Shown here: piece by piece, positions 1 through 36,486 of the stretch
Layout: each line of letters starts with the position of its first letter
Position numbering within the stretch: the first letter of the stretch is position 1
From: Thermogemmatispora sp.
GTDB lineage: Bacteria > Chloroflexota > Ktedonobacteria > Ktedonobacterales > Ktedonobacteraceae
Direction of reading: 5' to 3'
Length of the DNA stretch: 36,486 nt
Assembly (NCBI RefSeq): GCF_019683755.1
Contig: NZ_JADGHT010000008.1
Coordinates: forward strand, 1-36,486
Position numbers and translations under genes: made by a program
Notes under the pieces: model-generated
What the model was told of the DNA's origin: nothing
Seen by the model: the letters and a program-made list of their open reading frames with translations, nothing else
Database searches by the model: none

Positions 1-415
1 GGTCTGGGTTGGCGGGGTGGCCGTAGGCAAGGCACTTGGTGCGGAAGAGGTTCCCGTGCAGTTCGAGAACGCGCCTGCTGCCAGCGCGTTGGTGGAGACC
101 GTCGACGTTCTGGGTGATGATGGTAACTTCTTCGACGTAGCGCTCCATTTCTGCTAGGGCTCGGTGGCCTGCGTTCGGTTCGACGCTGGCAGCTTTCTGT
201 CGTCGCTCGCTATACCATTCCCAGACGCGGCGTGGGTTGCGCTCGAATGCTTCTCGGGTTGCCAGTTCCTCCGGTTTGACCTGGGTCCACAGTCCTCCGG
301 CGTCTCGGAAGGTTGGAATGCCGCTCTCGGCTGAGATGCCTGCCCCTGTCAAGGCGGCGATCTTTTTGGCCTGGCGCAGGGCCTGGCAGAGTGTTTGGGG
401 AATGCTCTGTTCCAT
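1..415 (-). CDS. Sir2-family NAD-dependent protein deacylase (sirtuin), C-terminus cut off by window edge
   Basis: The reading frame starts at the ATG at 413-415 and runs off the left edge, so only about 138 residues are visible. Sirtuin signatures appear in the right order: the NAD-binding [15 protein letters not shown] stretch (about residues 24-38), [12 protein letters not shown] (about 101-112) and [11 protein letters not shown], in which His120 is the catalytic base and Cys128 is the first zinc ligand. Sirtuins remove acyl groups from lysine using NAD+, releasing nicotinamide and O-acyl-ADP-ribose, in the cytoplasm. A purine-rich AAAGAGAG lies just before the ATG. The gene is divergent from the oxidoreductase at 811. 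The family is certain. Whether it acts as a deacetylase or a desuccinylase (CobB-like) cannot be said, because much of the zinc and substrate region lies outside the window. Confidence 0.93.
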
Positions 416-810
416 GTCTCTCTTTGCCTGCTTGCTTGTTTTGGTGATCTGTGGTAGTGCTGGCGGGGTTCCTTTCCCGTTATCTCTGGCTCTTCCCCTG
501 TTTCCCTCTGGTTTCCGCCATTATCATAATGTATGGTGTGTGTGGCCTTCTTGCAAGGGAGACGGGTAGCTGTTTTGGGGCGCTGGTGGGGCTGGGAGAT
601 GAAGCTGTCTCATCTCTCGCTCTCCTGACTGGGGCTCCTGGGTTTTCCTCCCCCTCTGTAATGGTAAGATGCTTGTTGGTGGCCTATGTGCTCGCCGCCT
701 GCCCTTGTTCATCGGTTGAGTCGCTGGTCTTTCCTGGGCGGGCTGTGCTGGCTCAGCCGTGGAGGGTAAGATGAGAAGGCTAGGACTAAAGAAAGGAAGG
801 TTGGCGCACG
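416..810. other. Divergent intergenic region, no gene seen
   Basis: This stretch separates the leftward sirtuin from the rightward oxidoreductase. Short open frames cross it, but they have no convincing Shine-Dalgarno site or recognisable protein. A GATAAT-like -10 for the sirtuin lies on the minus strand near 520-525, without a clear -35. A purine-rich GAAAGGAAGG at about 791-800 is the likely ribosome-binding site for the gene at 811. Confidence 0.5.
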
Positions 811-1704
811 GTGACTGAGAGTCCGAATGTGCTAGGCTTTGCTGGTTTGGGGCGGATGGGGTTGCCGATGGCGCGCAATTTGCTTCGTGCTGGTTATCGT
901 CTGCGCGTCTACAATCGTACTGCTGCGCGGGCGCAGGAGCTTGTCGCAGAAGGTGCGCAGCGTGTTGAACGTCCTCGCGATCTGGCGGAGCCGGGGGGGA
1001 TTGTCTTTTCTATGCTGGCAGACGACGCGGCTTTGGAGGCCGTGACCTTGGGCGATGATGGTCTGCTAGCTGGTTTGGCTCCCGGGGGAGTTCATGTTTC
1101 GTTGAGTACGGTCTCTCCTGTCATTGCGCGTCGGATGCAGCGTTTGCACGCTGAGCGTGGGTGCGCCTATGTGGCGGCACCGGTGGTTGGGCGGCCCGAG
1201 GCTGCCGCTGCTGGAAAGCTTTGGATCTGTCTGGCGGGGGAGCCGGCGGCCAGGCAACGAGTTTTGCCTTTGCTGCAGGTCCTTGGTCAGGCGGTCTTTC
1301 CTTTTGGTGATGAGCCGGCTTTGGCCAATGTTGTAAAGCTGGCGGCCAATTTTCTGGTTGGTTCTGCGTTGGAGGCTTTGGCTGAGGCTCTGGCTCTGGC
1401 TGAGAAGCAGGGTGTTGAGCGGACGGCTTTGATGGAGATGCTGGCTCAGACGATTTTTGCTTGCTCGGTTTACCAGAACTACGGGCGGATGATTGCAGAG
1501 CGTCGCTTTACTCCTGGCTTCTCGCAGCGCCTGGCGCTCAAGGATCTGGGTCTGGTGCTTGCTGCGGCTGATCAAGCTCAGGTTCCTATGCCCCTGGCTG
1601 GCCTTGTTCATGACCGCTTGCTTAGCGGTGTGGCCCGTGGGCGTGGTGAGGAAGACTGGACGGCGCTGGCGCGGGCCGTCGATGAGGCCGCTGGGCTGGC
1701 TTGA
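811..1704 (+). CDS. NAD(P)-dependent oxidoreductase of the 3-hydroxyisobutyrate dehydrogenase family
   Basis: This 297-residue protein starts at GTG 811 with a GGAAGG site about 10 bases upstream. The N-terminal Rossmann fold shows GxGxxG as G12-L-G14-R-M-G17. The substrate loop APVVGRPEAAAAGK is at about 123-136. The catalytic lysine is in NVVKLAANF (K176). The all-helical C-terminal domain is complete, and the length is normal for the beta-hydroxyacid dehydrogenase family, which oxidises 3-hydroxy acids or reduces the matching semialdehydes. The substrate cannot be read from the sequence; the loop differs from the classical DAPVSGG, so a role in valine breakdown is not assured, and glyoxylate/succinic semialdehyde reductase or an imine-reductase-like role is possible. 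The gene stands alone and converges on the glycosidase gene, with a strong hairpin between them. Confidence 0.88.
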   Translation: MTESPNVLGFAGLGRMGLPMARNLLRAGYRLRVYNRTAARAQELVAEGAQRVERPRDLAEPGGIVFSMLADDAALEAVTLGDDGLLAGLAPGGVHVSLSTVSPVIARRMQRLHAERGCAYVAAPVVGRPEAAAAGKLWICLAGEPAARQRVLPLLQVLGQAVFPFGDEPALANVVKLAANFLVGSALEALAEALALAEKQGVERTALMEMLAQTIFACSVYQNYGRMIAERRFTPGFSQRLALKDLGLVLAAADQAQVPMPLAGLVHDRLLSGVARGRGEEDWTALARAVDEAAGLA

Positions 1705-1709
1705 GCTGC

Positions 1710-1760
1710 TTCCACTTTCACGAGGCAGCGCTTCAAAAGCACTGCCTCGTGAAAGTGGAA
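1710..1760. terminator. Long near-perfect hairpin between convergent genes (probable bidirectional terminator)
   Basis: The arms at 1710-1732 and 1738-1760 are each 23 nt and pair at 22 of 23 positions around a 5-nt loop (TCAAA). The hairpin starts 5 bases after the stop of the oxidoreductase and ends 1 base before the stop of the leftward glycosidase, so it can serve both transcripts. It lacks a clear U-run on either side, so it may act as a transcript-end protector or through another mechanism. Confidence 0.7.
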
Positions 1761-1761
1761 T

Positions 1762-3003
1762 TCAGGAGATGATGCCGTAACGCAGCTTGAGCAGAAGGAT
1801 GCGCTCGACTGATTGGTCGATGCGTGCTTCTGTCAGCTCTCCCTGCTCAAGGGCGGCTTTGAGGGCCCTGACTACATCGGCGACTTGGCTCGGTGTGTAG
1901 GGGCCTTCGATCAGGTCGTCTCCAGCTTCGATGGCCATGACGGCTGCTTCGCTGAGCGACCAGTGCTCGCTGATGCCTCGCATGTAGAGGCCGTCGGTGA
2001 TGACAACGCCATCGTAGCCAAGCTGTTGGCGTAGCACGCCGTTGATGGCCTTTGGTGATAGCTCCGCTGGTAACTGAGGGTCGATGGCGGGCATCAAGAC
2101 GTCGGTGGCCATAATCATAGCCGGCTTATATTTGGGAATCATCAGGCGGTAGGGGGCCAGATCAATGCGGTTGAGCGTTGCCAAGTCACGGTTGACCACT
2201 GGCAGGCCGTTATGAGGGTCCGAGGTAATGGCTCCCAGCCCTGGAAAGTGTTTGAGGCAGCCAGCAACCTGGTGGTCTTGCAATCCTTGTAAGTAGGCTC
2301 CGGCATAGGTGGCCACTGTCTGGGGGTCGCTGCCGAACATGCGCGTCTCCAGAATCGGTGGATCAACGCTGTGGACATCTACGACAGGAGCCAGGTCGCT
2401 GTTGATACCTAGCTGTCTCATCCATTCGGCGGCTTGGCTTCCCTGCTGATAGGCGTAGGAGGGCTTGCCGGTTGCGGTCATCTCTTCTGCTGAGGGGAGG
2501 GGACCATGAAATTTGTAGAGTCGGTTGACTAGCCCTCCTTCCTGGTCGGTGGCGATCAGCAGGGGAATCTTGGCGTCTTGCATGGCTTGCTGTGAGAGGG
2601 CGGCTACGGCACCGATGCTGTCATAGGGTGGGTCAAAGTTGTGGTTGCTTTCCTGGTACATGAAGCCGCCTACGTATTGGTCACGGATCATCTCCTGTAG
2701 GCCACTGTCCTGATAGTCGTGGCCCAGATATTCGACGATGATAAGCTGGCCAAGTTTCTGGTCCAGGGTCATGCCGGCAAGAATCTGGCGTGCCCGAGCT
2801 AGGAGGCGACGGTCACCTTCTATGTCGCGCCCTTGCCAGTCTGGCCGCGTTGCTGCTGGGTGCGAGATGGCTGTCGCTGAGGTCGGGGACTGACTGGTAC
2901 TTCCTTCGCTTGCTTGGCCGCATGCTCCTAGAAATAGCATCAATGCACATATAGCAATAGAGAGAATACTTTCTTTCCCTTTATCAAGCCTATTCTTTTT
3001 CAT
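1762..3003 (-). CDS. Glycoside hydrolase family 3 beta-N-acetylhexosaminidase-like lipoprotein (NagZ type)
   Basis: From ATG 3003 the product has 413 residues. It begins with a typical lipoprotein signal: a basic start (MKKNR), a hydrophobic core, and LFLGAC with the lipidated cysteine at residue 28, followed by a Ser/Thr-rich linker. The family 3 catalytic barrel shows DQEGG (153-157), KHFPG (251-255), the NagZ-type Asp-x-His acid/base pair (D262, H264) and the nucleophile aspartate in VVITDG (D337). There is no C-terminal second domain, as in NagZ enzymes. Known NagZ enzymes cleave N-acetylglucosamine from muropeptides; this one would act outside the membrane. An upstream ATG at 3072 has a better Shine-Dalgarno site (GAGAGGAAG) but would add 23 odd residues before the signal peptide, so the start is uncertain. 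Confidence 0.88.
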   Translation of the reverse strand: MKKNRLDKGKESILSIAICALMLFLGACGQASEGSTSQSPTSATAISHPAATRPDWQGRDIEGDRRLLARARQILAGMTLDQKLGQLIIVEYLGHDYQDSGLQEMIRDQYVGGFMYQESNHNFDPPYDSIGAVAALSQQAMQDAKIPLLIATDQEGGLVNRLYKFHGPLPSAEEMTATGKPSYAYQQGSQAAEWMRQLGINSDLAPVVDVHSVDPPILETRMFGSDPQTVATYAGAYLQGLQDHQVAGCLKHFPGLGAITSDPHNGLPVVNRDLATLNRIDLAPYRLMIPKYKPAMIMATDVLMPAIDPQLPAELSPKAINGVLRQQLGYDGVVITDGLYMRGISEHWSLSEAAVMAIEAGDDLIEGPYTPSQVADVVRALKAALEQGELTEARIDQSVERILLLKLRYGIIS

Positions 3004-3621
3004 CGCTCTTGGCTGCCCCGAGTGTAATGGCTGGTGAAAATGGGCTGTTGGGTGCTCTCTCGTTTTTAGCATAACTTCCTCTCGAAGGGTTGGGACGGTG
3101 CAGGTGAGTATAGGTAACAGGGTGAGAGGAAGGGGCTGTCTCTCCTTCTCTCTGTCTCTTGGTCTCCTGTAGCTTATGACTATAAGAAACTCAATGGCGG
3201 CTATCAGTTCCAGTGCAGATCCCCCTCCCACCTGTCCCCCCACCTGCGAACAGCCCTGAGCGCATCTAGCTTCCGGTACTTCCCAGCGTAGGAAATGCCG
3301 TTTGTGCTCCCCAGCTCACAGAGCAACCAGCCAAAAGGTTTCGTTCAGAAGCCTGCTAGCATTATGCCTTTGCTATCCTCCTCACAGGAGCTGTCGCCGG
3401 CAAAGGCCTTTGGCTATAAGAAATAACAACATCACCCTATCGTCTTGAGAGGGAGAGCAAGAGGACCAACTTGAGGCAGCCTTGAGCCAACGAGTATCAT
3501 CAGCAAAGCAAAGCCCCAGCGCGTTGAGCGCCCACCGTCCAGAATGCGCCAGCCAGCCCAGAAGACTCGCCGCTCAGCCGATAAGGTCTAGGGATCATGG
3601 TATCGCAGAGGCCAAACCACT
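3004..3621. other. Non-coding stretch upstream of the glycosidase gene, with small inverted repeats
   Basis: No gene is recognised here. The arms GCCTTTGC (3366-3373) and GCAAAGGC (3400-3407) enclose a small CTCCT/AGGAG hairpin (3378-3390). The right arm runs into the 12-bp palindrome CAAAGGCCTTTG (3401-3412). These may form the transcript end of the pseudouridine synthase gene or a control site for the glycosidase; neither is proven. Confidence 0.4.
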
Positions 3622-4620
3622 CTAGTGATCATGAGCAACCAGCGAAAGGGCAGCGGGGAAATACGCCGACAGCCAGCGGCGCAGCTCCTCACTCAACGGC
3701 GCCACGAACGTCACCAACTCCTCGTCAGGATAGCGCCGCACAGTCAAACTGAAGGCATGCAGAAACTGGCGCTGCAAAGCCGCCTGGGGCGATCCCTCCT
3801 CTGGGAGCGGAGCATAGGTCTGGTCACCCACCAAAGCATAGCCCAGAGAGGCCAAATGAGCGCGAATCTGATGAATTCGTCCCGTAATCGGGCGCGCTTC
3901 CAAGAAGAGAAACGGCCCTTGCTGAGCCAGGACACGCAGCACCGTCCGGGCAGGCAGCCCGGCTGGTCCTACCACACACCGCCGACGATCCTGGGGATCA
4001 CGCTGAATGGGGCCATCGAGCAACCACAAGCTGCCAACCGGCAAAGCCAACGGCTCCGATTCACTCCCAGTGATTGCCAGAGCCGCCGAGACGGGCATCT
4101 CCTCCACCTTCACAGCCAAGTCCAGGTCAGCTAGCCACCGCTGATCATCTGTGAGGCGCTGCACCAGCAGCGGCTGCAGCGGTCGTGTCCAGGCCGGTGC
4201 CCCTGCAAAGGCCACTGCTAAATAGCGCTTCAAGACGCGATGCTCATTAAACTGCCGCCCCAGATAGCGACGGGCATTTTCTGTACGCGCCAATAGGACC
4301 ACGCCCGACGTATCCTTGTCAAGCCGATGCAGAAGCACCGGCTTAGGCAGAGGTCCCTCCTGCTTACGCAAACGCGCCGCACGGCGCTCCCGCAGCATCA
4401 AACGCACCGGCTCAGGCGCCCGCTCCCAGCCTGGCTCATCAGGCAACTCCGGCGGCTGCCACTCCTCTGGTCCTTGCCGCTCCAAATAGGCCAGCAGCAT
4501 ATTCCAGAGCGTATCATCGCTATGCTTATAGGTTGGATGGATCACCACACCCGCCGGCTTATGCACCGCCAACATATGATGATCCTGATAAAGGATCATC
4601 CCCGGGTCCAACTCCATCAC
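3622..4620 (-). CDS. RluA/RluD-family pseudouridine synthase
   Basis: The product has 332 residues from GTG 4620, or one fewer from the ATG at 4617. AGGAGG lies 8 bases before the GTG. The catalytic block HRLDKDTSG (98-106) carries the nucleophilic aspartate D101, and GRIHQIRAHLASLGYALVGD near the C-terminus is the second family signature. There is no N-terminal S4 RNA-binding domain. A basic and proline-rich insert of about 45 residues (around 48-92) precedes the catalytic block. The enzyme isomerises uridine to pseudouridine in rRNA or tRNA; the site cannot be predicted. A well-formed promoter lies at 4735-4763 on the same strand, within a palindrome. Confidence 0.92.
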   Translation of the reverse strand: MMELDPGMILYQDHHMLAVHKPAGVVIHPTYKHSDDTLWNMLLAYLERQGPEEWQPPELPDEPGWERAPEPVRLMLRERRAARLRKQEGPLPKPVLLHRLDKDTSGVVLLARTENARRYLGRQFNEHRVLKRYLAVAFAGAPAWTRPLQPLLVQRLTDDQRWLADLDLAVKVEEMPVSAALAITGSESEPLALPVGSLWLLDGPIQRDPQDRRRCVVGPAGLPARTVLRVLAQQGPFLFLEARPITGRIHQIRAHLASLGYALVGDQTYAPLPEEGSPQAALQRQFLHAFSLTVRRYPDEELVTFVAPLSEELRRWLSAYFPAALSLVAHDH

Positions 4621-4734
4621 AGAAACCGCCTCCTACTACCGGTTTCATAGCACCTGCCCTGTCCTGCTTTCGCCCGTCAGCCCTGCCTGAGACGAGCGCA
4701 GCCAGCGAATCCCGTAAGGCCGCATTGCCAGGGT

Positions 4735-4763
4735 ATTATAGCCCTGGTAGTGGGGAGGATCAA
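4735..4763 (-). promoter_or_regulatory. Sigma-70-type promoter of the pseudouridine synthase gene
   Basis: On the minus strand, TTGATC (4763-4758) is followed after 17 bases by TATAAT (4740-4735). The -10 sits in the 8-base centre of the palindrome CCAGGG-N8-CCCTGG (4728-4747), where a bound protein would block it. A second palindrome, GTCTGGTGCCAGAC, lies at 4770-4783, upstream of the -35. Confidence 0.6.
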
Positions 4764-4881
4764 GAGCCGGTCTGGTGCCAGACCAGCCGGCCCAGTCGCA
4801 GCAAGGAAGACTGCCCACTATTTCCGCGACATGATAGAATGTGTAGGATACGGTCCAGGGAAGGCAGAGAGAGGTACGAGC

Positions 4882-5886
4882 ATGTCTCTGATCCAGTATT
4901 ATCGCGAACACCTGCAACTACGCAACCCGGTGCTGATTGCCGCCTTGGCCGGCTGGAACGACGCCGCCGACTCGGCCACGACCGCCATCAAATTCCTGAT
5001 CAACCGTTGGAAGCCGGTGAAGGTTGCCGAAATCGATAGCGAAGACTTCTACGTCTTCACCGAGACGCGGCCCATCGTACGCATTGTCGACGGTATGCAA
5101 CGTTCCCTGATCTGGCCCGCTAACCAGTTCTCTGCCCACGGTCTTCCCGAGCAAGAGCGCGACATCATTCTCTACCTGGGAGTGGAGCCACAACTCAAGT
5201 GGCGCACGTTTACCGAATGCTTTCTGGAGATCTGCCGTCACTTCCACGTCTCAGAGGTTATCCTGCTGGGAGCCATGTTGGCAGATATCCCTCACTCGCT
5301 GGCCGTTCCGATCACGGGCAGCTCATCAACGCCCGAGCTACAGGAGCGGCTGCGCGAGCTGGACATTCACAGCTCCGGCTACGAAGGACCTACCGGCATG
5401 ATTGGCGTGTTGCAGGATGCCTGCCGCCGCGCCAGTATCCCAGCGGCTAGCCTCTGGGCGGCAGCGCCTCACTACCTGGCCGCCACCCCCAATATCAAGG
5501 TGACCGCGGCCCTGTTGACCTATGTCAACAGCCTCCTCTCCCTCGACCTCGACCTTAACGAGATTCAGGCGGACGCCGTGCGCTTCGAAGAGCAGATCAC
5601 CGCGCTGGTCGCGCGTGATCCCGAGGCCAGCGCCTATGTCCGCCGTCTGGAGGAACAGATTCAAGCCCTGACAGACGAGGAGGATGAGGATGAGGACGAG
5701 GACGAGGAGGAACCTCCCGAGACGGATGACGCGCCTCGTGGGCTTTCCTCCGACCTCGATCGCCCCGCCGGCACTGGCCCCCTGCCGAGCGCGGATGTGC
5801 TCATTCGCAGCGTCGAGGAGCTGCTGCGACGTGAGCGAGAACAGGGGCCACCCGATACCGATGACGATTCTAAGAACGAGGGCTGA
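4882..5886 (+). CDS. PAC2-family protein (proteasome-assembly-chaperone-like, ATP-grasp-associated family)
   Basis: Starting at ATG 4882, with GAGAGAGG 7 bases upstream, this 334-residue protein opens with the PAC2 signature region (LRNPVLIAALAGWNDA, then DSEDFY and the motif LYLGVEP...W). The PAC2 core spans about residues 10-250, including the conserved GxxxGMIGVL-like stretch near 170-180. A coiled segment follows. Next come an unusually acidic run of Asp/Glu (about 269-285, encoded by GAGGAYGAG repeats) and a charged tail. PAC2 proteins are related to archaeal and eukaryotic proteasome-assembly chaperones; the bacterial members, common in actinobacteria, have no settled function. The stop codon is directly followed by the ATG of the CoA-synthetase gene, so translation is probably coupled. 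The family is sure; the role is unknown. Confidence 0.85.
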   Translation: MSLIQYYREHLQLRNPVLIAALAGWNDAADSATTAIKFLINRWKPVKVAEIDSEDFYVFTETRPIVRIVDGMQRSLIWPANQFSAHGLPEQERDIILYLGVEPQLKWRTFTECFLEICRHFHVSEVILLGAMLADIPHSLAVPITGSSSTPELQERLRELDIHSSGYEGPTGMIGVLQDACRRASIPAASLWAAAPHYLAATPNIKVTAALLTYVNSLLSLDLDLNEIQADAVRFEEQITALVARDPEASAYVRRLEEQIQALTDEEDEDEDEDEEEPPETDDAPRGLSSDLDRPAGTGPLPSADVLIRSVEELLRREREQGPPDTDDDSKNEG

Positions 5887-7347
5887 ATGAGCAACCGGCT
5901 GTACACGCTTGAGGAAGTGCTGCACCCGCGCTCTGTCGCCATCATCGGCGCCTCGCGCGCGCCCCAGAAGTGGGGGCATGTCGCCGCCCGCCAGCTACTG
6001 GCAAGTTTTCCGGGCGAGGTTTACCTGATTACGCCTAGCGCTCCCGAGATCCTTGGCCAGCGCACCTATCCCAGCTTGCGCGCTGTGCCTCACCCTGTCG
6101 ATCTGGCCATCATTACCACCGCCTTCCAGCACGTGCCCGCCGCCGTCGACGACTGCATCGCCCACGGTGTTAAGGGTATCGTGATCGTCACCGCTGGTTT
6201 CAGCGAGACCGGCCCCGAGGGCCGCGCCCTCGAAATGGAGCTGGTCGCTCGCTGCCACGCACATGGCATCCGTATCCTTGGCAGCAACTGTATGGGCGTC
6301 TACGTGCGACGCGCCCGACTCAACGCCCTGGGCATGGCCTTCCCGCTGCCAGAGGGACCGATCGGCCTGGTTTCTCAGAGCGGTAACCTCGGAATGTATC
6401 TCTACGCTCAGGCTCAGCTTGATGGCCTCGGCTTCACCACCTTCCTGAGCATGGGGAATGGCGCTGATGTGGGCTTTCCCGAGTACCTGCAGTATCTGGC
6501 CAACGATCCTGAGACTAAGGTCATCGCTGGCTACGTTGAAGCCATTGATGAGGCGACCCTGCAGCAGGTAACCGAGCAACTCTATCGCCAGGGACAGTAC
6601 AAGCCGGTGGTGATCCTGCTCAGTGGGGCAACCGAGGTCGGCGTGCGCGCCGCCCTGGCCCATACCGGCAGCCTGGCAACTGTACGCCCAGATCATGATA
6701 CCTCCCTGCTTGGCAGCGGCGTGGTGCGCGTCATCCGCTCCGATGAGCTTTACCCGGTGGCCCGCGCTCTGGCATTGCAGCCGCCAACCCCCCAGGGAGG
6801 TCGACGTATTGCTATCGTGGGCGATGGCGGCGGTAGCGTCGTGGCCTCCGGCGATGCAGCCTTACGCTGTGGCCTGGAGGTGCCTATTCTTAAAGAGGAA
6901 ACTCAGCAGCAGTTGCGCTCTCTGATGCCCGCCCGGGCCACAGCCACTAACCCGATTGATGTCGCTGGGGCCGCCGATGAGGACCCGCTGGCCTTCGCCC
7001 GTCTGAGCGAAATCTGCCTGGCTGATCCCGATGTCGACGGCGTCATTATCACAGGCCTCTTTGGCGGCTACCGCTGGCTGCTCTCAGAGGCCTTCGGCGC
7101 CCGCGAAGAAGAGGCCGCCCGCCAGTTGGGCCGCCTTGTGCGCCAGTACGGTAAGCCCATCCTGGTGCAGACAATCTACGCTCGCTACGATCAACATATC
7201 CCAGCTCTCCAGCTCCTACGCACGGAGGGCATTCCTTACTACGAGTCAATCGAGATCACCTGTCGCGCCATGGCCGCCTTGGCCGAGATTGGTCAGTTTC
7301 TAACCCGTATGGCCGCTCGCACCACTAACCAGGAGCCAGGTACGTGA
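5887..7347 (+). CDS. NDP-forming acyl-CoA synthetase, alpha-subunit type (CoA-binding protein)
   Basis: This protein of 486 residues has the CoA-binding Rossmann domain (VAIIGASRAPQKWGH, about 17-31), a flavodoxin-like ligase domain (LVSQSGNLGMY, 161-171) and the phosphohistidine motif AHTGSLA with H259. That is almost exactly where archaeal ADP-forming acetyl-CoA synthetases carry their catalytic alpha histidine. The third domain follows to about 470. The length equals an alpha subunit alone; the ATP-grasp (beta) half is not fused here and is not seen elsewhere in the window. The family makes or breaks acyl-CoA with ADP/ATP via a phosphorylated histidine. Its ATG immediately follows the TGA of the PAC2 gene with no spacer, which suggests a functional pair. 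The substrate is unknown. Confidence 0.88.
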   Translation: MSNRLYTLEEVLHPRSVAIIGASRAPQKWGHVAARQLLASFPGEVYLITPSAPEILGQRTYPSLRAVPHPVDLAIITTAFQHVPAAVDDCIAHGVKGIVIVTAGFSETGPEGRALEMELVARCHAHGIRILGSNCMGVYVRRARLNALGMAFPLPEGPIGLVSQSGNLGMYLYAQAQLDGLGFTTFLSMGNGADVGFPEYLQYLANDPETKVIAGYVEAIDEATLQQVTEQLYRQGQYKPVVILLSGATEVGVRAALAHTGSLATVRPDHDTSLLGSGVVRVIRSDELYPVARALALQPPTPQGGRRIAIVGDGGGSVVASGDAALRCGLEVPILKEETQQQLRSLMPARATATNPIDVAGAADEDPLAFARLSEICLADPDVDGVIITGLFGGYRWLLSEAFGAREEEAARQLGRLVRQYGKPILVQTIYARYDQHIPALQLLRTEGIPYYESIEITCRAMAALAEIGQFLTRMAARTTNQEPGT

Positions 7348-7354
7348 GCAGGCT

Positions 7355-7436
7355 GAGCCAGGTCGGGGGTCGCTCGGCCTTCATCTTCGCTGCCGGGGCG
7401 GCGGCACGGCGCCGCTCTGGCCCCCGACCTCGGCTC
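7355..7436. terminator. Inverted repeat between convergent genes
   Basis: The arm GAGCCAGGTCGGGGG (7355-7369) pairs with CCCCCGACCTCGGCTC (7421-7436) with one bulged base. A GC-rich inner segment can fold further. It follows the stop of the CoA-synthetase gene by 7 bases and precedes the end of the leftward oxygenase gene, so it is a likely transcript end for one or both. No U-run is present. Confidence 0.5.
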
Positions 7437-7462
7437 CCTGCCTCAGCTACGCACGAGCTGGC

Positions 7463-8476
7463 TCAGCGAGGGATCATAAAGAGGTGGGGCAGACGCTGAC
7501 TGATCTCCCAGGCTTCTCGGACCATCCGCTCGATCAGCTCCTGGACAGTCGGAATGTCATGGATAAGACCCACCACCTGCCCAGCCCAGACAAAGCCTTC
7601 ATCAAGCACCCCCTCTAGAGCAGCTCGCTTGTTGACAGCCCCGCTGATGAGAGGCAGGAGCCGGCGCAGGCGCTCCTCAGCGCTCGCCCCCTCGCGCTCT
7701 AATTCTTCCTCAACCTGGCGAATACGCTCGGCCACTCCGCCTTTGAGAACCCGCGCCGGGCGCCCAATGCTGCGCTCAATAATCATGGTGTCCGTCTCCT
7801 GGGCCTCAAGCAGGGCTTGCTGGTAGTGGGGATGGGCATTACTCTCGCGCACAGCTACAAAGCGTGTACCTAGCTCAACCCCCTCAGCGCCAAGGGCCAG
7901 CGCCGCCGCAAGTCCTCTCCCATCGGCGATGCCACCGCTCGCCAACACGGGGATCTTGATAGCTTCCACAACACGCGGCGTCAGGACCAGCGTTCCAATA
8001 TCGTCGCGCCCAAGGTGTCCCCCACCTTCGAAGCCAACGGCAATGACAGCGTCGGCTCCCAGAGCTTCCGCTTTGCGCGCCGCCCTCACACCCGCAACAA
8101 GGACCATCGTGCGCACCTTGACGCCACTTGCCTGGATACGCTTCAGCAGCGGTTCAGGATTTCCCCCGGTGATGCTGATCACCGCCGGTTCTTCGCTAAG
8201 GGCAGCGTCAAGAAATGGCTCCAGGGGAATATGCCCTATGGGAAAGTTAATGCCAAAGGGCTTGTCCGTGAGTCGCTTGGCCTTCTGGATCTCAGCCCGT
8301 AACTCTTCGGGTGTCGCAAAACAGGCACAGCCAATCTGTCCCAGACCGCCGGCGTTGGAGACCGCCGCCGCTAGTTCGGCAAAGGAAAGATGGGAGAGAC
8401 CTCCCTGCACAATCGGATAACGAATGTTGACTAGCTCGGTAAAGCGCGTTTGGATGCGCTCAGGTAGCAATGCCAA
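7463..8476 (-). CDS. Nitronate monooxygenase / 2-nitropropane dioxygenase-family flavoenzyme
   Basis: This protein of 337 residues uses a TTG start at 8476, with an AAGGCGGG site about 8 bases upstream; no ATG fits near the beginning of the fold. It is an FMN-binding TIM barrel with YPIVQGGLSH at the N-terminus (20-29), the GG(L)GQIG loop, GFEGGGHLGRDD (149-160) with the family's active-site histidine H154, and phosphate-binding VLASGGIADGRGLAAALALGAEGVELGTRF. Relatives oxidise nitronates, act as enoyl-ACP reductases (FabK), or work in steroid-ring breakdown (IpdC). The substrate cannot be chosen from sequence. The gene is divergent from the MocR regulator, so it is the most obvious target for that regulator. 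An extended -10 promoter sits at 8562-8570. Confidence 0.88.
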   Translation of the reverse strand: MALLPERIQTRFTELVNIRYPIVQGGLSHLSFAELAAAVSNAGGLGQIGCACFATPEELRAEIQKAKRLTDKPFGINFPIGHIPLEPFLDAALSEEPAVISITGGNPEPLLKRIQASGVKVRTMVLVAGVRAARKAEALGADAVIAVGFEGGGHLGRDDIGTLVLTPRVVEAIKIPVLASGGIADGRGLAAALALGAEGVELGTRFVAVRESNAHPHYQQALLEAQETDTMIIERSIGRPARVLKGGVAERIRQVEEELEREGASAEERLRRLLPLISGAVNKRAALEGVLDEGFVWAGQVVGLIHDIPTVQELIERMVREAWEISQRLPHLFMIPR

Positions 8477-8561
8477 GTAGATTCCCGCCTTTCACCGACC
8501 GGGTTGAGGATGAGATGGCAGGCTCCTCCTCGCTTCCTGCCTTCATTGGCCGGCAGAGGAT

Positions 8562-8570
8562 ATTATACCA
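8562..8570 (-). promoter_or_regulatory. Extended -10 promoter for the oxygenase gene
   Basis: The minus strand reads TGGTATAAT across 8570-8562, an extended -10 (TGnTATAAT). There is no good -35, which is common for extended -10 promoters. Transcription would start near 8555, giving a leader of about 80 bases before the TTG at 8476. Confidence 0.5.
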
Positions 8571-8616
8571 TCAGCACCGCTTGCCTCCTCCTCGCCTGGC
8601 CGGCCTGAGTGTTATA

Positions 8617-8639
8617 ATTGTATCATCGATCGATACAAT
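8617..8639. promoter_or_regulatory. Palindrome, candidate MocR/GntR operator
   Basis: ATTGTATC (8617-8624) and GATACAAT (8632-8639) are perfect 8-bp arms around 7 bases. The pattern contains the GT...AC core typical of GntR-family operators. It overlaps a TGTTATAAT extended -10 on the plus strand (8610-8618) and lies midway between the two divergent genes. Binding by the adjacent MocR protein is an inference from position. Confidence 0.55.
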
Positions 8640-8731
8640 CTCCTTCTATACCCTTCTACCAATTGTCTAATGATGGTCTTCTGTGGACAATCTCTCCCTT
8701 GTGTAAGGGGAGAGAGCGGCAAGCTGCTGAA

Positions 8732-8760
8732 TTGACAAGGATTGTGGATTCGCATATACT
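8732..8760 (+). promoter_or_regulatory. Sigma-70-type promoter of the MocR gene
   Basis: TTGACA (8732-8737) is separated by exactly 17 bases from TATACT (8755-8760), a close-to-consensus promoter with a start of transcription near 8767. The leader to the regulator gene is about 80-95 bases. Confidence 0.65.
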
Positions 8761-8844
8761 AGGCTATATAATCCTTAAAGGCTTCAAATGGCGAAATGAA
8801 CCCCATCTATAGCTTAGAGTATTTCCCATAAAGTAGCAGTTAGG

Positions 8845-10491
8845 ATGAAGCCAGGGACTATGAGTATCACTTTTTCACTAGACAAGAGCACGCGCACTCT
8901 GCTCTATCAGCAGCTTGCCGAACAGATCAAAAGTGCCATTGTACGAGGAGAGCTAACCGAAGGAATGCAACTGCCACCGGTGCGCCGGTTGGCGGCGGAG
9001 CTGGGTGTGAGCACAACAACGGTTGCCCAAGCCTATGATCTACTGGCCACTGAGGGAGTCATTGGCGGTCACGTCGGACGTGGTACCTACATTCTTTCTT
9101 CGCCGCTGACGGCCCTGGCCCGCGCGCGCGCTCCTTTTGGGGGTGAGTCTCAGGCCAGCGGCCTGGCCTCGACCAGCAAGCGACTGGACTGGGCAGCAGG
9201 CTGGCTGAGTGGCCTAACGTTCCAGGCAAGTCGAGCAGGCCAACTGCAGTGGCTGACGCAGCGCGCTCTCGAGCGCTGGGGTGATCCTGCTACGATGCTG
9301 AATTTGAGCAGCGGCTACCCCGATGTCAATCTCTTTCCAATTGAACGCTGGGAGCGTTCGATGGCTCGGGCGGGACGGCTCCTTGCTGAGGAGGCAAAGC
9401 AGGCCTCCAGTTTGCAGGTGCTGCAGTATGGCTCGACGCTGGGCGATGAGGCGCTGCGCAGCTATCTCTGTCAATATTTCAGACGCTGTGGCTTTCAGCC
9501 TGAGCCGCAAGAAATTTTGCTTACGAGCGGCAATCAGCAAGGGCTGGACCTGGTGGCGCGCGTCTTGCTCTCCCCCGGCGACTTGGTCTTTCTCGAGGAA
9601 CCAGCCTATCTGGCGGCACTGGATATCTTTGAGCAGCAGCGGGTGGCCTGTCATCCGATCCCTGTCGATGAGGAAGGGCTGCGTCTCGATCTGCTGGAGC
9701 AGGCGCTTGAGGCTCCGGCGGCTCGTCCCCGCTTGCTCTGTGTGGTGCCGACGGCGCATGCGCCTACTGGCGCTACGATGTCCTGCGAGCGTCGTCGGCG
9801 CCTGGTTGAGCTAGCCAGCCACTACAATCTCTTGATCGTTGAGGACGACTATTGCAGCGAGCTGTACTACGCTGAGACGGGCTGTGAGCCGCCGCCAGCC
9901 CTGCGTAGCTTTGATCGCGAGGGGCGTGTCATCTACCTCAAGAGCTTCAATAAGCTGATTTTTCCAACTCTGCGCCTCGGCTGCATTGTGGCCGCAGCCC
10001 CCATTCTGGCGCGCCTGGTCGAGGGCAAACAGGCTTTTGCGCGTGGCACTTCGTTGCCTCTCGCTCGCGCTCTGCTGGAGCATCTCAGCGATCCAGCCTT
10101 CGAGGAGGAGCTGTGTTTGTATCGGCAAGAGTACCGACGTCGGCGCGATGTGCTTCTGGATCTGCTAGAGGAGGAGCTGGCCGGGCTTGAGTGCCGCTGG
10201 ACAGTGCCAACGGCAGGATTCAATTTGCTGCTGCAACTGCCGCCTCAGCTTCAGGAATATGATGTGATTGAGAAGGCTGCTGATCGCGGTCTGCTGCTGG
10301 TACCTGGTCAGCTTTTCCGTCTGGAGAATGGTCAGCGGCGCTGCCCGAGTGTGCGCTTGACGTTCGCCGATAAGCCCCCGGAGCAACTGCGCGAAGGGGT
10401 GAAGCGCCTCTCGTCGACGCTACGGGCCTTGCTTCACGGGAGAGGCTCCAGTCAGGGTCGCGCCTCTCCAGATCTCTTCACCGCCGTCTGA
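8845..10491 (+). CDS. MocR-type regulator: GntR winged helix fused to a PLP aminotransferase-like domain
   Basis: In this 548-residue protein, residues about 15-85 form a GntR winged helix-turn-helix (LYQQLAEQIKSAIVRGEL, then LPPVRRLAAELGVSTTTVAQAYDLL, ending GRGTYI). After a linker, residues about 150-530 form a class I aminotransferase-like domain with the HAPTG loop, VEDDY (aspartate contacting the PLP pyridine) and SFNKLIFPTLRLG with the PLP lysine K370. MocR proteins sense PLP or an amino compound and usually control a divergent neighbour and themselves. The neighbour here is the nitronate-monooxygenase-like gene. Two starts are possible: ATG 8845 or ATG 8860 (MSITF), the latter with AGGG 4 bases upstream. 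No pyridoxal-synthesis gene is nearby, so a PdxR role is not supported. Confidence 0.9.
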   Translation: MKPGTMSITFSLDKSTRTLLYQQLAEQIKSAIVRGELTEGMQLPPVRRLAAELGVSTTTVAQAYDLLATEGVIGGHVGRGTYILSSPLTALARARAPFGGESQASGLASTSKRLDWAAGWLSGLTFQASRAGQLQWLTQRALERWGDPATMLNLSSGYPDVNLFPIERWERSMARAGRLLAEEAKQASSLQVLQYGSTLGDEALRSYLCQYFRRCGFQPEPQEILLTSGNQQGLDLVARVLLSPGDLVFLEEPAYLAALDIFEQQRVACHPIPVDEEGLRLDLLEQALEAPAARPRLLCVVPTAHAPTGATMSCERRRRLVELASHYNLLIVEDDYCSELYYAETGCEPPPALRSFDREGRVIYLKSFNKLIFPTLRLGCIVAAAPILARLVEGKQAFARGTSLPLARALLEHLSDPAFEEELCLYRQEYRRRRDVLLDLLEEELAGLECRWTVPTAGFNLLLQLPPQLQEYDVIEKAADRGLLLVPGQLFRLENGQRRCPSVRLTFADKPPEQLREGVKRLSSTLRALLHGRGSSQGRASPDLFTAV

Positions 10492-11062
10492 GGCCCGTAG
10501 CTCTGAATAGTTGAGGCTTCTCGACTCGCTCGCCAGGGTCGTTGGCTGCCCACAGAGCGACCTGGCTACTCCTTTTTCCTCGATCAGTCCCTCTGAGGGG
10601 AGGCCAGCACCGTCAGGATCAAGAGCTTTCTTGCTCGCTGCTGCCCTGGTCCTCCGGTGCCCCCCTCCCCACGCTACCAGACAGGCGGAAACTGCGCGGC
10701 TCTTTTATGATGAGGGCCGGCAGCCGGAGCAGACTTCCCCCTCTCTTGCCTTCCAGCATCCTTCCGAAGATGCGGATTACCACCCCAGCCCAGACAGGAA
10801 GGATGCTGATTGCTATCCAGTTCGCTATCCCGGTCTGATGCCCAGCATTCCAAGCTGGCGTAGAGGCATCAGCCAGGTCCAAGGGTGAGGAGGTACTGCC
10901 TGCAGCTTCCACTGATATAAGGAGCAACCTCACCGATCACTGCTCTTCACTCCCTCTTTTTGTCATAATGAGAGGAAGAGGAGGAGGATGAAGGCCCGTG
11001 GGCGCTAGCTGCCACGATGGACAGCTTAAGGAGCCTTCTTCTCTCTTCCGGCAGGGTCGCTG
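10492..11062. other. Non-coding region between convergent genes, rich in inverted repeats
   Basis: No gene is recognised. GCTACGGGCC (10419-10428, inside the regulator gene) pairs perfectly with GGCCCGTAGC (10492-10501), enclosing GGAGAGGC/GCCTCTCC (10439-10446, 10462-10469). A further stem joins 10532-10541 and 10558-10566. CAGCATCCTTCC (10754-10765) pairs perfectly with GGAAGGATGCTG (10797-10808). A minus-strand frame (10933-10619, GTG start) could encode a short protein with one hydrophobic segment, but its ribosome site is weak. The stretch could hold transcript ends or a small RNA. Confidence 0.45.
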
Positions 11063-11848
11063 TTACTCACCGGTAAAGTGTGGGGGGCGCTTTTCCACAA
11101 AGGCGCGTGTGCCTTCCTGGCGGTCATGGGTGCCGAAGAGGACCAGCCAGGCCTCCGCTTCGATGACCAGCCCCTGATCCAGGGAGGTTTGCAGCCCTTG
11201 ATTGATGGCTCGTTTGGCTTGCTGCACGGCGATTGGACTGTTACGCGCGATACGTCGCGCTAGTTCCTGTGCCTCGCTTAAGAGCCGCTCACGCGGTACA
11301 ACGCGATTGACCAGGCCGATCCGCAGCGCTTCCTCAGCGCCTATGCGACGTCCTGTGAAGATCAGTTCTTTAGCTAGACCCGGCCCGAGGAGGCGCGCCA
11401 GACGTTGAGTGCCACCCCAGCCCGGCAAGAGGCCAAGCGAGGTCTCTGGTAAGCCGAGCTGGGCTTCCTCGGCAGCCAGACGAAGATCACAGGCCAGTGC
11501 CAGCTCCAGTCCCCCCCCGAGCGCATAGCCGTTAATGGCCGCAATGCTCACTTTACTACTGCGCTCAAGCCGCAGTAGCAGATCCTGCCCCGCATAGACA
11601 AAGCGCCGCGCCTCGGTCATGCTCATAGCCGCCATATAGGCCACATCCCCACCAGCTACAAAGGCTTTTTCCCCCGCCCCTGTCAGGATGACAACCAGCA
11701 GCTCGTGCTCCTGCTCCAGCTCATCTACCAGCCGCCGCAGCTCCTCGAGCACAGCGTGGTCAATGGCGTTGAGCTGCTCAGGTCGCGTAATAGTCACCTG
11801 GGCCACTTGCCGATGAGGACGTTCAATCTGCAAATAACGGTAGCTCAT
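11063..11848 (-). CDS. Enoyl-CoA hydratase/isomerase (crotonase) family protein
   Basis: This 261-residue protein has AAAGGAGG 5 bases before ATG 11848. The crotonase fold is intact: the oxyanion-hole stretch KAFVAGGDV, then INGYALGGGLELALACDLRLA with E115, and LGLPETSLGLLPGWGGTQRL with E135. Both glutamates of true enoyl-CoA hydratases are present, so hydration of a 2-enoyl-CoA to a 3-hydroxyacyl-CoA is plausible. The C-terminal helices (KRAINQGLQTSLDQGLVIEAEA) are normal. It is the last gene of the leftward set, 30 bases after the acyl-CoA dehydrogenase, whose product it may hydrate. The crotonase family also contains C-C hydrolases that cleave 3-oxo substrates, so other reactions remain possible. 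Confidence 0.9.
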   Translation of the reverse strand: MSYRYLQIERPHRQVAQVTITRPEQLNAIDHAVLEELRRLVDELEQEHELLVVILTGAGEKAFVAGGDVAYMAAMSMTEARRFVYAGQDLLLRLERSSKVSIAAINGYALGGGLELALACDLRLAAEEAQLGLPETSLGLLPGWGGTQRLARLLGPGLAKELIFTGRRIGAEEALRIGLVNRVVPRERLLSEAQELARRIARNSPIAVQQAKRAINQGLQTSLDQGLVIEAEAWLVLFGTHDRQEGTRAFVEKRPPHFTGE

Positions 11849-11878
11849 CTTTTCCTCCTTTGCTGCGTTCCCAGGAGC

Positions 11879-13048
11879 TTAATACGAGCGCGGCAGCCCA
11901 AGCACATGCTGGGCAATGTAGTTGAGAACCATCTCCTGACTGATCGGGGCCAGACGGAAAAGACGCACATCACGCCAGAGACGCTCGATGTGATATTCCG
12001 TTGAGAAGCCGTAGCCACCTAGAGTCTGCATAGCTTGGTCACAGGCGCTAAAGGCGGCTTCCGCTGCCACCATTTTGGCCATGTTAGCCTCTGTGGCACA
12101 GGGCAGGTGATGATCGAGCAACCAGGCGGCCTTATAGTTCATGAGGCGGGCCATTTCGATCTCGGCCTTCAGACGCGCCAGCGGGAACTGAATGGCCTGA
12201 TGGCGACCGATCTTCTGCCCGAAGACGACGCGCGTATTGGCATAGTCGACGGCTAGCTTGATAGCCAGATCTCCGGCGCCTACGCAGCCCGCAGTTGTGA
12301 CGATGCGCTCACTATTGAGGGTATCGACCAGATATCGCCAGCCTTCACCCTCTTCGCCGATGAGGGCCGTCTTGGGCACGACCAGCTCGTCGATGAAGAC
12401 CATGCTTGAGGTCACGCAGTGAGTCCCGACTTTCTCCAGCGGCTGATGACTGATGCCCGGCGCCCGTGGATCAACGAGGAAGAGGCTGAGGCCAAAGGTG
12501 CGACGCGGCGCCTCCTCCAGTGGTGTGGTGCGCGCGACAAGCAGCATGCCACCGGCGCGATCAACGCCTGAGATCCAGACCTTCTGGCCGCTGATGATAT
12601 ATTCATCGCCGCGGCGGCGCGCCAGGGTCTTGGTGGCCAGGGTATCACTGCCAGCGTCCGGCTCCGTGAGAGCCATGCTAAAGTCGAACTCGCCGCGCGC
12701 GAGCGCTGGCAGGTAGCGCTCGCGCTGCTCTTCGGAACCATGGCGCAAGATGGTCAATGCCCCAAAAACCGGCGTCATCATGAATAATTGAGCGATAGTG
12801 GCGCCTGCGCCACTGGCGGCCATCTCTTCTACTACGATCGCCATTTCCAGCAACCCCATGCCAGCCCCCCCATAGCGCTCGGGAACAATAGTTCCCAACC
12901 AGCCAGCCCGAGCCAGCTCCTGCCATAGCTCCTCGGGAAAAGCATGCTGGCGATCTTTCTCGCGCCAGTATTCCAGGCCATAACGGCTGGCGAGCTGCCG
13001 GATGCTCTCACGAATGAGGGTATGCTCTTCTGAGGTCTGAAAATCCAT
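11879..13048 (-). CDS. Acyl-CoA dehydrogenase
   Basis: From ATG 13048 (GGGAG about 7 bases upstream) the protein has 389 residues. The N-terminal helical domain, the beta domain (FSMALTEPDAGSD, 123-135; KVWISGVDRAG, 156-166) and the C-terminal helical domain (LGGYGFSTEYHIERLWRD, 343-360) are all present, so it is a full FAD-dependent acyl-CoA dehydrogenase. The position of the usual catalytic glutamate (YEGT in medium-chain enzymes) reads RLAPIS (365-370). LNSER places E247 where isovaleryl-CoA dehydrogenase keeps its catalytic base, so activity is probably retained by an IVD-like arrangement. A branched or short substrate is possible but not shown. The gene lies 58 bases after E2 and 30 before the crotonase, in one probable transcript. 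Confidence 0.92.
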   Translation of the reverse strand: MDFQTSEEHTLIRESIRQLASRYGLEYWREKDRQHAFPEELWQELARAGWLGTIVPERYGGAGMGLLEMAIVVEEMAASGAGATIAQLFMMTPVFGALTILRHGSEEQRERYLPALARGEFDFSMALTEPDAGSDTLATKTLARRRGDEYIISGQKVWISGVDRAGGMLLVARTTPLEEAPRRTFGLSLFLVDPRAPGISHQPLEKVGTHCVTSSMVFIDELVVPKTALIGEEGEGWRYLVDTLNSERIVTTAGCVGAGDLAIKLAVDYANTRVVFGQKIGRHQAIQFPLARLKAEIEMARLMNYKAAWLLDHHLPCATEANMAKMVAAEAAFSACDQAMQTLGGYGFSTEYHIERLWRDVRLFRLAPISQEMVLNYIAQHVLGLPRSY

Positions 13049-13106
13049 CGTTGTTCTCCCTGTACAAGACAAGATAGGATGGGAAGGATCAAGGCACGCT
13101 CTCTTC

Positions 13107-14420
13107 TCAGTGGGCAGAAAGGAGCAGCGTCGCAGGGTGCTCCAGCAGGTATCTGATCCGTGCCAGGAAACGCGCCGCCGGCTCGCCATCGATTAGACGG
13201 TGATCGAAGGTCAGGCTTAGACCCAGTCGGCTATAGCGCTGGAAGCCATCGGCGCCGGCCCGCACCTGCTCGCAAATGCGCCCTACGCCCAACACGGCCC
13301 CTTGTCCCCTGGGCAGGATGGGCGTGAAGTAGTCCACTCCTTGCGCTCCCAAATTGGTGATGGTAAAGGTCGCCCCCACGAGGGCGTCGGGCAGCAGTCT
13401 ACCGCTGCGAGCCTGCTCAGCGAGGACCTGTAGCTCCGCGCTGATCTCTGCAAGGCTTTTGCGGTCCGCTCCTTGAATCACTGGGACAAGCAAGCCATCC
13501 TCCAGGGCCGTGGCAACACCGATGTTGATCTCTCGATACAGGCGAATCTCGTCTCCCACAAGGGCCGCATTGAGCCGGCGATGCTCTCGCAAGGCACAGG
13601 CGACAATTTTGACCAGCAGATGAGTGATGGTGATGGCCGTCCCTCCAAGGCGCTGTTGCTCCTGTTGCAGCTCTTCTCTGAGCCGAAGAGCTTGTGTAAC
13701 ATCGGCCTCCATCATTAGAGTGAGCTGGGCTGTTCCTTGTAAGCTGCTCAGCATATGCTCGGCGATGCGCCGGCGCATAGGCGTCAATGGCTCACGGTCA
13801 TAGGCTGGCTGGCGTCCCTGCTGCTCCGTCTCACCCGATGATCTGCGCGCCACGTCCTGCGCCGGCGGCATCGCAGCCGAGGCCGGCGCACCCTCCGAGC
13901 GGAGCTGCTGCCAGGCACGTAGAACGTCGGCCTTATGAATGCGTCCCCGGGGGCCGCTGCCCTCGACACGCTCTAGCGGTACGCCCAGGTCCTGCGCCAT
14001 GCGTAAAGCCACAGGCGAGATCTCAAGCCGCCTTCGCCCGTCTCCACCAGCGGTCTCCTGTTTCGGAACAACTGTCCCCCCCCCAGCCGGTTGCGGCTGC
14101 CCCCGTGCCGACTCAGGGGCCTGGAGCTGGCGCGAACGTGCGGCCTCCGCCGTCAGCTCTTCCTGCCGTGGCAGAATGCGGGCAATGATGGCCCCCACGG
14201 CGACCGTCGTGCCCTCGGGCTGAAGGATCTGTAAGTAGCCATTGCTGGGAGCTTCGATCTCATGGGTGATTTTTTCGGTCTCGATTGTGCAGATGACCTC
14301 TCCGGCGTTGACTCGCTCGCCCTGGCGTTTGGCCCACTGGACAATGGTGCCTTCCTGCATAGTCAAGCCCAGGCGAGGCATCATGACCTCGGATTGCACT
14401 CCCTCACTTGCCTCACTCAT
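13107..14420 (-). CDS. 2-oxoacid (or acetoin) dehydrogenase complex E2, lipoyl acyltransferase
   Basis: Starting at ATG 14420 (CAGGAG 6 bases upstream), this 437-residue protein has one lipoyl domain (about 11-84) with the lipoylated lysine K50 in ETEKITHE. A Gln/Ala/Pro/Gly-rich linker follows, then the peripheral E1/E3-binding domain (about 131-167, SPVALRMAQDLGV...GSGPRGRIHKADV), a second linker and the acyltransferase core (about 208-437). The active site is DHRLIDG with H407 and D411. The core also has the TITNLGAQGVDYFTPI signature. It would transfer the acyl group from E1 to CoA. The gene directly follows E1beta (61-base gap). No dihydrolipoamide dehydrogenase (E3) gene is in the window, so E3 must come from elsewhere. 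Confidence 0.93.
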   Translation of the reverse strand: MSEASEGVQSEVMMPRLGLTMQEGTIVQWAKRQGERVNAGEVICTIETEKITHEIEAPSNGYLQILQPEGTTVAVGAIIARILPRQEELTAEAARSRQLQAPESARGQPQPAGGGTVVPKQETAGGDGRRRLEISPVALRMAQDLGVPLERVEGSGPRGRIHKADVLRAWQQLRSEGAPASAAMPPAQDVARRSSGETEQQGRQPAYDREPLTPMRRRIAEHMLSSLQGTAQLTLMMEADVTQALRLREELQQEQQRLGGTAITITHLLVKIVACALREHRRLNAALVGDEIRLYREINIGVATALEDGLLVPVIQGADRKSLAEISAELQVLAEQARSGRLLPDALVGATFTITNLGAQGVDYFTPILPRGQGAVLGVGRICEQVRAGADGFQRYSRLGLSLTFDHRLIDGEPAARFLARIRYLLEHPATLLLSAH

Positions 14421-14481
14421 GGCTGCTCCTGAAAATCTGTGCTCGGTCAGCTCGCCCCATTCAGAGATGAAGCCGTTGACC

Positions 14482-15459
14482 TCATGGTGTGAGTACGCGC
14501 TCGACAGCGGCAATGATAGCCGTTCGATCAGGAACGATCGCCCGTTCCAGTGGTGGCGAAAAAGGGATCGGTGCGAAGGCCGCGCCAACGCGTGTGATAG
14601 GCGCATCAAGCAAGTAGAAAGCCTCCTCACCAAGAGCGGCCGCTAACTCAGCCCCCACCCCACCACAGCGTGTAGCGCTATGGGCAATTACCAGGCGGCT
14701 AGTCTTCTCCAACGAGGTCCGCACCGTCTGCAGATCCAGAGGATTGGCGCTGCGCAGATCGATGACTTCGCAAGAGATTCCGCGCGTGGCCAGCGCTTCC
14801 GCTGCCGCCAGGGCCTCACGCACCATGATGCCAATGCTGGCAATGGTCACATCCTGACCCTCACGCTTGACAGCAGCGCGCTCCAGCGGCAAGACGTACT
14901 CTTCATCTGGTACCTCCTCAGCCAGACCGTACAGGGTTCGGTTCTCGACCACAATCACCGGGTTGTCATCACGGATCGCTGCTTTGAGCAGGCCTTTGGC
15001 TTCGTAGGGACCAGAGGGCATGACGACTTTGAGGCCAGGCACATGGGTCAGCCAGGCCTCCAGGCTTTGGGCATGCTGCGGGCCGGCGCTGTCGCGATAA
15101 CCAGTCTGAGTGCGCACAACCAGCGGCAGCCTGGCCTGTCCTCCTGTCATGTAGCGCATCTTGGCCGCCTGGTTGACAAGCTGGTCCATGACCAGCGCCA
15201 GGAAATCCATGAACATGACTTCAACAACTGGGCGCAGTCCGAGCGTGGCGGCGCCGATGGCCAGCCCAACGACCGCCGCCTCACTGATCGGCGTATCGCG
15301 AACACGCTGCGGACCAAAGCGTTCCTGCAGGCCGCGCGTGGCCCCAAAGGGGCCGCCAGGCGCCCCGACGTCGACGCCGAGGAGACAAACCGCCGGATCA
15401 CGCTCCATTTCCTCACACAGGGCCTCATTGACCGCACGCACATAGCGTTTTTCGGCCAC
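14482..15459 (-). CDS. 2-oxoacid (or acetoin) dehydrogenase E1 beta subunit
   Basis: The chosen start is GTG 15459, with AAAGGAG 8 bases upstream, giving 325 residues, the normal E1beta length. An earlier in-frame start would add an unconvincing extension. The TPP pyrimidine domain has ISEAAVVGLAIGAA (58-71) with the conserved E60 that activates thiamine diphosphate. QAAKMRYMTGGQARLPLVVR and HAQSLEAWLTHVPGLKVVMP are typical of the family. The C-terminal transketolase domain carries GISCEVIDLRSANPLD. It pairs with the E1alpha gene 58 bases upstream to decarboxylate a 2-oxoacid or cleave acetoin. Sequence inspection does not separate pyruvate, branched-chain and acetoin types. Confidence 0.93.
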   Translation of the reverse strand: MAEKRYVRAVNEALCEEMERDPAVCLLGVDVGAPGGPFGATRGLQERFGPQRVRDTPISEAAVVGLAIGAATLGLRPVVEVMFMDFLALVMDQLVNQAAKMRYMTGGQARLPLVVRTQTGYRDSAGPQHAQSLEAWLTHVPGLKVVMPSGPYEAKGLLKAAIRDDNPVIVVENRTLYGLAEEVPDEEYVLPLERAAVKREGQDVTIASIGIMVREALAAAEALATRGISCEVIDLRSANPLDLQTVRTSLEKTSRLVIAHSATRCGGVGAELAAALGEEAFYLLDAPITRVGAAFAPIPFSPPLERAIVPDRTAIIAAVERVLTP

Positions 15460-15517
15460 AGCAATTGCTCCTTTGCTAACCCAGGTAGTAGTTGAGCTTG
15501 AATTAGCGCGAAGTAGC

Positions 15518-16504
15518 TCAGCCTGCCTCAGATGGCTGGTAAAGCACATCCTCTAGCGCTGAGGCAGGATCAGGAAAGGCCGCCTCTTGAGCATAGGCAA
15601 TGGCCTCGGCTACTGCTTCACGGGCCTGAGCTGCCAAGGCGGCTTCTTCGCTCTCGCTGAGGAGAGCCTCACGCCGGAGACGTTCCGCAAAGAGGCGGAG
15701 CGGATCATGAGCCGCCGCTTCCTGCAGCTCGCTTGGCGAACGATAGCGCTGGGGATCACCTTCGTAGTGGCCACGCAGACGCCAGGTCAGGCACTCTACC
15801 AGAGCCGGCCCCTCACCAGCACGGACCCGCTTGAGCGCCTCGCATACAGCAGCCCGCACGGCCAGCGGGTCCTGCCCGTCTACACGCCAGGCCGGCAGGC
15901 GATAAGCAGCGGCCCGCTCAGTCACGCTTTCGACAGCAGCGTGTACACTCAGAGGCGTAAATTCGGCATAGCCGTTATTCTCGCAGAGCAAGAGGAGTGG
16001 CAAGCGCCAGAGAGCGGCAATATTGGCTGTCTCATGAAAGATTCCGGTATTGACGGCCCCGTCGCCGAAGACCGCGACCGCTACCTGCTGCCGTCCCTGC
16101 AACTGCAAGGCCCAGGCCGCCCCCGCCGCATGGGGCAGGCCGGCCCCGACAACACCATTGGCTCCCAGGACCCCTACTTCAAAAGCAGCAATGTGCATTG
16201 AGCCACCCCGTCCCCGACAATAGCCAGCCGCCTTGCCGAAAATCTCCGCCGCCACCCGTTTCAGATCGGCCCCCTTGGCAATGACATGGCCATGCCCCCG
16301 ATGTGTGACATACAGATAGTCATCGCGCTCCAGGGCGCTGGCCAGCCCCGCCGCTACTGCCTCCTGACCGATAGAGAGATGAATAAAGCCAGGAATATGC
16401 TTGGCGGCAAAATGATCACGCACTGCCTCCTCAAAAGCTCGAATTATCAGCATGGTCGCCAGCAGGTGGCGCGCTACTTCTCCATCAAGCTGCTCAGCAG
16501 GCAA
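15518..16504 (-). CDS. 2-oxoacid (or acetoin) dehydrogenase E1 alpha subunit
   Basis: I place the start at TTG 16504, because AGGAGG lies 7 bases before it; the frame stays open to another TTG at 16528. The product has 328 residues, matching E1alpha/AcoA proteins. Features include FIHLSIGQEAVAAGL (40-54), VTHRGHGHVIAKG with H68 and H71, RGGSMHIA, and the TPP/magnesium motif from GDGAVNTG (147-154) to ENN (175-177). With E1beta it forms the heterotetrameric thiamine-diphosphate decarboxylase that feeds E2. It lies 147 bases after the MmgE/PrpD gene in the same direction. Which substrate it uses is not known; an acetoin-type enzyme is possible, since its length and order (alpha, beta, E2) fit aco clusters too. 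Confidence 0.92.
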   Translation of the reverse strand: MPAEQLDGEVARHLLATMLIIRAFEEAVRDHFAAKHIPGFIHLSIGQEAVAAGLASALERDDYLYVTHRGHGHVIAKGADLKRVAAEIFGKAAGYCRGRGGSMHIAAFEVGVLGANGVVGAGLPHAAGAAWALQLQGRQQVAVAVFGDGAVNTGIFHETANIAALWRLPLLLLCENNGYAEFTPLSVHAAVESVTERAAAYRLPAWRVDGQDPLAVRAAVCEALKRVRAGEGPALVECLTWRLRGHYEGDPQRYRSPSELQEAAAHDPLRLFAERLRREALLSESEEAALAAQAREAVAEAIAYAQEAAFPDPASALEDVLYQPSEAG

Positions 16505-16651
16505 GACCTCGCCTCCTCTCCAATCCAAAGAAACAGATTTGACCCCAGAGGGCAGACGGGCAGCAGCAGGAAGGAGAGGGCGCTCGCCCCTCTGCCCGCC
16601 GTCTGCCGCCTGTTCCTCTATCCAAGCCCAACCAGGGCAGCGTAACCCTCC

Positions 16652-18028
16652 CTAACTGCCCACGGAACTGGGAGTCGGCACCGTTAGCAAGCGTATCAGC
16701 TCCTGAACATCGTGGCACTGCTCTAGCGAGCGAATCAGCTCTATCAGGCGCTGGGTCGCCTCTGGTGTCAGAGGCAGGTCAGGCTGCAGCTCCCTGATCA
16801 GCTCTAGCTCGCGCGCAAAGTCCCAGGCATAGTAGCTGGCATCAATCCGCAGCTCCTGCTCCAGCGTACGACCATCGACAAGATGGACAGCCAGGCGCAG
16901 CGAGAGCGGTGGCATATCCTGACGGGCACGCATCTCCAGCTTGTCGATCAGAGCGCGCGTGGCCTCATCATCAAAATGCCTAAGTGCAGCGAAGGAGAAC
17001 GAGCGATGAGCCAGGGCCCAGGCCACACAGAAAGGCGCACTCATTTGCGTCTGCTCCACCGTTGTAAAGGGCCCGGTGTAGGCCATCCCTGGATAATTGG
17101 CCTCGTAGGAGTTCATCTCCAGCTCGACACGCGCAATAGCCTCTGGAGACAGCTCCTGCTCTCGCACCAGCGCCAAAGCCGCCGTGATCGGGCTTTGATT
17201 GAAGGCACAGACCGGATAAGGCTTGAACGTTACATTGAGAATCTCCCAGGTGCGTCCCAGATGACTCACCACGCGCTCCAATCCTTCGCGTGTCCCAGCA
17301 AAGGCCTGATAGAAACCGGCAGGCCCCTCTAGGGCGATGGCCGAGGCTCGCGCCCCCTCGCGCCCCAGCAAAGCAGCCAGCAGACCATTACGCGCCGCCA
17401 CGCCATTCTCAAAGTGCCATTCCATGGTACCCGAGGCAAACGATTGCGTCGTCCCCCCAGCAAAAGCCGAGGCAAAGCCAAGGGCCGCTGCTAGTTGCTC
17501 CTCGCTCAGGGCCAGCGCTTTACCCGCCGCTGCCGCCGCTCCAAAGACCCCATAGATGGCACTGGCGCGAAAGCCGCGCGGCGTTGTCAACGCCGTGAAA
17601 TCGCGGCTGACCGCCGCCAAGACCTCATAGCCAGCCACCAGCGCCGTCAGGAAGGCCCGCCCATCCAGAGGACGTAGCTCGCTCGCCGCCAGCAGGGCAG
17701 GAATAATCATTGTACCCGGGTGGGCTGTCCCATGCGTATCCTCTTGGACGCGCCCATGCAAGATCACCCCATTGGCAAAGGCTGCTCCCGCCAGGCTCGC
17801 CCGCAGCGACGAGCCAATCACAGGCGCGCTCACCTCACTAGTGCCAGGCTCGGCCAGCCTCACCAGGCGGCGAGCAATCTGGGCATACTCCAGCTCAGAG
17901 CCGGCCAGTCCCACTGCCAGACCATGCAATAAGCAGGTCTTGGCCTTATCAATCACCTGGGCAGGCAACGCCTCATAGCTGAGGTTGGTCACAAACTGCG
18001 CAAGCTCCGCGCTCAGCGTTCTTTCCAT
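16652..18028 (-). CDS. MmgE/PrpD family protein (2-methylcitrate dehydratase-like)
   Basis: This 458-residue protein starts at ATG 18028, with GAGGAGG 7 bases upstream. The helical N-terminal domain carries the conserved VQEDTHGTAHPGTMIIPALLA block (94-114; D97, H99, H103), and FASGTMEWHFENGVAARNGLLAA marks the family in the middle. FKPYPVCAFNQSPITAALAL follows, and the smaller C-terminal domain is complete. Known members dehydrate 2-methylcitrate (PrpD) or decarboxylate cis-aconitate; many have no assigned substrate. No methylcitrate synthase or methylisocitrate lyase is nearby, so a propionate role is not supported by context. It sits between the acyl-CoA ligase and the E1/E2 genes, which points to a hydroxy-diacid or branched intermediate in the same pathway. 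Confidence 0.9.
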   Translation of the reverse strand: MERTLSAELAQFVTNLSYEALPAQVIDKAKTCLLHGLAVGLAGSELEYAQIARRLVRLAEPGTSEVSAPVIGSSLRASLAGAAFANGVILHGRVQEDTHGTAHPGTMIIPALLAASELRPLDGRAFLTALVAGYEVLAAVSRDFTALTTPRGFRASAIYGVFGAAAAAGKALALSEEQLAAALGFASAFAGGTTQSFASGTMEWHFENGVAARNGLLAALLGREGARASAIALEGPAGFYQAFAGTREGLERVVSHLGRTWEILNVTFKPYPVCAFNQSPITAALALVREQELSPEAIARVELEMNSYEANYPGMAYTGPFTTVEQTQMSAPFCVAWALAHRSFSFAALRHFDDEATRALIDKLEMRARQDMPPLSLRLAVHLVDGRTLEQELRIDASYYAWDFARELELIRELQPDLPLTPEATQRLIELIRSLEQCHDVQELIRLLTVPTPSSVGS

Positions 18029-18064
18029 TGAGACCCTCCTCTCCTTGGGTACTCACTCAGTCAC

Positions 18065-18150
18065 CTGCTCACCCCTGAGCAGTGGCATCCGCCTGCTCGC
18101 CCTGGGCCGCATCAGCCCTTGACACGACACACCTTGGGAGGCGAGCAAGC
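18065..18150. other. Hairpins in the gap between ligase and PrpD genes
   Basis: CTGCTCA (18065-18071) and TGAGCAG (18076-18082) form a perfect 7-bp stem with a CCCC loop. GCCTGCTCGCC (18091-18101) pairs with GGCGAGCAAGC (18140-18150) at 10 of 11 positions. In the leftward transcript these lie between the ligase and PrpD genes. They could lower downstream expression or mark an RNA processing site; there is no U-run for a standard terminator. Confidence 0.45.
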
Positions 18151-18191
18151 AGATCAAGACGTTCTACCCTATCAGTCAGTCGTCCAGCAGG

Positions 18192-19769
18192 CTAGCTGGC
18201 AGGCTGACTGGAACTGGCCCCTTTGGCCGAGGCGGCGAGATCCTCAGCGACACGCAGACGTAGCTCTCGCTTCAGCACCTTGCCCGAAGGATTGCGCGGT
18301 AGCGCTTCGATGAAAAAGATATGATGCGGGACCTTAAAGCGGGCCAGCTTAGCCTGACAAGCAGCACGCAGCTCCTCGGCAGTCACCGTCTGACCCGGCT
18401 TCACCACCACATAGGCCACCGGCACCTCACCCCAGCGCGGATGCGGCATTCCCACGACCGCCGCCTCCAAAACGCGCGGGTCCTCATAGAGCACCCGTTC
18501 AACTTCGAGCGAAGCGATGTTCTCGCCACCGCTGATAATCATGTCCTTCTTGCGATCAACAATGTAGAGATAGCCCTCTTCGTCAAGATAGCCGATGTCA
18601 CCAGTGTGGAACCAACCATTGCGTAGGGCCGCCGCCGTGGCCTCGGGGTCCTTCCAATAACCTTTAAAGACCTTCGGACCACGTAGCACGATCTCCCCCG
18701 GCTGGCGCGGTGGCAGTGGCTGATCGTTCTCATCAACAATACGCAGCTCTAGATGGAGACAAGGCTTGCCGACCGAGCCGATCTTTTCAATGGTCTTGGC
18801 CTTATCGAGATAGGTATCGCCCGAGACCGTCTCGGTCAGACCATAGGCATCAGCAAACCAGGCCTGGGGGAAGAGCGAGAGCAACTTCTCAATGAGCGGA
18901 ATGGGCATTTTCTCGCCACCATCGATGATGAAGCGAACCGAGCTGAGGTCGTAATTCCAGATGCCTTCAGCCTGCAGCAACATATTGATCATCGATGGCG
19001 GCAGCCACATATTGGTGACACGCTCGCGCTGCACGGCCTCTAACAAGGCCAATGGCTCAAACTTGCGCAAGATAACCACGCTGCCACCTGCATAGAGGAC
19101 CGAGGTCGCCGGCAGATCTAACCCCCCTACGTGATAGAGCGGTCCCACAATGAGCGTACGATCCGCCGCCGTGATGCCGAAGAGCGTGATTTGAGCGATG
19201 TTCTTCCAATAAAGATTGCCATAGGAGATCATGACCCCCTTGGGATAAGCCGTCGTCCCAGAGGTGTACATAAGCCGATGCAAATCATCGCTCCCTACCT
19301 CTACTGCTGGCACATGTCGCCCCCGATGGGCCGCGACCAGCTCATCGTAGACCAGCCAGCCAGCGGGGACGTCCTCTCCCACGCCAAGCACAGAGTGCAG
19401 ACCCGGACAACGCCCACGAACCGCCTCAACGACAGGGGCAAACTCACGCTCACTCACAAGGAGCTTGGCTTCGCTGTGATTGAGGATATAGACCAGCTCT
19501 TCGCCTACAAGCCGCCAGTTGACCGGCAGCGCTACTGCCCCCAGCCGGTTCACAGCAATGATGGTCTCCAGAAACTCAGGGCAGTTCTTGAGAAGAATAG
19601 CAACAATATCGCCAGCCTCCAGGCCACGCTCCTTGAGAGCACAGGCAAGGGCCTCACAGCGCTCCTGAAGCTGACCATAGCTGAGCCGCCGCCCCTCGTA
19701 AATCATGGCTTCTCGCTCAGGATGCCGTTCCGCGTAGTGCTCAATTACACTGCTGAAATTGAAGGTCAT
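18192..19769 (-). CDS. AMP-forming acyl-CoA ligase (long-/medium-chain or aryl acid type)
   Basis: From ATG 19769 (AAAGGAG 6 bases upstream) the protein has 525 residues, the usual length. Adenylation motifs occur in order: P-loop YTSGTTAYPKG (168-178), IIDGGEKMP, ADAYGLTETVSGD, HTGDIGYLDEEGYLYIVDRKKDMI with the hinge, SGGENIASLEVERVL, and the catalytic lysine in PSGKVLKRE (K497). It would activate a carboxylic acid to its CoA ester with ATP, releasing AMP and pyrophosphate, in the cytosol. It is the first gene of the leftward set and directly follows the TTGACG/TATACT promoter with its operator. In acetophenone-type pathways such a ligase acts on the 3-oxoacid made by the carboxylase; here that role is an inference from the divergent HyuA/HyuB genes. 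Confidence 0.93.
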   Translation of the reverse strand: MTFNFSSVIEHYAERHPEREAMIYEGRRLSYGQLQERCEALACALKERGLEAGDIVAILLKNCPEFLETIIAVNRLGAVALPVNWRLVGEELVYILNHSEAKLLVSEREFAPVVEAVRGRCPGLHSVLGVGEDVPAGWLVYDELVAAHRGRHVPAVEVGSDDLHRLMYTSGTTAYPKGVMISYGNLYWKNIAQITLFGITAADRTLIVGPLYHVGGLDLPATSVLYAGGSVVILRKFEPLALLEAVQRERVTNMWLPPSMINMLLQAEGIWNYDLSSVRFIIDGGEKMPIPLIEKLLSLFPQAWFADAYGLTETVSGDTYLDKAKTIEKIGSVGKPCLHLELRIVDENDQPLPPRQPGEIVLRGPKVFKGYWKDPEATAAALRNGWFHTGDIGYLDEEGYLYIVDRKKDMIISGGENIASLEVERVLYEDPRVLEAAVVGMPHPRWGEVPVAYVVVKPGQTVTAEELRAACQAKLARFKVPHHIFFIEALPRNPSGKVLKRELRLRVAEDLAASAKGASSSQPAS

Positions 19770-19978
19770 GACGCGCTCCTTTGCCAGCTCGCCAGGCCAC
19801 AGCTCAGCAGGTAGATCGCCCCTTTGCGCGCTGATACCCGGCAAGCACCTTCCTTCCAGGTTGCTGGACCGCAGAGATAGAGGAGAAGGCCTCACAACGT
19901 AGCGCAGCGCCTCTCCGCCAGCCCGCTGACAGAGAGGATAGTCTGGCTCCTTGGCAAGCACGTATGCGCTGCTTGCCG

Positions 19979-19992
19979 ACCGACCAATCGGT
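19979..19992. promoter_or_regulatory. Candidate TetR operator 1 (leftward set)
   Basis: The minus strand reads ACCGATTGGTCGGT, a near-palindrome that lies 12 bases downstream of the leftward -10, at about +6 to +19 of the transcript. A repressor bound here would block the start of transcription. The same element recurs at 20187-20200. Confidence 0.65.
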
Positions 19993-20004
19993 CTGTTTGG
20001 CGGA

Positions 20005-20034
20005 AGTATAACATAGCCTGCAATTTGGCGTCAA
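20005..20034 (-). promoter_or_regulatory. Promoter of the leftward catabolic set
   Basis: On the minus strand, TTGACG (20034-20029), an 18-base spacer and TATACT (20010-20005). The 15-base block CTATGTTATACTTCC around the -10 matches the divergent promoter at 14 of 15 positions. Transcription should start near 19998. Confidence 0.7.
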
Positions 20035-20152
20035 GAGTTAGTGTAAGTTTCGCACGGGCTAAGATCGCATTGAGCTAGATTTTATCTGACACGGATGTTG
20101 CACTAGAAACTGATACTGGACGACTTTTAAAAGTGCTATGTCTGATAGACTC

Positions 20153-20182
20153 TTGACGGGGGCTCTTCGCCTATGCTATACT
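20153..20182 (+). promoter_or_regulatory. Promoter of the rightward hyuA/hyuB set
   Basis: TTGACG (20153-20158), an 18-base spacer and TATACT (20177-20182), embedded in CTATGCTATACTTCC. This architecture is the same as the leftward promoter. Transcription should start near 20189, inside the adjoining operator. Confidence 0.7.
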
Positions 20183-20186
20183 TCCA

Positions 20187-20200
20187 ACCGACTGGTCGGT
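20187..20200. promoter_or_regulatory. Candidate TetR operator 2 (rightward set)
   Basis: ACCGACTGGTCGGT begins 4 bases after the -10 and covers the expected start of transcription. Six of seven half-site positions are symmetric. It differs from operator 1 at one position. The TetR protein encoded at 25122 is the likely ligand; this is inferred from repeat, position and context. Confidence 0.65.
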
Positions 20201-20279
20201 CGCATAGCGGCGACGCGCCCACAGTAGACGCTGCTATCTGGCGCTGCGCAGCTCATGAGCGGCCTGCTCTTCAGGAGGG

Positions 20280-20303
20280 CAGACGTCTGAGCGCTGACGT
20301 CAG
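20280..20303. promoter_or_regulatory. Two adjacent palindromes in the hyuA/hyuB leader
   Basis: CAGACGTCTG (20280-20289) and CTGACGTCAG (20294-20303) are both perfect 10-bp palindromes sharing a GACGTC core, with centres 14 bases apart. They lie about 90 bases into the leader. They may be a second protein-binding site or fold as RNA. Confidence 0.4.
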
Positions 20304-20389
20304 GGTAGCGTATTGTCGGCCTGGTCTCGTCTGGCCTGGCCCGCACAGAGAGGACGTGCGGCCTTCGTTCAAGGGAGGTCTAAGTAAGA

Positions 20390-20611
20390 ATGAGCGTCTA
20401 CCCACGGTCCAGTGAGCCTTTCCTCTTCGTCCACAAGGAGCCTGTCCAGGGCCAATGCCCGGAGTGTGGCAGCCACAACCTGCGGCGTTACCCCGTGCTG
20501 AGCGAAGGCGGCTGGTGGCTGGTGACGAAATGCCAAGACTGCCTCTATAGCCTTGAGCGCCAGCGCTGGGGCCGCCTCGGCTCCATTCAGCTTCTCTCCG
20601 AGACACTCTAG
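20390..20611 (+). CDS. Small zinc-ribbon protein (73 residues), putative carboxylase/hydantoinase accessory subunit
   Basis: An ATG at 20390 preceded by AGGGAGG (11 bases away) opens a 73-residue frame. Two CxxC knuckles, C23/C26 (QCPECGSHN) and C48/C51 (KCQDCL), with 21 residues between, form a classic zinc ribbon. The rest is short and partly aromatic (GGWWLVT). It is the first gene of the rightward transcript, about 100 bases before HyuA. Acetone and acetophenone carboxylases, which are built on HyuA/HyuB-like subunits, also include small subunits, some zinc-binding, so an accessory-subunit role is plausible. I do not recognise a named family, and a regulator or unrelated role cannot be excluded. 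Confidence 0.75.
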   Translation: MSVYPRSSEPFLFVHKEPVQGQCPECGSHNLRRYPVLSEGGWWLVTKCQDCLYSLERQRWGRLGSIQLLSETL

Positions 20612-20711
20612 CTGGCTTGTTCATGGTGAGCGGCGTCTCATCCTTGTACTTGATTGACTTCACTGGGAGTAGAGTCGCCTCGCTTCAGTATTTCTTCCGA
20701 GGAGTCTTCCT

Positions 20712-22742
20712 ATGCTTGCAGTCGATGTTGGCGGCACCTTCACCGATGTTGTGGCCCTCACTGACCACACGATCAAGGTGACCAAGGTCCCTACCAATAC
20801 TCTGGAGACGGAGCGCTCGGTGCTCGAAGGCGCACGTCTGCTCGATGTCGCTCGTAAACCGATCTTCAACCACGCCAGTACTGTTGGTCTGAACGCCATT
20901 ATTACCCGCCGCTTGCCCAAGGTGGCCTTTTTGACGACGCTAGGACATCGAGACATCCTGGACATGGGACGCACGTGGCGCCCGCTTGATGCCTTGACAG
21001 ATCCTGGCTGGCGTCGTCCCTTTGGTGATGCCGCTGCTCCCCTGGTTCCTCGTTATCTGCGCCGAGGGATTAGCGAGCGTATCACCGCTGATGGCAGTGT
21101 GCTGATCCCGCTCGACGAGGCTCAGGCCCGCGAGCAACTAGCCATTCTCAGGAAATGCCATGTTCAGGGCGTGGCTATCTGCCTGCTCAACGCCTACGTG
21201 AATCCTCAGCATGAGATCCGCCTGCGCGAGCTAGTGCGTGAGGAGCTGGGTGATATCCCTTGTTCGATCTCTTCCGAGGTCTCTCCTCTGGCCAAGGAGT
21301 ATGCCCGTGCTTCGACGACCCTGATCGACGTGCTGATGAAGATCATTTTCTCACAGTATTCGCATAATCTGCTCTCCGGACTACGTGAGGCCGGTTTCGC
21401 TGGTCAGGTGAATTTCGCCGACTGCGCTGCGATGCTGCGTCCGGCAGAGATTGCGATGGAGCAGCCTTTCCGCATTGTCTTCGCCGGGCCAGCCGCGGGA
21501 GCGGTCTCTAGTGCCCACTTCGGACGCCTGATCGGCGAGGAGAACTTGATCTGCTGCGATATCGGCGGAACATCCTGCGATATCAGCGTGGTCACGCGCG
21601 GGCAACCAGTAGTGAATGAGACCTTCGAGCTGGAGCATGATCTGCTGGTGAATGCCCTTTCGATCGAGATCGCCAGCATCGGGGCCGGCGGCGGGAGCAT
21701 CGTCTCTATTTCTCCTTCCGGCGAGATGCGTGTCGGACCAGAGAGCGCCGGCGCCGATCCTGGCCCGGCCTGCTATGGCAAGGGCGGCACGGCCCCCACT
21801 CTGACCGATACCTGCCTGCTGATCGGCATCCTTGATCCCGAGCGCTTCCTCGGCGGACAGATGCGTCTTGATGTGGATCTGGCGCGCGCGGCCTTCGAGC
21901 GCTTGCCGACTTCGTTGAGTCTGGAGAAGCGCATCGAGTACGCCTATAAGATCGGTCTCAATAATATCGCCGAGGGCCTGCTGGATATCACGATTAAGCA
22001 GGGCATCGATCCACGCGATTATAGTTTGATCGCTTACGGCGCAGCCGGCCCGCTCTTCCTGCCGGCGATCCTCGAGCAGATCAAGGCTAAGCGGGTGATT
22101 GTTCCTCCCTATCCCGGCTTCTTCTCGGCGCTCGGGCTGCTTAGCTCCGATCTGGTCTACTCCGACAGCCGCAGCGCTTATATGGTTCTGACTCCGGAAG
22201 TTGCCCCGACCATCGCTCAGATCTATCACGCCATGGAGGAAAAGTTACTGGCGCGTATTCCGGGCGATAAAAGTCAGGTGCGCATCTTGCGCAGCTTCGA
22301 CGGGCGCTTGCTTGGCCAGACCTGGGAGACCCCCTTTGTGGAGGTGCCTGCTGGCGAGATTACGGCTGAGACGATCGCGACGATGATCGAGAACTTCCAT
22401 CGCGTCTATGAGCAGCGTTCAGGCAATCGCTTCGAGGCGATTCCGGTCCAGAGTGTGACCTATCGCGTGCAGGTCGTGGTTCCTTCTCAGAAGGTAGAAT
22501 ATCCTTTCCTGGGAGAGGGCCAGCCGCATGAGGTGGCTCCCGAGCACTGGACGACGCTGCGCTATCTCGGCAATGGTGAGCTGCGGGTCGCCGAATATGA
22601 GCGGGCCCACCTGACAAGTGGGGCCATTGTGCGTGGCCCGGCGATTATCCGTGAACCAACGTCTACTATTCACGTGGTCGCCGGTCAGGTGGCCCGTGTT
22701 GGTTCATGGGGCGAGGTTATCATTGAGCCTGTTGCTTCCTAG
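20712..22742 (+). CDS. HyuA-family subunit (hydantoinase A / ketone carboxylase-like ATPase)
   Basis: Starting at ATG 20712 with GAGGAG 7 bases upstream, this protein has 676 residues. The actin-like ATPase fold begins MLAVDVGGTFTDVV (phosphate loop 4-11). It continues with STVGLNAIITRR, the FAGPAAGAVSSAHFG stretch, the second nucleotide motif CDIGGTSCDISVV, GGGSIV and SAGADPGPACYGKGG. The late motif AYGAAGPLF is also present. The family covers ATP-dependent hydantoinases, 5-oxoprolinases and the large subunits of acetone and acetophenone carboxylases. With HyuB downstream it should form an ATP-driven enzyme that either opens a lactam ring or carboxylates an activated ketone. Context (dehydrogenase, acyl-CoA ligase) leans towards the carboxylase option, but this is an inference. 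Confidence 0.92.
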   Translation: MLAVDVGGTFTDVVALTDHTIKVTKVPTNTLETERSVLEGARLLDVARKPIFNHASTVGLNAIITRRLPKVAFLTTLGHRDILDMGRTWRPLDALTDPGWRRPFGDAAAPLVPRYLRRGISERITADGSVLIPLDEAQAREQLAILRKCHVQGVAICLLNAYVNPQHEIRLRELVREELGDIPCSISSEVSPLAKEYARASTTLIDVLMKIIFSQYSHNLLSGLREAGFAGQVNFADCAAMLRPAEIAMEQPFRIVFAGPAAGAVSSAHFGRLIGEENLICCDIGGTSCDISVVTRGQPVVNETFELEHDLLVNALSIEIASIGAGGGSIVSISPSGEMRVGPESAGADPGPACYGKGGTAPTLTDTCLLIGILDPERFLGGQMRLDVDLARAAFERLPTSLSLEKRIEYAYKIGLNNIAEGLLDITIKQGIDPRDYSLIAYGAAGPLFLPAILEQIKAKRVIVPPYPGFFSALGLLSSDLVYSDSRSAYMVLTPEVAPTIAQIYHAMEEKLLARIPGDKSQVRILRSFDGRLLGQTWETPFVEVPAGEITAETIATMIENFHRVYEQRSGNRFEAIPVQSVTYRVQVVVPSQKVEYPFLGEGQPHEVAPEHWTTLRYLGNGELRVAEYERAHLTSGAIVRGPAIIREPTSTIHVVAGQVARVGSWGEVIIEPVAS

Positions 22743-22899
22743 GACCTTCTGCTCTAGGCGCAACGGGGAGGGGCCGTCTGGCTGAGTACGCTACGCTTCG
22801 CTTGCTTTGCCGTCGGCCTCTGTCCGTTGCCGCCTCCGCTTTGTTCTGCTCGACTGATCGCTTGTTGTATGCTGCTTAGTGCTTGAGGAGGTTCCTACG

Positions 22900-24849
22900 A
22901 TGGTGCGCGTTGAGCCACCGGTGCTTATTAAGGATCTGGACGAGGACGCTTTCCGCGCGCGCTACCACTGTGATCGCTTTACAGCCACAGTGCTTTCTAG
23001 CCGCCTGCGCTATATTGTACAGCATATGTGCACCGGCCTGCTGACTAATGCCTTTTCAGTAATTCTACGTGATTGGTACGATTTCGCGAGCACGATTGCT
23101 GGTCCACCAGAGCTGGACTATCCGACACCGGCGGTCAGCAATAGTCTGGTTCTCTTCTTGGGGACGATGACCGATGCGGTGCGCAATGCTGTCGAGGAAT
23201 TCGGACCCCAGAATCTGCAGCCAGGCGATGTGCTGATGTGCAACGATCCCTATCGCATCGGCACTCACGTTAACGATGTCTGCTTTATCCGCCCGGTCTT
23301 TTTCGAAGGCCGCTTAGTCGGTTTTGTCAACCTGCAGGCCCACATGCTCGATATGGGCGGCGTGGTTCCGGCTGGTTTCAGTGGCACAAAGCGCAATGTC
23401 TATGAGAATGGCCTAGTCATCGGACCCCAGTTGCTCTATCACGGCGATCGTCCGGTGAAGTCAGCCTGGAGCCTGATTTTCGATAATGCGCGCTTTGGCA
23501 ATCTCATGCTGCCGGATATTAAGACAATCTACCAGAACCTGCGTTTGGGTGAGAATCTGCTACTGGAGACCATCCAGCGCTATGGGGTCGAAAGCTATCT
23601 GGGAGCGATCCGCTACGCTTGCGATCTGTCCGCAGAGACCATGCGCCAGGCCTTGGCTCGTCTGCCGGATGGCGAGTTCGAGGGCGAGGATTTCATCGAC
23701 TGCGATGGCATCGACGATAGTGAGGAGTATCATGTCAAAGTCAAGGTACGCATCCGCGGCGATCGCGCTGAGGTGGATCTGAGTGGCAGCTCACGGCAGG
23801 CCCGCACCAGCATTAATGGCGGTTGGTTGGACGCTAAGACGGCGGTGGCAGTCGCTCTTAAGTATTTGCTGGACCCGCGCAGCCCCTTTACATCGGGCAC
23901 ACTGCGCAATGTGGATATTGTCCTGCCAGAAGGCACGTTTTTCAGCGCTATGCCCCCCGATGGCGCGATCTTCCTCTATTGGGAAAGCACACAGCCTTTG
24001 TTGTTGGCGATCTTCCGCGCTCTGAAAGACGCTTTGGGGCCGAACGCGGTCGGCGGCGACTATTGTTCGCTCAATATTCATAATGCCAACGGGGTGCGTA
24101 ACGGTATCCCCTGGGTGACAATGGCGCAGTGCGGCGGTGAACATGGTCCCTGGGGCGCGACCAAGGACGGCGATGCCGATAGCTACATGGTCTTCTATCT
24201 GGCGAATAATCTTGATCCGGCAACTGAGGCCATTGAATCCGATTTTCCTTGCGTGGTGCTGCGCAAGGAATACGCGACCGATACCGCCGGTGCCGGTCAG
24301 CATCGCGGCGGAGCGGCTGTGGTGAAAGATACGCTGTGGTTGACCGAGGCTGAGCATTATTCGATGCCGCTGCATACAAAGGCTCCTAGTGGCTTCGGTG
24401 TCTACGGGGGCAAGGATGGGGCAGTGGGGGCAGTCTGGGTCTGGGAACCCGAGGCCTATGAGCAGGTTCAACGAGCCGGGCTGGTTGGCTTTGATGAAGC
24501 CGTCTATCGCCAGGCAACGCCGGTCGCCGGAGTTCTTAACCCTGAGACCCACGCCCTCGATCGTCAGGGACGCTATTTCCACTTCGCCCGCGTGCCGATC
24601 TGGCGCACACGTCCCCGCACTATGTTCCGCTATCTGACTAACGGCGGCGGGGGTTGGGGCAATCCGTTGGAGCGACCCCCTGAGCGGGTTCTCCGCGATG
24701 TGCGTGATGAGTATATCAGCATTGAGACAGCACGAGAGCTGTATGGTGTTGTGATTCGGGGCGATCCTTACCACGATCCTGAGGGTCTTGAGATCGATTA
24801 TGAGGCAACGCAGGCGCGGCGCAGCGCAGCCGCCGGCCAGAGCCATTGA
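22900..24849 (+). CDS. HyuB-family subunit (hydantoinase B / ketone carboxylase-like)
   Basis: I choose ATG 22900, which has GAGGAGG 8 bases upstream, over the in-frame GTG at 22879 that contains that site; this gives 649 residues. The family signatures are clear: LMCNDPYRIGTHVNDVCFIRPVF, NLQAHMLDMGGVVPAGFSG, DIKTIYQNLRLGENL, VDLSGSSRQARTSING, and the glycine-rich C-terminal NGGGGWGNPLERPPE. It is a full-length partner of HyuA and is expected to hold a catalytic site for ring opening or carboxylation. It lies 157 bases after HyuA; the gap holds no visible gene. Substrate unknown. Confidence 0.92.
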   Translation: MVRVEPPVLIKDLDEDAFRARYHCDRFTATVLSSRLRYIVQHMCTGLLTNAFSVILRDWYDFASTIAGPPELDYPTPAVSNSLVLFLGTMTDAVRNAVEEFGPQNLQPGDVLMCNDPYRIGTHVNDVCFIRPVFFEGRLVGFVNLQAHMLDMGGVVPAGFSGTKRNVYENGLVIGPQLLYHGDRPVKSAWSLIFDNARFGNLMLPDIKTIYQNLRLGENLLLETIQRYGVESYLGAIRYACDLSAETMRQALARLPDGEFEGEDFIDCDGIDDSEEYHVKVKVRIRGDRAEVDLSGSSRQARTSINGGWLDAKTAVAVALKYLLDPRSPFTSGTLRNVDIVLPEGTFFSAMPPDGAIFLYWESTQPLLLAIFRALKDALGPNAVGGDYCSLNIHNANGVRNGIPWVTMAQCGGEHGPWGATKDGDADSYMVFYLANNLDPATEAIESDFPCVVLRKEYATDTAGAGQHRGGAAVVKDTLWLTEAEHYSMPLHTKAPSGFGVYGGKDGAVGAVWVWEPEAYEQVQRAGLVGFDEAVYRQATPVAGVLNPETHALDRQGRYFHFARVPIWRTRPRTMFRYLTNGGGGWGNPLERPPERVLRDVRDEYISIETARELYGVVIRGDPYHDPEGLEIDYEATQARRSAAAGQSH

Positions 24850-25121
24850 CAGGCGTTCTATAATCTGTACTGCATGTGAAAGGTGAGACTCTATGGGCCA
24901 GCACTTTGCGATCTGCAGGAGCATGCGAGGTCTGCGATCTGCGGTTCCGGCTTCCGCCCCGGCTGCGGTTTCTCCCCGTCCTCCCTAAACTCAAGCCGCC
25001 TTTGTCTGCTGCAGGGCAGAAAATCAACTTGGGGCACGCTGATGGTGACTGACAGACTTGTGTTAAGGGAGCAGAGGCCGGCCCCCTGCCTCTCGCCCCG
25101 CGCTGAGAGAGGAGGATTCCC

Positions 25122-25733
25122 GTGGCGCGTAAGCGCGATATCATCGAGGTAGCTGCCCAGTTGTTCGCCCGGCACGGCTACCACGGTACCAGCGTACGTG
25201 ATCTCTCTGAGGCGCTGGGGCTCGGTAAGGCCAGCCTCTACCACCATATCGAGAGCAAGGACGAACTCCTGTTCTGGGTGCATGAGCAGTTCATTAATCC
25301 CTTACTGGAGGAGACAGAGCGACGCCTGAGCGCCGAGATGGACCCACGCGATGCGCTGCGCACTTTGAGCTGTATTCTGATGCGCGTCATCGCTGACTAT
25401 CGGCCCTACGTGACTGTCTTCTTGAATGAGTGGCGGGCGCTCTCTCCTGAGCGCGCGGCGGCGATTCGGGAGAAGCGCAAGCGCTTCGAGGGCTATATCC
25501 GCGCCGCTCTGCAGCGCGGTATCGAGCAGGGCCTGTTTCGCCCCCTGGATGTTTCGGTGACCTGCCTGGGCTTTCTGGGTATGCATAACTACGCCTATCA
25601 GTGGCTCAATCCCGAGGGTCGCCTTTCCCCTGAGGAGATCGCCGCTATCTTTAGCTCGATTTTCTTGCGCGGTATCGCACAGGGACCGGGCGAGGTCCAG
25701 GGTCAGGCTCCGCCAGCCCCGGCTAGCCCATAA
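25122..25733 (+). CDS. TetR-family transcriptional regulator
   Basis: This 203-residue protein starts at GTG 25122 with AGGAGG 6 bases upstream. The N-terminal helix-turn-helix is RHGYHGTSVRDLSEALGLGKASLYHHIESKDELL (about 17-50), the most conserved TetR block, of the kind seen in fatty-acid and steroid regulators (FadR-TetR, KstR2 type). The C-terminal ligand-binding domain is helical, with YRPYVTVFLNEWRALSPER as in KstR2/FadR-like members that bind acyl-CoA. The tail is Pro/Ala rich. It lies 272 bases after HyuB and is followed by the dehydrogenase. The two operator-like palindromes at the divergent promoter 5 kb upstream are its likely sites, and a CoA ester of the pathway its likely effector; both are inferences. 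Confidence 0.9.
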   Translation: MARKRDIIEVAAQLFARHGYHGTSVRDLSEALGLGKASLYHHIESKDELLFWVHEQFINPLLEETERRLSAEMDPRDALRTLSCILMRVIADYRPYVTVFLNEWRALSPERAAAIREKRKRFEGYIRAALQRGIEQGLFRPLDVSVTCLGFLGMHNYAYQWLNPEGRLSPEEIAAIFSSIFLRGIAQGPGEVQGQAPPAPASP

Positions 25734-25967
25734 GCTGGCTGAGCGATTATGACATCGGCCAGTTGCACCCTTCGCCTGTTTTCTCATGGATCTCTTGGAC
25801 TGGACGACGAGCGGTCGGCTCTGACAGGTAGCCTAGCCGTTAGCCAAGCGCAGGGCCTGGCCCTGAGCGCTCGCTGCGGCTGCCACGCTCTAGACGACGT
25901 CAGCTCTGCCGTTCGTTCATACGGTGTGAAGTAAGAAAGAAAGCGATGCAGCGAAAGGCGGTTATTT

Positions 25968-26720
25968 ATGGCAGCAGCTCCTGTTAGCGATCGGATTAAC
26001 CTGAATGGTCAGGTGGCGGTGGTGACCGGTGCAGCCCGGGGTATCGGTCAGGCCACTGCCCGCGTGCTGGCCCGTGAGGGGGCCAGTGTGGCTGCCCTGG
26101 ATGTGCTGCCGTGCACGGAGACGGTGCAAGCGGTAGAAGCTCAGGGTCAGCGCGCGCTGAGTGTCCAGTGCGACGTGTCTGATGCTCAGCAGGTGCGCCA
26201 GGCTCTCGATGAGGTCGTGACCCGTCTCGGTCCCCCTCATATTCTGGTGACCTGCGCCGGCGTGGTCTCGCGGACGGATCTGGAGGCAATGACCGTCGAG
26301 GAGTGGGATCGGGTCTTGGCCATCGATCTGCGCGGGACGTTCCTTTGTGTGCAGGCGGTCTATCCTCATATGAAGGCCCGTGGCTACGGGAAGATCGTTT
26401 GTGTGGGATCGGTCGCCGCGAAAGTGGGCGGCGTGATCTCTGGTCCGCATTATGTGGCCGCCAAAGGCGGCGTTCACTCTTTCATTAAGTGGGTGGCTAA
26501 GGCCGGCGCCCCCCACGCCATCTATGTGAACGCGGTCGCTCCCGGCCCCGTCTGGACCGATATGACTATTGGCCACCCGTATCGGGATGATATGTCTCCT
26601 TTGGGCCGCTTGGGCGACCCGCGCGATATTGCTGAGGCGATTCTCTTCCTGGCTTCTCCTGCCTCGAATTGGATCACTGGTTTGATTCTGGATGTGAATG
26701 GCGGAATGTTGATGGATTAG
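25968..26720 (+). CDS. Short-chain dehydrogenase/reductase (FabG-like)
   Basis: This 250-residue protein has AAGGCGG 7 bases before ATG 25968. It is a classical SDR: cofactor motif TGAARGIG (20-27), D45 after the second strand (favours NAD over NADP), TCAG (95-98) in place of NNAG, catalytic S148, Y162 and K166 (YVAAK), and APGPVWTDMT after the active site. The usual Asn of the catalytic tetrad is Asp (IDLRGTF, D120), a change seen in other SDRs. It could oxidise a secondary alcohol to a ketone, or reduce a 3-oxoacyl intermediate. Its place after HyuA/HyuB and TetR suggests that it feeds the carboxylase-like enzyme, as the phenylethanol dehydrogenase does in acetophenone pathways. Confidence 0.9.
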   Translation: MAAAPVSDRINLNGQVAVVTGAARGIGQATARVLAREGASVAALDVLPCTETVQAVEAQGQRALSVQCDVSDAQQVRQALDEVVTRLGPPHILVTCAGVVSRTDLEAMTVEEWDRVLAIDLRGTFLCVQAVYPHMKARGYGKIVCVGSVAAKVGGVISGPHYVAAKGGVHSFIKWVAKAGAPHAIYVNAVAPGPVWTDMTIGHPYRDDMSPLGRLGDPRDIAEAILFLASPASNWITGLILDVNGGMLMD

Positions 26721-27112
26721 GACTTTCCTGCTCTTGATCCTTCTGCGCCTGACTGCTTACCTCGATAACCAGGCGAGCGCGGCGGTACGTTGGCCACTTT
26801 GGCCTCACTGCTTGCCACCGCGCTCGCGCTTCAAAGACGGCTTGCCCCCCTGTGCTCGTTCGCCGGCTCCGTCCGTCTGCTGCTCTAGCCTGCCGATTAT
26901 TCCCGCTCACTGGCTTCATTGCTGAGTTTGGCGCCGAGGTCATGGTGATGCTATCCTGATAGGGCAGAGCGAGAATGGCAGGCAAGAGGGGAGACAGCCT
27001 CGTCAGAGCAGCCCAGGCGCGGCAATGATGCCCCGTCGCCTGAGCGGTGGAGATCAGCGGCCCTTCTTTCCCTCCTCTGCCGCGCCAGGCAATGATGAGG
27101 GATACGCAGACG
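26721..27112. other. Intergenic region, no gene seen
   Basis: I see no supported gene. A short palindrome, CTATCCTGATAG, lies at 26951-26962. The methyltransferase frame stays open up to a GTG at 27047, so part of the right end could be coding. Confidence 0.4.
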
Positions 27113-28021
27113 ATGAATGGTTTTTCCGAGCAATCTGCACAGGATAAGCCTGCGGAGACCTTCTCTTCGCGTCAACATACCTATGTGATTGATCCCGAGA
27201 ATCCAGGGGAGCTGGCCCGCCTGATGATGCAGGAACGCATCATTACCGAAGGGATGGGCGGCCTCTTCCCGGAGGGCCAGTCACTACCTCCGATGGCCAG
27301 GGTTTTGGACCTGGCTTGCGGCCCAGGCGGCTGGGTGCTGGATCTGGCCCGCGCCTATCCCGACGCCGAGGTGATCGGTGTCGATATCAGTCGGGCCGTG
27401 GTAGAGTACGCTACTACCCAGGCTCAAACGCGCCGCCTGGCCAATGCCAGCTTTCAGGTGATGAATGTCATGCAGCCGTTGGCCTTCCCTGACGCTTCCT
27501 TCGACCTGGTGAATGGTCGCTTGCTCGCGGGCTTTATGCTCCCTGCGGCCTGGCCTCGTCTGCTGGCTGAAGGCTACCGCCTGCTGAAGCCGGGCGGCGT
27601 GCTACGCCTGACTGAGGGAGAGCTCTCGCTCACAACTAGTCCAACCCTCAGCGCGCTGCATGAGCTAGGGACACGCGCCTTGAAGCTGGCTGGCCAGAGC
27701 TTCTCACCAGATGGGCGCCATGTCGGTATCACGCCGGTGTTGCCGCGCCTGTTGCGTCGGACCGGCTTCCTAGATGTGCGCCTCCACGCGAGCGCTATTG
27801 AGTGGTCGATCGATACCCCCGCTTACTATAGCCTCTTTAAGGACTGCATGATGGGATTGGAGTTGATCCGCCCTTTCCTGCTGCGCGCCGGCTTGATTCA
27901 ACAAGATGAGCTAGAGAGACAGATACAGCAAGCTCTGGCAGAAATGCAGCGAGATGACTTCTGCGCACTCTGGACGCTGGTGACTGTCTGGGGCCAGAAG
28001 CCTGCGGCACCCTCCACCTAG
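27113..28021 (+). CDS. Class I SAM-dependent methyltransferase
   Basis: From ATG 27113 (GAGGG 11 bases upstream) the product has 302 residues; ATGs at 27092 and 27095 are also possible. The SAM-binding fold shows motif I VLDLACGPGGW (64-74), the acidic end of strand 2 in VIGVDIS (D91), and a post-I region with FPDASFDLVNGRLL. RLLKPGGVLRLTEGEL resembles the UbiE/MenG-like and Methyltransf_11/25 groups. The C-terminal part (about 180-302) is helical with a hydrophobic stretch and is not a recognised domain. The substrate cannot be predicted. It follows the dehydrogenase in the same direction after about 390 bases, so membership of the catabolic set is doubtful. Confidence 0.85.
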   Translation: MNGFSEQSAQDKPAETFSSRQHTYVIDPENPGELARLMMQERIITEGMGGLFPEGQSLPPMARVLDLACGPGGWVLDLARAYPDAEVIGVDISRAVVEYATTQAQTRRLANASFQVMNVMQPLAFPDASFDLVNGRLLAGFMLPAAWPRLLAEGYRLLKPGGVLRLTEGELSLTTSPTLSALHELGTRALKLAGQSFSPDGRHVGITPVLPRLLRRTGFLDVRLHASAIEWSIDTPAYYSLFKDCMMGLELIRPFLLRAGLIQQDELERQIQQALAEMQRDDFCALWTLVTVWGQKPAAPST

Positions 28022-28073
28022 GAAGCACTCTTTCTGGCTCTTTGGCCCGGCCTTAACTTGCTCTGCTCTGCGG

Positions 28074-28403
28074 TTAGGGCTGGGTCCCAAGAGCCAGCAG
28101 CAGCAAGAGGATGCTCAGGAGAAAGCCAGTGAGCAGGAGAAAAACGACGAGACGGGCTTGCCGGCTCGTTTCGGCGAGGACGTCAACGGCCAGTAGCAGA
28201 CTCTCATCGTTGGTAGTCGGCTGGATTGGCTCCGGCATTGAGGCCGATCTGCGCGCGCCTACGCCGCCAGGCCAACGCCCACGCCACTGGCTGAAGTTGG
28301 TCAGGCGTGGCCGACCCAGGCCACAGCGCAGGTAGAGATAGCACAGCACCACCAGGCCGCCGAGCAAAAGGATACAGATGATCATGATGAACAGGGCCAG
28401 CAT
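28074..28403 (-). CDS. Small membrane protein with two predicted helices, unknown function
   Basis: An AAAGGAG site 9 bases before ATG 28403 supports this 109-residue frame. An N-terminal hydrophobic helix (about 4-26) is followed by a basic, Arg/Gly/Trp-rich segment and an acidic segment (ESLLLAVDVLAETSRQAR). A C-terminal helix (about 82-105, FLLLTGFLLSILLLLLAL) ends the protein. This suggests a hairpin in the cytoplasmic membrane, with the middle about 50 residues on one side. I do not recognise a family. It lies between convergent methyltransferase and divergent msrA genes, with no partner gene. Confidence 0.65.
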   Translation of the reverse strand: MLALFIMIICILLLGGLVVLCYLYLRCGLGRPRLTNFSQWRGRWPGGVGARRSASMPEPIQPTTNDESLLLAVDVLAETSRQARLVVFLLLTGFLLSILLLLLALGTQP

Positions 28404-28674
28404 CGTGTTGCGCTCCTTTGTTCTGCATGGTGCACATGCGCGCTCTTTTTATTCCAGGGACACGCTTTCACTATCCACACTTTATATGGACGCTCTGCCG
28501 CAGGCCACGTGAAAAGGAACCCAATCTGGAGATACTCACGTAAGAAGGTATTGACAAGGTGACAGTCAGCCCTCTCGATGTCTATCTATATACCTGAGAT
28601 TGTGATAGCCCTGGCTCCTGTGATACAGTACAGGGACGCCAAGAGAACTGCTTAGAGAGACGAGGTGCTCTGTC

Positions 28675-29226
28675 ATGAGTGAGGATGATCAGTTGGAGCA
28701 AGCGACCCTTGCTGGTGGTTGCTTCTGGTGCACTGAGGCGGTCTTTAAGCGCGTCAAAGGGGTAGTGAGCGTCACACCGGGCTATGCCGCCTCACGGGTT
28801 CCCAATCCGAGCTACGAGCAGGTTTGCTCGGGCCAGACGGGCGCTGCCGAGGCCGTGCAGATCCGCTTTGATCCGCGCGTCATCTCCTACGAGCAGTTGC
28901 TTGAGATTTTCTGGCACATCCACGATCCGACGACGCTCAACCGCCAGGGGAATGATATCGGAACGCAGTATCGCTCGGCCATCTTTTATCACAACGATGA
29001 GCAGCGGCGCATCGCTCTGGCCTCCAAGGAGGCGCTTGAACAGGCCCACATCTACCGCGATCCGATCGTCACCGAGATCGTTCCCTTCAGCAACTTTTAT
29101 CCTGCCGAAGATTACCACCGTGACTATTACGATCGCCACCCTAATCAGCCTTATTGTATGATTGTCATTGCTCCGAAGGTGCAGAAGTTGCTGAAGGAGT
29201 ACGCGCCCGTGGTTAAGGAGAGCTGA
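28675..29226 (+). CDS. msrA: Peptide-methionine (S)-S-oxide reductase MsrA
   Basis: This 183-residue protein starts at ATG 28675 with a GAGG about 9 bases upstream. The active-site motif GGCFWCTEAVF places the catalytic C16, with C19 beside it. GYAASRVPNPSYEQVCSGQTG, QYRSAIFYHN and NFYPAEDYHRDYY complete the family pattern. MsrA reduces methionine-S-sulfoxide in damaged proteins using thioredoxin. One departure is GQTGAAEAV, where most members have GxTGHAE (His to Ala). C51 in the same region may act as a recycling cysteine. It is a cytoplasmic, apparently single-gene unit; a possible extended -10 (TGATACAGT) lies near 28620-28630. Confidence 0.94.
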   Translation: MSEDDQLEQATLAGGCFWCTEAVFKRVKGVVSVTPGYAASRVPNPSYEQVCSGQTGAAEAVQIRFDPRVISYEQLLEIFWHIHDPTTLNRQGNDIGTQYRSAIFYHNDEQRRIALASKEALEQAHIYRDPIVTEIVPFSNFYPAEDYHRDYYDRHPNQPYCMIVIAPKVQKLLKEYAPVVKES

Positions 29227-29281
29227 GCGAGCCGAGGCTTGCCAGAGAGGCAGAGATAGAGAGAGGCAAGGTCACAAAGCT

Positions 29282-29350
29282 GCCCCCGGGGGGCTGACAG
29301 GTGCCTGGCGTTGAGCCAGCAGGCCAGGCGGTCCAGCCTCGTCCGGGGGC
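29282..29350. terminator. Nested inverted repeat between msrA and the protease gene
   Basis: The outer arms GCCCCCGG (29282-29289) and CCGGGGGC (29343-29350) enclose GCCTGGC (29303-29309) and GCCAGGC (29323-29329). It lies between the ends of two convergent genes and is a plausible shared transcript end, although no U-run is visible. Confidence 0.4.
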
Positions 29351-29458
29351 CAGTGTGGTGTCGCCAGGTCCGACCAAGGCAAGAGAACAGAGCAGCATCG
29401 AGCTGCGGAGAGAAAGCAGCGACGCTGCCCCCAGTGATCAGGAACCAGGCGGTGACGG

Positions 29459-30448
29459 TTAGAGAAGAGCTGTCACGCGGCGCAGCTTACCATCGCGCAG
29501 GAAGCTGACAATCAGGCGATCGCCAGGCAGATGGCGTCTGACAATGCGCTGCAGATCGCGTGGCTCGGTGACCGGTTCACCGTCGGCAGCGACGATGATA
29601 TCAAGACGGCGCAGGCCAGCTCGCTCAGCCGGGCTGTCGCGGTGCACCTCCAGTAGCTCCATAGCGCTCACCTGGTTGAGTTGGAGGTTCCGTCGCAGCT
29701 CAGGATCGAGCAGAATGCGCATCCCCCCTACCCCCAGGGCCACGCTTCCAGTTCGCGCCGTGTTGCTGTGCGTGATACGAGCAATTGCCCCCTGCAGAGT
29801 CTCGAGAGGGATAGAAAAGCCCAGTCCCTGGGCCAATGCCACCATTGCCGTCGTCATGCCGACAACCCGTCCATTGCTGTCGACCAGAGGGCCGCCTGAG
29901 TTACCCGGATTGATGGGCGTATCGGTCTGGATCAGGTTGGTAAGGCGACGCCCGCCGCGTCCCTCTAGCGTACGCCCGAGCGCGCTGACCACCCCTGCGG
30001 TCACAGTCCAGTTCAGCCCATACGGATTGCCCACGGCAATCACAAGCTGGCCTACACGCAACTTTCCCCGTCCGAACTCAGCGACTGGGAGGCGCTCGGC
30101 CCCGATGCGCAGCAGAGCAACATCGGCATCAGGATCAGCCCCGACAAGCCCGGCATCAAAGGAGCGCCCGTCGGCCAGCGTGACACGAATGCGCCGCGCC
30201 CCTTCAACTACATGGGCATTGGTCAGCACCTGTCCATCGGAGGCAAAGAGGAAGCCCGAGCCTAGACCGGTCGCGCCGAAGCCAGGGCCACCATACCCTG
30301 GAGGGACATACGGCCAGCGCAGCCCGCCGCGCTCAACGTCAATCCGCACGACTGCCGGCCCGACACGCTCCGCCGCCGTCGTGACGGCGCGCGAATAGGC
30401 ATCAAGGGCCTGTGCATCGCGTTCTTCTGTCTCCATCATAGCTGCCAT
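29459..30448 (-). CDS. HtrA/DegP-type (S1C) serine protease with PDZ domain, apparently without export signal
   Basis: I choose ATG 30448, giving 329 residues. The frame stays open to a TTG at 30541, but a -10-like TGATACAAT on this strand (about 30518-30526) lies inside that extension. The trypsin-like domain shows the triad H79 (TNAHVVEG), D109 (DADVALLRI) and S184 (PGNSGGP). A PDZ domain follows (about 235-329), with SPAERAGLRRLDIIVAADGEPV. A glycine-rich run (PPGYGGPGFGATGLGSG) precedes the protease fold. There is no signal peptide or membrane helix with either start, unlike most HtrA proteins, so it may work in the cytoplasm. It probably handles damaged proteins, like its neighbour msrA. 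Confidence 0.9.
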   Translation of the reverse strand: MAAMMETEERDAQALDAYSRAVTTAAERVGPAVVRIDVERGGLRWPYVPPGYGGPGFGATGLGSGFLFASDGQVLTNAHVVEGARRIRVTLADGRSFDAGLVGADPDADVALLRIGAERLPVAEFGRGKLRVGQLVIAVGNPYGLNWTVTAGVVSALGRTLEGRGGRRLTNLIQTDTPINPGNSGGPLVDSNGRVVGMTTAMVALAQGLGFSIPLETLQGAIARITHSNTARTGSVALGVGGMRILLDPELRRNLQLNQVSAMELLEVHRDSPAERAGLRRLDIIVAADGEPVTEPRDLQRIVRRHLPGDRLIVSFLRDGKLRRVTALL

Positions 30449-30744
30449 CGCGCTTTCTACTGTGGAACCCCATTTTTCGCCGAGCGTGCGAGGCTGCGAA
30501 TCAATGAGATTGCTTCCTATTGTATCACATACACGCTTCAAGGGGCAGAGCGCGCGCCTGGTCCCGGTTCAGCGTCAGGGCGAGCTAGCACAGCGGGTCA
30601 CACCAGGCCCGCAGAGCAAGCGCGGGCAGAGCCAACAGGCCAGGCACCAGGTAAGCGAGATGCGCCTGACCCGGGGCGGCAACTCCAGCGAGCCAGTAGC
30701 CAGGCCAGCCTGCTGGCTGCTCGCGCGCTCTAGCGGCGTCCTTG

Positions 30745-31734
30745 CTAGAGACTGCCCAAGAGGGCCATAAGTTGCTCCAATTCGCGTCTATCGTCAACCA
30801 GCGGCACTAGCGCGACAACCAGCTCATCGAGGCCACGCGCCAGTAGCTCGCGCAGGCGAGCTGCCACAGTCGCCTCGTCTCCCCAGATCACCAGGTTCCT
30901 GATCAGTTCTTCAGGCAGGAGACCGTCATCGGAGAGAGGATAGCCGGCGTCAGCAAACATATTGCGGTAGAAAGGCGCGCGCGTATAAAAACCCAGATGG
31001 CGACGTGCCGCCTCTAGCACCTGGCCCCAGTCGCTTCCAAGCGCCACGGGGACATGGGCCAGCAATGGTGGCACAGGCCGTCCGCGCGAGGCTGCCCCTT
31101 CGGCCAGGGCCGGCTTGGCCTTTTCTAGCAGATAGGGATGGGGGCACATCCAGGAAATGGCGCCGTCCGCTAGCTCGCCCGCCAGACGGAAAGCCCGCGA
31201 GCGCAGCGCGGAGATCAGAATTGGCACGCGCCGCGGCTGAGCAAAAGCAGCGTGCGCCGTGTAAAACCGCCCTTGAAAGTCAACCTGTCCTTCCCACAGC
31301 GCCGCACGCAGGATGGTCAGATACTCGCGGAGCTGCTCCAATGGCTCAACCATTGAGAAGCCATAGACACCCTCAATGGCATGGCGATGGCTTGTCCCTA
31401 TGCCAAGACGCAGGCGCCCCGGTCCCAGCTCTTCCAGCGTGTAGGCCTGCTGGGCCATGACCAGAGGATGACGAGGATAGGTCGGCACAATTGCCGTACC
31501 CAGACGGATGCTTTGGGTCTGCACCAGGGCTGCGGCAAACAACGTAAGGGTGTCTACTGTGGTCGGGAACTGGGTCATCCAGAGTTGGCGTATGCCAGCC
31601 TTCTCCGCCTGCTGCAGCCTCGCCAGCATATGAGAGCCACTGGTGTGCCCAAAGAGCGCTAAGCCAACACGCTCACGGGCTGGCCTCTCAGTTCTCTCAG
31701 ACTCGTGAGCCGCAACAGGATTCTGTTCGTGCAT
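30745..31734 (-). CDS. Luciferase-like (LLM class) flavin- or F420-dependent oxidoreductase
   Basis: The start is ATG 31734 with AAAGGAGG 8 bases upstream, giving 329 residues. It is a TIM barrel of the bacterial luciferase superfamily: VGLALFGHTSGSHMLARLQQAEKAGIRQLWMTQ at the N-terminus, SIRLGTAIVPTYPRHPLVMAQQA, GPGRLRLGIGTSHRH, and PILISALRSRAFRLAGELADGAISWM. The pattern matches F420-dependent methylenetetrahydromethanopterin-reductase-like members more than FMN luciferases, but the cofactor cannot be fixed by eye. The reaction is unknown. The gene has no close partner; the protease gene lies 296 bases downstream and the ABC genes 207 bases upstream, both on the same strand. Confidence 0.87.
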   Translation of the reverse strand: MHEQNPVAAHESERTERPARERVGLALFGHTSGSHMLARLQQAEKAGIRQLWMTQFPTTVDTLTLFAAALVQTQSIRLGTAIVPTYPRHPLVMAQQAYTLEELGPGRLRLGIGTSHRHAIEGVYGFSMVEPLEQLREYLTILRAALWEGQVDFQGRFYTAHAAFAQPRRVPILISALRSRAFRLAGELADGAISWMCPHPYLLEKAKPALAEGAASRGRPVPPLLAHVPVALGSDWGQVLEAARRHLGFYTRAPFYRNMFADAGYPLSDDGLLPEELIRNLVIWGDEATVAARLRELLARGLDELVVALVPLVDDRRELEQLMALLGSL

Positions 31735-31941
31735 AGGGCTTCCCTCCTTTCTTACCTGGCAGCTCCTCGCGATCGCTGCCAGCACTTGTGCAAGAGGAGA
31801 GCAGCCCCGACAGGCTCTCTCCTGCCATGCACCATAGCACCCACCTCACCGCCCTGTCAAGCAAAGAAGGCGCCCAAGGCCGCGAAGCCACTTTCGCCGG
31901 CCCGGTCCCCGCCAGCGATCAGAGCAGGCACGGGCCGGCAC

Positions 31942-32730
31942 CTACCCCGCCGCTGGTTGCCGTCGTTGGTTGACTCCCGCCCGGTACTCGCGCATCACCA
32001 GCTCGGTCAGTTCCTCGACAGAGGTCTGCGCCGCCGGCTTATCCAGCACAATACGCCCGTGCTGGAGCAGATTGACCCGGTCACAGATCTCTAGAACCTG
32101 CGCATAATTGTGGGCGATCATAATGATCGAGACCTGGCCCTCATTCTTGAGTGTGCGAATGAGATTCATAATCAGGCTGCCTTCCTTCGCCCCCATCGCT
32201 GCCAGTGGCTCATCCAGCAGCAAGATGCGCGCCTGCGAGTAGACTGCGCGCGCAATGGCGATCGATTGCCGCTGGCCTCCTGAGAGCCGGGCCACCTCGA
32301 TATCAACCGAAGGGATATTGACCCCCATGCTCTCCAGATACTCGCGCGCCAGACGCCGCATGCGCCGATTATCGAGCAGGGGGAAAGGCTTCAGCAGCGA
32401 TTCTCGTTTAAGAAACATATTATGATAAACACTCAGTTCATTGATCAGGGCAAGGTCCTGATAGACGGTTTCAATGCCCAGAGAACGAGCATGGGAGACG
32501 GAGTGCAGACGGACCTCTGTTCCATCGATAAAGATGCGGCCCTCGTCTGGCTGCAGGAAGCCCGTCAGAATCTTGATCAAGGTCGACTTGCCGGCGCCAT
32601 TATCCCCAACCAGGCCCAAGACCTCACCTTGGCGCAGATAGAGACTGACGCCATTGAGAGCCGTCACCGCCCCAAAGCGCTTGACCAGTCCCTCCGTACG
32701 GATCACTTCTGGCGTTGTGAACTCGCTCAT
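31942..32730 (-). CDS. Sugar ABC transporter ATP-binding protein, single-domain (FrcA/RbsA-like)
   Basis: I choose ATG 32730, which overlaps the TGA of the permease gene as ATGA, a sign of coupled translation; 262 residues result. The motifs are Walker A GDNGAGKST (42-50), Q91 in VYQDLAL, signature LSGGQ (149-153), Walker B ILLLDEP (169-175) and the switch histidine H207 (MIAHN). LRQGEVLGLVGDNGAG and IFIDGTEV are typical of the carbohydrate uptake 2 family. Most RbsA proteins have two ATPase halves; this one has a single half like FrcA, so it would work as a homodimer. It energises the adjacent permease. Last gene of the operon. Confidence 0.93.
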   Translation of the reverse strand: MSEFTTPEVIRTEGLVKRFGAVTALNGVSLYLRQGEVLGLVGDNGAGKSTLIKILTGFLQPDEGRIFIDGTEVRLHSVSHARSLGIETVYQDLALINELSVYHNMFLKRESLLKPFPLLDNRRMRRLAREYLESMGVNIPSVDIEVARLSGGQRQSIAIARAVYSQARILLLDEPLAAMGAKEGSLIMNLIRTLKNEGQVSIIMIAHNYAQVLEICDRVNLLQHGRIVLDKPAAQTSVEELTELVMREYRAGVNQRRQPAAG

Positions 32731-33758
32731 TCGCGCCCTGCCTCTCGCCATAGTCGCAGGCGAACATTCAAAATCATGGCCACGAGGATCGCCGCTCCCA
32801 GGATAATATCGAAGGTGAAAGCACTCACGCCGAGCAGGGTAAAGCCATCACGCAGAATCGAGAGCACCAGCGTGCCCAGGAAGGCCCCGATAATCGTCCC
32901 CAGGCCACCGGTGAGAGCTGTGCCGCCAATGACAGCCCCCGCCACTGCCAGAAACATGATATCGGTGCCGCCCGCCTGGGGATCGATCGAGGTAATGCGA
33001 AAGGCCTCTAGCGTTCCGGCAAAGCCACCAAGCACGCTGCAGAGCATGAAATTACCGATCTTAATGCGAGCTACATTCACCCCCACCTCGCTCGCCCCCA
33101 GCAAGTTGCCACCGGTTGCAATCGTATGCAGCCCCCAGCGTGTCCAGGAGAGCACGATCTGCATGACGATGGCGATAGCAATGGCCCAGATAATTTCCGA
33201 GTAGGAGGCATGGCCCAGCACCTCATCCACCAGGCCCTCCGAGGGCGTCAAGACAGGGAAGCCCTGCGAGATGGTCAAGGTGAGGCCATTGATCAGAAAG
33301 AGGGTGCCCAGCGTAGTGATGAAAGAAGGTACCCTGAGCGCGACGGTAATCAGGCCATTGAACAGCCCGACAAGCGCACAGACAATCAGCCCCAGGATCA
33401 GCCCCACTATAAGCGGCAGACCAGCCTCCTGTTTGGCAAAGTACATGATAAAAGGAGCCAAAGCATAGACCTGGCCCACCGAGAGATCAATTTCACCGCA
33501 GATGAGCAGCATGACCTCCCCAGCGGAGATGATGGCAGTTGCTGCCACAAATTGGGAGAGCGTCCTGATGTTCTGCGCTGAGAGGAAGGCCGGCTTAGAG
33601 AGCTGGAAGTAAATGATGAGGGCTATGGCCACGACCACAATACTGGCCTCACGCTGCCTTAGAAAGAGACGGGCCAGCCTTAGCCAGGGACTGGGCCGCT
33701 CCGGCGTTGGTTCCGGCTCCTCCTCCATCGGAGGAGCAACAAGAACATTCTCGGCCAT
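32727..33758 (-). CDS. Sugar ABC transporter permease (RbsC-like)
   Basis: This 343-residue integral membrane protein has AAGGAG 7 bases before ATG 33758. After a Glu/Pro-rich cytoplasmic start of about 35 residues come roughly eight or more hydrophobic segments. They include the family signature LLICGEIDLSVGQVYAL and the loop ALRVPSFITTLGTLFLINGLTL. GGTALTGGLGTIIGAFLGTLVLSILRDGF near the C-terminus is the conserved EAA-like region of BPD_transp_2 permeases. It forms the membrane channel with the ATPase downstream. It lies 423 bases after the binding-protein gene, an unusually long gap inside such an operon. Confidence 0.93.
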   Translation of the reverse strand: MAENVLVAPPMEEEPEPTPERPSPWLRLARLFLRQREASIVVVAIALIIYFQLSKPAFLSAQNIRTLSQFVAATAIISAGEVMLLICGEIDLSVGQVYALAPFIMYFAKQEAGLPLIVGLILGLIVCALVGLFNGLITVALRVPSFITTLGTLFLINGLTLTISQGFPVLTPSEGLVDEVLGHASYSEIIWAIAIAIVMQIVLSWTRWGLHTIATGGNLLGASEVGVNVARIKIGNFMLCSVLGGFAGTLEAFRITSIDPQAGGTDIMFLAVAGAVIGGTALTGGLGTIIGAFLGTLVLSILRDGFTLLGVSAFTFDIILGAAILVAMILNVRLRLWREAGRE

Positions 33759-34181
33759 TGCGATGCTCCTTCCTGTTGTGTACTGCCTTCGGACCTATCC
33801 TATCGTCTCCCGCCAGCGCCCGCCTTAGCACCTTCCTTCTGCTAGCTCACCTGGCGCGACGTCACTGCACGAGCGGCTAGCGCGACGCTTCTTCTCTATA
33901 GATGTGTTCGAAGGAGCGGGCCGTGACAGTATGCCCCATAACGAATCTGTAAGCCTCGCTGCCTTCTCACTTCTCTTTAGCAAAGAAGAATTTGTCGCCC
34001 GTTGCATTGGCTTGGGAGCCAGATGCCAGATCAAAGGGACATCCAGCGCGCCAGACTGACAGATCAGGCTGACAGCCCATCTGGTGTTAGCCACCAGTCT
34101 AGCAGGGGGCCAGGCGAAGTGGCAAGATGGTCAGGGTCAAGGCCATAGCCCGCCGGCTGGCCCCCTGGTGATAGACTGAGA
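33759..34181. other. Long gap inside the sugar ABC operon, no supported gene
   Basis: A minus-strand frame of 89 codons (34094-33825) crosses this gap but has no convincing ribosome-binding site or known features. Apart from the hairpin at its right end I see nothing that explains the length. Confidence 0.45.
34095..34178 (-). terminator. Hairpin directly after the binding-protein gene
   Basis: CAGGGGGCCAG (34103-34113) pairs perfectly with CTGGCCCCCTG (34157-34167). CAGTCTA (34095-34101) pairs with TAGACTG (34172-34178), extending the stem beyond a small unpaired bulge. The structure starts 3 bases after the binding-protein stop. Lacking a U-run, it may stabilise the upstream message or partly end transcription, so that the binding protein is made in excess of the permease and ATPase. 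Confidence 0.55.
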
Positions 34182-35276
34182 TCACGAGCGTGGGACAAGC
34201 TGCTCTTTAGACGAGCTGCCCTCGAAGCGCGTTTGGGTGCGCAGATAGGGGCCGACGTTCTCCTTGGTAACAAAGAGCAGGCCCGTGTCGGTGTCGGAAG
34301 GCACCATCAGGCCGCCCGAGAGCAGGTAAAGGAAGAGTTGAATGACCGGATAGAAGCCTTGTAAGTAAGGCTGCTGATCAATCGTGAAGTCAAGGTTACC
34401 AGCCTGGATCTCCTGGAGTGTCTTGGTCAAGAGATCGTAGCCGCCGCCATGTACACCTTTAGCCGCCAGGTTATATTTCTCCATTACCTGGGCAACGCCC
34501 TGGGTACTGCCCGCGTCGACGGCAAACATGCCCTTGATGTTGGGATGGCCCAGATAATAGGCTTCAATGCGCGATAGCTCCTCCTCAACCTGGGCCCCGG
34601 TGGCGACCTCGACAAAGTTGATGGGCGCCTTAGAGTCAAGAATGGCCTGCTTGGCCCCGTCAATGCGCGGCTGGATGTTGAGCGAGCCAGGAGTGGCGAT
34701 GAAGCCAACAACGTCACCGCTGCCTACGAGGGAGACGATGCGCTGCCCCATGCGATAGCCCGACTGGTAGAGGTCCTGACCGATGTAGGCCAGGCGCCTG
34801 TTCTTACTGCCGGCTGGCGCATCGGCATTGTAGGCCACAACGGGAATGCCCGCATCGAGAGCGCGATTGACGGGTTCATCGAAGGCTGTGGGATCGATGA
34901 TAGAGACGGCAATGCCGTCGGCCTTGGCGGCAATGGCAGCGTTGAAGGCGTCGACCATCTCCTTAACAAGACTGTTGGCCGACCCTGTCCACTGATAGGT
35001 ACAACCGACGAGGGCGCAGGCGTCTTGAATGCCGTACTGGGTGGGGACGAAGAAGGGGTTGGTGGTCACATGGTTGATGAAGACAAAGTTCCATTTGGGA
35101 TGGCTGGGAAAGTTGCCCGCCACTCCCGTGGGCGAGCTGCTCGATTGCTGGCCTCCGCAGGCCGCCAACGCCGAGGCCAGCGTCGCCCCGGCCCCGCCGG
35201 CTAGCGCCGTTTGCAGTAGACGCCGTCGTCTGAGAGGAAGACGCTCGAAATAGGCCGAGAAGTTTGATCCTGCCAC
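34182..35276 (-). CDS. Sugar ABC transporter substrate-binding protein (RbsB-like), Tat-type lipoprotein
   Basis: GTG 35276 has GGAGG 7 bases upstream; the product has 364 residues. The N-terminus carries an arginine cluster (LRRRRLLQTA, 15-24), an alanine/glycine hydrophobic core and the lipobox ASALAAC with C40, followed by a serine-rich linker. This points to a Tat-exported lipoprotein anchored outside the membrane. The periplasmic-binding-protein fold (about 55-345) shows VFINHVTTNPFF, AIAAKADGIAVSIIDPTAF, GIPVVAYNADAP and YIGQDLYQSGYRMGQRI, as in ribose, galactose or autoinducer-2 binding proteins. The ligand is not identifiable. It is the first transporter gene, 292 bases after the FCD regulator on the same strand. 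Confidence 0.93.
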   Translation of the reverse strand: MAGSNFSAYFERLPLRRRRLLQTALAGGAGATLASALAACGGQQSSSSPTGVAGNFPSHPKWNFVFINHVTTNPFFVPTQYGIQDACALVGCTYQWTGSANSLVKEMVDAFNAAIAAKADGIAVSIIDPTAFDEPVNRALDAGIPVVAYNADAPAGSKNRRLAYIGQDLYQSGYRMGQRIVSLVGSGDVVGFIATPGSLNIQPRIDGAKQAILDSKAPINFVEVATGAQVEEELSRIEAYYLGHPNIKGMFAVDAGSTQGVAQVMEKYNLAAKGVHGGGYDLLTKTLQEIQAGNLDFTIDQQPYLQGFYPVIQLFLYLLSGGLMVPSDTDTGLLFVTKENVGPYLRTQTRFEGSSSKEQLVPRS

Positions 35277-35568
35277 GGCTGGACCTCCAGTTCCTTCTAG
35301 TCGCCTGACAGACAGAGCAATGGCCTGAAAAGGCTCACCTCACTCCGAGCGAGCGACGAAACTTCACAAGGAGAGCTTCCTCCTTGCCCTTGGCTTGCTT
35401 TCCTCGCTTCAGTCGCTGTGCTGGCTGTACCGATCAACTGCGGTCTTCGTGGTCTTTCTCGCGGTTGCCTACGATCTCCTTCGGGTAGGTCGGCGCTTCG
35501 CTTTTTACATTGATTGTCCTCTATCAAGCTGGCGGGCGAAGAGAACGAACCCAGGAAAGTAGAGAGAG

Positions 35569-36366
35569 TTACTCACCTCCTTCTTGTGGGGGGGCTGGCA
35601 TCTCGCCCTGGCCAGGGCAAGCGCTTACCAGCAGGGCAGAGCCAGCGCTGGTATAGCCCAGGGCCTGGTGCACATCGGCTGTGGTTAGCACAATCAGGTC
35701 GCGCATAGCCTCCTCGGCGGTCAGTTCCTGGCGCTGACGAATGGCCTCAGCGACGCGCCGATGGAGCGGCATAGCCCGCTGATTAGCTCCTGGCAGGCGC
35801 GCTGTTACCAGGCGACTGGCGCGCAGCGGGGCCGCTAGCGTGGCTACAATGCGCTGTAACAGCTCATTATGGGCCGCTGCACACAGAGCGCTGTGAAAGG
35901 CCAGATCAGCTTCAATATATGGCTCGGCCTCCTCGACCAGCTCTTCTAGCCGGTCACATGCTCGCTCGATGATCTCTATCTCCTCAGCAGTCGCGCGTGA
36001 GGCTGCCAGCCGCGCCGTCATCGGCTCAAACATGAGGCGCACTTCGCAGACTGCCTCCAGAAAAGCTGGATCAGGCCCCACCTCGTACTGCCAGGTTAGT
36101 ACATCAGGATCGAGGAGATTCCAGTCCGTCCGGGGACGCACACGCGTTCCCGTACGTGGTCGCGCTTCAATCAGCCCCTTCTCCGCCAGCACTTTGAGCG
36201 CTTCGCGCAAGACTGGACGGCTGACGTTGAATTGTTGGCTCAGCTCTGGTTCGCTCAAGAGGGCATCTCCTGGCTGAAACTCCCTGCGCATAATGCTTAA
36301 CCCAATCTCCCGCACGACCTGCGCGGATAGATTCTGCCGCCTGAGCGAACGGAAGGTTCTCGCCAT
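35569..36366 (-). CDS. GntR-family regulator, FadR subfamily with FCD ligand domain
   Basis: The chosen ATG at 36366 has a GGAGG only 3 bases away; a TTG at 36378 is in frame but has no ribosome site. The product has 265 residues. The winged helix covers about 13-75 (VREIGLSIMRREFQPGDALLSEPELSQQFNVSRPVLREALKVLAEKGLI). The FCD helical domain covers about 100-245, with metal-ligand candidates D154, H158 (DLAFHSAL) and H202 (LHRRV). FCD regulators often bind sugar acids or other organic acids and repress uptake and breakdown genes. The downstream ABC importer is the probable target. A TTGT-ATG-ACAA palindrome lies directly upstream, so self-regulation is likely. Confidence 0.9.
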   Translation of the reverse strand: MARTFRSLRRQNLSAQVVREIGLSIMRREFQPGDALLSEPELSQQFNVSRPVLREALKVLAEKGLIEARPRTGTRVRPRTDWNLLDPDVLTWQYEVGPDPAFLEAVCEVRLMFEPMTARLAASRATAEEIEIIERACDRLEELVEEAEPYIEADLAFHSALCAAAHNELLQRIVATLAAPLRASRLVTARLPGANQRAMPLHRRVAEAIRQRQELTAEEAMRDLIVLTTADVHQALGYTSAGSALLVSACPGQGEMPAPPQEGGE

Positions 36367-36377
36367 CTGCCTCCACA

Positions 36378-36390
36378 ATTGTCATACAAT
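36378..36390. promoter_or_regulatory. Candidate operator of the FCD regulator
   Basis: ATTGT-CAT-ACAAT is a perfect 5-bp inverted repeat around 3 bases, matching the FadR-subfamily pattern TnGTnnnACnA. It lies 11 bases before the ATG at 36366 and just after the expected transcription start, a good position for self-repression. Confidence 0.55.
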
Positions 36391-36401
36391 TTAACGGTAT
36401 G

Positions 36402-36428
36402 ATAATATAGGGATGTGGCTTCTGTCAA
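36402..36428 (-). promoter_or_regulatory. Putative promoter of the FCD regulator gene
   Basis: On the minus strand, TTGACA (36428-36423) is followed after 15 bases by TATTAT (36407-36402), or after 17 bases by TTATCA. The spacing to the better -10 is short, so the exact -10 is uncertain. Confidence 0.45.
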
Positions 36429-36486
36429 GCCAGGCGCAAATGACTTCTGCTTCCTAAGAGAGTTTTACTGTTGATCACCTCTGGAG

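Follow-up and report, generated by a model that had tools for sequence, protein, structure and literature searches.

Gene organization at the ribbon locus

We analysed a 36,486-nt stretch of DNA (hereafter the window) from Thermogemmatispora, a genus of thermophiles. On its forward strand, an open reading frame with an ATG start (20390–20611) encodes a protein of 73 residues (hereafter the ribbon) with two CxxC pairs, C23/C26 and C48/C51, in the arrangement CX2C-X21-CX2C. As the preliminary description had stated, this frame precedes the gene for HyuA, whose ATG at 20712 lies 100 nt past its end, and HyuB comes next, at 22879. We propose that the ribbon is a third subunit of the HyuA/HyuB enzyme. 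HyuA (20712–22742, + strand, 676 aa) is the ATP-binding subunit, with matches to PF01968 and PF05378 far over the cut-off, and HyuB (22879–24849, + strand, 656 aa) is the metal-site subunit, with a PF02538 match far over the cut-off. Genes for a TetR-family regulator (25122–25733) and an SDR dehydrogenase (25968–26720) lie 3′ of HyuB on the same strand, giving the order ribbon-HyuA-HyuB-TetR-SDR. Given gaps of about 270 nt between HyuB and TetR and about 230 nt between TetR and SDR, a single transcript for this gene run is no more than possible.

Because dN/dS is low and homologues occur in records of six named phyla, the ribbon frame is a real gene under selection and not a chance ORF. Compared with three same-genus orthologues, it carries 1–3 nonsynonymous and 13–16 synonymous differences (dN/dS = 0.017–0.043), and its product is 96–99% identical to the ribbons of the Thermogemmatispora records L061, L062, and L066. 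The family has no name. Such a gene had been expected to be missed in annotation. In the plasmid records examined this did not hold: both Rhodococcus plasmids with gene tables list it as a 'hypothetical protein', and two further plasmid records are unannotated at the ribbon place.

On the reverse strand, a divergent gene encodes an AMP-forming acyl-CoA ligase (18192–19961), for which the ATG at 19769 is probably the true start. Further genes on that strand encode an MmgE/PrpD-family protein (16652–18028), dehydrogenase E1 alpha (15518–16528) and E1 beta (14482–15549), a 2-oxoacid dehydrogenase E2 (13107–14633), an acyl-CoA dehydrogenase (11879–13189), and an enoyl-CoA hydratase (11063–11848). 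A promoter-like site, TTGACG-N18-TATACT (20153–20182, + strand), lies about 210–240 nt 5′ of the ribbon gene, and a divergent site with identical hexamers and spacing (20005–20034, − strand) faces the CoA ligase gene; as a class, such sites are barely in excess (4 found, 2.5 expected). Both carry the palindrome ACCGA-N4-TCGGT: ACCGACTGGTCGGT (20187–20200, + strand), a possible operator, stands directly 3′ of the ribbon-side site, and ACCGACCAATCGGT (19979–19992, − strand) directly 3′ of the divergent one. The window holds two copies against 0.02 expected, for a pattern that was picked after the sites had been seen. The palindrome recurs at matching positions in three close orthologous loci (L061, L062, and L066), and L065 has two copies (1660 and 1755) 5′ of an acyl-CoA dehydrogenase gene. 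Since the palindrome is present at both divergent promoter-like sites, the genes on the ribbon side and those on the CoA ligase side probably belong to one regulon, and the TetR-family protein encoded at 25122 is the candidate regulator that may bind the palindrome.

The neighbours of the ribbon cluster are not constant. Among 63 ribbon loci, many of them short, an SDR is found in 36, a CoA ligase in 25, and a crotonase in 17. Amycolatopsis-type clusters, whose ribbons are Cys-free (see below), share enzymes with the window, namely the CoA ligase (56–58% identity), E1 beta (57–59%), SDR (about 48%), and crotonase (41–42%). The neighbouring genes had led us to anticipate BadI-like cleavage of a cyclic ketone ring by the crotonase; this idea was dropped because the scores of the crotonase are those of an ordinary enoyl-CoA hydratase.

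Association of the ribbon with one HyuA/HyuB branch

Ribbon loci were collected from a ribbon-alignment scan of named species genomes (58 loci) and from plasmids (4 loci), giving 62. The scan demanded the motif RYPV[LH][ST]EGG, and the conservation of that stretch in the scan-derived alignment is therefore biased. The distance from the ribbon stop to the start of HyuA is −4 to +263 nt in 58 of the 62 loci, with an overlap in five. The four exceptions differ from one another. In L095, the ribbon is 3′ of HyuB. In L070 (9989–18031), two HyuA copies (61–62% to the window) flank one HyuB, and the single ribbon gene is separated from HyuA by 1.8 kb. In L064, the ribbon is followed by HyuB with no HyuA between them, and an orthologous HyuA was not found in this genome (G019), which is 83% complete; since HyuB homology in the contig (4106–6155) stops near residue 512, this copy may be decaying or misassembled. 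In L093 (10001–10825, Burkholderia stagnalis), the ribbon is intact, HyuA is a 201-aa fragment, and no HyuB was seen nearby.

Searches made with HyuA only, which scored just the top three or four candidates in each genome, covered three taxon samples. The first sample, a single family with 249 genomes, gave 34 places in 29 genomes; the second (369 genomes) gave 3 places in 2 genomes, and the third (385 genomes) gave 1 place in 1 genome. Identities to HyuA fall in a clear band: in one HyuA search, 24 places stood at 58–65% and the other 14 at 37% or less. A profile search found the ribbon gene at all 38 HyuA-found places of the three samples, of which 15 repeat loci of the ribbon scan and 23, equal to 18 distinct sequences, are new. 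Ribbons at 18 of these places (16 of the 34 in the first sample) have no scan motif and were thus unreachable by the ribbon scan. When all 52 HyuA-found loci that were tested are taken together, the ribbon lies inside the examined stretch in 49, and the three misses (L127, L143, and L140) belong to the L070 and L095 clusters, in which the ribbon is farther away. The ribbon was found at none of the 15 control loci with paralogous HyuA/HyuB, which include one Apc-type locus and near-copies and mostly span 1.5 kb on each side of HyuA, like the tested loci.

The ribbon is present in four of the six Thermogemmatispora genomes, all four of which carry HyuA/HyuB at 95–100% identity. In the other two (G003 and G004, 94–95% complete), neither the ribbon nor HyuA/HyuB orthologues were found, only paralogues at 28–37%. 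The ribbon is a constant companion of one HyuA/HyuB branch across phyla; the conservation beside hyuA/hyuB to which the preliminary description had looked is therefore observed, and the absence beside these genes in close relatives, which it had set against its own proposal, was not seen.

The residues expected to bind ATP in HyuA (Asp5, Asp283, Pro350, and Pro352) are present in 114/114 aligned HyuA rows, and the metal tetrad of HyuB (Asp68, His130, Asp133, and His155) in 55/55 aligned HyuB rows, both row counts including near-copies and doubly listed places. Further genomes gave weak ribbon matches (E 3e-4 to 0.1); most of these were inspected in frame, they resemble zinc ribbons of other kinds or proteins that are not ribbons, and they were left unused. 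Three records (L071, L079, and L086) are titled as Klebsiella pneumoniae MAGs, and the HyuA tree places them among gammaproteobacterial MAGs; their titles are probably wrong.

Predicted fold of the ribbon, Cys-free relatives and probable relation to VdcD

The window ribbon is predicted to be a three-stranded zinc ribbon with two CxxC knuckles, of the TFIIS/RPB9 type. The AF2 model (pLDDT 84.7) has strands at residues 31–38, 41–48, and 54–60. With this model, Foldseek ranked a TFIIS chain first (E 0.11) and placed VdcD chains at ranks 2–5, 7, and 9 (E 0.25–0.56) and again at E 1.6. The top rows of VIA-align are chains of RNA polymerase, TFIIS, and ELOF1, with Z up to 4.1, a value that is weak on its own, and an rmsd of 0.9 over 34 residues; VdcD is not among the 50 rows listed for the window model, which is no evidence of a differing fold.

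Sequence comparisons also point to VdcD (ShdD), the small subunit of the UbiD-type vanillate/4-hydroxybenzoate decarboxylase (NF041205; PDB 7AE4, 7AE5, and 7AE7). No Pfam or NCBIfam model reached its cut-off with ribbon members scanned singly, and alignment scans of the family gave weak matches only. Across the family, VdcD gives the lowest E-value of any NCBIfam model (1.3e-5); the window ribbon matches this model at 2.1e-4 and 21.1 bits, short of the 30-bit cut-off, and 9 of 36 members match it at E up to 0.5. In a PDB sequence search, the first match of the window ribbon is ShdD/ShVdcD (E 0.022), and VdcD was not found when a profile of 36 members was used. With hhalign, the Cys rows score 93% to VdcD and 16% to a PF08882 gamma set, as uncalibrated pairwise values. 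A weak match to PxpB, a 5-oxoprolinase subunit, in 5 of 36 members (best 0.0013) was treated as chance.

The spacing CX2C-X21-CX2C occurs in 64 of 65 Cys rows, the remaining row having 24 residues between the pairs, and the same spacing is given by the cysteines of ShVdcD (C3, C6, C28, and C31; PMC8379154). The window ribbon also shares with VdcD the core W-x-V-x-x-C-x-x-C. Like VdcD, the ribbon is three-stranded, smaller than 10 kDa, and a constant partner of a larger enzyme; VdcD is described as an integral subunit that activates VdcC allosterically (PMC8379154). The two differ in that the ribbon falls under the VdcD cut-off, has different tails, and is partnered with HyuA/HyuB instead of UbiD; no UbiD is present among the 16 window proteins scanned, the ribbon included. 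They differ too in the existence of Cys-free ribbons, whereas the two CXXC motifs of VdcD are called conserved (PMC8379154). The ribbon is likely related to VdcD, although the two could be separate picks out of the large zinc-ribbon pool.

The four-Cys motif is absent from 47 of 112 ribbon rows, the other 65 being the Cys rows, and these counts again include near-copies and doubly listed places; a less redundant set of 71 HyuA rows comprises 43 with Cys ribbons and 28 with Cys-free ones. Here, Cys-free means that the four-Cys motif is missing, and L098 and its copy L138 retain one Cys at the place of the first pair. In all 47 Cys-free rows, the second pair (CQxC) is replaced by H or N, any two residues, and T or S, mostly as HQxT, and the first pair is replaced inside a stretch that is 12 residues longer. 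The hhalign values of the Cys-free rows (uncalibrated and pairwise) are 99.8% with the Cys rows, 0.1% with VdcD, and 0.6% with the gamma set. Two ribbon alignments were built from ATG-start rows only (n = 36 and n = 24). Invariant in 18 ribbons that were not selected by motif are V36, S38, E39, G41, W42, K47, L52, R57, G64, and L68. In the HyuA tree of the branch, from which only near-copies were removed (>97% by a simple position count), all Cys-free rows fall into one supported group of 31 (28 Cys-free and 3 Cys) nested among Cys rows. Three changes between Cys and Cys-free are needed on this tree, one of which is forced by well-supported branches (SH-aLRT only). Both kinds of ribbon occur together in four genomes (G406, G407, G412, and G530).

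The AF2 model of a Cys-free ribbon from Thermocrispum (L106, pLDDT 81.5) has strands at residues 43–50, 53–60, and 66–72, in the register of the window ribbon shifted by 12, and helices 21–26 and 31–34 stand where the zinc knuckle would be. The two models are not independent because their alignments share rows of both Cys types, and fold searches with the Cys-free model returned nothing convincing. Since the Cys-free ribbons appear to keep their strands while the site residues of HyuA and HyuB are unchanged, the zinc of the ribbon probably has no part in catalysis or in metal delivery to HyuB. The loss of the zinc-binding residues in many relatives suggests that the zinc is scaffolding only. 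Zinc-free paralogues are likewise known among zinc-ribbon ribosomal proteins. With so many rows having lost the four-Cys motif, the zinc measurement that had been proposed as a check is not a universal test of the family.

Candidate functions of the ribbon and its enzyme

The hydantoinase/oxoprolinase/caprolactamase enzymes (HyuA/HyuB and CapA/CapB) give the closest HyuA scores and share the ATP motifs and the metal tetrad. Against PDB entries, HyuA scores 333.5 bits with N-methylhydantoinase, 236.5 bits with Apc, and 180.7 bits with Acx, and its best NCBIfam match is caprolactamase alpha at 380.6 bits, under the cut-off. In a broad HyuA tree, a quick one with long branches, the ribbon-type HyuA sequences form a single clade (aLRT 100) on a long stem, grouped with 18 other paralogue rows of neither the Apc nor the Acx type, and HyuA of Apc (10 rows) and Acx (4 rows) are grouped apart from them (aLRT 97). 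The Apc and Acx labels in this tree rest on an adjacent PF08882 gamma gene, 'Hyd' being the remainder, and the rows are uncharacterised; ribbon-type rows identical to a skipped copy were omitted.

Hydantoinase-type enzymes have two subunits, whereas the ribbon branch has a third gene, a long-stem HyuA clade, and an extra stretch in HyuB. This stretch, about 40 residues near 524–564, is missing from two complete ordinary paralogues (587 and 533 aa), and the length of HyuB in the branch (639–662 aa, median 652 in 52 rows) lies between those paralogues and the Apc-type beta (687 aa). PMC5214803 bases its annotation criteria on the order of the genes and the length of the subunits, assigns two genes to hydantoinases and a third to ketone carboxylases, and describes gamma as absent from any Hyd complex. 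The ribbon branch mixes these criteria, having an alpha that is neither Apc nor Acx, an extra small gene, an Apc-like order, and an intermediate beta.

One possible reading, with the balance tilted against it, is that the enzyme would use ATP to hydrolyse a cyclic amide (a lactam, an imide, or a hydantoin), and that the ribbon would be an extra subunit stabilising it. The scores against N-methylhydantoinase and caprolactamase alpha and the grouping of HyuA with uncharacterised paralogues are consistent with this, as may be the N-acyl-D-amino-acid deacylase-like amidohydrolase that adjoins the cluster in 4 of 63 loci (L067, L068, L079, and L085). Transaminase, carbamoylase, or amidase partners are expected in hydantoin and caprolactam pathways. 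None of these was seen among the operon proteins scanned, and both the length of HyuB relative to the two complete paralogues and the two-subunit make-up given for Hyd enzymes in PMC5214803 argue against such a hydrolase.

The gamma subunits of acetone and acetophenone carboxylases (AcxC/ApcB) are, like the ribbon, small four-Cys proteins encoded with HyuA/HyuB-type subunits, and the preliminary description had suggested that the ribbon could be a minimal version of such a subunit. If the ribbon were a trimmed gamma, the enzyme would be an Apc-type ketone carboxylase without alpha′ and epsilon; the order gamma-alpha-beta would then correspond to the apcBCD part of apcABCDE, the four Cys and the intermediate length of HyuB would be in keeping, and a CoA ligase would lie nearby as in the apc operon (PMC5214803). 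We regard this as unlikely. PF08882 (cut-off 21 bits) has no match at E up to 5 in the window ribbon, nor in five other members, and is not among the 25 families listed, of 43, from a Pfam scan of 36 members. It is also unmatched at the ribbon places of 25 genomes; true PF08882 matches lie elsewhere in 11 of these genomes. Gamma is larger than the ribbon, or stands at the end of a longer frame, and its Cys pairs (22/25/75/78 in Apc and 74/76/124/127 in Acx; PMC5214803 and PMC5543143) are 47–49 residues apart, against 21 in the ribbon. Together with the low hhalign value to the gamma set and the position of HyuA outside the Apc+Acx group, these differences led us to reject the identity of the ribbon with the Apc/Acx gamma, and the suggestion of a minimal ketone-carboxylase subunit was not borne out. 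The zinc of Acx and Apc gamma is judged to be non-catalytic (PMC5214803 and PMC5543143), and gamma is described as Yippee-like (PMC5543143).

A separate Apc-type cluster, alpha′-gamma-alpha-beta with a true PF08882 gamma, is present in T. tikiterensis (G001) elsewhere on the contig that carries the ribbon system (L119, 2186–8783). Since this cluster has its own gamma, the ribbon and Apc-type systems are separate. A PF08882 gamma-like stretch ends long frames in L187, L188, L190, L194–L196, L198, L199, and L228; the last (2795–4999) is a 735-aa HyuB-type frame on a contig that also carries the L098 ribbon cluster.

As a small, Cys-rich protein adjoining a metal-site enzyme, the ribbon might be imagined to load the metal site of HyuB, as a chaperone or maturation factor, a role we hold to be very improbable given that the four-Cys motif is missing from 47 of 112 ribbons while the HyuB metal ligands are invariant (55/55). 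Scarcely tenable is a nucleic-acid-binding or regulatory protein merely sharing the operon: most of the structural matches are to zinc ribbons in transcription proteins, but the ribbon tracks the HyuA branch across phyla with differing neighbours, is absent at 15/15 paralogue loci, and has invariant residues that are mostly not basic.

We consider it likely that a distinct branch of ATP-dependent HyuA/HyuB enzymes has an obligate third subunit, the small protein encoded by the ribbon gene. For this enzyme, we infer complex formation, a structural or allosteric role of the ribbon, co-regulation, the substrate, and the reaction. HyuA would phosphorylate a carbonyl substrate with ATP, and the activated intermediate would pass to the metal site of HyuB. 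The ribbon would be a non-catalytic subunit that stays permanently attached to HyuB and/or HyuA through its tail and its sheet of three strands; the enzyme would need it to assemble or to keep active-site loops in place, as VdcD activates VdcC; by analogy, the VdcD-VdcC pair seems the best model for its mechanism. The zinc would merely staple the ribbon sheet, and two short helices would replace it in many relatives. The product acid would probably be loaded onto CoA by the adjoining ligase and then degraded by the adjoining dehydrogenases.

The identity of the neighbouring genes leans to a route from an alcohol via a ketone and a beta-keto acid to a CoA thioester, and the tree position and scores of HyuA lean to hydrolysis. 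The grouping of HyuA away from the ketone carboxylases counts against ketone carboxylation, which is the reaction to which we lean, at or just short of an even balance. More tentatively, and with somewhat less than even confidence, we propose a third HyuA/HyuB architecture, gamma-alpha-beta, in which a VdcD-type ribbon would have been recruited independently, forming what is probably a new class of ketone carboxylase with zinc-free activators in many members. In the open-licence literature, we found no account of a small third subunit for the ribbon-type HyuA/HyuB branch, and the terms 'hydantoinase' and 'zinc ribbon' nowhere together. Three points are new here, namely the constancy of the third gene, its VdcD-like Cys spacing, and the existence of Cys-free relatives.

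The ribbon family provides a subunit-like partner that is found naturally both with and without its metal site, which would allow the subunit role to be told apart from the metal role. Because the ribbon branch misfits the published annotation criteria (PMC5214803), 'hydantoinase' annotations in this branch need re-examination. If the enzyme carboxylates ketones, it would be a simpler, three-subunit, biotin-free carboxylase, here in Thermogemmatispora.
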